Positions 1 through 64,000 of a stretch of 64,000 nt of DNA are shown here, piece after piece. The stretch is taken from NCBI GenBank assembly GCA_033065855.1, contig JAVXUO010001562.1:496001-560000 (forward strand). The letters run 5' to 3'. The notes under the pieces are model-generated. The model did no database searches. It was not told the origin of the DNA and was given only the letters and a program-made list of their open reading frames with translations. Every line of letters starts with the position of its first letter. Position 1 is the stretch's first letter. A program made the translations under genes and the position numbers. This stretch comes from Escallonia rubra (taxonomy: Eukaryota; Streptophyta; Magnoliopsida; Escalloniales; Escalloniaceae).

Positions 1-1169
1 ATCATCTTCTTGTTCATATACCAGTTCTACTTATAAAAGTGATAATTTCATTAATGGAATGAATAGGTTCATTTGCAAATTGATTACGTATTTCTATCAT
101 AATATTGTTTTCCAGTCGATATTCACCCACTTGGCCCTTGTTTGAGAAAGAACATGTATAATGGTAAGATTTAACTTCGATATTTATTGCAAACCAATTT
201 ATATATCTCTATATCTCTTTATCCTAATGCGGAAAATTACTCTTATCCTTGGGAGTGCGGGGAGTGGTGACCCTTTACTCTTATCCCATACAGAGAGCCA
301 GTGGCTCCATATGGGGATTACATGGTTGTTGAGGGGCTGTTAAAGTTGTGTTTTTACATCGCTTTTATCCACAGAATCTCCGGAGGTGATCCAAAACGAG
401 GCCGCCTGCTTAAGTGATTGAGTTAGTGTTTCGTGCTAGAAGCAAACTCATTTGTATTACAAAGTATAGTCCCTAACACCTAGTCTTAGTAGCTACTAAG
501 GCAAGGCTTTTCTTAGTGAAAGCCTAAATAAGAGCCCTTTAAGGCCTCTATATAATGTGGTATATGGATACATATACCTACAAGCCTAAGTCAAGGCCTT
601 TTTCCTATTCATAAATAAGGAATAAAGGCCTGGCCCCTGTATTCTTTGTCGGGGCGGGGGGGTGCGTGGGATGGGTTCTTATGGTTTTGGTGTACTTTCT
701 CGCTTGTTGATAGAGTCTTTTTTACTCTAATGTCCTGTGCACGTGCTATTTTTAAGGTCATTACCTTGTATCATCTCTCTGTAAGTTAGTGAACTCAGAA
801 ATACTGATCTTGGCTTGTGGGTTAGATTTGTGTTGCAATCCAAGAAACAGAGCAGTCCTCTTTTTTGCCGATGTGAGCGTGCATTTTCTGTGAGAGTTCT
901 GTTGTTTATTCGATGCAATTACCATCACTGAATCTTGTTGCGTGCACAGTTCGTAATTTTATCTGAAATGAAGTTTTCCTAACATCTATGTCTTTTTAAA
1001 TATCATATCTAGAGAGGTAAGAAGCATTTTGTTTATTATGATTTCTTACTCCTTATTCTTTGTAGCATTTAAGTAAATGTGTTTACTTGACTGCATTATA
1101 ACTCACATGTATTTTCTTGCATCTGATTTTGCCATACTGAATTGTCTTATGCTTATATGGGCTTTGCAG
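1..1169 (+). other. Probable intron 1 of the phosphatidylinositol synthase gene
   Basis: No recognisable coding exon was found here. The stretch is AT-rich with T-rich runs and ends in a good acceptor (TTTGCAG) directly before exon 2 of the downstream gene. The missing N-terminal piece of about 22 residues, which should contain the conserved VYLYIPNI-type segment, was not found in it, so exon 1 is inferred to lie left of the window. Confidence 0.6.
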
Positions 1170-4100
1170 GATACATAAGAATTCTGTTGAATTGTGTTGC
1201 CTTTGCCATATGCTTTTCTGAAAAGAAGCTTTTTTCACTACTGTATTTCATCAGGTGAGAGCCATGTTTAGTGCTTATTTCAGTCGTCGTCTTTTCTTAA
1301 CTTATTTCAAAGTGCTAATTGTGAGGGATCTTGATTGATTGAATGTTCGAGTTCAGCTTTGTATGTGATGCTTTGGATGGTTGGTTCGCCCGGAAATTCA
1401 ACCAAGGTACGAGATTATCTATATTGGCCGTGATGAAGTTTATGTCACATTGGTACTTAATTCTAGTTAAGGATTTAAGTTTATGTCACATTGGTACTTA
1501 ATTCTAGTTAAGGATTTAACAAAGGTAGTACAATCCCCTGGGACGGTTATTAAAAGCTTGTTAGGAACTAAATTGGTGGGACTGTGGGATACTCAGTTAT
1601 GGATTTTGTACGTATAAAAGTGGGTTTGGAATTGGCTTGGTTCAGAATCTGATAGCTTGGTGGTAGTTTCTTGATACCTATGAACTCAGTGCTTTTGAGT
1701 GTTGAGTAAAAGCAAAAGGGTACTAGAAAGAGGATGTTTTGTACTCTGCCTTAAACTTAGGGATGATCAGATGATGTCTTGTGGCACAATTGACCATAAA
1801 ATAAAATAGGACTTTGACAGAGGAGAGTTCGACTCAGAAGTATAGAAAACAAAACTTACTGGTTTAATCAGCACAAATTATGACAAGTTACCTAAAGTTA
1901 GTTGGTTAGGGTTTTGGCTCTGTGCCAAGAAAGTTTCAACATATGCAGAGCATCGATGGTTAGGCATTAAGGGTCCGTGCGATGTCTGCCTTTTCAGGTC
2001 AAATGTTTAATGCTATGAAGAGTGTTTGCAAAATTCTCTTTTTCCTTGGTGGGATTAGTACTTGTTAAAGTTGTGTACACTAAGGAGATTTTGGTTTGCA
2101 ATTTATTACCTTTTGCTGTTTCAGTTTCAACCTTTGGAGCTGTTCTGGACATGGTGACAGATCGGTGCTTCTTCCACAGAACTCCCATTCTCTTCATTTC
2201 TTTTTGCTTTTGCTTATCTTTGCAGTCTTCTCTAAATGTGGTTCTTAATTTTCCCTTGTTCCTACTTGATGGATGTCTTGACTGATTCATGTTGTCTCGC
2301 AGGATTAGTACTGCTTGTCTACTTGTAATTCTCTCCCAAGTCTATAGGTAAACTTTGTTTGAACCAATATGTGTAGTGCTTGGCTCTTGCTCTACATTTT
2401 AGTGCCTGCTCGATTTTACTAAATAATCTTTTCAGGCCTGGCTTGGTTTTCTTGTCATTGCTTGCTTTAGATATTGCCAGCCATTGGTTGCAAATGTACA
2501 GGTACTTGATCTTTCATTTGGAAGTTAAATTAAATATCTGAGTATTGAATGAGCGGAAGTGATTTGTTAGGATGCTTGATTTCTTCTCTATATGCACCAT
2601 TTTTTTGATGCAGTACTTTCTTGGTTGGCAAAGCCAGTCATAAAGATGTCAAAGACAGTACTAACTGGCTATTCAAGGCATACTATGGAAACATGATGTT
2701 TATGGGTTATTGTTGCGTAGCTTGTGAGGTGAATGTTTTATGGAATTGGTTTCTACTAGTAACCTATTCTGATGCTAATATCACTTTTCGCTTGAATCGG
2801 GTTCTTGATTCAGGCTCTTTACAGAACTTTATTTCTTCTTGCAAAGAACCACACGGAAAATATGAAAGATGTAAGTCTTCAATTTTTTAATGGCGTTGAA
2901 ATACCTTAATTTACCATCGTGGAAATTCCCAAAGATCATTGTGGTTCACTCATCTAAATGTCCTCCTTAGGTTTTGATGGATGCTGCAAGAAAAAGCTTG
3001 CTACAATGTGTGCTGCTTGCTTTACTTCTGTTTGGATGGGCAATAAAGCAATCAGTCAATGTTATACAGGTAACAAGTGTTTTCCTTGGTACAATTTCCA
3101 CAAACTCGATGTGTATCTGAATACCTTCGATTATGAGGACTTCATTTCGGCGTTTTGAAGCAATATAGGGTGCCACGGAAGATAATATATGAATCTCATT
3201 TAATTTGTCAGTAAAAGGGGAACATAAAGGTGCCCCAATACTGCCAGTAATTATCACATTTACTACATGGTTGGTTATGTCTTGCATGGACAAGAATATA
3301 CATTTTGATGGCATGAGGCAACTGCGTAATTTTAATCGGTTTTCTATTATTGGATATAATGATTCCTCTAAACTGTTGGAAGTTAGAACCAGTTGGCTTG
3401 GGGCAGGCCATGCGAGTCATACTCCAATGTGCGGTCATGGCCAAGATTTTGGTGTGCTATTGTTCTAGGGAGTTGCATTATCGGTATCTGGTGATATGCA
3501 ACTTTAAGCTCGTAAGAGGCTCTTTAAAAATCATTGGCAATTTCTGAATAAGAACTGGAGAAGGGAACAATCAGAAAAGAAGTAAAAACTTTGTCTATTA
3601 CTAGAAAGATATCTTGCGAACTTGTTCCTACACTTTTGCATACTGGAACGTATAAAACATCCAATATTGGTATACTAAAACATAAATCAATGCCCTATGC
3701 TATCATACAGCATTCAACTAACTTGCATTCTTGTCGAAAGGGTATGTTTTGGGGAAAAAAAATGTTCAGATTTTATAAAGGGGGAAAAGACATTATTTTA
3801 ATATCGAATTTTAAGATTATCTTGTGTTGTAGTACATATTTTGATTACCTTATGTAATTAACAATTAAAAGGTTACTGTTAGTGGTTAGAATGTAATGTA
3901 TGTTTTGAAGGTTACGCAGTTAGTGGTTTGCCGTTAGCATATGAAGAACGTTTATAAAGTAGCAAGTAGAATATTTTTTTCCTTGCTTTGACAGCTGGAA
4001 TCCAACCACGCGAGATCTTAGAGCTGAGGTTGTCCCAATTAGTTCTGAAGAATTATTGTGTGTCCTTTTCTTTCCTCATTATTTGGACATTGTGAACCTA

Positions 4101-7100
4101 TCGAAATGCAGGATCTATAGCCGTTGGTACTGGGCAGCTGCATATGCACTAGAGTTATTCTTCGTTCACTTCTTCTTCTTTCCTAGCATGCCATCTTTTG
4201 GTACCTGTAAAGATAAAGGCTTTCCATGCAACAGCTTCATAACGGGCGTAAGGCCCGTTATTTCCTCTTTTCTTCACCTTATGCCAATATCTTGGGATTT
4301 CAGGGATATATCGTCGACTCTCGGTGATTCTCGGCGATAGGGGTGTCTGTTTCGGGTCAGCAAGGGCCGAAACCTGACAGATAAGCCGATTTTTGGACGT
4401 TGCGGCTGATACTTTGAGCCATGGTCGGAGCTTTAATTCCATTTGAGTGAGGACGAATCGCTGTAAGTGCATGGAGTCACTTGTAAAGCTTGTGCATCAG
4501 GGTAATTTAGTTTCAAGGTGTCGGGGTTGCTTTTTCTTTGATAAGTAAACATATATTCCAAATCACCAAGGGGACATAGCCAAACCCACCAGAAAATGCA
4601 AAGGGGAGTAACATTGCAAAGTACAGTCTTCCTTCTCTTCCTTTTGTGAGGGGACCAGCTCCGTAACAAAGCCAAAAAGAGAAAAGACGGAGTCCCAAAA
4701 CAGCTTTGCCACCTTGCAATTCAATAGAAGATAATCAATGCTTTCCCAATCTGATTCAAACAAAAAGCACCAATCTAGATAAATCCTTTGCCTCTTCCAC
4801 AGGTGGTCCCCAGTAAGCGCTTCATGTGAGCGTTGCTTCCCAAGAAAAGGAACTCACCTTAAGAGGGGCCGTGGTACTCCAAACTGCCCTCCAGGGGAAG
4901 GGAGTACCTTCTATAGATGCAAAAAATCCATAAAAAGAATTCACCGTGAATTTACCTGAAGAACTACCAGCCCAAACCACCTTGTCCCCCAACCTTGGAT
5001 CATGCTTAACAGAGTAAGATGTTTGAAGCTTAGTTGCAGGAAACTCCTAATATGGTGACGTTTCTCTCTCGGAAACTCGCTTTTGCGATCCCAAGTTAGG
5101 AGCTCTATGGGATCTCGTCCCAAACTAATATGGGAACTCGATCCCATTAGCTGGATAGAGATGCATGGAACAAGTGAGAGAATACCTGAAAATCAGGCCC
5201 TTTTCAACTCAATTTCTTATTTCTCTCTTCCTTCAAATTCTTAAAGTCTCCTTGTTTGTTGTTGCTGGCTATGTAAACTATACTAAACAAATGATAATAC
5301 TCTTTACGCATTTATTTATTCAAGCCGCTCCCAACCTCAGATTCTTCTTGGTGCTTACGCTCCCCCGCCCCCGTTCCCGCTCCCGCACCCGTCCCCGCTC
5401 CCGCTTTGTGCAACTAAGGTTTGAAGAGATCAGCCACCATTTTATCTCCCGGTCCTGGAAATCTTGTCAAACACGGTTTCATTCTTGGACAAGAATCTCC
5501 ACAATCACTCACCGAGCAACGCAGCGTTAATGATTCTCAACTTTTTATCCCTAAACACCAAGTTGTATTGGTGAGCAAACCTGTTCCACTTCACCAAATG
5601 ATACTTCTTCCCTGCACCTTCTCATTGCCATAAGAACTCACATTCTAATCTTTCCAGCCTCTTGACAACATCATCAGAAATAGGAAACAGTGACATAAAA
5701 TAAGTTGGTAGACTTGAGAGGGTGCTTTTTATCAAGGTAAGCCTATCATCTTTAGAAAGGTACTGTCTTTTCACCCTGCGTATCTTCACTGACATCATTC
5801 AATGACAGACTCTGACAGGTTGTACTTTTATAAGAGTCCAAAGGAAGACCCAAATAAGAACAAGGAAGACCCGCAAACCCACAACCGAAGGCCATCCAAA
5901 AGAATCACATCTGGCACTTCCCCTCCCTGACTGGGATTAATTCACTTTTGGCAACGTTGATGCGAAGCCCTAAGTAAGCCTGAAAAAACAGAAGATCAAG
6001 GTGTCATCAGCAAATAATCATCGAGAAACAACATTCACACCCACTCTCAAGTGCCTTATTTCGAAATCCTTCATAAAGCCTCCGAATACAGCCTGGTCCA
6101 TTATCCTACTAAAGGCCTCCATAAAAATAAGAAAAAGAAATGGAGAGAGCAAATTCCTTTACCTCAAGCCCCCTTGAAGAGCAATCGCAATTAAAAGCTA
6201 TTCATAAAAGTCGACAATACTCAACCTCATCTGAGAATTAAGTGTCGGTGATATTGACCTTTCCAATATCATTCCTGCTCTTATAAGCATTGGCCATTTT
6301 GTGGAAAAAAGGGGTTGTCGCCCTTTTTGACCCAAAGTACTCTTAGATTTTTGCCTCCAGCTAACTTCTTCAGCCACAAATAACCTACCTAACTCAATCT
6401 TCAATTCTGCGCTTTCATGCAAATTGTCATGCTCCAAACCCCACTCCCCTTCCGGCACAACTAGGTTATGGATCTCCTCGAGAGCGAAGTTCTACTTTCC
6501 CTAAGATCTCTCTATCCAGTTGCGTAATTCTTCTTTTAAAAGTTTTAATTTTTTCGCGAGACGATAACTTGGGCTACCAGCATCCAAAAAAACTCTCTCA
6601 TTTCTGCTCAACCAACTCCCAAAACCCCGACTCCAGCAGCCACACATTTTCAAAGCTTATAGGAGACTTACCTTTCCTTAGGCCCTCACTATCCAATAAA
6701 AGAGGTACATGGTCAGAACTAACAGTCTAACACGAAGAAGACAAGACTGCGTAGACCTTTCAAACTTTTCCTCCCAATGTGGTTGCTTTGACTTGGCTTC
6801 ATCTTGCAGTTTCTTTTTGATTGATGAATTTATTGAAAAATGTATGTGTCCCATAGTTATACCTTGCAGTTAAGGTTATAAGTCTTGTGGGCAACACTAT
6901 GGTAGGTAGTGTTCCAGGCTTGGTGTGTCTGGTCCATGCAGTTAAGTTGTCGGTCTGCTTGATTAAGTAGGTCACTAGGTAGGATTCGTATTCAGAAGTT
7001 GTTGTATCCCATGTCAGAAAAGTGAAGCCATGTAAGTCAGAATAGAAGCCCCATGATCTCCCATTTATTATTGTGATCCTGCGTTAAATGCTTTAACTAC

Positions 7101-10100
7101 TAGCAATTGAACGGAAGACAAAAAGAGCACAGAGTTCATGGGGTCTTGCACATATGCTTTCAATCTTATCAGCCAACAGATCAAGAGTGTATAAACTTCA
7201 TTTAGTAGAAGTACTTTTGCTTCATTGGGCTCTAATAGTTGTACCTTACGAGTTCGCTTGGTTTTTTTAAGTGGTCATTTTTTTATTATAGGGTGCGCAA
7301 GTTTCCGGTATTGTACAGGATGATAAATAGTGGGTGGAAAGATCTTTCCGGAGGAGGAGGTGGTAGAGGCATTGGTTGCCTGTTGCAGTTTAAGATCCAG
7401 GTTGAGATGGTTTTAAAATAGCTTTTTTTTTGTTTTTTCTCAACATGTCAACCCAAGATGCATTTTCCTCTTCAAGGCAAGTGGCTAAGGAGGTGATGGC
7501 AGTTTTACATGATTTTGTTGGACTTGGAAGTCTTGACCGGGCTCTCAATGCTTCTTTTATTACCATGACTTGAGACCACTACATATTGCTAGTTTCTCGC
7601 GGACAAGTCTTGATTGAAACCTAATTTGAGGCAATATGGAATGTTGCGAGAAGCAAAGGTGGATTATGTGGCAATATCAGCAGACACTTTCTATGTAAAG
7701 GAGGCTCTTGTACAATTACTTGGGACTTCCTCGGTTTGTTGAAGCACTTTGGTCTTCTTCCCTTTTCCTATTAGGTTTCTGAAGACAATTTTATATATCA
7801 CTTGGCGAATTGCGGAAGGGTTTGATTGTGTTCAATCAGGCGCTTCTTGGAAGATGGTTGTGGAGGTTTCTGAAGGAGGAAAATCTTTTTTGGAGAAGAG
7901 TGGTGGATTGAGATTTAGCAAGGATTGTCTTGGATGGTTTTCTCGGCCCTTAAAATACTAGTTGCACAAAGAGTGGGTGGGAGGAGGAGCAGGTTCAAGG
8001 TTCTGGAGGGAGGAATGTTTCTAATACAGTGGTTTTTGACCGGAGCGGCTGCTAGATTCAGGACCGAGGTTCCAGGGTGGGAACGTTGGAGAATCTTATT
8101 ACTAGGCTTTAAACTGCTTTCTAGTGCAATGGGTGGCAGAAGTTTGTGAAGAGTATCTTATTTTTTGGCGGGTAATGGGAACCAGTTGAGCTGTTGGTTT
8201 GATTATGGTTTCAGTGTTTGCTCTCTGGAGTTATAAGATATTGGCGATTAATAGGGAGGTTACTGTTTCAATGGGAACAGTGTTTGGAATCTGCAACTTA
8301 GGAGGGACTTTCATCATTGGTAACCTGAACATTGCTAGATGTTCTAGTTGATATAGATTAGTTTGCTCAGTCTGAAATTGTGGTTTAGTAGAGAGTCCTA
8401 GTTTGAACTATGAGTAGAGGCACTGGGAAAGAAAGATGGGGGAAGAATCCTTCAGGTACCAAAGCACACGAAGCACAATTTGTAGGAGTCAATCACTAAC
8501 ATGCTTGGGAAGTGTCGAGAAGTATTAGCCCGTAGCTTGTTGTGTCGTGATCCAAATCCAACACGGCACCTGGTGCTTCATATGTTCTGATCGTTCTATT
8601 TGCTCTATTTTGTTTTCTGCATTTTGATGCCGAGTTCATTTCTATAAAAAAAGGAGGTTAAGAACACACTAATAGTTGGGCAGTTCCAAAAAAGAATTGG
8701 ATGTCAGTAACTTTTCTAGCCTTTTCGGAAAATTACCAAAGGCTTCTCAGAGAGGCATTTGATAGGACTAAGTGGTGCTGCCTGCTTCCTGAGGAAAAAT
8801 TACTTGTACTTAGGGGGTCTAAAGATTGGAATCTAAGTTTTATGTGAAGTAGCCAAGAGAATTATTTGAAGATCCCAAATCCATTTATCCCTAGGGTTTC
8901 TGGTGGATCACACGCCTATTTTTACTAGTAGTGGAATACAGGCTAGGAAATGTTGGTAGTTAGTTTTTTTAAATGAACATCAACATAGGTTATTCAGTTA
9001 TTTCACTTGCCTGTCCCCAGACAACCAAATGCAAACCCATGCTAAAAGTACTTATTTTTTAGTCAAAGCATTAGACGAGGCGAATTCATGTACACAAACA
9101 GTATACCAAATCAATTACATATGCAACCCAAAAAACTATCCACAATATCAAGAAAGTCCTCCTTGGGATTAACATTTTCCTCAGCCAGAACGCTAACAGA
9201 AAAAGAGCCTTTATGTTTTCTATAGAACTCTTAAGCCATTCATAGGGGCAGCTATTCCTTTCCTTCCATAAACACCAAAAAAACACCAAGGAGGAAGCAA
9301 ACCAAAGCCTTAAGAAATCAACAACAGGTCCTGGCATTACCCGTGCAACCCCAATGGAGCAAACACCAATCCCACACGAACCTAACTATTGGGCAATGTA
9401 AGAGAAGATGATCACCCGATTTACCAGTTTCCTTGCACATGAAACACCAGTTCACATAAATCCTTCTCAAGTGATCCCCCGTTAACACTGGATTTTAAGC
9501 AACCTCCCAAAGAACAAAACACGCCATAAGAGGGGTGACAAACCCCAAATTTCTTTCCATTGAAAAGAAGAGTTTCCTCGAGAGGAAAGTACAAGTAGTA
9601 AGAATGAATCGAGAAAAGACCCCTGCTGCCCTACTTCTATACCACCTGGTCTACATTTCGAGAGACCTCAAGGAAAAAATGACCGATCCAGCTCCCAGTC
9701 GTTGAAGTTTCTTCTAAAAAGCGGATACCATACAAAGCCATCGTGTGGAATCATGCCCGCCACACAAGCCTCTTTATTCGCTGCAATAGACAACAGAGCA
9801 GGGACAAATTTTCACAGGTCTATATCACCACACCATGAATCATGCCAAAACCGAAACCAACCATCATCCCCGAGGGAAAAACGAACATGCTCTTTAAAAC
9901 TTTTCCACCCCTTGCTAATACCAACCCATAAGCTCAAACCATGAGATCTTCGAACGACATTTGGAGCATCCAAACCTGTCCGAGACTTCCCCACCACAGC
10001 ATTCTCCAGAAAGAAATTATTTCCTGCGTGTATCTCCATTACCATTTCACCAAAAGTGCCGTATTGAAGGTAACCAAGTTTTTTACCCTAAACTCCTACT

Positions 10101-11909
10101 ACGAATCGACAAGCAGACCTCCTCCCATTTAACCAAGTGATATTTCTTTTCCTCTAAAGTTCCCTCCCATAAGAAGTCTCGCTCTAGATTTCCAATTGCA
10201 AACACTGACCGGAATCACCAGCAAAATCATGTATGACCGGAGGCTGGAAAGGGTGCTCTTAAAAAGAGTATGACGGCCACCTTTGGAAATATACCGTGTC
10301 TTTCAAGCTGCCGATCCCTTCTCAATGCCCTTCTCCACCGAGCTCCAACAAGCCTTACCTTTAAAAGGCAAACCCAAAGGAAGGCCTAAGTCTATGAAGC
10401 ACAGACTCCGTGTGGGTGTGGATACGTGGATAGGGCATTTTTGAAAATTACAGGATACGGGTGCTGCGGGGATATGACAATTGTTGCATATGTTTCTGTA
10501 ACTATGTATACCTAGTATTAAATTAAACAAGAACAGGGATCTTTTGAATATTAAGAAAGCGCATAAAATGATATAAAGTGCAAATTTAATTATTCTACCA
10601 AACCGCCAAATCCATCGTAACCACTAACCACTACCAAATACATCATAACAGAAGTAGAATCGAATTTTCAAAAGTAGCAAAGTTCCAAAGGGGTGTAGTG
10701 ATGTGATTGGCGGAGGTGGAGGGTTTTGGCTGTCATTCGTAGCTCCAAGTCCCACTGAAATTATAAACAAAAGAAAAGAAGAGAGCTACTCTCAATATGG
10801 AAGATAGAACTACCCCAAGACCCCAATCGGAAAAATTGGTCGACAACCACAAATAGCCTACAACATGGTACTAAGGTAAGAACCATGGGAGAAGGTAGAG
10901 CTTGTCTGAAAGAAAATTAGAAAATAGCAAGCGAGAGAGAGAGAAGCTCACCTGCCAGTGGTCTCTGATCATTGCCGGACGTCATCGGTGGTTGGCAGTC
11001 GTTGCTGGTGGTCGCGGTCATTGCCTTCTCCGCTGCTGTGCTATCTCTCTCTCCTCTCTTGATTCAAGACTTCCAAGTCCTAGATCTAAATTTCGTTAGT
11101 TTTTAGGTAAGTTTATGTTATATAACTGATGTTTTGACCCCAAAGATTCTTCTGAAAATTGTGTTATCACCTCACGCATCCGATATGCACCCATGCCATG
11201 TCCTAGCCGTATCCAAAACGCACCTAATATTCAGAAAATTTTAAAAATAATTCACAATTACAGGACACGCACCCAGTGCACACACAAGCCTAACCGGACC
11301 CCCACAAGTACCCGACGCGTATCCGATGCTGGTGATTCATCCAATATGCACACCCGTGCTTCATAGGACCAAGTCAAGAGATGGCAAAGGACTGAAAATT
11401 GGCTGACATGCCCAACGTAAGAAATATAGTAGCAGCAAATATAACAAGATTGAGACAAATCAGTGTCAAAGAAAAAACGGTATTATATGCGAACAAGAAC
11501 TATCCTCCCAATCGGAGCATCCTACCCTGCCATAAAAGCCCCTAAAGAAACCTCACATCACCGCAGGGTCGAGCAAAGCCTCCAAGAGACATGCTAAAAG
11601 TATTGTAGGTAGCTTTTGCTATTTGGAAAAGTGTGCAGATCAAGCAAGAGGACAGCAGTAGTTTTTCCTTATTGCTGTGTAGATGATTTCCTTTTATAAG
11701 CCTTCTTTTATATGCTTACAGTTGCTTTGATGACGGAATCACTAGGGAATGAGTTTTATGAAGATCATATTTTCATGTGCTTGTTCACTCTACAAATTTA
11801 TTGATCACTGAGCTAATTGCGACTCAGAGTTTGTTCTTTTGGGTCTCAGATGAAGACAGCTGCAGACTTATGTGTGCTTTACGACACCAACAGAAAGCAG
11901 AAGCCCTAG
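1170..11909 (+). CDS. PIS: Phosphatidylinositol synthase (CDP-diacylglycerol-inositol 3-phosphatidyltransferase), 5' partial, exons 2-10
   Basis: This membrane enzyme transfers the phosphatidyl group of CDP-diacylglycerol to myo-inositol, normally at the ER or Golgi. Exons read at 1170-1254, 1357-1406, 2125-2164, 2303-2347, 2436-2501, 2614-2728, 2814-2870, 2971-3069 and 11850-11909, all with GT/AG borders and compatible phase. They encode about 205 residues. Exons 3-4 carry the CDP-alcohol phosphotransferase signature DGxxAR(x8)GxxxDxxxD, split as [13 protein letters not shown] and [14 protein letters not shown]. Exon 7 gives the plant-typical [20 protein letters not shown], exon 9 the hydrophobic [13 protein letters not shown], and exon 10 [13 protein letters not shown] to a TAG stop. 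Arabidopsis PIS proteins are about 227 residues, so only about 22 N-terminal residues are missing. No in-frame stop was seen. The odd feature is the last intron, about 8.8 kb and full of LINE debris, while the other introns are short. Family assignment is very secure; whether the long intron is spliced out well is inferred. Confidence 0.93.
1437..1518. repeat. Two-copy 41-bp tandem repeat in a PIS intron
   Basis: The unit beginning AGTTTATGTCACATTGG occurs twice head to tail at 1437 and 1478 with no visible difference. It lies in the intron between exons 3 and 4 and is a simple recent tandem duplication. Confidence 0.9.
4520..6780 (-). mobile_element. Degraded L1-type LINE fragment (reverse transcriptase to zf-RVT) in the last PIS intron
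   Basis: On the minus strand there are broken pieces of a plant LINE ORF2. Around 6350-6400 the text [19 protein letters not shown] matches the region before the RT domain (LL..[10 protein letters not shown]). Around 5970-6130 come RT-like pieces reading [16 protein letters not shown] and a FADDTLIF-type catalytic core in altered form. Around 4650-4760 the zf-RVT piece reads [20 protein letters not shown]. Many stops and frame changes make it dead. It lies inside the 8.8-kb PIS intron, opposite to the gene. The borders are approximate. Confidence 0.8.
7440..8420 (+). mobile_element. Degraded LINE fragment, sense orientation, in the last PIS intron
   Basis: Plus-strand remnants match the part of plant LINE ORF2 after the RT domain. 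At 7830-7905 the text [20 protein letters not shown], then WRRVV, matches the usual NxALLGKWLWRF motif. At about 8165-8210 [17 protein letters not shown] matches the GNG..xFWxD motif. Several stops break it. It is a separate insertion from the minus-strand fragments on both sides. Ends are uncertain. Confidence 0.7.
9060..10420 (-). mobile_element. Degraded LINE fragment (post-RT region and zf-RVT), last PIS intron
   Basis: Minus-strand text at 9812-10000 reads [19 protein letters not shown], then [19 protein letters not shown], the standard plant LINE segment (GxxLWxxIxxG...VGDGxxVRFWxDxW). Further on, 9086-9337 gives the C-terminal zf-RVT region ([17 protein letters not shown]). Stops interrupt the stretch between them. 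It is the third LINE fossil in the PIS intron and is independent of the 4.5-6.8 kb copy. Confidence 0.8.
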
Positions 11910-12810
11910 TGTGGCATTGGCAAAGCTTGATGCTATGTTCCTCACTGACATAAACGTCCCCAAAACATTGGTGAATCGAGTGCCCTGTTGTTTAAACGGA
12001 GCAGCATGCCAGTTGCTGCATACAAGTCTTCGTGTATGAATGTTGGCCATAGTTGTGTATTTTGGGCACCAAGTAACTCCTCGTAAGAGGAAATTCAAAG
12101 CTCTTTCCTCATTTCGATGGTTTTATGCAGGTCACTAAAGGTGTATTTGTCTCCTACCACTTTCAACCAAAGGAATATCAAATTTCACCTTTATCATTTG
12201 TTGTACTAAAATTTCAAAGTTAGAAGTACTGAAATTGAGCATTGATCACCATTATGGAAAGGTGCCATTTGGTAACTGGTCGCACCTACTTTTATTGACA
12301 CCCAGTCATTGCTGCCTGGCTTAAGCAGAGTAGGATTTGCTGCAATATTTGTGACATTTTTAGTGGTATTACTCAAAACCTCGTCCTGTGCTTGGGCGCT
12401 TGTACAATTTTGCCCACACTTGCAAAGTGTGTTTCATCATGCGAACAAAATATGGGGAAAAAGATTGAAATAGAATTGAAAGGAAACGAATAGGATAACC
12501 TAGAACAAAGTTTGATTTGGATTGCTGGTTCTAAAAAGAACTATTATTGACGAGCTACAGCAATTGCACCTATTAAAGCAACTAAAAGAATCCTTAGTGA
12601 GAATGGGATTCCAACCCAGCATCTTTTGGGTGACGCTGAACAGGACTCCCGATAGATAAAATAAAATCGGAAATTTCTTTTATAAACCACCAGTTTTAAA
12701 TGTCTCGAGCAAACTGAAAAGAACAAATAATTGACACATGAAAACTCAAATTCATGTATTTGTGTTGACGCACATGATTTCAAGTGTTTTTTATAAGGGA
12801 AAAAAATTTT
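11910..12810. other. PIS 3' flank and unassigned intergenic sequence
   Basis: Starts with the presumed 3' UTR after the TAG stop. AT-rich stretches follow, but no clear polyadenylation site can be picked. I see no other gene. Confidence 0.5.
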
Positions 12811-13028
12811 CTACTACCCCGGTAGGAGGAATCTTCATCCTACTTCCTATATATCGTCAATCAATCATCTCTAAATGTTTTTAGTGACTTTTATTTAGTG
12901 ACGTTAAAAAAGTGCTGCTAATAATTATTGCTGAAAGTGTTAAAAGAAAAGTCACTAGAAACATTTAGAGATTATAAATTGTCACTATATACGGGGTTGG
13001 AGGAAGATTCCTACAACCTGGGGTAGGA
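12811..13028. mobile_element. Short non-autonomous TIR element (MITE), family shared with 57928-58135
   Basis: About 218 bp that folds back on itself. The left end CTACCCCGGTAGGAGG mirrors the right end ACCTGGGGTAGG, and an inner pair TCTAAATGTTTTTAGTGAC and GTCACTAGAAACATTTAGA also pairs. Target-site duplication is unclear. A diverged relative with the same GTCACTAAATAAAAG core lies at 57928-58135. Confidence 0.7.
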
Positions 13029-13369
13029 ATCAAAGTTTGTTCTTTGATAACGTAAAGTGTAAGTTAGGTGGTTGTAGTTGAATCTTGTTAAGCATATTGG
13101 TTAACATAGTTTATAAGTCGAGCAAAACACTTGAGCAAGTATGATTAGCCTATAAAGTTTTTGACATGAAAAATACAGCTACAAACTTTTATAGCTTAAG
13201 TACAAGGATAAAACACTAAATGGTTGGGATATATGCTACACTAAGAGAGGATCAACCTTTCTAAACTTCACCAATCACTGCGACAGTTACCTCAAAGTTC
13301 CAGCTCCACCTCATTTTTACAGTGGCAACTGGTGGAGGGATACGGAGTTAAATGGTTGGGATATTTTTT

Positions 13370-13640
13370 TCTTTTGAACACAGAGAGATTTATTTATTAC
13401 TAAGCGTCATTTTGTTGAGCCACATATCGTGGGGTGGCTCTCCCACTAGCATCATAATTCAAGTGGGTATACAAAAAAATCGGCTCATAATACCATTCAA
13501 GATATCCCCTTTTGTTGATTTCCCGCCTGTTTTGCCATAATATCCACACAAAAATTTGTTTCCCTATACACTTGGGAAACCGTCACCTGCCAAGAGCGTC
13601 TAAAGAGCGCTCTGCAATCATGAAGAAGAGTGTCAGTTAA
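13370..13640 (-). mobile_element. LINE RNase H-domain fragment
   Basis: Minus-strand text near 13500-13635 reads HDCRALFRRSWQVTVSQVY, then RETNFCVDIMAKQAGNQQKG. This matches the C-terminal RNase H-like (RVT_3) domain of plant LINEs (xREaNxcADxlAk). It is followed by stops, so only a dead 3' end remains. Confidence 0.72.
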
Positions 13641-13849
13641 TGGTTGGGATATATGCTACAATGTAAAAGTGTACCCAGACGAGAAACATGAGGTCCGAGG
13701 TATCCATAATAGCATACAAGTAATTCAGACGGTCGGACAATGACATGATCTGAAATTTTGATATAAAAAAAAAGTGGGCGTTGTAATAAAATTGATGTTG
13801 ATAATCTTGGGCTCTTCTTTTATATATGTGCATAAATGGATGTAGAAAA

Positions 13850-14030
13850 TACACCTTTTAGGTGACAAATGTGGGTCTTTAGCAACGAATGCATCGGTTA
13901 CCAAAAAAAAAAGCAACGAATGCATCTCTGCAGTTCCACCCCTAACTTGAGAATGTGGATCTGGCTTGATCCAATTTATCCTGTGTCTAAACTGGGGGTT
14001 CAAAAAACTTGTGCTCGAGAGTAATAATAA
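13850..14030. repeat. Left part of duplicated SDR-locus flank (copy A), paralogous to about 52890-53070
   Basis: The sequence from GGATGTAGAAAATACACC through TTTAGCAACGAATGCATC and GATCTGGCTTGATCC occurs again at 52890-53070. It continues after the MULE at 15266-15400. A piece of it, GCAACGAATGCATC, is doubled here. It is the left flank of SDR locus A, now cut off from the gene by insertions. Confidence 0.85.
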
Positions 14031-15256
14031 GGGATAATTGCGTAAAATACCCCTGTGGTTTGGGGTCGTTGCAAAAAAACCCCTCGCGTTACAAAAATTG
14101 CAAAAGAACACCTGTGATTGTAAAAGTGTTGCATCCGACGGTTTCTGTAACGATTTAAATAAATTGTCCAAAATACCCCTGTAGAAATAAGTCTTGGCCA
14201 GAACCCAAGCCCCACCCTTCGCCGCCACAACACCGTCAAAGCCTTCCCCTTCCTTTCATCGCCCCTTCATTCTTGCTGAGTTTTAATGTGGCTTAGAAGG
14301 ATTACGGAATAGCGGCTTAGAAGGATTACAGAATAGCGGCTTCATCACTACCAAGGGAAAACCAGGAAGACTCGGGACCAACAAACTTGTCCTCGAAACC
14401 GAGTGCCTTCGCCGAGGCGCCCCGGCCGCGCAATAAGGTCCGTGCGCTTTGAAGCTCTCACAGCGAGATCAGAGGCAACGATGATGCTCGTGCCAGCCCA
14501 GCCATGATTCTTTCTACCACGACCTCGCGCGGTAACCTGTGTGGTTGATTTGCCCAAATTGCAGAAACTCAGATCTAGGGTTTCAATCGCAATGTGCGAT
14601 TAAAGCCCCAGATCTGAGTTCGTGCGATTAGGGTTGCGTTTGGGTGCGGCGCAGGTGGCTGGGCTTGATTGCGGGGTTGGCGACGGTGCAAATGGTGAGT
14701 TCGTGCGATTAGGGTTACATTTGGGTGTGGTGCAGGTGGTTGGGCCTGATTACGGGGTTGGCGACGGTGCACATGGTTCGATTGACGACGGGTCCAGCGA
14801 TGGTGGGTGGCGGCGCGGCGACATAGGGTGATGGTTGGTGGTTGGGGCTCGGAGGCGGCAGAAATTGGGGAGGGTGGTGGTAGACGGGACTCTGTGGTGG
14901 TAGAAATTACAACTTGGGTTTTGGTTGAGGGTTGCGGGCTGGCGGCTAGGTTTTTTTCTGGTGAAGGTAGCGGCTAGGGCTAGTGGCTAGGGTTAGAATT
15001 TGGTTGAATTGGAGAAGAAGTTGGGACTTGAGTAGGAGAGAAAAAAGAAAGTGATTGTATTTTAGTCTTTTTAATGTATTAAAAACTACCAAACGGACTT
15101 CTTAAAAGAGTGAACATCACGCTCTGTCAATTTGGATGATTTATTTAACGATTGCAACACTTTTACAATCAGAGGTGTTCTTTTGCAATTTTTGTAACGC
15201 GAGGGTTTTTTTTTGTAACGACCCCAAACCACAGGGGTATTTTATGCAATTATCCC
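14031..15256. mobile_element. Non-autonomous MULE (1.23 kb) with long TIRs and 9-bp TSD
   Basis: Long inverted repeats (about 150 bp, starting GGGATAATTGC, rich in ACCCCTGTGGTTTGGGGTCG) bound the element. A perfect 9-bp direct repeat TAATAATAA lies at 14022-14030 and 15257-15265. The paralogous stretch near 53040 has a single CTAATAATC and no insert, so it is an empty site. The GC-richer interior has an 80-bp tandem duplication (14621 and 14701, each starting TCGTGCGATTAGGGTT). No transposase is present. The interior may be captured host sequence (Pack-MULE style) but I do not recognise it. Confidence 0.9.
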
Positions 15257-15265
15257 TAATAATAA

Positions 15266-15400
15266 TCTCATAATTGTCCTTGCTCCGTCGTTTAAAGAGC
15301 TTTGACACGTGATGTGGACTGGTCTGATTCAGACTTGGTGCACCCCCATTTTTGAAAGGACTAACATGTGAACTGGAGCACGGGTCTAATGCCTTCTTTC
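15266..15400. repeat. SDR-locus flank (copy A) between MULE and hAT
   Basis: GACACGTGATGTGGACTGG through GGGTCTAATGCCTTC matches about 53075-53185. It joins the two insertions to the paralogous segment. Confidence 0.85.
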
Positions 15401-17402
15401 TAAACCTGGCAAAAATCTGCCCATACCCGCGGGTTGAGCCGTACCCGGTCCAAAATCCTGGATATGGGTACTTATATTGAATACCCGCAGAAATCTGACT
15501 CGTACCCAAATCGAACCGTAATTTTCGGGTCGGTTTTCGGGTTACCCGTTTTTCGGAGTATATAAATGGAAAAAATAATTATGCCCTAAATCTGATTCAT
15601 TTTCAATTCATTTCGTCACTTCTCACAGTTCTCAGTCTCACTTCTCTCCCTCTTTCACGCCGCCGCAGGCCAACACCACATCGTGCACTGCCCTCCGTCA
15701 CTCATCACTCATCAGCCGTCGAGGGACTCGAGACGCCAGATATGTTTTCCACCGTAGCAGCGTCGAGGGACTCGAGACTGCCGTAGCAGCACGCCACCGA
15801 GGCACCGACCAGCGCCGTCAGCCTCCGAGAGGCCTCCGCATGTCCACTGCCGCTGTTCACGCCGTACGGTACGGATTACCACGTGGAAGGTAAGTCAATC
15901 TCTCAAAGTTTATTACTGATCAATTGGATTTATGCGCTATGTTCTTGAAGTTATTTGGTTGCTTGTGGTCTGTAGCTAGCTAATTATAAGCTGATAGTAC
16001 AAAAATCCTCTGCTTGTAGAGTTGTAGTCTGTAGCTAATTACAAGTTTTGCCACAAATTTCTGGTCAGCTGGTATGGTAATTTTTTTTTTTGGGTGCAAT
16101 GCTGGTATGGTAATTGGTAATGGAGTATGGAGCCATTGGAGCGTGTAGTCTGTTGTAGTATGGAGCTGTAGCCTGTTGCTTGTAGACTTGCAGTCTGTTG
16201 CTTGTAGACTTGTAGTCTATGTTTTCTGTTTACTTTTTACCTAATGGTAGACAAAATGGTCTTAATTAACATGTGAATTATAAACTCTGGCTTGGCCTAA
16301 AATTAATATTTCTTTGGATATGGATTTAATCAATTCACTCACTTAGTTGATTTTAACATTCACTCACTTAGAAGCAATTTGTGATTTTTTTCCTCATGAC
16401 CGAAACCTCTTTATTTTCTGTGTTAGTTTAGTTACTTTAGTACATTTTTTGAAGAGAGATTGAATTTGGGCAGTATTAATTGTGGATTTGTGGTTGATGT
16501 TATTATTGTTGGATGATATTTTTTTGCATTTGGATGTTATATGTATTGCTGAATTTGTTGTTGGACTAGTGGACTACTGAAGCTTTGGTTTGCGGACGTA
16601 ATTGATTGTATGGTTATGCAATTCAAAGTAAGTTATTATTTTTAAAGCATTAGAGTATGAAGTTTATATTTATGTTTTGGCCTTTGAGATTTAGTTTAAT
16701 CATATTTGCTTGCTTAAATGTAGGTGATGAGCCGGAGGATAGTGACCTTGTGGTATCTTTGCCTATCAATGCAAACATGGATGGTTCGTTGGATGCAAGA
16801 AGCTTAACAGAGATTTGAAGACTTGAAGTTTTAGTTGACGACGATGGAATTGAAGACTTTTCAATGAATTTATGCATGTGATATGAATTATGATGATGTA
16901 ATTGTTGTTTAAAGTTTTTGGATTCTGGGCAGGAATTGGGGAATGGGGTTAGATGCTTGAATTTGTTCTTATGGTATTTAACAATTAGTATGCTAGTAAG
17001 TAATAATTAGGAGTAAGTAACTAAGTAGGAGATTATGAGTTTTAATGTTTTATGTGTCATAACCTTTAGTTTTTGGTAAACTGAAAAGTGAAAATTGTTT
17101 TTACAATAGCAATCAAAGACATGAAATGTGTTGGTAAAATAAGCAAAAGAAACAAAAAAGAGAAAAATAACAGTAAGTAGTACTATCGAATAAAATAATA
17201 ACCAGCAAAAATATTAAAAAGTGTTAAAATATGTTTTTTTTAAAAGGACGTCCCGCGGGTAATACTCTACCCGTACGGGTAGGGTACGGTTCCTGGAAAA
17301 TTCTACCCGAAAAAACCCGGGTATAAATTACTTGACCCGTTTTTACCCGTACCCGACCGGGTTTTACCCATACCCGGCGGGTATACCCATTTGCCAGGTC
17401 TA
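15401..17402. mobile_element. Non-autonomous hAT element (2.0 kb) with 8-bp TSD
   Basis: Ends are TAAACCTGGCAAA and TTTGCCAGGTCTA (imperfect TIRs), with the 8-bp target duplication CTTCTTTC at 15393-15400 and 17403-17410. Subterminal regions are packed with ACCCG/CGGGT words (TACCCGCGGGT, GTACCCGACCGGG), as in many plant hATs. The interior has a leader-like pyrimidine-rich stretch (15600-15900) and AT-rich sequence but no dimerisation domain or transposase frame, so it is an internal-deletion derivative. The paralogous locus near 53185 lacks it. Confidence 0.88.
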
Positions 17403-17410
17403 CTTCTTTC

Positions 17411-18319
17411 TCATAAATAATATTTCTTTCGTTCCAAGTTATTTAATCAAGTTTGACTTACACGTTTATTTAGGATATGAGTCATATGTTGTGAGTTTTT
17501 CATTTTATCCCATATATATATATGAGAGAAAGGGGGGGGGGGGGGGGAGGGAGAGTAGGCCAGTAGAGAGAAAATGAGTTGACCGATGATCAAATGTGAA
17601 AAGAGAAATAGATTAAAAAAAGTGTGAAAATGGTAACTCTCTCATTTTATCCCAAATATTTATTTCCATGCTTATATTTAAGTTCATTTTGAGATTTTAA
17701 TGACATTTTTTCATTATCATGGTTAAATTTTAGAGTTGGATTGTGAATGATATGTTTTGAAATCATTTTTTTTTTTAAATATTTCCTAATCATGGACAAC
17801 TCGCATATAGCTCGCGTCCAACCCGTGTCCACCAAAATTTTGATGGGCTTGGTGTGGACACATATTTTTTGGCCCGTAAATGGGCTGGGCTGAACGTGGG
17901 CACGACTTTTGGAGAGCGGGTTGGTCGTGGTCTAACCCTTAGGCCCGTCCAGCCTGCTCAAGTTGCACTCCTAATTATCGGGGTGCAATTTGATTACTTC
18001 CTAAATTTAAAAAGATTCTATAGATGTTTTTTCATAAAACATAAGAGTCTCTAATCGTATAATAAGAAATAAAGTAAGAAAAGTAAAATCTTCAAAGATC
18101 TCTAAACATGAACGAAAAGTGGGAACCGTCGCCCAACCTGGTTTAGAAAAATAAGACAAGAATATGAGCATACATTTGCCTTTGAGGCTTTGACTTTGTC
18201 GAAGTGGAGGCTGAGAGTTCAAAAAGTATAAAAAAAAATATATTATTTTATTCGATTAAGAGTTTGACGGTCAAGATTGCATAGATTTATGCGATCCACG
18301 GTTTTTAATGACTCTATAT
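17411..18319. other. Unassigned AT-rich sequence with a hAT end remnant
   Basis: Contains a poly-G run near 17534-17548. At about 17780-17975 there is a GGGCTGGGCTG/GCCCGTCCAGCC-rich stretch ending CAAGTTGCACTCCTA, which resembles the hAT end at 29995-30183. Nothing else is recognised. Confidence 0.5.
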
Positions 18320-18425
18320 ATATAAGGACGCGATCCACTGCCAGCGCAGGCAAATTAGTTTTCTTGCTAAGGCGATCTGGCCATTTATCTGTGATTTATG
18401 GACGGTCCAGATTAAATCTTCTTTT
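18320..18425. mobile_element. Solitary TIR relic of the large MULE family
   Basis: Reads GACGCGATCCACTGCCAGCG, then GGCAAATTAG, CTTGCTAAGGCGATCTGGCC and ATGGACGGTCCAGATTAAAT. This follows the order of the left TIR of the 9.35-kb MULE that starts 1.7 kb to the right, at clearly lower identity. It is either an old decayed relative or the end of a truncated copy. Confidence 0.7.
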
Positions 18426-19172
18426 TCAATAGTGCTAGATAACCCTAGTACTTTAACATATTTGTATTATAGCCCCAAAAATTTAAAAAAATATTATTTT
18501 ATGCACCCTAATACTTTTTCACATACAATATAAACATAGAGTTATTTCATAATATAATGCTACTTACAGAGATGCTGCTCTTGGTCCTTGAATGTACGCC
18601 CGCCATGCTTCTCTCGTTGCTTTTCGATATCCAAGTTTTTCACCAAGTGGACACACAGCTCGTTGCCTTACGTTTCTCAGATTTGGCTAATGGTTATTAT
18701 CAAACACTTTCAAGCCTTCAGGATATTGGTTTGAAAAATACAGTAGAAGACGTCATACTATACTGAAATCAATACCTCTTTATTTATACTGAAAATGAAA
18801 TATTACATAGGAGGAACAGAAAGGAATGTTTCCTTCTATTGTTGCACACTCTAAATCTTAGCACACTTCACACTCTTAGATTACTTCACACTCTTACACA
18901 CTTCACACTCTCTCAGACTTCCTCTGCCTTCTAGCTCTTACTTCGTGGATTAGTGGTATTTACCACTCTAATTAGGCTCTAATACCAATTTTGTATGGCC
19001 AAATTCTCCTTTGGTCAGGAATGACATGTTCTAATCTTGAGAGAAGTCAATTTTAGTCTTTTGAGAAGTATGAGTGGTTTTAAGTGAACTGCTGAGAAGT
19101 TGAGGGGTTGAAAATAAAATTAGCCAGAGAGCTGGCAACTTGTATGTATATATATATATATATATATATATA
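18426..19172. other. Unassigned sequence; includes a segment duplicated at about 35866-35960
   Basis: Contains repeated CACACTCTTA words (18845-18920). The 100 bp from TCTTTTGAGAAGTATG to GCTGGCAACTTGTAT (about 19054-19152) is repeated at 35866-35960 beside a second copy of the next element. A GGCTCTAATACCAA motif at about 18973-18986 resembles a reversed tRNA-Met primer site of a copia-type fossil, but no LTR pair is visible. Confidence 0.4.
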
Positions 19173-20105
19173 GGGGAAAGCAAATATAAGGCTAGCCTCG
19201 CACAAGTTGCGTGAGGTTAGCAATCAAAACTACGTAGTTTTGACCCAAACAAACATAATTAATTTTTTTGTCTCTTTTTCTCTCTCTCTCTCTCCCTGCC
19301 CCCTACTTTTCTCTCTTCCCTTCTCTCTATTGCAGGCCTGTCTTAGCAAGCCACAGCCACCATCATACCCTCCATGCCGTAGACCACCCATCTTCAATCG
19401 CAGGCCATCCCTGCCGCAAATAGTTTCCACCACCCACATCTTCTCGCCGCTCAAATTTGGCGAAGATGAGGGCGGAGATGGGTTGTCATTCACTGCTGCA
19501 ATTATCATAATCCCGATCTCCACTGCTATAATTGTTTGCCGCTGCCTTCAACATCATCATGCTGAGTATTCGGTGGTGGTGGTAAAGGGTTCAATGGTGA
19601 CGGTGGTGGGTTTTCTATGTTGGTGGAAGTGGTTTGATTCACTTGTGGCGGTGGTTGATCTCTGTGATCCCGGTGGTCCTTAGTTGTGAAGGTGGGTTGG
19701 TGCGGCGAAGAAGCACCTTAAAGATGGTAGGCCGATGGTGTAGTGGTGGCAAGCTGATACTGTAGTGGTGGTTGATCGGGGTTCAATAAGTTGCGGTGAT
19801 GGTGGGTTAGGATTCGAAAGGTCACGGTTGTGATGGTGGATCAATGTTTGGAGGCTCACGGTGGTTGTTTGTGGATGCAAAGCATAGATGGTAGGTGAAG
19901 CGATTCAAAGTGGTGGTGAATCGACTGGTGGCAACAGCGACAGTGGTGGGTAGTGGGGGTGGGCTGGATAGCGGGTGAGAGTGAAAGAAAGTTAGGGAGA
20001 AGAGAGAGAAAAAAGAAAAAAAGTTTAAGAAATTTAACCAAAACTACGTAGTTTTGATCGCTAGCCTCACGCAACTTGCGCGAGGCTAGCCTTATATTCG
20101 CTTTC

Positions 20106-20108
<3 letters not shown>
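19173..20108. mobile_element. Non-autonomous TIR element, copy 1 (0.94 kb), inserted in a TA microsatellite
   Basis: Long TIRs of about 85 bp start GGGGAAAGCAAATATAAGG and contain GGCTAGCCTCGC and AACTACGTAGTTTTG. Both sides are (TA)n, so a 2-bp TA or a 9-bp all-TA duplication cannot be told apart. Long TIRs favour a MULE; the TA favours a Tc1/mariner MITE. The interior has CT-rich and GGT-rich parts and no transposase. A second copy lies at 35984-36894. Confidence 0.8.

Positions 20109-20167
<59 letters not shown>
20109..20167. repeat. TA microsatellite
   Basis: About 29 TA units separate the TIR element from the left end of the large MULE. A similar tract lies just outside the right end of that MULE. 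Confidence 0.95.
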
Positions 20168-20169
<2 letters not shown>

Positions 20170-20410
20170 GAGCTGATCCCTTGACCGCGTAGGCAAAATA
20201 AGATATCTTGCCAGCGCGATCTGGCCGTCCATCCCGAAGGGATGGACGGTCCAGATCACTTTTTTTTGCGGCGCTGTCAGTCGTCCGCTACACAGTCTCG
20301 CGGACGGAAATGTTTACCATCTTGCCCTCGCTCCCCCGTCCGCTACACAGTCTAGCGGACGACATTCTTGGGCCAACAAAAAGTAGTCCGCTACACTGTC
20401 TAGCGGACGA
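20168..20410 (+). repeat. Left TIR of the large MULE
   Basis: Matches the inverse of 29272-29514. It contains a perfect hairpin GTCCATCCC/GGGATGGAC, a TTTTTTTTGCGGCGCTGTCAG stretch and three copies of the element's palindrome. Differences from the right end are few: the first bases, a base or two near AAATGTTTACC, and the third spacer. Confidence 0.92.
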
Positions 20411-20515
20411 CTGTGTCCGTCAAACCACCCACTTCCCCCTGACAGTTGTCACATCAGTCGATGCACGTCTGTTACTTTGTCGTTATCCCAGCGTCCGCAA
20501 CACAGTGTAGCGGAC
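20281..20515. promoter_or_regulatory. Four palindromes in the left end, upstream of the PMD-Ulp1 gene
   Basis: Copies near 20284, 20337, 20388 and 20490 have arms GTCCGCTA and TAGCGGAC (one arm each varied to CGCGGAC or GTCCGCAA) around cores such as CACAGTC. They lie 400-640 bp before the ATG at 20920, with a likely leader intron between (acceptor TTATTTCAG at 20910). A regulatory or transposase-binding role is inferred. Confidence 0.75.
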
Positions 20516-20919
20516 GTTGGCAAGCATTCGAATACTTCTAAACTTCTATTCATTCCTTCTTCTCACAATCAAACTATTCCTTCTTCTCACAATCAAACTA
20601 TTCCTTCTTCTCACGATCAAACCAGCGGCGTTGGCAAGTAGATCGGCGCAATTTCTTTGCAAGAAATCCTTTAATCGTCTCATCAATCACGTAAGTTCAC
20701 AAACTAATCCTTACTTTGTTCATAATCTAGAGTTCATCTTGCGGCGTTGGCAAGTAGATAGGCACTATGCTAGCGTTTGTCAATGTATATACATATATAT
20801 TATATATGTGTATTGCGTATTATCTGATCACATGCTAGCGCTGAATATGCTAGCGTTGTATGTTTGGGAATGTTTACGCTTCCAACCTTGCCCTCTTTCC
20901 ATTATTTCAGTTGCAAAAA

Positions 20920-23900
20920 ATGGATTTCAACCCTGGACCAGAAGATTCGTCCGTATTATATGACCAAGCATCCCATATCAGTACGCTCATATGGGATGGT
21001 GGAGTAAGATACTTATTTTATCGTTTATATCGTTTATTTTGCTTACGTATTTCAGTTGCGAACGTTGTATAGTGTTTATTTTGCTTAAATAATATTTATT
21101 AATTCGTAGGAAAGAGCACTTGTCAACACGGTAGAAGTAAGCGATAATTTCAACGCCTGGAAATTGAACAGAACCCAGAAAAGATTACTGCGTGGGATTG
21201 GGTTTGGGATTTTCACGCATGGGCAGATCTTTCAACAACTTGACCGGCACTTAATAGGTGCCCTTGTTGAAAGGTGGAGAAGTGAAACGAATACGTTTCA
21301 CTTCCTTCTCGGAGAGATGACAATTACCCTAGAAGATGTAGGGTTCATCTTAGGGTTACCGGTGACGGGGCGGCCGGTAATAGCTCATCCGTCCGAAGCA
21401 ACGAATAAGAGGACCGCTAGGGACTTCTTTACTTCGGTACCCCAGGATGGATTTAGCAGTGGTGGTATCAAGTTGAAGTGGTTGGTAGATACCTACGGGG
21501 TTTTGCCGGAAAACTATACGGGCCATGACCTTGTGCTGTACACACAAGCCTTCCTCTTGTGGGTGATGGGGGCAATATTATTCCCAACGACGTCGAAGAA
21601 CACGGTCAGCGTCAAATATATACCGTTTTTGCGTAACCTGGCTGAGGTTGGGGATTATGCCTGGGGTGCAGCAACTCTTGCATACCTGTACCGAGCATTG
21701 CACAAGGCAACGAGGCCCGACTCCAAAGCGATATGTGCATGTCTCTCGCTATTGCAGGTATATCATACAATTCTTCATTACGTGCTCTTTGTTGTTTTTT
21801 TTTGTTGTTGAATGGACAATAAATGTTGACGATACTTTTTTCAATGTCTTTGCTCTCAGGTGTGGTCTTATGAACACCTTGCTACCGGCGCACCCAGGCG
21901 TAGGGACGGAACAGATAATGTGTGGCCTCGGTTGTGCGCCTGGGAGTACAGCCGGAAGGAAACCCACTACGAGAGGAGAGACGATCCCCATCACAACATT
22001 TCATACTATCGGGGGGAGCTCGACTCGTTATCTCCTGGCCAGATGCGATGGGCACCGTACAAACGTTTGGCGCGACGGGTGGGAGAGTCGTTCGTCTTCA
22101 CGCTCTCCGGGTTGCAACGCACACCCCTGATCCACTTCGAGGTCGCAGAGTGGCAGCTGCCGGATCGCGCTATGCGCCATTTTGACTGCCTGCAGGGGTT
22201 GCCAGCCGGTGCGCCAGATATGAGGCTTAACAGGAACCCACCGGGTGTCGGACTGTTTGGCAGGGCGAATGCGCACGAGTTGTGCGCGCGTGAAATTGAG
22301 GTCTGGAATTCTTGGCAGGACACGCTGGCGGCCATTGTGTCGGAGCCTGACCCCGTCATCAGTATCGAACAGTACAACGAGTGGTACTACCGCATCACCC
22401 GGAGGAGAGTAGCTCCAGTAAGGTTTGAACGCGGGGAGAAGTACCACCCTAGGGGTCAGATCGATGAGCACATGGCATACAATCTGGTAAGTTGCCCAAC
22501 CAGTGCTTCTAATTGAACTTGATCATTCTAAGTGTGTACGAAGTTACTTATTTATTATCTCTCTGGATGTAGGTTAATGCCTCGTTCGCCTTCTTCCAGA
22601 AGTTGAGCGAGCGGAAGGATTTGGTGGATGCCATGGGCGAGGAGCTTCGCCAACAGGCTGAAGAGTTGGTGGTTGGCTGCGGGAATTTTTTGCGGCAAGC
22701 ATCGGGACAGCCAAACCCGGGAATGGGTTATCCGGGGTGGCAGCGGCCGTTTGTTCCCGAGGGATGCACCGATCCCTCGGGACAGACTTCGGGAGTGAGC
22801 CAGGGATATGGTTTTCCCTCTGTACCAGAGATGGCTGGTGATTGGGGACCGCCAAGCACCATGGGCCAGGCTCAAGCGCCGTGGGATTATTACAGTGCGC
22901 CCTCCTTCTCTTTACGATTGGATTCGGAACCCCAACCCCTCTCCCAGAGTCAAGTCACGCAAGACTGGATTTTAGAAAACATCAGTCTGCCCATTGTCCC
23001 GTGGGCAGGACCATCTATTGCCGAAGGCGGGCAATACCCCCCCGTTGACCCCCCTGAAGGAGTGCAATATCCCCCCGTCGACCCCCCCGAAGGAGTGCAA
23101 TATCCCCCCGTCGACCCCCCCGAAGGAGTGCAATATCCCCCCGTCGACCCCCCCGAAGGAGTGCAATACCCCCCGGTCGACCCCCCGGAAGGAGTGCATT
23201 CTCCCCCTGTCGACTCGCCCGAAGGAGTGCAATACCCCCCGGTCGACCCCCGAGGGCAATATCGCAAAGGGCATCCGTTGAAGCCCCTAAAGCCGCAGAA
23301 ATGCCAGATAATCAGAGAGCGTTATTTTAGCGGCGTCCCGCATGACCAAGCGTTGTATAGTGTGGATCATCCGGAGGGCATGGATTACATTTGCTCGTGG
23401 GGAGAACTGGCCTCGCTGGCTCCGGGGAGTTGGTTAGACACCGGTGTCGTCTCCACCTACGTGGAGATTCTGAGGGAAAGGTGTCGGCAGCAGCCGAGCT
23501 ATCCGGCCGTTTTTCTGTTCGATGCCTTTTTTCATCAGATGCTAGTGTCTGAATGGCAGGAGTGGGTCGAACATAGGGGGAAGAAAAAGTTGGCCCAGTG
23601 GAGACCGTCCTTTAACCTAGGAGCATATATTAATAGGGATAGTCCGGTGAGCGCAAGTGTTGCCGATGTGTTTCTAATCCCATTTCTAGGGCACAGCCAC
23701 TGGTACTTGGTTTGCTACTCCCCAACAACTAAAGTCGTATCGGTGATCGACAGTCTCCACGACGATACTCATCAGATGCCTGTGCTGCACATGTACAAAG
23801 CCCAATTGGACGCGTTGGTAATATTACGATCGCTGTATAATTCTCTGATTCTATCTTGCCATAAATTTTAACTCGTGTCTTACGCCATTTTCTGTTTCTC

Positions 23901-24216
23901 GCAGAATATTTTTTGTGCAATGGTCAATCGTGCCCGTGATGTCCCCGTACCGGCGCGGCCAAATCTCAATAGGCGATTGAAGAAGAGGAGGCCCAAGCAA
24001 CGTAACACTTCGGACTGCGGCGTCTTCCTTTGCATGTACATGGATTTCATTTGTCGCTCTGAGAGCCTCAAGGCGGCCGTCTGGAGCCAAGCAGAAGTTG
24101 AAGGCTATAGATATAGAATGGCTTGGCAAATTATGAAAGGCCGGCCTAGAGCGGTTAGGTTTATAGAAAATCCGGCTAATGACGAGAATCCGGCCCAACA
24201 TGCGGACCCCAGTTGA
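20920..24216 (+). CDS. Plant mobile domain (MAIN-like) - Ulp1 cysteine protease fusion carried by the MULE
   Basis: Five exons (20920-21003, 21110-21757, 21860-22486, 22573-23817, 23905-24216), all phase 0 with GT/AG borders, give 971 residues with no stop. Residues 1-450 are a plant mobile domain: MDFNPGPEDSSVLYDQASH, then HFLLGEMTITLEDVGFILGL and the YLYRALHKA region. Residues about 605-680 are a proline-rich tandem repeat. The C-terminus is a C48 (Ulp1/SENP) protease with His in GHSHWYL (about 825), Asp in VIDSLHDD (about 845) and Cys in NTSDCGVFLCMY (about 905), so the catalytic triad is present. Ulp1 proteases cleave SUMO from targets; PMD proteins are linked to silencing and often occur in transposons. 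In this MULE it is a passenger gene, convergent with the B3 gene. Substrate and role are unknown. The start was chosen because MDFNPGP is the usual PMD start and it follows a good acceptor. Confidence 0.9.
23025..23255 (+). repeat. 33-bp in-frame tandem repeat (EGVQYPPVDPP) in the PMD-Ulp1 linker
   Basis: About seven 11-residue units EGVQYPPVDPP lie between the PMD and protease parts; later units change to EGVHSPPVDSP. The unit length is a multiple of three, so copy-number change keeps frame. The repeat is likely a flexible spacer and probably length-variable between copies. Confidence 0.9.
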
Positions 24217-24389
24217 AATTGTATCATAACAGTAGTTTTTACATAAATCGTACGCAATTGGTGTGATTTGATTTGTGTTGTCGTTGGTGTGATTTGATTT
24301 GTGTTGATTTCTGTTGTCGAATACTGATTTTTCTGATGACGTAAAATGAAGACCAAATTTTTCTAAGTGTCGGTAACAGAAGTTTCTGC

Positions 24390-25300
24390 TGCGCCGTCCG
24401 CTACATTGTATCGCGGACGTAAAATGAAGACCAAATTTTTCTAAGTGTTGATAACAAAAGTTTCTGCTGCGCCGTCCGCTACATTGTATCGCGGAGGTAA
24501 AATGAAGACCAAATTTTTCTAAGTGTTGATAACAAAAGTTTCTGCTGCGTCGTCCGCTACATTGTCTCGCGGACGTAAAATGAAGACCAAAAGTTTCTGC
24601 TGCGCCGTCCGCTACATTGTATCGCGGATGTAAAATGAAGACCAAATTTTTCTAAGTGTTGATAACAAAAGTTTCTGCTGCGTCGTCCGCTACATTGTCT
24701 CGCGGACGTAAAATGAAGACCAAAAGTTTCTGCTGCGCCGTCCGCTACATTGTATCGCGGATGTAAAATGAAGACCAAATTTTTCTAAGTGTTGATAACA
24801 AAAGTTTCTGCTGCGTCGTCCGCTACATTGTCTCGCAGACGTAAAATGAAGACCAAAAGTTTCTGCTGCAACGTCCGCTACATTGTATCGCGGAGGTAAA
24901 ATGAAGACCAAATTTTTCTAAGTGTTGATAACAAAAGTTTCTGCTGCGTCGTCCGCTACATTGTCTCGCGGACGTAAAATGAAGACCAAAAGTTTCTGCT
25001 GCAACGTCCGCTACATTGTATCGCGGAGGTAAAATGAAGACCAAATTTTTCTAAGTGTTGATAACAAAAGTTTCTGCTGCGTCGTCCGCTACATTGTCTC
25101 GCGGACGTAAAATGAAGACCAAAAGTTTCTGCTGCGCCGTCCGCTACATTGTATCGCGGATGTAAAATGAAGACCAAATTTTTCTAAGTGTTGATAACAA
25201 AAGTTTCTGCTGCGCCGTCCGCTACATTGTCTCGCGGACGTAAAATGAAGACCAAAAGTTTCTGCTGTGCCGTCCGCTACATTGTATCGCGGACGTAAAA
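24390..25300. repeat. Palindrome array between convergent genes: about 14 palindromes in 133-bp higher-order units
   Basis: Palindromes with arms GTCCGCTA and CGCGGAC and core CATTGTA or CATTGTC recur, each followed by GTAAAATGAAGACC. They alternate in a short and a long spacing (about 54 and 79 bp), making a 133-bp unit repeated about five to six times (24550, 24685, 24818, 24951, 25084, 25217). The array lies between the stop of PMD-Ulp1 (24216) and the stop of the B3 gene (25414). Open frames across it are only by-products of the repeat. Confidence 0.93.
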
Positions 25301-25413
25301 TCCAAATTTTTCGAAGTGTTTATAACAAAAGTGTATTTCAAACGACACAATTAAGCGAGGAAAAATTTCGAAACACAATCAACAAGAACTCAAATAATTT
25401 TATTAATCATAAA

Positions 25414-25877
25414 TTAGGGTTCACATTGGGGGAAAGAAATTTTTTCACAAGTGCTCCGATCAAAGATTACAACTTCAAAATCCCACCACCCAAGGTGTTC
25501 AAATACTACAAAGTCCCCGAGTTCGAGGCCATGCTGGCGCACGAAGACGTTCCAACCCTCTGCGAATTGCTTTTTTTGGGGTCGGCCGGGCTTCAGCTTG
25601 ATTTCAACCTGCCATGCCCCCTTGCGGCTATATAATCTTGCACTGTCATGAATTGTTGTAAATTGATTGGTGAAGGCTTCCGGTATGTCCTAACAAACAC
25701 AATACACAAAAAATAGGTTAGTTTTTAACCAAAAGATTTAACACACGAAAATACAGAGATAGAGGGATGGCATACAAGTTCATTCTCAAACCCCGGCATC
25801 ATGACTTTGAAAAAGTGTTTGCCTGCCAGGTGCAAGTTGCCAATAAAATCGTAGGTGGTCTCCGATCCAGAAGCCAT
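25414..25877 (-). CDS. B3 DNA-binding domain protein carried by the MULE
   Basis: Two exons on the minus strand: 25776-25877 (34 codons, MASGSETTYDF...MMPGFENEL) and 25414-25689 (91 codons plus TAA). The 86-bp intron has GT/AG borders and joins in phase 0. The 125-residue product is almost wholly one B3 fold: HFFKVMMPGFENEL, then DIPEAFTNQF (the L.IP..F strand), AWQVEIKL, FAEGWNVFVRQHGLELGDFV (the GW..F....L..GD..vF core) and WWDFEVVIFD. B3 domains bind short DNA sites in plant transcription factors such as REM, ARF and ABI3/VRN1 types. The gene lies between the palindrome array (behind it) and a five-palindrome cluster (before it). The B3 call is strong from the core residues. A single-domain REM/VRN1-like protein is the nearest guess. 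That it binds the element's palindromes is my inference. Confidence 0.88.
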
Positions 25878-26044
25878 CGAGGTCGGCGTTGAGGGGGGAC
25901 GGTTTATCGCCGGAGTTGTGGATCACCTGTGGGTCGCCGGAGATGGAGTATTGGCCTGGGCTAGATGTTCCAGACAGAGAGAGCAGAGAGACTGTTGGAC
26001 TGATAACAGCCGATTGCCCGATATGATTAATTTATATCATATAG

Positions 26045-26278
26045 ACTTATCCGCTACATTGTATAGCGGACATGAAAGGCCAAAAGTTATGACGTCCGCT
26101 ATATTATATAGCGGACAGTAAAGAAGACCAAAAGTTTGCCTGCTCTAACGTCCGCTACATTGTATAGCGGACGTACAAAGACCAAAAGTTTTACTTCGAT
26201 GCCACCCGTCCGCTATACAATATAGCGGACGTAAAAGACCAAAGTCAATGATGTCCGCTACATTGTATAGCGGACGGG
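26045..26278. promoter_or_regulatory. Five palindromes upstream of the B3 gene
   Basis: Copies near 26049, 26093, 26149, 26207 and 26253 have arms (G)TCCGCTA and TAGCGGAC and cores CATTGTA, TATTATA or TACAATA. They lie 170-400 bp before the B3 start and just beyond the stop of the transposase gene, where the B3 promoter must be. Several are followed by AAAGACCAAAAGTT, as in the big array. Confidence 0.8.
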
Positions 26279-26426
26279 GATTACAAAATAAAAGAAAAAC
26301 CTCGTAATAAAGACTTTAGATTTGATTCGATGGCCTCTCATAGGTCCATTTTAAAAAAATTCCAGTACCCGGTAGAAAAATTATCCCTCGAATATTATTA
26401 CAAATGTCATAAAGTTGTACAAAAAA

Positions 26427-28769
26427 TTAAAGGTCCACTGCAGCTTGTTCGTCCTCATCTTCGGCGTCACCTTCTTCCCCGTCTTGCAAACCCCTTGAAC
26501 TTATCCCCAGTGCCTTGTAATGGTTCCGCTTGTCGTGGTCGGTCATTTTGTTGCACAATGCACACCTTCGCAGCTTTTTAGGTTGAGTTGCCGTTTCAAT
26601 AGAGCTTTTCATCCGCGTAGATCTCTTGCGGCCTTTCGTTTGCGATATAATTGGATCCAACAAACGGATATCATTGTCGTCTTCCTCCTCCGGCTCGTCA
26701 TCTTCTGATACCCCCGTCGTAGGCTCGGTGTCAATCGCATTGGTGACTGAAGCTGCTTCCAACTGGTCGACGATGGGCTCTTGTTGCTGAGCTACCTCGA
26801 GGAGATGTTTATAACCGACCATTGTAGCAGCACCTTTTACGGACAAACGGGTGAACATCGTCACCAGATGATTATACCGCAGCGTCTCTGATTCTTCAAA
26901 GTCAGTATACGGGTGCTCCGGAAAGGAAATGGTACCGTGCAACCTGTTTGCACCTTTTGTCCACCGTGGCAAGACGTATTTATCGGGGATTGTCCTGATA
27001 TTCTTCTGGGTGAAAAACCGCAGAACGTGTCTACACAGGATGCCATGGAACTCAAACTTCTTGCAAACACATGTCACCGAGTCCGTCAATGTGTCGTGGC
27101 TCACCGTATACATTCTGCGCAGCTTCTCAGGGACTAGGTCATTCACGAGCGAATAAACCTTGTACTCACGCGTAGACATTTCTGCCACCTTGTTTATACT
27201 GTATCGTCCGGATTTTCGCAGCTCTACTTGGTATAGCAAGAAGATCTCCTTCGTATAGACTTTGGCACCGTTCATCTCCAGCGGGGTCTCGAGCAACGTT
27301 CTCCTTTGTTTGTACGTTGTTGCAAAGTCGGCAGCCCTTTCTTTTACGAACAACGAAGCTACCGCTTTTTGTGCGGATGCAACGAAAGTCTTCAAATTGG
27401 TAGCTGTACCCACATAACTATCGAACGTGGCATTCATGGATTCACTCCTGCCCGTCGTTTTCATGCCCGCTGAAAAATACCTCCTCGTGTAAACGCCAAT
27501 CCATTGCTCTTTGCGCTCGTACAAGTGCTGGAGCCACTCGTTGTCTTGCAATGAGTAATCCCGAACAAGCTTTTCCCACCTCTCCTCGAATTCCTCAATC
27601 GTTAACGACTTGAGGACGCACTTGTCAAAATCCTGTTTAAAGTCTTGATACTTTGCGTACACGTGATGCAGCCGTTCCGGGTATTTGTTGCTTATGTGCC
27701 AGGTGCACAAGTTGTGCCGAGTGTCTGGGAAGACGGTCGCAATAGCCTTCTTCATTGCCAAATCTTGATCGGTGATGATCACTTTGGGTGCTTTGAAGTT
27801 CATTGCTTCCAGCCACGTCCTAAACAACCATTCAAAAGAACTCTCGGTCTCGTCCCTTAACAAGGCGAACCCGAACAGGATGGAGTGATAATGATGATTG
27901 ACCCCCGTGAAAGGGGCGAACGGCATCGAGTACTTGTTGGTACGGTATGTGGTGTCGAACGTCACGACATCCCCAAAATGCTTATAAGCAAGCCTCGAAC
28001 GACCGTCGACCCAAAAAATTGTGCTAACTCGATGCTCGTCGTCAAGTTTATAATCGAAGGTCAACTGCGGGTCCTCCATCTGCATCCGTTTCAATAGGCT
28101 CATTGTGGCTTGAGCATCATTGAGGTCATACGCGGCTCGTCTATGGGTTCGGACCGCGTTACGAACGTCTGTCGTGTTAAAGGTCAAATTTTGAATTCCC
28201 CCAGCCTGTTCAGCAAGAACATTAATCATGTCGGTAGGTCCTAGTCGCGCATTGCTCATTGTCTGAATCAGGCTCCTTGCGACCTTACCCATCTTCTTGT
28301 GTTGATGCATCTCACTCACCTTAGAAGGGGTTACTAACGGGTGATTGTGTGCCAGTTCCAGGCTGGTAATAAGCCAATGGTCTTGTTTGGGTTTGTAGCT
28401 TACGAACATCTTGACCTGGCAATTTGTGCGCTCAAAGCAGTCCCGTCTTCTACGCGGATATCCTATTTCGTCCTCACTGTCATCATTGCCTACACATGTC
28501 TCATTTTGCACTGGGTTTCTGCTCCTATGGCACTCGTATAAGCGAGAGCATATCTTTCTCGTTATGGTGCTCGTTCTTGAAGTCTTTATTCTAATGCCAA
28601 AACCAACCCTCAATGAATACGCTCGAAAACATTCTTCAGCTTCTTCCAACGTAGCAAATGTTCGTCCTAGATACGGATCACTAGCATCTACGGGGACGTT
28701 GGAGCTCGACACGAAATCAGACATTGTGAAACAAGAGCTGTGTAGAAATAGACTGCGCTTAACAATCAA
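26427..28769 (-). CDS. FAR1/FRS-type MULE transposase (780 codons, likely start at 28724)
   Basis: Single open frame. An N-terminal FAR1 DNA-binding domain covers residues about 35-150 (GRTFATLEEAEECFRAYSLR ... CFERTNCQVKMFVSYK ... HNHPL). The MULE transposase domain covers about 265-360, with the first catalytic Asp in VVTFDTTYRTNKY, the second in VIITDQDLAMKKA and the C2H-type NLCTWHIS. A SWIM zinc finger sits at about 590-615 (CVCKKFEFHGILCRHVLRFF). The tail is acidic and then basic (SEDDEPEEEDDNDI). The length and order fit the FAR1/Jittery group of autonomous MULEs and the domesticated FHY3/FAR1 regulators. The methionine at residue 16 (MSDFVSSS) is the more natural start. The gene reads from the right TIR inwards; four palindromes lie 410-640 bp before it. 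Location between matching TIRs says transposase rather than a domesticated gene. Confidence 0.93.
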   Translation of the reverse strand: MIVKRSLFLHSSCFTMSDFVSSSNVPVDASDPYLGRTFATLEEAEECFRAYSLRVGFGIRIKTSRTSTITRKICSRLYECHRSRNPVQNETCVGNDDSEDEIGYPRRRRDCFERTNCQVKMFVSYKPKQDHWLITSLELAHNHPLVTPSKVSEMHQHKKMGKVARSLIQTMSNARLGPTDMINVLAEQAGGIQNLTFNTTDVRNAVRTHRRAAYDLNDAQATMSLLKRMQMEDPQLTFDYKLDDEHRVSTIFWVDGRSRLAYKHFGDVVTFDTTYRTNKYSMPFAPFTGVNHHYHSILFGFALLRDETESSFEWLFRTWLEAMNFKAPKVIITDQDLAMKKAIATVFPDTRHNLCTWHISNKYPERLHHVYAKYQDFKQDFDKCVLKSLTIEEFEERWEKLVRDYSLQDNEWLQHLYERKEQWIGVYTRRYFSAGMKTTGRSESMNATFDSYVGTATNLKTFVASAQKAVASLFVKERAADFATTYKQRRTLLETPLEMNGAKVYTKEIFLLYQVELRKSGRYSINKVAEMSTREYKVYSLVNDLVPEKLRRMYTVSHDTLTDSVTCVCKKFEFHGILCRHVLRFFTQKNIRTIPDKYVLPRWTKGANRLHGTISFPEHPYTDFEESETLRYNHLVTMFTRLSVKGAATMVGYKHLLEVAQQQEPIVDQLEAASVTNAIDTEPTTGVSEDDEPEEEDDNDIRLLDPIISQTKGRKRSTRMKSSIETATQPKKLRRCALCNKMTDHDKRNHYKALGISSRGLQDGEEGDAEDEDEQAAVDL

Positions 28770-29179
28770 ATGGCATTTCTAACTGAAAATATTACCTAAA
28801 AATTAGGATGGCAAACATACGGTATGCATAATCTCAAAAGTGTCTCCAAATTAACAATTACTAATTTAAATTTATTGAACATAACAAATTTAAATTAGTA
28901 AGATAAATAGACGAATTCATCATGCCAAAAAATCGAATTAAACTATAATGAATTAAATATAAAGTTAACAAATTATACCTTTTTGATGAATACAGTGACA
29001 AATTTCTAGAACATCAAGAAAACTTGAAGCAAACTTACCTTGCTTGAGCGAAGCTTGAAGCAAGTGTTACTCGAAGCTTGAAGGCAGCTGAAAATGGAAG
29101 CGAGTCTGAAGGAGAAGAAAATTGTGCTGAAAGAATTGAGTAGAAGAAAATTGTGCTGAAAGAAAGAAAATTGAGTAGT
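28770..29179 (-). promoter_or_regulatory. Upstream region of the transposase gene
   Basis: AT-rich, with no coding signal. At 29040-29170 there is a short tandem of GAAGCTTGAAG and GAAAATTGTGCTGAAAG words. It presumably holds the promoter and leader for the transposase gene. Confidence 0.5.
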
Positions 29180-29184
29180 GGGCA

Positions 29185-29402
29185 ATACTGTCCGCTATAC
29201 TGTGTAGCGGACATAATTGCCGACATCAAGTCACACTTGTGTCAGACCGTCACAGTTGTGTCAGAATGACAGTCGTCCGCTGGACAGTGTAGCGGACTAC
29301 TTTTTGTCGGAGGATGTCAGTCGTCCGCTACACTGTCTAGCGGACGGGTGAGCGAGGGCAAGATGGTAAAAAAATCCGTCCGCGAGACTGTGTAGCGGAC
29401 GA
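29185..29402. promoter_or_regulatory. Four palindromes in the right end, upstream of the transposase gene
   Basis: Copies near 29188, 29274, 29322 and 29378 have the same arms GTCCGCTA/TAGCGGAC and cores TACTGTG, GACAGTG or CACTGTC. Spacing partly mirrors the left end because three of them lie within the TIR. Confidence 0.78.
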
Positions 29403-29514
29403 CTGACAGCGCCGCAAAAAAAAGTGATCTGGACCGTCCATCCCTTCGGGATGGACGGCCAGATCGCGCTGGCAAGATATCTTATTTTGCCTACGCGGTC
29501 AAGGGATCACTTCC
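29272..29514 (-). repeat. Right TIR of the large MULE
   Basis: Inverse match of 20168-20410. It ends in GGGATCACTTCC and is followed by AAATTAGGAAAAAA and then a (TA)n tract. By chance or origin, GATCACTTCCAAATTAGGAA occurs again at 29671-29690 inside the neighbouring Stowaway element, which makes the exact right border uncertain by up to about 10 bp. Confidence 0.88.
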
Positions 29515-29529
29515 AAATTAGGAAAAAAA

Positions 29530-29539
29530 AAATATATAT

Positions 29540-29591
<52 letters not shown>
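29530..29591. repeat. TA microsatellite
   Basis: About 30 TA units with one GA interruption, right of the MULE end. Confidence 0.95.
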
Positions 29592-29595
<4 letters not shown>

Positions 29596-29611
29596 TAATT
29601 TATATTTTATA

Positions 29612-29985
29612 CTCCCTCCGTCCCTTAAAAAGTGATCAAATTTCCTTTTTGGGCCGTCCCACAAAAAGTGATCACTTCCAAATTAGGAAATATTCTATAG
29701 GTATTTTTACATATTTACCCTTTTTATATATTTTTTTATTCTATTTCTCTCACCACAATTAATTCTCTACCAACTCATTTTCTCTCTCCTGGCCCACCAC
29801 TTTACACTTCTTTATACTATTTCTCTCTCCACATTTAATACTCTACCAACCAATTTTCTCTCTCATGGCCCACTTTCTTCCCCCCTCTCTCTAAAGGGTA
29901 AAATGGGAAAGACACACAATATATAACCTAAATCCTTAATAGACGTGTAAAAAAAAATGGTTCACTTAAAAAGGGACGGAGGGAG
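29612..29985. mobile_element. Stowaway-type MITE (374 bp)
   Basis: Ends are CTCCCTCCGTCCCTTAAAAA and its inverse AAAGGGACGGAGGGAG, flanked by TA on both sides (29610-29611, 29986-29987). CTCCCTCCGTCCC is the classic plant Stowaway (Tc1/mariner) terminus. The interior has no coding capacity. Confidence 0.93.
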
Positions 29986-29994
29986 TAATATTTA

Positions 29995-30183
29995 GATGGA
30001 CTGGTTTTTCCACGGGCTGGATGGGCTTGCAGAAACCTTTGCCCATGTCCAGCCCAAATTTTTTACGGGCTCAAAATTTTGAGCCCACGTCCACCACGGT
30101 CACTACAAAAGTAAGTCTATATTCATATTTTTGCGGGCTGGCACGGGTTGTCCACAGGTTGCCCAACCCAAGTTGCACCCCTA
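29995..30183. mobile_element. hAT end remnant
   Basis: Rich in CGGGCTGG and GCCCAACCC words, ending CCAAGTTGCACCCCTA, the inverse of a common plant hAT terminus (TAGGGGTGCAA). The SDR-locus paralogy resumes directly after it (CAAGAATGCTCAGGATCATTT). It marks the right border of the insertion stack. Confidence 0.65.
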
Positions 30184-30538
30184 CCAAGAATGCTCAGGAT
30201 CATTTGCTGTACAGGAAGAATCGTATATGTTGATCAATATCTATTGGCCTGAGAGTTGCCACATCATTCAGTAATGAGAATGATTCTCAAACTGCTCAAA
30301 GATCATCTGGTTTCTCCACTTCAATTTTAACGAGAACACAAGTTTCTTGGACAAATGAAGTTACAAGTAAAAACCAAAATGGCACTAATAACTTCTTCAT
30401 TACAATCGTTTTCCATGCATAGTAGTCATTTTGCCACTATTTGTCTCGGCTTCGGACATAGGGCAACCATTAACAAGCAACAATTACCTCATGGATGACC
30501 AAAACAAACTGAGGAACAACATGCATTTTAATGACGCT

Positions 30539-32696
30539 TCAAAGGGACGAGAAGATTGGGAGACCTGGGAGGGTGTAGCCCGCGTCAACAATGAAGACAT
30601 TGCCAGAAACATAACCTGAAGAGTCATCGATCAAATACCGGACAAGTGATGTCAACGCTGGGTCTGACGTACCAAAGGTTTGTAGAGGAACGGTCTTCAT
30701 CGCGACGTTCTTTAGCCAATCTTTCTTGATAAGGTCCTCAGTGATTTCAGATCTAAATAGTCCAGGAGCTACTGAATTCACTCGGATTTTGTGCATTCCC
30801 AGTTCTAGTGCCATTATCTGAAGTTATCAACACAATCACTAGAAGGAAGAGAACGCTATATAAATAAACGAGTTTCTTTCAATGAATTCTACATAAAGAG
30901 TACCAACTCGAACAAGTCCCAGAACTGAAAATGGCCATAATAATGTAGGCAGATTGGGTGGGGGTGAGGTGGGGACTAAACACATAGCCACACCTGTTGA
31001 TAAGTTGGCTAAAGGATCTCGGTATAAGGTAGTTTAGACTACTTATGTTAGACAAAAATGACATGACTGATTTAACACAAAACATACCATGGCATAGGGA
31101 GTTCTACGCCCTATTATGCCTTTCTACACTCTCGTACATTAATGTTATAATATACTCCACTTTTTAGCAAAAGCAGATCGATCATGGAAATATTAGATGC
31201 TCCATAGTTATAGTTTCATACCGCACCCATATGATTGCAAAGATATAAAAAGTTCACCTTTGTCAAGGTATCCATGGCAGCCTTTGAAGAGCTGTAAGCA
31301 GCTCCCCCACGAAGTTGAGCTCGGTTTAGACCAGAAATTGAAGTGATGTTGATGATTGACCCCCCTTGGCCCGCATCACGCATCCGTTGCCCCACATACT
31401 TTGACACCAACCAACTCCCTGTCAAGTTTGTCTTCACGACGACGTTCCATTCCTCCTCTGCCCAATCCAGCGAAGATTTTATGCTGCCTAAAACATACGA
31501 AACACGATGACTTGGTCAACAAAAATGGCACGTTTCTTTTGTTGTTGTTTGAGTAGCCTACTTCTTGGATTTTGAAATATGTTTATACCAATGCAGCACT
31601 GGAAAGAGAACGTCAAAAACAATTTTTGTCTCTTTTTTTTACTATTTTGACGTCAACTGAACCGCTTATCTTAGGACATACTGTACTTGCCAAGCCGTAA
31701 ACCTTCTAGAGGCGATTTGGAAATGTCCGTATACATGCTCCAGTAATTTTATGTCTATCTGTACGAAAATGCACATTGTCTTCTTCACCCCTTTGCGCTC
31801 TCTTTCTTCGTTTCAATTTAAAACGTAGAAGTAACACCCCTCACATTGTCATATATGCCGGATCGATCTAATTAAGTCTTTCCTATTTGAACATAAAGCC
31901 CTACTATGCTTGTATCGCGTCATTTATGCTAAACAACGTACAAAGCATTGAACTATCGTCCGACTCGGCTAAATTCACCCTTTTTTGTTATAAAAAAAGG
32001 CATTTAATTTTAGTAAAACTTTCAAACCCCTTATACTCGAAAAGGGTCTGGATTAGCCAAAAAGGAGTGCGGATTTACACTAACCCACGAAGTATTCAGC
32101 TTTTAACTACAAATGAGTCGTGGGTAATAACAATACGGTAGTTGTTTAGGCATTTCCGAAAAGATAATGTCACAAAATCGCCTTGATCCCCTTGGCATTC
32201 GAAGTATCGCCATAGCCTATACATTATACTGGCTTAGTTACACCCTTGCACTAACAACTGTTATCGCCAATTCTTACACTGAAGGAGAAGTTGCGACCAA
32301 AATTCCGGTGAAGCAAATGCTTACAAGATTACCTCTAACACCAGCGTTGTTGATCAAAGCGTCTATATGCCCAAAGGCAGCCCACGCCTTCTCTACAGAA
32401 GCTGAGATAGTGCGACCGTCGGCGGTCACATCGAGCTCAACGGCAATTGCACGAACGGCTTTTGTCATTGTACCATCACTGGCCACCTGAGGGTTTACAT
32501 CAGCAAGCTGGTTAATTTCCTCACAGAGAGACTTCAGCCGGTCCATTCTCCGAGCACCGGCAACAACCATGCAACCGGCTTTGGCAAGGTCCACGCAGAA
32601 CTCTCGGCCTAGCCCTGAGGACGCGCCGGTAACCATCACCACCTTGCCGTCCAGACGGCACCATGGCTCGAGCGGGTCTGGGACTTGGCTACCCAT
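30539..32696 (-). CDS. Short-chain dehydrogenase/reductase, FabG-like, copy A (intact, 290 aa)
   Basis: Three exons (32333-32696, 31258-31487, 30539-30817) with GT/AG borders join in frame to 290 residues. It is a classical SDR: the NAD(P)-binding TGASSGLG near residue 25, NNAG near 117, the catalytic Ser in [10 protein letters not shown], and YSSSK (YxxxK). It starts [20 protein letters not shown] and ends GLPIFSSL, like plant proteins annotated as 3-oxoacyl-ACP reductase FabG-like (about 280 aa). The true substrate is unknown, and the lack of a transit peptide argues against plastid fatty-acid synthesis. It is the only intact one of three paralogs in the window (B at 38720-39080, C at 53554-62765). 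A TATAAAAG box lies about 90 bp before the ATG. Confident on family, not on substrate. Confidence 0.93.
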
Positions 32697-32784
32697 TATC
32701 GCTTTCTTTCTTGTGCTATTCTTTTGCGTGGGTTATTAGTGGCTCTACTCTTGGTTGTGAAGAGAGACTCGTACTGCATGTCTG

Positions 32785-32792
32785 CTTTTATA
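32785..32792 (-). promoter_or_regulatory. TATA box of SDR copy A
   Basis: TATAAAAG on the minus strand about 90 bp upstream of the ATG at 32696. It is kept in copies B and C at the matching place (TTTTATATGCACAGAGAG on the plus strand). Confidence 0.65.
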
Positions 32793-32852
32793 TGCACAGA
32801 GAGAGGCGTGACTTGACACGCTAGGGTTGTTAGTTAAACTAGACGCTCTTAA

Positions 32853-34149
32853 GGGTCCGTTTGGAACCAATTCTTTTCGGATTTGGATTTCAGATTTGGA
32901 ATTGGATTTGGAATTCAATTCACTTCTTTTTGTTTGGAACGAAAGAGAATTCAAATAACAGAATTTCAAATTTGTGTTTGGAGAATAGAGGAAATGGAAA
33001 GGTAATAATTTTTTAGACAATTATATCCTTCATTTACGATGAAAAACAAATTACGGTAAATGGTTTCAAGTGTGCTAGTGCCAGCAGATGGTGGTGGTGG
33101 CGGCGACAGCAGCACTGCACGGTGTAGCAACATCGACGGTGGTTGGGTGGTCAAGTGATGATAATGATGGTAGTCGTGGTATTGAGGTGTAACAAGGTGT
33201 AACTGGAGGTCGTCACCTAACGCCAATAGTGATGTCGGCGGCAGTAGTGGTGGCGGTGGAGGCGACAATAGTGATGGCGACGGTTGTGGTGGCAGTAGTG
33301 GTGGTAGCGGCGGTGATGGTGGTGGTGGCGGTGGCGGCAGTAGTGATGGTGGTGGGGGTGAAGGCAGTAATGGCGACAGTAGTGGTGGCAGCGGTGGTGG
33401 CAGTAGTGGTTGTGGTGGTGGGGGTGAAGGCAGTAGTGGCGGTGGTGACAATAGTGGTGGTGGTGGTGGTCGCGACTGTGGTGGTGGCGACGGTGGTGGT
33501 AGTGGCATTATTGGTGGCAGTGGCGGTGGCGGCGATAGTGGTGGTGGTAGTGGTGGCGACGGTGGTAGTTGTGGCAGTACTGGCGGTGGCGGTAGTGGTG
33601 GGGGATGCAGTGGCGGTGGTGGTGGCAGTAGGGGTGGTAATGGTGGTGGTGGTGGCAGTAGTAGCAGTACTATTGGTGGCGGTGGCGGTGGGGTAGAGGT
33701 GAGGGATGCAGTGGCGGTGGTGATGGCGGCAGTGTTCGCATTGGTTGTGGCGGCAACGACAGTGGTAGTGGTGGCGGCGGTGGTAGTGTGGCGATGGTGG
33801 TGGTGGTGGCAGTGGTGGTGGTGGTAATGGTGGTAGTAGTGGCGGCGACGACGGTGGTGGTGGCGACAGTAGTGGTGGCGGTGTCAGTAGTGGCAATGAA
33901 GATGGTGGTGATGGGTTCATTGTTGGAGAGATCCAGAAAAAAGGGTAAGATATGTAAATAATTAATTTTAATTCAAGTAATTGGAAATCCCATGAAATCC
34001 GACCATTTTTCATCGGATTTCACACTATAGAAACAAATCCAGTCAAATCCCATGGAATCCAATTCCAATTCCTTTTTTTAATGTTCCAAACAACAAATTT
34101 TAAGGATTTGAAATGAAATCCCATCAATTCCATGGTTCCAAACACACTC
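32853..34149. mobile_element. PIF/Harbinger-like non-autonomous element (1.3 kb), TAA target duplication
   Basis: Ends GGGTCCGTTTGGAACCA and TGGTTCCAAACACACTC are imperfect TIRs; TAA flanks both sides (32850-32852, 34150-34152). The paralogous promoter flank in copy C (about 62906-62920) reads CTCTTAAAAGTTTATG without the insert, so the empty site confirms borders and duplication. The middle is a long GGT/GGC/GTA trinucleotide expansion. No transposase. Confidence 0.92.
33080..33915. repeat. Impure (GGT/GGC/GTA)n trinucleotide expansion inside the Harbinger-like element
   Basis: About 830 bp made almost wholly of GGT, GGC, GCA, GTA and GAC triplets in loose higher-order blocks. It yields low-complexity open frames on both strands (Val/Ala on plus; Pro/Ser or Thr on minus) that are not genes. 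Confidence 0.9.
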
Positions 34150-35285
34150 TAAAAGTTTATGTTTTTATTACACAACGTCCTGTTAAGGAACCATGAATAA
34201 AAGTTGGTGATTGTTGTGAAAAGCAGCGGTGGTAAATGCTTGGAAATAATTATTTTTTGTTTTCATTGTTAGATCGATAATTTCATTGATTAACTAAGTA
34301 TCATCATCTAAAAGATCATAAGTAAATGCTTGGCTTAAAAAAATATAATTGTCACATCGTGTCTCTCGGGGGGAAAACAAAAAATTAAATATTTTCACTT
34401 AAATTTTAAAATTTTAAACTAAATACAATGACAAGGTACATCAAATCTAAGCCAACTTGGAGTGAGAGTTTACAATGTTGCCTCATTGGAGTGCGGCGGA
34501 GAGTTATGGCATGGGGGCGGGTTAGGTACAGTGGTCATGTACAGAATTGAAGTCTCCCACGGAGACATTAATCAGCATAATCAAGATTCAAGACTCTCCT
34601 ATAAAGCAATTTTAGACTTGTGAGCTATAATTGGCATTTATTTTAACATTTAATTTTTATTGCACATCTCATTACAAGTGTTTTTCATAGTTATAGTTTA
34701 TTTCGATGATTGTATTTACATTATTCCTGGTAAGTTAATTCATTGACAAGGTGAACTATTACAATATCTTATACTTATTATTTTTAAAAGAAGGAAATAA
34801 GACGTAATGTTGTAGCGACACTGTCTATGTTTCAAATTCGAATATAGATCATCTTCCGTATCTAGGGCTACAACATGAGTGCTGTATGGAAAGTTGTAAC
34901 TGTTCATCTCGATTGAAAGTCTATGAAAAAGCAGGTATCCACACGTGCCACTTCATAATTACGGAGCAGAACCCATTCCGTTACCACCTCTCAAAATCTC
35001 ACTTTCTCTCTTCAGTAATTGCCATCATCGCACGCCAAGAAACCATCACTAAGATGCTAGCTGCCACAAGAGTCATCCATTATTATGATGACGGGAACTT
35101 ACCAAATCAGCCGTTACTTGTGGACAAACTTCAAATCTCTTTCATTACGAATTTGAAATCACAGATTAAATGCAGATTGGAGGTGCTTTTCATCGTGACC
35201 TTTGGTCGTTGAAATAACTGATATGATGTTGATTGAAGGTGCTTTTCATATGGATATCTTTGGTCGTTGACTGCATATAGAGATT
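34150..35285. repeat. Upstream flank of SDR copy A, paralogous in part to 39770-40435 and 62917-63080
   Basis: 34150-34320 (TTTATGTTTTTATTACACAACG ... GATCGATAATTTC, in pieces) matches copy C at 62917-63080. 34540-35285 (GAATTGAAGTCTCCC ... CTGCATATAGAGAT) matches copy B at 39770-40435. Copy A also has a short local duplication near 35200-35260 (GGTGCTTTTCAT twice). No gene is recognised in it. Confidence 0.82.
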
Positions 35286-35715
35286 CACTACAAGAAAAAA
35301 GGTTTTTAGCGACGGGGAAATTCGTCGCTAAAAGCCCAAAATCCGTCGCTAAAAGTTTTAGCGACGGATATACCGTCGCTAAAAGTCCCTTGTATAAAAG
35401 CCCGTTACTAAAAGTTTGGCGACGAAATTTTCAAATCCGTCGTCTAATATTGTACTTTTTGCGACGGAGTTATTTATTAATTAGCGACGGAATATCTGTC
35501 GCTAATTATATTTTACATATTTTAATTTATTTTCTGTTTTGTGAAATTAGCGACGAAATAAATGTTTTAGCAACGAAACATTCCGTCGCTAAATAAGATT
35601 TTTAGCGCCGGAACATTCCGTCGCTAAATAAGATTTTTAGCGACGGAATATTCCGTCGCTAAAAAGCCGATAGTAAGAACACTTTTAGCGACGGAATTAA
35701 TCCGTCGCCAAAAGT
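35286..35715. mobile_element. CACTA element 5' end, truncated
   Basis: Starts CACTACAAGAAAAAAGG and continues with many subterminal TTAGCGACGG/CCGTCGCTAA repeats in both orientations, the layout of CACTA (En/Spm) termini. No matching right end is seen before the next element. It interrupts the copy A flank exactly where copy B goes on (AGAT|CGTAAC at about 40440). Confidence 0.85.
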
Positions 35716-35805
35716 CAAATTTTTTTTAAATTTTTTTAATTTTTCTATTACACAGACTTGTAATAAAAAATTCAATTCTCAACAACAACGCACAATAATC
35801 AATAC

Positions 35806-35859
<54 letters not shown>

Positions 35860-35948
35860 CTTTGTCTTTTGAGAAGTATGGGTGGTTTTAAGTGAACTGC
35901 TGAGAAGTTGAGGGGTTGAAAATAAAATTAGCCAGAGAGCTGGCAACT

Positions 35949-35983
<35 letters not shown>
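35716..35983. repeat. TA microsatellites and duplicated flank of the next element
   Basis: TA runs lie at about 35811-35857 and 35951-35983. Between them 35866-35950 repeats 19054-19145, so the neighbouring TIR element was copied together with at least 90 bp of flank. Confidence 0.85.
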
Positions 35984-35985
<2 letters not shown>

Positions 35986-36894
35986 GGAAAGCAAATATAA
36001 GGCTAGCCTTGCGCAAGTTGCGTGAGGCTAGCAATCAAAACTACGTAGTTTTGGCCCAAACAAACATAATTATTTTTTTGTCTCTTTTTCTCTCTCTCCC
36101 TGCCCCCTATTTTTCTCTCTTCCCTTCTCTCTATCGCAGGCCAGTCTTAGCAAGCCACAGCCACCATCATACCCTCCATGCCGTAGACCACCCATCTTCA
36201 ATCGCCGGCCATCCTTGCCGCAAATAGTTTCCACCACCCACATCTTCTCGCCGCTCAAATTTGGCGAAGATGAGGGCGGAGATGGGTTGTCATTCACTGC
36301 TGCAATTATCATAATCTCGATCTCCACTGCTATAATTGTTTGCCGCTACCTTCAACATCATCATGCTGAGTATTCGGTGGTGGCGGTAAAGGGTTCAATG
36401 GTGACGGTGGTGGGTTTTCTATGTTGGTGGAAATGGTTTGATTCACTTGTGGCGGTGGTTGATCTCTGTGATCCCGGTGGTCCTTAGTTGTGAAGGTGGG
36501 TTGGTGCGGCGAAGAAGCACCTTAAAGATGGTAGGCCGATGGTGTAGTGGTGGCAAGCTGATACTGTAGTGGTGGTTGATCGGGGTTCAATAAGTCGCGG
36601 TGATGGTGGGTTAGGATTCGAAAGGTCACGGTTGTGATGGTGGATCAATGTTTGGAGGCTCACGGTGGTTGTTTATGGTTGCAAAGCAGAGATGGCAGGT
36701 GAAGCGATTCAAAGTGGTGGTGAATCGACTGGTGGCGACAGCGACAGTGGTGGGTAGTGGGGGTGGGCTGGATAGCGGGTGAGAGTGAAAGAAAGTTAGG
36801 GAGAAGAGAGAGAAAAAAGAAAAAAAGTTTAAGGAATTTAACCAAAACTATGTAGTTTTGATCGCTAGCCTCACGCAACTTGCGTGAGGCTAGC
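35984..36894. mobile_element. Non-autonomous TIR element, copy 2, lacking its outermost right end
   Basis: Nearly identical to 19173-20070. Its right TIR stops at GGCTAGC and lacks the terminal CTTATATTCGCTTTCCCC. A piece of another left end follows directly (next entry). Confidence 0.85.
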
Positions 36895-36965
36895 GACTAA
36901 AACGACGTAGTTTTGGTCAAATAAACATAACCAATTTTCTCTCTCTTTCTCTCTCTCACTCATTG
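36893..36965. mobile_element. Fragment of a third TIR-element copy (inner part of a left end)
   Basis: GCTAGCGACTAAAACGACG, then TAGTTTTGGTCAAATAAACA and a CT-rich run, parallel the inner part of the left TIR (GCTAGCAATCAAAACTACG ...). It is joined head to tail to copy 2 and abuts the NB-ARC fragment. Confidence 0.7.
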
Positions 36966-37305
36966 CGCGTGGTGATCACAATTTTGCTTCCATTTGCCCC
37001 ACCTTTGAATGGATATTTCAGTTTCTCCCAGTCATCTTGGTCATGATTCCAGACATTATCCAACACAAGAAGGTATTTTTTTCCACGTAAGGACTCGAAC
37101 AACTGAGATTGCAGTAGACCTATTTGCAAGGACTCGTGTTAATTCACAGTCATGCAGTCCAAAATAGTACTCGTGATATTCTTGAGATTAGAGTTATTAT
37201 ACACTGATACCCAAATCCTTAAATTGAAATGTGCAATCACCCTCTGATCATTATAGGCTAATTGAGCAAGTGTTGTTTTTCCAATCCCAACTATTGACAG
37301 TACTA
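36966..37305 (-). pseudogene. NB-ARC (NBS-LRR resistance protein) fragment
   Basis: Minus-strand translation gives, in order, P-loop SIVGIGKTTLAQLAYND, RNBS-A-like HFNLRIWVSVYNNSNL, kinase-2 [20 protein letters not shown] and [16 protein letters not shown]. The order and spacing are right for a CNL-type NB-ARC of about 110 residues. The piece starts exactly at the end of a hAT element and stops at the TIR-element fragment, so it is a cut-out exon part. NB-ARC proteins act as intracellular immune receptors; this fragment cannot function. There is no sign of the LRR part nearby. Confidence 0.9.
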
Positions 37306-37581
37306 GAGATGTCAAAAGGGCCGGGCTGTGGGATGCCCGGCCCGGCCCTAATTGGTGAACAGTGCGGCCCTGGTCCATAGGGCCAAGGGCTAGGGCCAGG
37401 GCTAGGCCATGAAAATTTCCCAAAAAGCCTGTCCCCGGCTTGGACCTTTGTGGGTTCTAGGTTAGCGCGTAATTGGGCACCGTAACCCGGCTTCTGGTTC
37501 ATCCCGCATCGCCAGCCAAGGGAACGGGCTTGGCAAAATCAGCGGGCCTAACCATCCTTTAGACCTTCGGAATTTGAAGCT

Positions 37582-37620
<39 letters not shown>

Positions 37621-38530
37621 CGCCGCGATCGATCGAATGCTAATTGGCATGGCCCAGCCCTTTGGCCCTAAATCTGCCCCTAAACCATTTTGAGTCACTT
37701 TTTTTTTCTTTCCCCTTCTTTCTCATGCCTCTCTCTTTCTCTCTTTACCTCACATTTTTTTCTGTTATTTTTAAGTTTTTGGACATGCACATTTCTTTTC
37801 AGCTCATGATGATGGTTTCTACTTATTTATCAAATTTTACTTGCAATCCTCTTATGTACTAGTTTCATGGAATTATGAAGAGAAAATATATCTTTGTTTG
37901 TTTAGGAACTAGAAACAACACAATTTAGGCAATAGAAATGGGAAACGTATAACTCCAGAAAGTACGAGAAAGTTCATAGTAAAAGTGGTCTAATGATGCA
38001 TGCTTCTAATGAGATACCTAATACTACGTAAAATGCAAAGCTATAGGTATGTTTGAGTGAAATTTTTAGAGATATCATTGGAAAAAGTTTTGTAGCCTTG
38101 TAGGTATCGATTGTTGAGTTTAGTTAAAAAAGCAGTGGTATGAAATTAAGTGTAATTGTCAAGAGAAAATGCAAAATGTTTGATAAGAGGAAGTATGAAC
38201 ATATGGATTAGATGAAAATGCTTAACTAATCAACTACTAATCATTCTTGTTTTCCCAAAATTACAAGCAATCGATCCCAAGCCCGCATAAAAGGAGGGTA
38301 TATCAAAAAATTTATTTCATGTGTTAATATTTTTGCAACACAAAATAAGAATATAAAAAAAAGGCCTGGGCCCGGCCTGGCCCTAAAATTAGGGCCTAGG
38401 GCTTGGGGTTGGATAGGGCTTGGATTTCCCAAATTTGGGCCCGGGCCCAGCCCTAAAATTTGGACCCTGTTTGGCTCGGCCCTTTTCTGGCCCTCTGGGC
38501 CCGGGCTGGGCCGGCCCAAGCCCGGGCCCA
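37306..38530. mobile_element. hAT-like element with GGCCCGGCC-rich ends and embedded 25S rRNA pieces
   Basis: The left end TAGAGATGTCAAAAGGGCCGG fits a common plant hAT terminus. Both subterminal parts (37315-37440 and 38360-38530) are crowded with GGGCCGGGC, GGCCCGGCC and CTAGGGC words. The expected inverse right terminus is missing where SDR copy B sequence begins (AAACATACCATGG), so it is truncated. The inside holds rDNA-derived pieces and an AT-rich stretch without a transposase frame. Confidence 0.7.
37443..37620. pseudogene. Scrambled 25S rRNA gene pieces inside the hAT
   Basis: 37443-37515 reads, on the minus strand, GGCGATGCGGGATGAACC, GAAGCCGGGTTACGGTGCCC, CGCGCTAACCTAGAACCC, as in plant 25S rRNA. 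Directly next to it on the plus strand come CCAAGGGAACGGGCTTGGCA with TCAGCGGG, and at 37552-37620 CCTTTAGACCTTCGGAATTT and AAAAGTTACCACAGGGATAA with CTGGCTTG. These come from separate 25S positions and opposite orientations, so it is a patchwork and not a gene. Confidence 0.85.
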
Positions 38531-38719
38531 AAACATACCATGGAATAGAGATAATGTCACAAAATCGCCTTGATCCCCATGGCATTCGAAGTATCGCCAT
38601 AGCCTATACATTATACTGGCTTAGTTACACCCTTGCACTAACAACTGTTATCGCCAATTCTGACACTGAAGGAGAAGTTGCGACCAAAATTCCGGTGAAG
38701 CAAATGCTTACAAGATTAC

Positions 38720-39080
38720 CTCTAACACCAGCGTTGTTGATCAAAGCGTCTATATGCCCAAAGGCAGCCCACGCCTTCTCTACAGAAGCTGAGATAGTGC
38801 GACCGTCGGCGGTCACATCGAGCTCAACGGCAATTGCACGAACGGCTTTTGTCATTGTACCATCACTGGCCACCTGAGGGTTTACATCAGCAAGCTGGTT
38901 AATTTCCTCACAGAGAGACTTCAGCCGGTCCATTCTCCGAGCACCGGCAACAACCATGCAACCGGCTTTGGCAAGGTCCACGCAGAACTCTCGGCCTAGC
39001 CCTGAGGACGCGCCGGTAACCATCACCACCTTGCCGTCCAGACGGCACCATGGCTCGAGCGCTGGGACTTGGCTACCCAT
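38720..39080 (-). pseudogene. SDR copy B: exon 1 only
   Basis: Exon 1 (361 bp, one codon shorter than copy A: VPALEPW instead of VPDPLEPW) is otherwise nearly identical, with [12 protein letters not shown] and the same donor GAG|GTAATC. The intron continues only to about 38531, where hAT sequence begins. Exons 2 and 3 with the catalytic Ser and YxxxK are absent from the neighbourhood. The promoter with a TATA box is kept, plus a GA microsatellite (39189-39209). If transcribed it could only give a truncated nucleotide-binding half. Confidence 0.9.
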
Positions 39081-39769
39081 TATCGCTTTCTTTTTTGTGC
39101 TATTCTTTTGCGTGGGTTATTAGTGGCTCTACTCTTGGTTGTGAAGAGAGACTCGTACTCGAACTGCATGTCTGCTTTTATATGCACAGAGAGAGAGAGA
39201 GAGAGAGAGGCGTGACTTGATCAGAGCTAGCATGTGATTGGGGACCACGCAGCTTGTCCTACTGGGCTGCTAATATCCAAGCAACAAATTTATCATGTCA
39301 AAGGACAATTCCCAGGTGGGGGAGGGCGTTCCGCATGCTTACAACAATGAATCACAATATTGTACACAAGAAGCACACATATGGGGGCTTTGAAGTTCCA
39401 GGTTGGAAGATGGAAGGCCCAAAACACATCTCCATCCGTTCAGCCTAAATATGCCTTCTTGGTTGCCATGTTTTCCATTTTTCATTTTGGCCCTCCTTAA
39501 TTACCATTTGGCTAATCCAAGCTCGGAGTAGTTATTAAAGTATGCTATAGAGCTCCAAAAAGAAACCTAAGGTGAGCTTAACATCTCATAAAAGGCACAC
39601 CTACTTTTTGCTAAAATTACAATTTCTGCCGAGATAAAAAGCTTTGCATTGAAGTTAGGAGGAAAAAAGTAGTATCAAACATCATAACAATTTGAATTAA
39701 GTTCAGAGAAGTGCTAAAAGTTATTTTCACTTGTACTGCTCCCATTTTCACAAATATGTGCAGAATTGA
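39081..39769. other. Upstream of SDR copy B, unassigned
   Basis: 39081-39235 is the promoter paralogous to copy A. 39240-39480 has a coding-like look (plus strand AYNNESQYCTQEAHIWG in one frame, FEVPGWKMEGPKHIS in another), but I do not recognise a family. The remainder is AT-rich. Confidence 0.4.
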
Positions 39770-40435
39770 AGTCTCCCCCGGAGACATTAATCAGCATAAT
39801 CAAGACTCTCCTATAAAGCAATTTTGGACTTGTGAACTATAATTGACATTTATTTTAACACTTAATTTTTATTACACATCTCATTACAAGTGTTTTTCAT
39901 ATTTATAGTTTATTTCGATGATTGTATTTAGATTATTCCTGGTGAGTTAATTCATTGACAAGGTGAACTATTACAATATCTTATACTTATTATTTTTAAA
40001 AGAAGGAAAGAAGACGTAATGTTGTAGCGACACTGTCTATGTTTCAAATTCGAATATGGATCCTCTTCCGTGTCTAGGGTTACAACAGGGGTGCTGTATC
40101 GAAAGTTGTAACTGTTCATCTCGGTTGAAAGGCTATGACAAAGCAGGTATCCACACGTGCCACTTCGTAATTACGGAGCATAACCCATTCCGTTACCACC
40201 TCTCAAAATCTCACTCTCTCTCTTCGGTAATTGCCATCATCGCACGCCAAGAAACCATCACAAAGATGCTAGCCGCTACAAGAGTCATCCATTATTATGA
40301 TGACCGAAACTTACCAAATCAGCCGTTACTTGTGGACAAACTTCAAATCTCTATCATTACGAATTTGAAATCACAGATTAAATGCAGATTGGAGGTGCTT
40401 TTCATATGGATATCTTTGGTCGTTGCCTGCATATA
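39770..40435. repeat. Segment paralogous to 34540-35285
   Basis: Co-linear match from GAATTGAAGTCTCCCCCGG to CTGCATATAGAGAT. The small differences include a missing TCAAGAT and the absence of the local duplication seen in copy A. It ties SDR copies A and B into one duplication. Confidence 0.88.
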
Positions 40436-42045
40436 GAGATCGTAACTTTTCTATGCTTTTGATAAGGATTTGGATCCAAATTGAAGTCGTTGTCGCAGAT
40501 TGAAGTAGCTCCATAGTAGATAAAAGCAAAAGGGAAGGAGCGAGAGGTAGGAGAGAGTGAAGAGAGGAAAGAGGTAGCAACCTCTAATGACGCCATTACT
40601 CTAGACTCTAGTCTTTTTTGCATCTTTTATCTACTCCATGACGTGGCTCTTCACAGCCTTCGGATCGAAATGGACAACCATGATTTTCCATACAGCACCC
40701 CTGCTGTAGCCCTAGCACACAGAGGATCCACATCCTTTAAATTCATATCTCATGTAGTGGTGTCCAGAAGCTTTACAAATGAGCAAGCTTAGAATGATTA
40801 TGTACAATGAATGTTCATACAGTCTCGTGTAAATTGTGATAAATGAGGATAAAATTCATAGAATTAAAGAACAATTGTGCCTAGTTACTAAAATTTTACT
40901 TTTTTAAATTGCTTATTTTAGATAATTGTAGTGATATGCTAGTATATTGATTAAGCAGAGTAAAATTAAATCTTGACTACAACAATAAAATTTAGTAGAT
41001 AACTTTTCTTTCTTAATTCTTATACTTTATTTTCGTTCTTATTTACAGCTTTTTTTTTTAAAGGTGCTACTAGTCTAATTAACTCTTAACACGTTAAATT
41101 TTTTCTTGAATTCATAAGAGCATACAATTTCTATATTAGAGTTTGAGTTTGTTTAGTTAAAAATAGTTCATGAAGTTTGTTTTTTAAAGCATTTTTTAGA
41201 AGTGAGCCATATCCAAGAAAAAAAAAACAAAAGAAAACATTTAATTTGAAGCATAAAACTTTAATTGTCCTACATGATTTTCATTTTTTCACATGTATGA
41301 GGGATTCTTTACTAATTTAAAGTGTGAAACCAATAAAATAACCCTAGAGGGGGGGGGGGGGGGGGAAAAGGGTTTTAAGACAACTTTAAAAATTAACAAC
41401 CAACAAACCTCAATCTCAAAAACACAAATAAACAAACAACCAATCTCAACACAAATGTAAAACGATAATGTAAAGAGAGAAGGGTTTAGAGATACTTGAC
41501 AAGGAGAATCAAATGGTTCGGCTTGATATACCCACAAGCCTACGTCCACCCCTTCAAGGAAGTCCCTTGAAAAGCCCTAGAATCCACTAGTATGATCTTC
41601 CTTACGGGTCAAGATCGAACCTCTTACAATCCCTTGATGCTATGCCCACATCAAGAACAAGCTTTGACAAACCCAAAGCTCCAAAGCTTGACAACCCCAA
41701 GCTTTGATACAAGAACCTTTCAATGAAGAAATGTGTACAAGATTTCACTCTTAAGAAGTAGATGAGTACAAGTTGAAGTACTAGAACAAGAGAGATGAGT
41801 GTATGATGACTTATGAAAGTGTATCTCTCTCTAATGTAAGCTCACAATAAATGCTCTCTTGAAAAGGATGAGAAATCAATGAAAACAAGAGAGATTTGAA
41901 CAATTGATTTGATCTTTGAGAATATGAAAGATATGAGAGCTTTGAATGCAATTGATGAATGAAAACAATGCCCAAAATGAGTATTTATAGAGGTGGGAAT
42001 AAATATGACTGTTTGGAGTTAGGTAGGGCATTAAATGCGCCAAAC
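40436..42045. other. Unassigned AT-rich sequence
   Basis: No gene recognised. There is a poly-G run at about 41349-41365. From about 41470 to 41900 the text is rich in AAGCTTTGA/CTTGACAA and GAGAGATGAG words, suggesting a repeat-derived origin, possibly part of an LTR fossil, but no ends could be found. Confidence 0.35.
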
Positions 42046-42052
42046 GGTAAAT

Positions 42053-42245
42053 GCAGTCGACTGCAATACACCATTGCAGTCGACTGTAACCCAAAAGTAG
42101 TCGTTGGAAATTCAAATTTCCAACTTGCAGTCGACTGTAATCCATTGCAGTCGACTGTAATAGGCTACTGGAAGTATTGCAGTCGACTGCATTCCAATGC
42201 AGTCGACTGTAATACCCTACTGCCCAACTTGCAGTCGACTGCATT
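42053..42245. repeat. Cluster of seven GCAGTCGACTGY palindromes
   Basis: GCAGTCGACTG followed by C or T occurs near 42054, 42075, 42126, 42146, 42178, 42199 and 42230, mostly in pairs about 20 bp apart and each preceded by a CTT/CATT/AAT word. The 12-mer is a perfect palindrome when it ends in C. Between pairs the text is low-copy. Function is unknown. Confidence 0.9.
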
Positions 42246-42974
42246 CCTGAAAATGCAGTTTCCTTGTTTTTAAAGCATGAAAAACTTTTATGCATGCAAG
42301 GGAAACTTATGGGCAAGTTCTAGGTATACAGTCATCGTAACGATCATCTCTCTATGTCTAGTTTACAAAGACGGAAATAAAAGAATGAAAACTTCAATCG
42401 ACGAATATCCTCTTTGATGCGTTCCGTTGAGAGTCTTTGACCGTGTTGCTCGTCTAATAATCCATTTGCATGAGTATGAGATTGTTCATATTGCTTCAGC
42501 AACTCAATGCATGTTAGACAGCATAATCATCAATGTTAGTTATCATCAAAATCAATTATAATCCTAGGTTAAATAGCCGTAGGGTTAACAAAGTGGTTTT
42601 GTGGGGTTAATAATCCTAATATGATACTACTATATTGATTAGTTAGCATATTCAGAAGCTGTTGTATTTGTTTTTCTAGTTTTTAAGGTTTACAGTGTAT
42701 GATTAATTGTATATGCAAATTTTTAATAATAAATAGAAAATACAACTAAAAATCGAGAATGTGTTAGTTACAAGGAAAAATGAATCTAAAGAAGGACGAT
42801 GCCTCATCTTGAAATCATATCTTGCTTCATCCATCATCATAGATTTATTACGAGCGCTTCTTAGGTATCCCTCCCAAGCATGGGAAGATCAAACTAATAG
42901 CTACTATTTTGTCAGCATTAAATTACATGATAAAGTATACATCCATTTATTAGCAATGCAACTATAGGGTTAGC

Positions 42975-43028
<54 letters not shown>

Positions 43029-43220
43029 ATGTGAATTAAAGATATGTGAATAACAAATTTTAAATAAAGAAAAATAAATAAACATATATGTTAATTAGAT
43101 AAATATCATCAAACTTCATTTTTTTTAAATTAAAAGAAACGAATCCCTAAATTTCATAGTTATTTTGCAACTAAAATGTAGGCACTCTCACTTTAAATAA
43201 TCATCATCGGCACCCATCTC
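42246..43220. other. Unassigned AT-rich sequence with a CA/TA microsatellite
   Basis: (CA)n followed by (TA)n at about 42976-43028. No gene or transposon end recognised. Confidence 0.5.
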
Positions 43221-44201
43221 CAGGGGCGGAACTAGACTATACCCAGGGAGGACTAATGTACCCCGTCAAGTTTTGAAAAAAAAAATAAAAAATAAAAAAT
43301 AAATATATATGTTTTTTCACGTGCGACTCTCTCTCTCTCTTCTCCTCTCAGTCTCACACTCTCATGGCTTACCTCACCCTCACAGTCACGGTAGTCAGCG
43401 GCCCTCACCAGTCACCAACTCCGGCCATTCGGCAAGGCAAATATAATCGCAGACTTTATTTCACAACCCACGGGCCCACGACAGTAGTGGGCTGAGTCTG
43501 ACAAGTGACGAGTAGCCTAGATCTGACTCCACCGGCGATTACGAACAATTATTCTTCATCAGTGGCCTAGATCTGATTCCACCGGCGATTAATAAGTGAG
43601 TCACGATTACGAACGATCAAGCCTAGATCTGACTAAGGCTGAGTCTGACGAGTAACGACTAGCGATTACGAAGGCACCGGTCGGCGGCCACGTTGTATTT
43701 AGATTTCTGACGAGTGACGACCTCACCGGCGACCAGCATTTTTGGCGATTCAGGCACTCGCGACGCGGCTAGCATTTTTGGTTTTCCGAGATTCAGGCAC
43801 TCGCGACTAGCATTTTCGGTGATTCTGGTCTTCTTCACTCCATCGGCGGCCAAGTACCCACCGCCGGCGACGACAACGCCGTACTGGTCAGCTGTCGGTA
43901 TGCATTTTGATCAATTTTTTTTCCATTTGAGCATTAATTGACGATTTAGGTTGCTAATTGAGCATTTGAGAATTGAGATTATTAATCGATAATTTTAGGT
44001 TTTGAATTGATGATTTTAGGTTGTTAATTGTGCATTTCAGATTATTAAACTTAATAAGACCTTTTTGATGCTTTTTAGTATTTTTTTGTGTATTATCGAA
44101 AAGTGCACTATGTTTTTGTGTCATATTTTACTTATAAAAAAATTTATTGACTTCGATATATTTTTAGCACCCCCTGGGATAAAATCCTGGTTCCGCCACT
44201 A
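43221..44201. mobile_element. Non-autonomous hAT-like element (0.98 kb) with CAGGGGCGGA ends
   Basis: The left end CAGGGGCGGAACTAG and right end CTGGTTCCGCCACTA are inverse matches of a widespread plant terminus. The 8-bp flanks CCCATCTC (43213-43220) and CCTATCTC (44202-44209) differ by one base, a decayed hAT target duplication. The inside has repeated CTAGATCTGACT and GGCGATTACGA words and no transposase. Confidence 0.8.
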
Positions 44202-44236
44202 CCTATCTCCCCACCAATCTGCTGCCACCATCTTCA

Positions 44237-44274
<38 letters not shown>

Positions 44275-45517
44275 CAGCACACTCGCACAAACACACGCCA
44301 CACACACGCACCACGTACCACGCACACATTAGCAGACACACAACTCGTACGCACGCACGCACACAACACACGCACACACATCATACACACACACCCCCAC
44401 CCACCCACTCTCAGCAGTCAGGCAGAGACCACCCACCATCCTCATGACTCTTCAGTAATTCACGACTCTTCGAAGTGAATACAAGTACATGTTATGCGAC
44501 ACAGGGAAAGCTTGTCTTGCTTTCACAAACTGCTTCATGTATCTCTGGCTTGCTTGCATCTTGCCACCATATCTTCCCTTTCTAATCTTGAATAACAACA
44601 ACCCATCTCTCTAATTTCTCTCAATAGGAACACACACTCACAAAGTCTACAACTCCGGGTTCCAAGATATTCAGCCAATTCCCATATGGATTTTAGTCTG
44701 TTTCCCTCAAATCACAAAAACCACCTCTCTGTATCTCTATAAGTACAAAAGAGGACAAAAGCCCGAAGACTATAGCGACATTGCCGTGCCGCTGCCTCCC
44801 ACAGTGACGGCAACAAAAATTTGTAAGCCGCACCAATAAATTCACTCAAACCAAGGCTCTAATTTCATGTTCTCTCGGTATCTAAAATCGTATGAGCATA
44901 CTCATCGAATTTAGCATTTTTCCAACGACGCCGCCGTGCCACTGCCTCCCCACAGCGACAACCATTACGACTTTGAAACAACCAATCGCTAACCCACCAC
45001 CAATCGCACAACCACGTCCGCCATCGCACACCCATGACGACCATCTCCGTCAATCGCACACCCACGGCCTACAGCAGCCACCAACTGCATGAGTAGAGCC
45101 GATTTGGTTTTTGAGTTGCAATCTGCCCACCCACCGCCACGCCCACCTTGCGATCTGGCCGCCACTCATTGTCTCCCAAGTGTAGGTGGTAGATTGGAGA
45201 AAATGCAGTAAAGAGAAGAAAAATAATGCAAAACAAATGTATAAAGAAGAGTTAGTTACGTGAAGTGCAGAGAGTGGGTGTCTCTCTGTCTATGTAACTG
45301 ATAGTTTGTGCATAGTGGATATGAATAGTGGTATTTTACTTTTTTGTTGTCATGGTAGACACATGTCAACGCCAGAATCATTTTTTATGTAATACAAAAA
45401 AGGTACTAAACGTATTGTTCTCATTAGAAATAGTATATATATAGCTAAAACTCCGTGATATGCATGGGAAAAGAAATACTTAATTATGAAGTGGAAGAAA
45501 GGAGGTTATAGGATGCA
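44202..45517. other. CA-rich low-complexity tract and unassigned sequence
   Basis: 44237-44400 is (CA)n with CACG variants. 44450-45500 has no recognised gene; two similar CCGCCGTGCC/ACTGCCTCCC stretches (44790 and 44930) suggest a small local duplication. Confidence 0.45.
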
Positions 45518-46080
45518 CACTACGAGGAAAATGCTCTGCGTTGGCGGCCGCATCGCGCCGCGAGAAGTGAAAAAATCGTCGGTGTAGACTTACACGACGC
45601 TACAAAACCGCTGCCTTTACTCGCGTTTTGGTAGACAAGCACGTAAAGGGGTCTATACTAGCGGTCGGCCGTCTCTAAAAGCGTTACCCCATCCGTCTTC
45701 CAATGTTACCAATAGCAGCCGTCTAAACCTATGCCGACGAGTACGCCGACGAGTACGAGTGCCGGCATAGGTAGATTTTTAATTTTTTTTATATATTTGG
45801 ATTAAATAGCAAAGTCAGCGTTAAGAAACCGCTGCGATAGGTATCATTTTTATTTTATTAATCTGCTGAATAATTGGACCTATGTCAACGGTCCCACGCG
45901 CCATTATAGGTTTCGTTTTGCATTTGTTTTCTTCGAATGTATGGACTTATGCCGACATGTATGACGGCTGACATAGGCTTGTTTTAGATTTTTTTTTTAA
46001 ATAATTCACTTATGCCAGCGGTACTTACCGCCTCCATAAGTTATCACCGTTGCTAGACACTGTCAACTTTGCCAACTGCC
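45518..46080. mobile_element. CACTA-like left end, truncated
   Basis: Starts CACTACGAGGAAAATGC. Subterminal words such as CTATGCCGACG, TATGCCGACA and CCTATGTCAACGG repeat for about 550 bp. No inverse right end was found in the window. It is a different CACTA family from that at 46801. Confidence 0.65.
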
Positions 46081-46800
46081 TGGATATAGATCTGCTTTGT
46101 TTCTTACATTGCTTTTCTCATACCATATAGCTAGTAAAAATCAAATGCAAGTTAAATCTAAATTAGGACTTGATTGGTCACAAAACAACCACAATCTATT
46201 CAAATCCAGAACAATAACACATGTTTGTCTAGAAACAAGAAGCGAAGTCAGAGACTTTTTACGAGTTTGTACAAAACCTAGTAAATCCTCATGCACATTT
46301 CCAAATCAATCCGGCAACCGCCCTTGCACATGATCAACATTAACCACCAAGATCGAGATTAATCCAATTCCAATCACCTTGGCAACCACCTAATACATAG
46401 GTAACACATGTTAAACATAGAATAAGAAAGGAATACTACATCTACCGGTCTCTTTGCACTTCAAATATGTTCAACAAAGAATATCTTCACATATTAAACA
46501 TGCAACAAATTAGAACCCAACCAATAATCAATTTGGATACCTCTTTATCCCAAGTCATAAGCTTGAATACGCACTAAACCCAACTTTCTTGTTATACACA
46601 TCTTTACTTAGTTGGTTATCGTATGTTTTACGTTTTTCAAGTTGTGAATATTATTGTCTAGACAAGTCTTTCAAGATTGTTCTTAACTTTCCAAATAAAT
46701 TCAACAAATGCCAAGAAAGTGATTCACGGGAAACGAAGTGAAATAGCAACGTGATGAAGTGAAATAGAAAAAATAACGGTAAGTTTTGAGCTTAATTATT
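46081..46800. other. Unassigned AT-rich sequence between two CACTA ends
   Basis: No gene, repeat or transposon end recognised. Confidence 0.4.
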
Positions 46801-47879
46801 CACTACAAGAAAAGAGGGAATTAGCGACGGACAAAATTCTGTCGCTAAAAGTCTTTTCAGAGACGGAAACAACCGTCGGTAAAAGTCTGTCGGTAAAAAT
46901 ATTTAACGACGGAATAATTCCGTCAGTAAACACACCCGTCGGTGAAAGTAGGGTTTTGCTGACGGACTTTTACCGACGGGTGTGTTCCGTCGGTAAAGGC
47001 CTTAAAAAGATCAAATCCCCTTTGCTTTTCTTTCTCCCGTTGCTCTCTCTCTCTCTCACCGGCGATATTTCCTCCGTCGCCATCCCCGGCAACCTAGCCC
47101 CCGACGGAATAGAGCCTGCCACCGCCACCGACGCAGCCACTGTCGCCCATCTTCAAAACCGAAGGACCGCCACCACCACTGTTGCGCCGCCACCACTGCC
47201 GCGCCGCCCATCTTAAAAAACTAGAGGTATGTACATCTAACCTTAACGTAATTTCATGCGATGATTTTGTGACAGCATGCGATGATTTTAGTTTGTGACA
47301 ACATGCGATGATTTTAGTTTCAGTATTGCGGATGTTTTGATCCAAGTCATGATTATTTGCTTTCGAATTATGGATCTGAAGATCCAAGTTTGCAATCATG
47401 GAGTGGTTTGTGCGTAATCTTAGCATCCAACCATCACGGGGTTGGCTCAAATGTGGTGTTCTTCGTCGCTAATTGAGTCATCCATTCAAATTTTTGTGTG
47501 ACTCAATGAGTCAAATGAGAAGTGTTGGGTTTTATTCAAATTTTATCTTAGTTTAAGTGGTTCCAAAGTAGTTTTACAATTTATATTCCGTTGCATTGGA
47601 GCTTGTTGTTCTAAGCAATGCTTGAATGGTTGCATTTGAATTAGGAGTAGGATTAAAATGTCTTTCCAATGAGGTAACTGTAATGGGCTCGAGGGTCACT
47701 GGCCCAGGCACATTTGACAATCTCTTACGGGCACTGAGTGCCAGGTCGTAATTGGTAAAATCAATACAAATTACAGCAAAAACTAAATTATGTACAACTT
47801 TAGATATGAAGTTCATTTCTAATTTCACTACAATCCTACATGATATAGCACTTATCGTACAACCCGAACATCAACGAAG

Positions 47880-48310
47880 ACGGTCCTGAAAGTTCATAGT
47901 ATTTCTCTTTAAACCCTAAATTGAATGTCTTAATCGAATCAAACCCTAAAGTAAACTATAGAACCCTTAATTGAATTCCCTAATCCAACCGAACCCTAAA
48001 TTGAACTTATTGAACCCCCTAATTGAATATCCCAATTCAACCGACCACTAAATTGAAGTAATTGAACCATAATTGAAATCTCAATTGAAGTAATTGAACC
48101 CTAATTAAATCCTAAATTGAATGCCCTAATCGAATCGAGCCCTAAATTAAACTAATTGAACCCCTAATTGAACCCTAAATTGAATGTCCTAATCAAATCG
48201 AACCCTAAATTGAACTAATTGAACCCCCTAATTGAACCCTAAATTTAATGCCCTAATTCAATCGAACCCTAAATTGAACTAATAGAACCCTAAATTGAAG
48301 TAATTGAAGT
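47880..48310. repeat. Minisatellite of AATTGAACCCTAAATTGAA type inside the CACTA
   Basis: Degenerate tandem units of roughly 25-50 bp built from CCCTAAATTGAA, CCCTAATTGAA and CCCTAATCGAATCGA. They sit just before the gene. The CCCTAAA words are telomere-like by chance; no true telomere repeat run is present. Confidence 0.85.
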
Positions 48311-48331
48311 AAATTTAATGCCCTAATCTAT

Positions 48332-49937
48332 ATGAAGTCAGATATGGATAGGATACGGGCTATTCGTGGCCGGGCTGGACGCCGAGCTGCTTCTTCCCCG
48401 GTGGGTCCCACCTCGTCATTGCCTACTGATAACGAGGCACAGAGTGATCGCGGACAGCAGATGGGGTCCCAGCCCCAGCTCCAGCCCCAGCCCGACGCAG
48501 ATTTATCCCACACGCGCGTGCATTCTCCATCTTCCGTGGGTTCTACCTCAGGTATAGTTTATAACGGTGTTTAGTACATTTTTGCTAGCCTTATATTTAA
48601 AGTATATTTGAACTGTATTAATGTCTGTGTTTTGTAGGATCTCGACGAGGCCGTGGTCCGACACGCGGGGTACGCATCGACCCCCAGCATAAACAGAGAG
48701 TTACGCTCACGCATGAGGGCCTGTAAGTACTAAAAATATCACCTCATGCCTTAAATTTAAAATTTTGGGGTGTTAATTTATATTTGAATTGTATTAATTT
48801 ATTTATTTACTTTTTTGGCAGGATCCTGGAGAATCTGGCAAGGACGAAGATCGGCGTTCTTGTGAAGGGCCGATTCTTCGAACCACGCCTGTATTGGAAG
48901 GACTGGGATGCCGCTGCGAGGGAGGCCCTATGGGAGGAGTGGCTGGTACGGTGAAGTATTTTTTTCAGCGTTAGTAAATGTTTAATTTCTGGTCATAATT
49001 TGTGTTATTGAATGTCTTACAGGAGGGGTTTACGTTTGACACGCCTCAGCAGCAGGCACTGGGGCAGCAGGCCTTCTTTGCCTACATTGGCAAGAATTAC
49101 CGCCGATGGCTCCACGACGCATGGGACCGGGCAAAGAAGCTACTGCCCTTAGGGTGCCCCGATGACGGAGATGACGAGATATCCCCCACATTGGATATCT
49201 CACCGTGTATGGGGGGAGATGATAGATCGGTGGGTTGCGGATCCAGGCTGGGACGCCAAGAATAAGAGCGGGGCTGAGATCATAGATCCGACGCACACGG
49301 GGAGAGGGGGTCGGTGCCACACGACATCGTCCAACACATGAACGTGGTCGAGCACCCGGATCTGGAGGAGGATGAGGTCATAGCTCTGACCTATAGTTAG
49401 ACGCACGTGCGGAAGAAGGACAAGGACGAGGCGCACCGGGCGGGCGACTATATTTCAGATATTGCCCGGCGGATCGATGTGAGTCAATTTATTTAAGTTG
49501 TTAATGTTTTGTCTTTCTATCCTCAATGTCCGTTTCGTTAATTAATGCCCTAACATATCGTTAAACCACTGTTTTTACAGGCATCGTATGAACAGCTAAG
49601 GGGGTCCGAGCAGCAGTCCGGACAGCCATCAGCGTCCATTATTACGACTGCGAGTACTGGGGGGTTGAAGCGATGGCTGGATACGCTGGAGGTCGTGAAT
49701 CGGCCGAAAGGCCGCATACGCGGCCTGCCTAGCACGACTGCTCGTGCCGTGATAGAAGCGTCCTCATCCCCTGCTGCCCCTCCACAGACATCGGCTCCTC
49801 AGTGTCAGTTGGACGACGAGGAGATCCAGCACATTGCTACAGTGGTGGTGAGGATGATCAGGGAGCAGGGCACTGTTGGACATGCTGAGCCGGCCCCGAA
49901 TCAGCAGGATCCAGATCTGGGACTCGGCGACCCCTGA
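48332..49937 (+). pseudogene. Transposase_24 (Ptta/En/Spm) gene of the CACTA, frame disturbed
   Basis: Exons read at 48332-48551, 48638-48722, 48822-48945, 49023-49478 and 49581-49937 with GT/AG borders. Product pieces: MKSDMDRIRAIRGRAGRRAA (Q/P-rich after), RVTLTHEGLILENLARTKIG, GRFFEPRLYWKDWDAAAREA, FFAYIGKNYRRWLHDAWDRA, and a C-terminal DDEEIQHIATVVVRMIREQG. This is the order of plant Transposase_24 proteins, thought to bind CACTA subterminal repeats like TNPA. In exon 4 the coding sense moves to another frame around 49190-49270 (WISHRVWGEMIDRWVAD) and meets a stop near 49400, so the copy looks dead. Confidence 0.78.
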
Positions 49938-50516
49938 TGAGCCCCTTCCCGTGCCCGTTCCTAGCTTCCCCCCCCCCCGCCTGGCTTGTACTCTTCTCCC
50001 CTCCCCTGACTGGCTGTATTCGGTTCCCGACTTGTACATATGAGTCTTTTTTATATTGAAATATTTTTTATAATTGATTATATATATTTCTTTCTGTATT
50101 GATTATTGCGCGTTGTTGTTGAGAAATGAAAATTGTATTACAGGTATGGGTAATTGAAAAATAAAAAAAAATTGATTTTTGGCGACGGATTAAATCCGTC
50201 GCTAAATAAGCTTTTTAGCGACGGAATATTCCGTCGGTAAAAATTATTCCGTCGCTAATTTTATAAAAAATAAAATAAATTAAAATACTAAAAATATAAT
50301 TAGCGACGGAATTCGTCGCTAATTAAAAATCAATCCGTCGCAAAAAAATACATATTTAGAGACGGAGTTCAAAATTCCGTCGCTAAACTATTGCTGACGG
50401 GCTTTTATACGAGGGACTTTTAGCGACGGTGAATCCGTCGCTAATTGTTTTAGCGACAGAATAAAGGCTTGTAGCGACGGATTTCCCCGTCGCTAAAAGC
50501 CTTTTTTCTTGTAGTG

Positions 50517-50941
50517 ATTGTATGCGGTTCATACTATTTCACCTAGGCTATATTAACATACGCTACATGACTTAGGGTTTAACACTGGCTTCTCGCATCA
50601 TCACAAAAAACAAATAAAGATTAAAAAAAAAAGAATCAAAACAATGAAATCCACGTACACACAGTGACACACACACACATACACATCAGCTAGATTCTCA
50701 CATATATTGGCATAGAATACACTTGGCGTTTTTCTTTCACTTGAAACTATTGTTCGCTCATTTTAGTCACCAGTAGATAGATGGAAAGAAAGAAAGAAGA
50801 GAATGACAAAAAGAACAAAAGAGTGAGATGGAGAAAGAGGGAGAGCCGTGAGAAGCTAACAATTGATCAGTAAGTTAAAAGGAACTTAAAAGTTAGATTT
50901 TGCAAAAAAATTACCCGAGATCTAGAGAACTAGGACTACCC
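50517..50941. other. Unassigned sequence right of the CACTA
   Basis: A-rich with short CACA and GAAAGAAAGAA runs. Nothing recognised. Confidence 0.4.
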
Positions 50942-51960
50942 TTAATTCTGATGCATGAGTTGATTAATAGCTTCTTCCAATCTAGCCATTTTTTCTTTGA
51001 CCTCATCCATCTTTTGCAATTGTGTTTTAAGAGAAGTGATTTCCTTGATCATTTGTTGCACTTGTTCATTGTTTGCCTGTTGACGAGAGGCCAATGTGTT
51101 CGCACGAGTCGCCATCCACCCCATCGCCCTTACTCTACCGTGTCGCTCTTTGCCCAAAACTTCGGAAAGGATATCAACTTCACCGGTGCCATCTTCAGGT
51201 GGTGATGCTTGTTGGAGTCTTTGAATTTCATCCTACAAGCTCAGATTAAATTAGTTGTTGTAAACATATAAAACACAAACATGTCCTCCTAAACTGACCA
51301 TCACAGTCCTTCTTCCACTTGATTAAGGTCTTAAGAAACCTACAAACCCTTACCCAACAACTGAACTGAATCAGAGACACAAAGGAGAAGAGAGACAGAC
51401 CGTGTGTTTAATAAAATGAGCAGATTTCAATTAATATGCTTATCCAAGGATGGCTAGAAGTTCCATCTTAGAGGAGCGACAAATGAGCTCAAATGCAAGT
51501 CAATCTCAGGTTCCAAGATGCAAATATAATCAGGAAAAATATTGGTTTAGTAGCCACATTGTGCATGCTAAACTAGAACAAGGTGGACAAATGACCAAAA
51601 AAGACATAAGCCGAAGCATTCACACTTATGCAACAAATTACCAACAAATCATTACTTACAATTTTACTATGAGCCTGGGGAATGAAGCCACCTCCATTTT
51701 TCTCATTTTGTCTTTGAGACTCTATCCACATGGCAGCTTTAATTGGTGGGATCTTATACTTCTCAAACTAACAAAAATAACACAATATATGTATCTAAGC
51801 AGCAAATTTGTCAATGTAGTTGTGAATATTAAATATCCCAAACGAGAATGGAAGTATGTTACATGTCGCCTTTTCTTTGCAGTGGACTTGAGGCCTAACG
51901 TATGTGGATACTTCTGCTTCAATGCATTCAAGCGGTTATCTTCTGCCTCTTTCTAGAACA
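50942..51960 (-). pseudogene. Second Transposase_24-type gene remnant, 3' exons
   Basis: On the minus strand the last exon (50942-51232, acceptor TTTGTAG) encodes DEIQRLQQASPPEDGTGEVD, ILSEVLGKERHGRVRAMGW and a coiled coil (VQQMIKEITSLKTQLQKMDE) to a stop. GKERxGRVRxxG is a hallmark of plant Ptta/En/Spm proteins. Upstream exon-like pieces read EKYKIPPIKAAMWIESQRQN (about 51700-51768) and AEDNRLNALKQKYPHTLGLK (about 51890-51955). The N-terminal half was not found. It lies outside the neighbouring CACTA and may belong to the truncated family at 45518. Confidence 0.65.
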
Positions 51961-52880
51961 TAAGTATCACAATTAGTACATATGTATGTGTGTAGTATAC
52001 ACACTAATAATCAGCATTATTGATGCGTGATTGCTAAAATTTATGGCAAAATAACAAGAACAATTGTACGAGATTCATTTATTCAGAAACCAGGCAGTAA
52101 GTGGTGAACGATGTTACAGCCACTAACAAGTAATATTTCAGCACTAGACTTGTGAACATTAAATGCAAACGATTTATAGCACCTTGAACTAGATTCCAAA
52201 CAAGCTAGTCTTTGCTAACATGAAAAGCCCACTGGTTTATTCACTGTAACCTTTACCACATCCCTGCCAAGGGCCTCTATAACTTTTGGAGGAAATAGTT
52301 AACAAACAATTACAAGCATATCGTCTCTGTAGCTTCCTTAAAGTGTAAACAGCAAAAGCATCCCGCATAATCAATCAATAAGCAAAATATAGCTCACTTG
52401 CATCGAAGCAACTCAAGGTATATTTCTTCAAGTGCCTCACTTGCTTTGAAGCAAATAACAAGCAGGATTATACCTGCAGCTCAAGATCACTACCAAGTAG
52501 AACAGCATGAGGAAATTACCACCAAGTAGAACAACATGAGGAAAATATTTGAATGACAGCTCAAGATCCTGTGCACTCTAGACATGCAAAAAAGAAGCTC
52601 AAATTTGATGAAGACTAAAAAGATATTATATAATATTGTTACTTAAATTTAATATAAGTGTAATATTGCTCTTCTCATTCTGCATTTTCATGGTGAAATA
52701 ATAAAGTTTACATATCTCAAGTGCACACCATATGCAAAATTAAAAGTTACAACAACAAAGACGTAAATTGCTTATTTGAATTTCTCCATTTGCTCTTCTT
52801 TTTGCTAGAAACTTCCCACGTTACGACTTTAAAAACTACTCTCGGTCATATCCACATGAAGCACACGTGCTCCATACTAG
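51961..52880. other. Unassigned sequence
   Basis: Contains a 30-bp near-repeat (ACCACCAAGTAGAACA..ATGAGGAAA, about 52490-52550). No gene recognised; it might hold further exons of the preceding remnant. Confidence 0.4.
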
Positions 52881-53553
52881 TATACGTAAATGGATGTAGA
52901 AAATACACCTTTTGGGTGACAAATTTGGGTCTTTAGCAACGAATGCATCTCTGCAGTTCCACCCTAACCTGAGGTTCTGGATCTGGCTTGATCCAAGTTA
53001 TCTTATCTAGACCGTGAGTTCAAATAGCTTGGTGCTCAGCACTAATAATCTGATAATGTCTCTGCTCTGTATTTTAGAGAGTGTTGAAATGTGATGTGGA
53101 CCGGTTTAATCTGGACTTGGTGCACTCCAGCTTTTAAAAGGACCAACATGTGAATGGAAGCATGGGTCTAATGCCTTCCTTTTAAGCAACAATAACAAAA
53201 ATGAACTTGGAAGACCAATCAAGAATTCTCAAGATCATTTGCTGTACAGGGAAATCGTATTTGTTGATCAACATCCATTGGCTAGAGAGTTACCACGTCA
53301 TTCAGTAATTGAGAATGATTCTCATACTGCTCAAATCTCATCTGGTTTATCCACTTCAATTTCAATGAAAACATGAGTTTCTTGGACAATTGAAGTTACA
53401 AGTAAAAACCAAAAGGGCATTGATAACTTCTTTATTACACACATAGTAGTCCTTTTGCCAGTATTTGTCTTGGCTGGATACCGGACAACCACAAAAAATT
53501 ACCTCATGGATGACTAAAACAAACTGAGGAACAGCATGCATTTGAGTGACGCT
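52881..53553. repeat. SDR-locus flank, copy C, uninterrupted; empty site for three insertions in copy A
   Basis: 52890-53190 matches 13850-14030 plus 15266-15400 without the MULE and the hAT. 53215-53420 (CTCAAGATCATTTGCTGTAC ...) matches 30189-30400. In copy A these two halves are 12.8 kb apart because of the insertion stack ending at 30183. Here they are about 25 bp apart. Confidence 0.9.
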
Positions 53554-54453
53554 TCAAAGGGACGAGAAAATTGGGAGACCTGGGAGGCTGTAGCCAGCGT
53601 CGGCAATGAAGACATTGCCGGAAACATAACCTGAAGAGTCATGGATCAAATACCGAACAAGTGATGTCAATGCTGGGTTTGACGTACCAAAGGTTTGTAG
53701 AGGAACGGTCTTGATCGCGACGTTCTTCAGCCAATCTTTCTTCATAAGTTCCTTAGTGATCTCAGATCTAAATAGTCCAGGGGCTACTGAATTCACCCGG
53801 ATTTTGTACATGCCCAGTTCGAGTGCCATTATCTGAAGTTATCAACACAATTAAATAAAAGAGTTTCTTTCAATAGATTTTACATTAAGGGCACCGGCTT
53901 GAATAGGTCCCAGGACTAAAAATGGCCAGAATTACTTAGGTAGATGGGATAGGGTGAGGTGGGGGTTAAACACATATGTAGATAAGTTGATTAAAAGTCC
54001 GTCTAAGATTGATTCTAGAAAGCAGATTTCAGTATAAATATTAATCAATTTTCAAAAATTGTTTAATCTACTTTAATCAGAACCACTTTGCTCTTTGAAA
54101 AAAGTAGACTAGTTTAAAGTTACAAAAAGTGTTTTGATAAGTTACTTACAAAAAGTGTTGTGTAACGTCACTTTCATTTGATTATAACAATAATATATGA
54201 ATAAATTATGGAATAAGCTATTTTCATCCACTTAAAAGTAAGGGTAAATTACACTAAAACCCCCTGAGGTTTTACGTAATTACACTCCACTACCACTATC
54301 TTTAAAAATTACACTCCGCTCAAAAAGTAACATTTTTTCTTACGGTGTTAACAATGCAATGCAAAAAGACATAAATGCCCCCCCCCCCCCCCAACAACGT
54401 TTTCTTGGAATTTGGCTGAAATTTACAAAAACCCTAAACCTCCATTAGACCCA

Positions 54454-54963
54454 ATGCCAGACCTTCCATCTGATGTAATCATCGATCGACAGTCCGAAGT
54501 TCATCAATTTGAGAATCGTAAATACTGAAGCACGACTGCACCACTCTTTAGACATGCAGTCATGCTTCAGAAGTTCATCAATTTGGCGATAACTAAAATG
54601 CATTACACCGCCGACGAGATCCGTCGAAGTTCATCAATTCGACAGCCCGACTGCACCGCCGACGTTCCAAAGCCGTGGTGCACTCTGATCGACAGCCCGA
54701 AGTTCATCAAGATGCATCTCAATTGGTCTAAAACTAGCTCCATTCTGGCCCTAATATTCGAAGGTAGGGGCACCCTTTACTCTGTACAACACGATTCACT
54801 GCAAAATGCCACTGAACTTGACACCCGATTTGAAAACTCAAACATCGTTGATGTATATGGTTCGTGCAATGGCTTAATTTTACTGTCGATGCGCAAAAGT
54901 ACCATTGCCATGTTCAACCCGTCAACCCGAAGGGCATCTGAACCGCAAGATATGGGCATCTGA
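54454..54963 (+). pseudogene. Captured F-box protein pieces in the Pack-MULE
   Basis: 54454 begins MPDLPSDVIID, the start of a plant F-box domain (LPxDVxxxIL). 54660-54950 gives KPWCTLIDSPKFIKMHL, SKTSS, then VYGSCNGLILL and IAMFNPSTRR, the F-box-associated region of SCF substrate adaptors. The stretch between is shuffled: GAAGTTCATCAA and CGACAGYCCGAAG recur several times, and the F-box core after DVIID is missing. From 54562 an open frame of 133 codons runs through the second half. Non-functional as an F-box protein. Confidence 0.85.
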
Positions 54964-55034
54964 GAGGACCTCGCATCTGAACCGCAAGAATGGGTAAATC
55001 ACACAAAACTCACAGTAGCAACCTCCTCTATTTC

Positions 55035-55358
55035 TCACAGTAACAACCAGTCAACCCGTTCGCGGGGGTCGGAAAAGACCTTGTAGGCAGCGGCAAGCTC
55101 CTGGAAGGCGGCGGGGGAGACGCCGAACTGGGCGAGCTTGTCCGGGTGGCGCTGGAGGGCAAGCCGGCAGTAGGCGGAGTGGATCTCGTCGGCGGTGCAG
55201 TCGCCACCACTGGAAGTGGCAAGCTCCTGGAAGGCGGTGGGGGAGACGCCGAACTGGGCGAGCTTGTCTGGGTGGCGCTGGAGGGCAAGCCGGCGGTAGG
55301 CGGAGCGGATCTCGTCGACGGTGCAGTCGCCGCCAAGCCCAGCACCATGTATTGGCAC
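55035..55358 (-). pseudogene. Captured DnaJ (J-domain) piece, tandemly duplicated, in the Pack-MULE
   Basis: The minus frame of 107 codons contains two copies of a J-domain segment, [20 protein letters not shown] and [20 protein letters not shown], each with the HPD motif, at a period of 126 bp (42 codons). The second goes on to [20 protein letters not shown], the end of a J domain. J domains stimulate Hsp70 ATPase. The first helix is partly missing and the doubling would disrupt the fold. The frame is open from 55358 ([12 protein letters not shown]) and could be expressed, but nothing shows that it is. Confidence 0.88.
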
Positions 55359-55796
55359 CGCTTCCCCAGCAACACCATGTTATACGGCGTTTAGGGTTTG
55401 TTTAGGAATGGACCGAGTACTTGTATTTTTTTTTTTTTTGGAGAATAGTATATGTATTTTCTGTTATAAAATGTTATAAAGGGGGGTATTTTGGGTATGA
55501 AAATTACATAAAGGAGTGTGTCAGGGAATCTTGAAACGGAGTTGGACGGGCCGTTAAAAGTGTGTAGTTGTGTGTAATGCGGGTACAAACCTCAGGGGGG
55601 CGGAGTGTAATTTTTAAAGATAGCGGTAGTGGAGTGTAATTACGTAAAACCTCAGGAGGTTTTAGTGTAATTTACCCTAAAAGTAATTACTTCTCAGTTT
55701 AAATTGAAAAACACTCACAGTCTCACATTAATTGCTTATAGTACGATACCTACTTACACCTAATAATTTAAAGATATAAGATGTCTTTTTGTAAAA

Positions 55797-56881
55797 GGGT
55801 TAATTACACATATGTCCCTGAGGTTAGGGGGTAATTACAGTCAAGGACACAAAGTTTCAAAATGTAACATTCCGTGACCAAAAGTGTTTCAAATGTATCA
55901 CCCGTGTCCATCCGTCAGGGTTCCGTCCAAAAAGTGTACTTTTTTTATGATGCCATCGATACGTATTTTTAAAATGACAATACTACCCCTTTTACTGTAT
56001 GTACTGTATATTTTTTAATTTTTTTTTATATTAAGATATCAAGCCTTAATTAAAGATCAAGGTAATTCAATTCAATCTTCAACTCAATTAGGGTTTCAAT
56101 GTACCAATTAGGGTTTCAAAACCCTAATTTGCAAACCCTAATTTTCAAAACCAATTAGGGCTTCAATTCAATCTTCAACTCAATCTATAATTCAATTCAA
56201 TCTTCAACTCAATCTGTAATTCAATTCAATTCAACCGCCGAAGGTCGGGGTGCAGCGCCAGGGACGGGGGAGGAAGGTCGGGGTGCAGCGCCAAGGATGG
56301 AGGAGGAAGATGGGTTGCAGCGCAGACGGGGAAGGGGGAGGAACATGCTTCATCGAGCCTCTGCGAGCATCGCGCCGAAGCCACCGTGCTGCTACACCAC
56401 TGCAACCGCCGAAGCCACCGTGCTGCTACACCACTGCAACCGGCGATCAACTCCGGCGCTCCTTCCAATCGACCAGTGAAGGAGACGCCGACGATGGGGA
56501 AGGGGAAGGGGGAGGGGAATGGGGAGGGTGGGGGCGACGGGGAAGGGGAAGAGGTAGGGTGGGGGAGACGGGGAAGGGGTATGGTGGGGGCGACGGGGAA
56601 GGGAAAGGGGTAGGGTGGGGGCGACGGGGAAGGGGAAGGGGTAGGGGGAGAGGGAGGCACAGGCGAAGGGGGGGGGGGGAGACAATGAAAATTAGGGTTT
56701 CATGTGGTCCCAGGGGCAAATCAGGATTTCAACTTTTATTTAGGGGCAACTTGGTCTTTTTGTCAGAACCGTTAAGTATTTTGGTATTCCGTTTGTCAAT
56801 GGACATAAGTGTTACATTTTGAAACTTTGTGTCCTCGCGTGTAATTACTCCTAAACCTCAGGGACATAGGTTTAATTAGCC
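55797..56881. mobile_element. Non-autonomous MULE (1.08 kb) with GC-rich filler, relative of 63083-64000
   Basis: TIRs of about 80-100 bp begin GGGTTAATTACACATATGTC and contain GGACACAAAGTTTCAAAATG. TTTGTAAAA occurs on both sides (55788-55796 and 56883-56891, one base off at the right), fitting a 9-bp duplication. Inside are AGGGTTTCAA repeats (56090-56170) and GC-rich sequence that may be captured DNA. Confidence 0.85.
56490..56690. repeat. GGGGAAGGGG minisatellite inside the MULE
   Basis: About ten degenerate units of the form GACGGGGAAGGGGAAGGGGT with AGGGTGGGGGC. Low-complexity open frames on both strands come from it. Confidence 0.85.
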
Positions 56882-57927
56882 ATTTGTAAAAATATAAGAA
56901 TAGTATGGTAAATTAAAAGGTCAAACCTGATTATGAGAAAAGTGATTATTTTATAATACTCACTTTTACAGATTATGAATTAAATTAGTTTTAAGCTTTT
57001 TGAGATAGCTTAAATCTCTTAATCTTTTTTGTCAGGTACTCACATACCTGATTTAATCTTTGACCATTCCAAAATCAATCCTAAACATCGTCTTAGAGGA
57101 TCTAAGTAGAAGGTAGTTTAGACTAGTAACTACAGGCAAAAATAACATGACTGATTTAACACAAAACATACCATGACAGAGGGAATGCCTCTTTTAAACA
57201 CCCATCATTCTTTTTTAAGCTCTTTTATGTTGTTATAAAATTTACGAGTTATCGTTAATACACTTTTTTGACAATAACAAGAAGGCGTGAAAAAGCAAAT
57301 CGAGCATGGAAATAGATGCTCCATATTAATAATTTCATGCTGCACCCATATGATTGCAAAAACACAAAAAAGATTCACCTTTGTCAAGGTATCCATGGCA
57401 GCCTTTGAAGAGCTGTAAGCAACTCCCCCACGGAATTGAGTTCGGTTTAGACCAGAGATTGAAGTAATGTTGATGATTGACCCCCCTCGGCCCGCATCAC
57501 GCATCCACTGCCCTACATGCTTTGACACCAACCAACCGCCTGTCAAGTTCGTCTTCACGACGTCGTTTCATTCCTCCTCTGTCCAATCCAGTGGAGATTT
57601 TATGCTGCCTAATCATACGATACAAGATGACTTAGTCAACAAAAATGGCACTAGAAAGTGAGCGTCAAATCGTCTCTTTTTTACTATTTTGATGTCAACC
57701 ATTTATCTTATGGCCTACGTGTCGAGCCGAAACAACTTAAAACTCTTTTACTACAAACTTTGTCTTACCCACTAAGGGTATGTTCGATTCACTTTTTGTT
57801 TAGAATTTTGGGGCATAATTTGCAAATGTTTGAAAACTCTAATTTTTTAGTGTTTGGTAGAGTTTTGGTTTTTAAAATTTTGACAATAATTTTCAAAACG
57901 AACAAATGTTGGCTCATACTCGGCTAT

Positions 57928-58135
57928 TAAGAATATTCCCCCAACCCTCTGTATAGTAACAATTAAATAGTCGCTAAATATTTTTAGTGACTTTTTTTCT
58001 ACCACTTTCAGCGGACTTAACTGTGAAAAGGAGCTATTGAGTTTGCGATATTTTTTTAACGTCACTAAATAAAAGCAACTAAAAACGTTTAGCCACGATT
58101 GGTTATCGCTATAGGGGGTGGGGGCAACCAATTTT
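57928..58135. mobile_element. MITE related to 12811-13028
   Basis: Fold-back structure with TTTTTAGTGACTTTTT ... AACGTCACTAAATAAAAG ... CTAAAAACGTTTAG, ending in CTATAGGGGGTGGGGG against CCCCCAACCCTCTGTATAG at the left. Same core words as the copy at 12811. Confidence 0.7.
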
Positions 58136-58430
58136 TTTCTTTCAAAACTTTGCTAATTTTCAAAAACCAAGTTTTGTAGTATTCAGTAGTTTTCATTTGT
58201 GGGTATTGTCCTCCTTTAATGAGGTTAGCAACAGAAAAAAGGATTTGTTTTAGAGAAGTATGTAAGCTTCTACTTTTTAGGGTTCCTTTCTTCCCATTTG
58301 ATTCAGCAGCTCAACTCCACTGCTTCCAAGACCCTTTCTCTCCCACCGCCTCTACTGCATCCATCGCCTCCAACACACACCGCCTTCACTACCTTCGTCA
58401 CCTCCGTCGCCAATCGCCTGCTCCGCCTCC

Positions 58431-58714
58431 ATGACTGCCATTGCAGATATGATTAGTTATTATGGTTATCGAGATGTAACTGCAATTTTCATTGATGACG
58501 ATCAATTCCAAAATGATATAACAACTCTGGGCGAAGAACTCGCAGCCATTTCGCCTAGCCAATCACTAACTCAAGAAGATGGTGTGAATGAATTAGTTAG
58601 GGCCAGATGATCAATGGAATCTCGTGTATTTATTTTGAATGCTTATGCCCAAACAGGTCGTTTGATTCTTGATGTGGCCCAGAGTCTTGTCTATGCTAAT
58701 TGTGTAATGGGTTA
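58431..58714 (+). pseudogene. Glutamate-receptor-like (GLR) ligand-binding domain fragment
   Basis: The frame from 58431 reads MTAIADMISYYGYRDVTAIF, IDDDQFQNDITTLGEELAAI, then after one stop (TGA at 58608) SMESRVFILNAYAQTGRLIL and DVAQSLVYANCVMG. This is the periplasmic-binding-like (ANF receptor) part of plant GLR channels (usual text MAAIADMISYYGWREVtaIFvDDDyGrN..LGdkLA). About 94 codons of a roughly 900-residue protein are left, without introns or channel parts. It lies inside an insertion in the SDR intron, so it was probably carried there by a transposon. Confidence 0.82.
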
Positions 58715-60139
58715 GTGGATGGTTATTTGTAAGAATTGTGGTTATTTGCCTGATCTGTATGGAATTTCGTCTTCATTTTTGTTCCTTGTGCTTATTTGCC
58801 TGATCTATATGAGATTCCATCTTCATTTTTGTTCCTTCCTCTTCTAGATCCAACCCCCATGGGTTTCATGAATGTTATCGATCAAAATGTCCGCGAAATT
58901 TTAAGCCTTCATTCTTCTAGTTACTTAAAAAATTGTTTTTGAATGGAACAGATTTATAATCTATGTGCATGTTTAGAGCCAAACAAAGCATGCTTAAGTG
59001 AGAATGAATTTAAAAAAAATAAAAACTGCAAATTCTCTCTGTTAAACGCTTTTGGTTTTCAGTTTTTTGAGAATTGTTACTCTGTAAAATGTCCGTCGTC
59101 CGACAGTTTTTTTAATTGGTGGGAAAAAAACCAAAACTCTTTTAAATTTTCAAAAACAAGAAGAAGAAAAAAAACTGCAAACTCTGCGAAACCCTACCTA
59201 AACCTTCTAGGGGTTTTTTCGAACCCCCCACCTAAGATCTGGATCTGCAAATGTCTGTGCAAAACTGTACCTCTATATTTTTTTCTTCACCCCTTCACTT
59301 ACAATATTACCATATATGCTTGTTTTGTCTCAGTCTTTCCTTATTCAAACATAAAGCCCTATTATCCTTATATCACGTCATTTATGCTAAATAACAAAGT
59401 ATTGAACTATGATGTGACTTGGCTAAATTCGCAATTTTTTTTCTTCAAAAGAGACATTAGTGAAACTTTGATGCCAAGGAAAGTTCGTGCTTACGTGGAG
59501 GTGCCACAAAGGCTGCAGTCCGAGTCAGCTTCCAAGTATGTTGATGTGAGACACAGCAAGGGTGGAACAAGGGCAGAGACCAAGGGCTTCCCAGACAGGC
59601 ATGGCAGTGCAATGGCGATAGCGCGCCGAATACACGATGACAGTCACAGTCCGATGCTTAGGTCCAGAGTCAGGGTACTGTATGTTTCTCTCTCTAGAAT
59701 TCTAGAGTGAGAAAGTGAAAATGTCCAAATGTTATCCTCCTCCAAATGAATTCTCAAGACCTCTATTTATAGAGATTGAGATGATGATGTCATAAACCGA
59801 CACGTGGCGCTCCCCGGGAGTGACACGTCACCGGGGGGTCCACGGGTGCCGGTGCTCCACGGACTGTCGGATCGCATATTCACCCGGCCTGCTCCTCACA
59901 GCGTCGCTCTGTCTGTCTGGAAAGACTGGCTCCCACCGCATCGGTGTGGCCAGAGAACCCCCTTGATCTAGCCTCCAATCCAAGCCCTTGCGGAGTCCCA
60001 CAGGCCTGGCAGCGGTGGGGAAGACCCGACGCCCAACTGCCAGGTGAACTAGGCGCGATGCCCTCCGAAGACCTGCTCCCGTCTCGGAGTGACCCGGGGG
60101 TCATAGTCCCTAGGGGTGCCGACGCAAGCCCCCAGTGCC

Positions 60140-60430
60140 GGAGCGGGTCAGGGACTTGGCACCCTGACGGAGATTGTGCTATTCTTTTCGTGGGTTAGCA
60201 GGCCTAGGTAGGTTCCCGGGGGAGCCGTCTACCCGGCCGGCCAAGGTAGCATCAGGAGGAGCCGTCTACCTGGCGGAAGGGGAGTTGAAGAGATGCCTGG
60301 CAAGTTATGTTTTTATTAGTCAACGTCCTCTTAAGGAACCATGCCATGTCGGTGATGTTGTGAAAAGCCGGTGGTAAATGCTGGGAGGTAGCATCCCGGA
60401 GGAGCCGTCTAGATCGATAATTTCAGTTGA
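60140..60430. other. SDR promoter and exon-1 words interleaved with the LTR fossil's repeat
   Basis: Within the fossil, GAGCGGGTCAGGGACTTGGC, TTGTGCTATTCTTTTCGTGG and GGTTAGC (60145-60200), then AACGTCCTCTTAAGGAACCA, GGTGGTAAATGCT and AGATCGATAATTTC (60318-60425) repeat, in order, the start of SDR exon 1 and its upstream flank (compare 62740-62810 and 62930-63045). They alternate with GAGGAGCCGTCTACC-type repeat units. Confidence 0.7.
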
Positions 60431-60800
60431 TCCCTAAGTGGCAGAGTAAAGATCCCGGGGAGTCGCCTATCCCCGAGGAAGTCCTTGTGCCGGAGGACTC
60501 GGAGCATGTCAAGGTACATCCCGGAGGAGCCGTCTACCCGACGGCCGATAGCATCCCGGAACCGTCTTGGCGGAAGGGGACTGAAGAGCTCCCTGTAGAT
60601 AGTGTCCCGGAGGAGTCGCCTATCCCCGCGGGTGAGGTCCTTGTCCGGAGCACTCGGAGCATTTCAAGGTAGCATCCCGAAGAGCCGTCACCCGACTAGC
60701 CGAGGTAGCATCCCGGAGGAGCCGTCTACCTGGCGGAAGGGGAGTTGAAGAGCTCCCTGGCAGAGATAGTGTCCCGGAGGAGTCGTCTATCCCCGCGGAT
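60215..60800. repeat. Minisatellite CCCGGAGGAGCCGTCTACC in the LTR fossil
   Basis: About ten irregular copies of CCGGAGGAGCCGTCTACC or CCGGAGGAGTCGYCTATCCC, combined with GGCGGAAGGGGAGTTGAAGA and GAGCTCCCTGGCAG in longer units. Confidence 0.88.
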
Positions 60801-61184
60801 GATGTACACTCCGGAGAGTGGGTTGAAGCATGTTCCATGACCAAGGCAAGGTGCGCATGGTGTGATGAATGAGTGTGGTGTCCGGGGGATGATGCTGCCG
60901 GTGTGGGGCGATGAAGGGTTCCGCGGGGAGGGAGGTGCGGGGGCGATGAATGATGTGGTGCAAGGGGCGTTGGTGTATGGTGGCGCATGGCGACATGTGC
61001 TTGGTGCCGCCGGGGCGACAGAGTGCTTAGGGTGCCAGCGGCGCGGCATGGGCCGAAGTGTGTGATCAGCGCGTCGGTGACTGGGGTCCAAGACGACGTC
61101 CTGTGACGATGACTGCATCGTGGAGTCCACACACGACCGGGTCGCGGAGTTCGTGTCCTGTCGGGGGTCGTGCCCGTCCAGTGA

Positions 61185-61400
61185 CGAGGTCGCGGAGTTG
61201 TGTCCGGGCGACGGGGGTCGCGGAGTTGTGTCCGGGCGACGGGGTCGCGGAGTTGTGTCCGGGCGACGGGGGTCGCGGAGTTGTGTCCGGGCGACGGGGT
61301 CGCGGAGTTGTGTCCGGGCGACGGGGGTCGCGGAGTTGTGTCCGGGCGACTCGTGTCGCGGAGTTGTGTCCGGGCGACGGGGGTCGTTTGAGTTGTGTGG
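61185..61400. repeat. Tandem GTTGTGTCCGGGCGACGGGG minisatellite
   Basis: About eight units of 28-30 bp (GTCGCGGAGTTGTGTCCGGG plus CGACGGGG). All frames are open through it, which explains long spurious open frames here. Confidence 0.92.
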
Positions 61401-61439
61401 GCGAGAGTCTTGTCTTGCTGTTGGGTAACGGGTTCGTGG

Positions 61440-61740
61440 GGTTGATGTACGAACATACGTCGGGAGGTTGTTGCTGGACGGACGTCGCGAGGTTTTTGTA
61501 CGAACGTCCGTAAGGTGATCACGACGGACGTCGCGAGGTTGATGTACGAACGTCCGTAAGGTGATGCACGACGGACGTCGCGAGGTTGATGTACGAACGT
61601 CCGTAAGGTGATCCACGACGGACGTAAAAAGGTTGATGAATGGAACGATCCGTATGGTGATGTTTAGACGGACGTCGCATGTTGATGAGAACGTCCGTAA
61701 GGTGATCCAAACGAACGTCGCGAGGTTGACGTCCGGATGA
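61440..61740. repeat. Tandem 55-60-bp repeat (GACGTCGCGAGGTTGATGTA / CGAACGTCCGTAAGGTGATC)
   Basis: About five to six units, decaying to the right, built of GACGGACGTCGCGAGGTTG and ATGTACGAACGTCCGTAAGG. The next 61830-61910 has AGGGGAGGCCAAGGCCGA units. Confidence 0.9.
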
Positions 61741-62765
61741 CGGGCGAAGGGCGTCGCGAAGGATGCCGGCGTCCGAAGAGAAGTGAAGGTGCTAAGGATA
61801 GAGGCCAAAGGCCAATTTTCAAAAACAAGAAGCCGACCCCAAGGGGAAGGCCGAGGCCGACCCCAAAGGGGAGGCCAAGGCCGAGGCCCCCCCAAGGGGG
61901 AGGCCAAGGCCAACTTCCTTGGGCAAGTGTCCTGGCGCGTCGTTGGGCACGGGCTTCGACTTCAAAGTGCCATGAGGCTTGGTCACGTTACTTAGCGTCA
62001 TGCTTTGACCGGTTGTGAGCGTTAAAATGTATGTTGCTTGTGCGGACGTGTTGAAAGTGGGACTTGTAGTGGGCCTTTGGGTACGACCAGAATGGGTTGG
62101 GAACAAACTTTGAAACCCCGTATATTATAAAAGGTGCGAATTAGCCCAAAAAGATTACAGATTTACACTAGCCCACAGAAATATTCAAATTTTAACTACA
62201 AATGAGTTGTAAATAGTAAAAATGGGGTAATTGTTTAGGCATTTACAGAAGATAATGTCATAAAATCGCCTTAATCTCCCTTTGACATCCAAAGTATCGC
62301 CATACACCCTTGCACTAACGATTGTTATTGACAATTCTTACTCTGAAGGAAAAGTTGGGACCAAAATTCTAACCCTGGGAAGGAAATGCTCACATGATTA
62401 CCTGTAACACCAGCATTGTTGATCAAAGCATCTATGCGTCCAAAGGCAGGCCAAGCCATCTCTACAGAAGCCGCAATAATGCTACCGTCGGCCGTCACAT
62501 CGAGCTCAACGGCAACGGCACGAATGGCTTTTGTCTTTTTCCCATCACTAGCTACCTCAGGGTTTACAGTAACAAGCTGGTTAATTTCCTCACAGAGAGA
62601 CTTCAGCCGGTCCATTCTACGAGCAGCAGCAACACCCATGCAACCGGCTTTGGCAAGGTCCACGCAGAACTCTCTGCCTAGCCCTGAGGACGCGCCGGTA
62701 ACCATTACCACCTTGCCGTCCAGACGGCACCATGGCTCGAGCGGGTCTGGGACTTGGCTACCCAT

Positions 62766-63082
62766 TATCGCTTTCTTGTGCTATTCTTTTGCGTGGGTTA
62801 GAGGCTCTACTCTTGGTTGTGAAGAGAGACTCGTACTGCATGTCTGCTTTTATATGCACAGAGAGAGGCGTGAATTGACACGCTAGGGTTAGTTAAACTA
62901 GATGCTCTTAAAAGTTTATGTTTTTATTACACAACGTCCTCTTAAGGAACCATGAACAAAAGTTGGTGATTGTTGTGAAAAGCAGCGGTGGTAAATGCTT
63001 GGAAATAATATTTTTTTGTTTTCATTGTTAGATCGATAATTTCATTGTTGATTAACTAAGTATCATCATGTAAAAGATCAAA
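62766..63082. promoter_or_regulatory. Promoter and upstream flank of SDR copy C
   Basis: Paralogous to 32697-32852 plus 34150-34325, without the Harbinger-like insertion. The TATA region (CTTTTATATGCACAGAG) is kept. The match runs to TCATCATGTAAAAGATCAAA, where the next MULE starts. Confidence 0.8.
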
Positions 63083-64000
63083 GGGCAAATTACACATATG
63101 TCTCTGAGGTTAAGGTATAATTACAGGTAAGGACAATAGTTTTGACAAATTACACTTATGTCCGTTGATCAAACGAAATATAAAAATATGTAACGATTTT
63201 GACGAAAAGACTGAATTGCCCCTAAATAAAATAAAATTTCCATTTTCTTCATCTTTTTCTCTCTTTCCTCTCTTTCTCCATCTCCCGTCTCTTCATTTCA
63301 CGGTGGGTGTCGAAGACGGTGCAGCAGCGGCGGAGGTGCTCGATGACGGCGACCATGTCCATGTTCTTGATCTGACCATGGCAGCGACCATGTCCATGTT
63401 CAGATCAAGGTCGTCTCTTTATTTTAGATCTAGGTTAGCGGAGGGAAGGTGCTGCCGTCATGGGGCGAGGGAAGGTGCTGGCGTCGTGGGGCGAGGAAAG
63501 GGGTTGGCGTCGTGGGGGGGAAGGCGCTGCTGGTGTGGGGCGAGGGAAGGGGCTACCGCGGGGAGGCGAGGTGCGGGGAGAGAGAACAGATGGAAGGGTA
63601 AGGGTGACGTCACCAGCGATGGTGGCGACGCCGACATGAGATTGGTCACCGACAATAGGAGAGAGAACATATCAAATTTTGCAAATTAGGGTTTCAAGAA
63701 AACCCTAATTTGCAAATTAGGGTTTCAACAAAATCCTAATTGTGACTTTAAATTAAGGCTTGAAATCTTAATTTAATTTTTTTAAAAATATTCAGTATAT
63801 ACAGTACAAGGGGTAGTATCGTCATTTTAAAAATATATATTGATGACATCATACAAAAAGTACAATTTTTGGACGGAACCCTGACGGATGGACACGGCTT
63901 ATACATTTTAAAAATGTTTGGTCACGGTATGTTACATTTTAAAACTTAATGTCCTTGACTGTAAGTATACCCTAAACTCAGAAACATATGTGTAATTTGC
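63083..64000. mobile_element. Non-autonomous MULE, same family as 55797-56881, cut by the window end
   Basis: The left end GGGCAAATTACACATATGTC and, at the window edge, the inverse AACATATGTGTAATTTGC are nearly complete TIRs; the last base or two and the target duplication lie outside. It shares with the other copy TCCGTCAGGGTTCCGTCC-type words, AGGGTTTCAA repeats and GC-rich filler. Copy A at 34320 shows the empty site (AAAGATCATAAG). Confidence 0.85.

Follow-up and report, generated by a model that had tools for sequence, protein, structure and literature searches.

The 64-kb Escallonia rubra window (the whole stretch of DNA that we analysed) contains a MULE of 9.3 kb at ~20168-29514, bounded by a pair of terminal inverted repeats (TIRs). 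It encloses three intact genes, which encode a protein joining a plant mobile domain to an Ulp1 protease (PMD-Ulp1), a stand-alone B3 protein and a FAR1-type transposase. The features are as follows, in window coordinates:

20168-20414, + strand: left TIR, which begins GGGAGCTGATCCC, with (TA)n directly before it
20216-20260, + strand: near-perfect hairpin fold within the left TIR
20283-20515: 4 dyads that start 427-637 bp ahead of the PMD-Ulp1 start codon; the left TIR contains three of them and the fourth lies immediately internal to it
20920-21003, + strand: PMD-Ulp1 exon 1
21110-21757, + strand: PMD-Ulp1 exon 2, plant mobile domain (Pfam-A)
21860-22486, + strand: PMD-Ulp1 exon 3, plant mobile domain (Pfam-A)
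22573-23817, + strand: PMD-Ulp1 exon 4, peptide-repeat linker and start of the Ulp1 domain (Pfam-A)
23021-23251, + strand: 33-bp tandem repeat of 7 units between PMD and Ulp1, encoding an 11-residue peptide repeat (PPVDPPEGVQY-like)
23905-24216, + strand: PMD-Ulp1 exon 5, which encodes the catalytic Gln and Cys of Ulp1 (SENP2 alignment)
24338-25332: tandem array with periods of 78, 55 and 133 bp and 14 dyads, between the PMD-Ulp1 and B3 3' ends
25414-25689, - strand: B3 exon 2, encoding most of the DNA-binding B3 domain (Pfam-A)
25776-25877, - strand: B3 exon 1
26049-26275: 5 dyads, partly in a 56-bp tandem repeat, in the spacer that separates the B3 start codon from the 3' end of the transposase gene
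26427-28724, - strand: FAR1-MULE-SWIM transposase, single exon, 765 aa (Pfam-A, alignment)
29190-29400: 4 dyads located upstream of the start of the transposase gene; the right TIR contains three of them and the fourth lies immediately internal to it
29269-29514, - strand: right TIR, outermost ~10 bp uncertain

The original prediction described near-identical TIRs of ~240 bp around an autonomous-looking MULE, and both points hold. The inverted repeat covers 20164-20414 and 29269-29518 (251 bp, 92.8% identity), with an outer run at 20174-20308 and 29375-29509 that is identical at 135/135 bases. We rejected the possibility that the two repeats pair by chance. Both sides of the element carry a (TA)n microsatellite. 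Outside this flanking (TA)n, which could hide one, no perfect target-site duplication of 8-11 bp was found for left ends at 20155-20189 and right ends at 29490-29544. The best candidate other than (TA)n, GATCCCTT/GATCACTT (8 bp with 1 mismatch), is located within the TIR. Because 24/25 bases of the right end (29501-29525) match a repeat at 29666-29690, the right terminus is uncertain by ~10 bp. Two features of the Mutator superfamily are present, namely the TIRs and a MULE transposase domain whose acidic residues are conserved. A Pack-MULE, a non-autonomous element with captured gene pieces and no transposase gene, was rejected, since the transposase here is intact. Judged from its sequence, this is a real, autonomous-looking TIR-MULE with three intact genes, and by domain make-up alone its transposase is of the FAR1-bearing, Jittery-like type. 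As the original prediction inferred, the three genes may form one functional set; our reading covers one full copy of the element. Rfam gave 0 matches at gathering scores within the 64-kb window. The CpG observed/expected ratio is 1.07 in the element and 0.72 and 0.76 in the flanks, which fits young or unmethylated DNA. The dyad array has a ratio of 1.70 and itself raises that of the element; simple youth also fits high CpG.

The three open genes and good splice sites of the original prediction were recovered, with no internal stop in any of them and GT-AG boundaries at all introns, and the expected catalytic residues are in place in both enzymes. In the transposase, the Pfam-A matches to MULE (PF10551, 3.6e-33), FAR1 (1.1e-12) and SWIM (5.3e-5) are all over the curated cut-offs. 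An 11-sequence alignment showed D257, D321, E380 and C340/W342/H343 to be invariant and D319 nearly so; the SWIM residues C552/C554/C564/H566 are likewise invariant, as are C65, C102, H126 and H128 of the intact FAR1 zinc motif. We take these residues to have catalytic or zinc-binding roles. No solved structure matched the transposase at E up to 1.

PMD-Ulp1 is a protein of 971 aa encoded on the + strand by five exons (20920-24216) separated by four introns. Its PMD (2.3e-72) and Peptidase_C48 (9.9e-14) matches exceed the curated Pfam-A cut-offs, and the protease His, Asp, Gln and Cys, which are presumably catalytic, align with those of SENP2. The Pfam-A scan listed no DNA-binding domain, and the first 510 residues matched no solved structure at E up to 1. 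VANC, the anti-silencing protein of VANDAL elements, carries DUF1985. In PMD-Ulp1 this domain scored 12.8 bits against a cut-off of 35.1, and the window protein and two annotated E. rubra relatives share the position of their sub-threshold matches (E 0.12, 0.24 and 0.16). The nearest PMD relative is an E. rubra protein with 96% identity over 508 aa. As annotated models, both E. rubra relatives lack the Ulp1 domain, which may reflect model errors or a real absence, and the domain was found in 0/120 of the PMD relatives listed. One E. rubra model, P0122 (1040 aa), combines a piece 25% identical to transposase residues 573-758, the PMD and PPR repeats; we read it as a probable fused gene model rather than as a sign of true gene fusion.

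The B3 protein (125 aa, - strand) is encoded by two exons with one intron, and its B3 domain is over the curated Pfam-A cut-off (1.5e-10). Its sole database match, from 2 candidates scored, is an E. herrerae protein that differs at 9 of 108 shared residues (92% identical); 17 residues, among them those of the first domain strand, are missing from its model. This match is not an obvious host donor gene, and because the search scored only 2 candidates, a donor could have been missed. Against solved structures, 6 sequences matched B3 at E up to 1, the best being VRN1 at E 0.01, which hints weakly at a B3 of the type that we take VRN1 to represent, REM. An AlphaFold2 model of B3 alone, made without an alignment, was unusable (mean pLDDT 42.8).

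We think that the most informative feature of the element is its dyad arrays, which were absent from the original prediction. The 23-bp dyad GTCCGC-N11-GCGGAC, with the flanked consensus CGTCCGCTACA-NN-GT-N-T-N-GCGGACG, is present in 27 copies in the non-coding DNA of the element. The 64-kb window holds 30 matches with up to 2 mismatches, against 0.58 expected; 27 of the 30 have 0 or 1 mismatch, and all 27 are within the element. None of the 27 overlaps coding sequence, though non-coding DNA makes up only 40% of the element. Similarly, all 28 occurrences of the half-site CGTCCGCTA in the window fall inside the element, with 0 in exons. Six further pairs of positions lie outside the search pattern, and dyad symmetry is partial, because three of them are symmetric in 27, 26 and 23 of the 27 copies and the other three in only 10, 9 and 3. 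The copies are not independent, as 14 are in one tandem array and the TIR copies are paired; the dyad occurs at four separate places, with linkers that differ between the TIRs and the array. Each gene has dyads upstream: 4 for PMD-Ulp1, 5 for B3 and 4 for the transposase. CACTA elements in the same window also have dyads in their subterminal regions, and the half-site there is similar in sequence. In the CACTA element Spm, TnpA is a small DNA-binding helper that acts at the ends. The MULE resembles CACTA/En-Spm in its repeated dyads near the ends and in a small, predicted DNA-binding protein comparable to TnpA, but its transposase, ends and target site are different and its dyads also fill internal intergenic regions. 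Overall, in our analysis, the dyad layout resembles both the subterminal dyads of CACTA elements and VANC-bound motif arrays.

Individual parts of this element have precedents. Jittery-like MULEs bearing ULP were described in melon and in some grapevine families, with two Jitvine families of grapevine at 11.9 and 14.4 kb (PMC2528002). Our element is like these in domain make-up (FAR1 N-terminus, MULE core and SWIM), in having Ulp1 beside the transposase and in its large size; in contrast, its Ulp1 is joined to PMD and it has a B3 gene and dyad arrays, neither of which is mentioned for the ULP-bearing elements in the relevant passages of PMC2528002. Group 36 Jittery-like elements are listed with an N-terminal FAR1, a SWIM zinc finger, TIRs of 39-292 bp where present and a single ORF (PMC6446971); the FAR1 N-terminus, the SWIM and the 251-bp TIR agree with this entry, whereas the three genes depart from it. 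PMD genes in MULEs are also in print (PMC5418596, PMC6446971), and the antisense orientation of PMD relative to the transposase is shared with them. The table rows shown give PMD for MuDR, VANDAL and groups related to them but do not give it for the FAR1-bearing Jittery group (PMC6446971), whereas here it sits with a FAR1-type transposase and is joined to Ulp1. VANDALs and their VANC proteins are similar in having extra genes beside the transposase, motif arrays spread in tandem in non-coding DNA and variable regions of tandem peptide motifs in the accessory protein (PMC5735166, PMC10398659). However, in many VANDALs TIRs are absent or short and degenerate, although some have TIRs (PMC6446971), and VANC21 motifs are 9 bases long and have one orientation in arrays (PMC5735166, PMC10398659), compared to long TIRs and a 23-bp dyad here. 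In addition, VANC has DUF1985 in place of PMD. In the open-access literature we found no paper on DUF1985 together with a plant mobile domain. The original claim of novelty stands in part: within the same literature, judged partly by title, we found no MULE with a stand-alone B3 gene, whereas Ulp1 genes have already been published for Jittery-like MULEs and PMD genes for MULEs, as the pertinent sections of PMC2528002, PMC5418596 and PMC6446971 indicate.

We hypothesize, with a probability of roughly 40%, that a B3 dimer reads the dyad and shields the element from silencing with PMD-Ulp1 as the effector, maybe also aiding the transposase at the ends. The dyad would be a candidate recognition site for a DNA-binding protein encoded by the element, most likely the small B3 as a dimer. 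Spread along the arrays, this predicted binder would mark the element as self, and, in the way that VANC protects VANDALs, the bound arrays could prevent the host from silencing the element promoters. PMD-Ulp1 may then remove SUMO from, or otherwise disarm, silencing proteins at the bound DNA, and the binder might assist the transposase at the element ends in a role like that of TnpA in Spm. In favour of this hypothesis we count the enrichment of the dyad in the element and its avoidance of exons, the symmetry that extends beyond the search pattern, the dyads upstream of every gene, the Escallonia B3 match that is no obvious host donor, the high CpG ratio and the parallel between the 7-unit peptide repeat of PMD-Ulp1 and the DNA tandem array on one side and VANC peptide motifs and motif arrays on the other. 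Against B3 as the reader we count that the FAR1 domain or PMD-Ulp1 could equally be tied to the dyad, and to our knowledge known B3 sites do not resemble CGTCCGCTA. The partial symmetry and dependence of the dyad copies, the E. rubra models that lack Ulp1, the incomplete E. herrerae B3 model and the narrow B3 search also weigh against the hypothesis.

Somewhat unlikely, in our judgement, is that the dyads are transposase sites, with the FAR1 zinc domain binding them at the ends for cutting and inside the element for regulation of its own genes, and B3 and PMD-Ulp1 being auxiliary. The 8 dyads in or just inside the TIRs, the similar half-site in the CACTA elements of the window and the intact FAR1 zinc motif would all fit such a role; however, 19/27 dyads are internal, and the 14 between two 3' ends have no obvious use for a transposase. 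We consider it improbable that PMD-Ulp1 itself reads the motif as a VANC-like anti-silencing protein, with B3 secondary: although Ulp1 is present in some VANC genes (in the part of PMC13317346 that treats them), variable tandem peptide regions are common to VANCs (PMC5735166) and PMD-Ulp1, and DUF1985-like signals recur at one position, these signals are far below the cut-off and no Pfam domain listed for the protein is a DNA-binding one. A passenger B3 captured from the host, with dyads that are functionless minisatellite drift, seems more improbable again. MULEs often capture gene pieces (PMC13317346, in the same part), and the single B3 match leaves the history of this gene open, but its reading frame is intact, as are its splice sites, the E. 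herrerae annotation includes a protein of 92% identity, the narrow search found no donor gene, and the dispersed dyads with their dissimilar linkers argue against drift. That the TIRs come from different insertions and the genes are accidental neighbours is very improbable: despite the missing clear target-site duplication and a right terminus that merges into another repeat, the outer TIR bases are identical and one dyad is common to both TIRs and the spaces between all genes.

Extending the proposal that B3 reads the dyads, we tentatively suggest that the MULE may have recruited a stand-alone B3 for self-recognition through dyads at its promoters, ends and array, with PMD-Ulp1 as a partner that counters silencing, which would mean that the VANC principle was invented independently, through another DNA-binding fold. 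As far as we know, the means by which plant DNA transposons recognize themselves and escape silencing have been worked out in detail mainly for VANDALs. If true, our proposal would provide an intact non-VANDAL MULE with candidates for both reader and effector and a sharply delimited motif of 23 bp. A simple binding assay should be feasible, given the small size of the dyad and of the B3 protein, and the element would make it directly testable whether anti-silencing through motif arrays evolved repeatedly, with different DNA-binding folds.

The element bounded by terminal inverted repeats (TIRs) at about 20168-29514 contains the following genes.

Between the TIRs, + strand: PMD-Ulp1, a plant mobile domain (PMD) joined to a Ulp1 protease, 971 aa, five exons, intact
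Between the TIRs, − strand: B3, 125 aa, two exons, intact
Between the TIRs, − strand: transposase (FAR1-MULE-SWIM), 765 aa, single exon, intact

The introns, four in PMD-Ulp1 and one in B3, are all GT-AG, in agreement with the original prediction of three open genes with good splice sites, and a by-eye comparison finds PMD-Ulp1 exon junctions 1-2, 2-3 and 3-4 again in the annotated E. rubra protein model P0122. Pfam-A matches above the cut-offs were obtained for PMD, Peptidase_C48, B3, MULE, FAR1 and SWIM, and the B3 match covers the complete domain (profile positions 1-100 of 101). The protease aligns to SENP2 over residues 45-261 of the 287 submitted and retains the His, Asp, Gln and Cys that we take to be the functional residues of Ulp1. 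Aligning the transposase with 10 of its 120 listed relatives shows that D257, D321, E380, C340/W342/H343 and the four SWIM residues are invariant, as are the FAR1-domain residues C65, C102, H126 and H128; the catalytic and zinc-binding positions are among these. The catalytic residues expected of both enzymes are present by alignment.

The TIRs had been described as near-identical over about 240 bp, and indeed, within the window the arms (20164-20414 and 29269-29518) form a 251-bp inverted repeat at 92.8%, with no differences in the outer 135 bp (20174-20308 vs 29375-29509). Folding of the left copy gave a near-perfect hairpin at 20216-20260 (GATCTGGCCGTCCATCCC / GGGATGGACGGTCCAGATC), the mirror of which in the right arm lies inside this identical run. 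We found no target-site duplication at the MULE ends apart from a possible (TA)n one. The right end (29501-29525) matches a downstream repeat at 29666-29690 (CTCCCTCCGTCC) at 24 of 25 bases; by its appearance we take this repeat to be Stowaway-like. Because the right end merges with this recurring 25-bp piece, some of its terminal bases may be missing, in which case this copy could be immobile. The element would thus be "autonomous" in the sense of intact genes and TIRs only. To its left, a diverged end of a related element at 18318-18426, 72% similar to the MULE TIR, is preceded by a TA repeat, and a 1-kb element with ~100-bp terminal inverted repeats (19143-20138) adjoins the (TA)n; a second copy of the latter lies at 35953-36894 (97% over 949 bp).

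With up to two mismatches allowed, the window has 30 matches to the inverted repeat motif GTCCGC-N11-GCGGAC, which we call the dyad, compared to 0.58 expected. In total, 27 copies, with 0 or 1 mismatch, fall in non-coding DNA of the element and none overlaps coding sequence, with 40% of the element being non-coding; the others, each with 2 mismatches, are one within the transposase gene and two in repetitive sequence close to 61.2 kb. All 28 occurrences of the half-site CGTCCGCTA or its complement are inside the element and none is in an exon, and of the 54 copies of the 6-base core GTCCGC in the window 47 are in the element, one of them coding. The dyads are arranged as follows.

4 dyads: upstream of PMD-Ulp1
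5 dyads: upstream of B3
4 dyads: upstream of the transposase
14 dyads: array with a period of 133 bp, between the convergent 3' ends of PMD-Ulp1 and B3

These copies did not arise as independent events, the array and the TIRs being duplications. Conservation of the dyad arms is partly built in by the search pattern; outside it, three of six extra pairs are symmetric in 27, 26 and 23 of the 27 dyads and the other three in just 10, 9 and 3, which makes the symmetry genuine but incomplete. The CpG observed/expected ratio is 1.07 in the element compared to 0.72 and 0.76 in the flanks, which marks young or little methylated DNA without deciding which.

Elsewhere in the window, 46801-50516 is an element with ends CACTACAAG...CTTGTAGTG and a 3-bp ATT duplication, which from its ends we take to be a CACTA, another transposon type; a second CACTA end lies at 35286, onward. 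Both have subterminal dyads whose half-site, TAGCGACGG, is oddly near the MULE half-site TAGCGGACG. At 61192-61358, TCCGC recurs at 27-28 bp spacing in what is apparently a GC-rich minisatellite. Reading frames at 32277-32732, 38628-39116 and 62328-62780 contain a 28-residue stretch and, by eye, are apparently short-chain dehydrogenase gene copies; a possible C-terminal exon, at 30539-30823, terminates 1025 bp away from the MULE.

In VANDAL MULEs, the anti-silencing protein VANC binds short motifs in non-coding tandem arrays, leading to loss of silencing marks, and the variable regions of VANCs carry tandem peptide motifs, according to two reports (PMC5735166, PMC10398659). The element shares this design in that its motif is limited to non-coding DNA and lies before every gene, as the observed layout indicates; its array is likewise expanded by tandem repetition, and its accessory protein PMD-Ulp1 contains a 7-unit peptide repeat. 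From this we infer reader and effector steps. The symmetry of the dyad suggests that it would be bound by a dimer, and our first choice of candidate reader is B3, the smallest dedicated DNA-binding protein in the element, with PMD-Ulp1 as a possible effector. The main rival reader is the FAR1 domain of the transposase, because eight dyads are located within the TIRs or immediately internal to them and the CACTA elements in the window carry similar subterminal dyads. PMD-Ulp1 could also read the dyad itself.

The protein matches make an Escallonia the probable host, a genus in which both accessory genes have relatives. P0122 shares 96% identity with the PMD region over 508 aligned residues, and a second E. 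rubra model, P0123, shares 78% over 622 residues; neither annotated model contains an Ulp1 domain. For B3, a search of 5.77 billion sequences gave two candidates and one match, the E. herrerae model P0001, with 9 differences in 108 shared residues and 2 additional residues; as annotated, it is without 17 residues of exon 1. PMD had 281 matches at E ≤ 1e-10 among 7993 scored candidates, and no Ulp1 domain was found in the 120 listed; candidates had been preselected on length and on words within the first 500 residues, and PMD-Ulp1 fusions elsewhere are compatible with this result. The transposase had 1837 matches at E ≤ 1e-20 among 7981 scored candidates, with a top identity of 46%. A quick tree built on the window protein plus 97 listed matches (a 650-860 aa length filter removed 23 of the 120) places it with 22 others (SH-aLRT 100), of which 14 are named, all from carrot or celery, and 8 are unnamed; it sits on a long branch (0.93) of a kind whose placement the program rates unsure.

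The original prediction of a MULE type new to the literature holds only in part. Ulp1-bearing MULEs are already known, among them Jittery-like elements of melon and grapevine (PMC2528002), and PMD was first reported with a rice MULE, in grasses and Amborella is found as a fusion with MULE transposases, and has had a role in TE anti-silencing put forward as speculation (PMC5418596). In the table rows examined from a MULE survey, PMD stands under MuDR, VANDAL and related groups, the Jittery group has FAR1, and the two are not listed together (PMC6446971). Searches in an open-access library, judged in part by title, yielded no MULE with a B3 gene. The element is thus new as a variant: a ULP MULE of Jittery-like type, it combines a PMD-Ulp1 fusion with a B3 gene and a dedicated dyad array.
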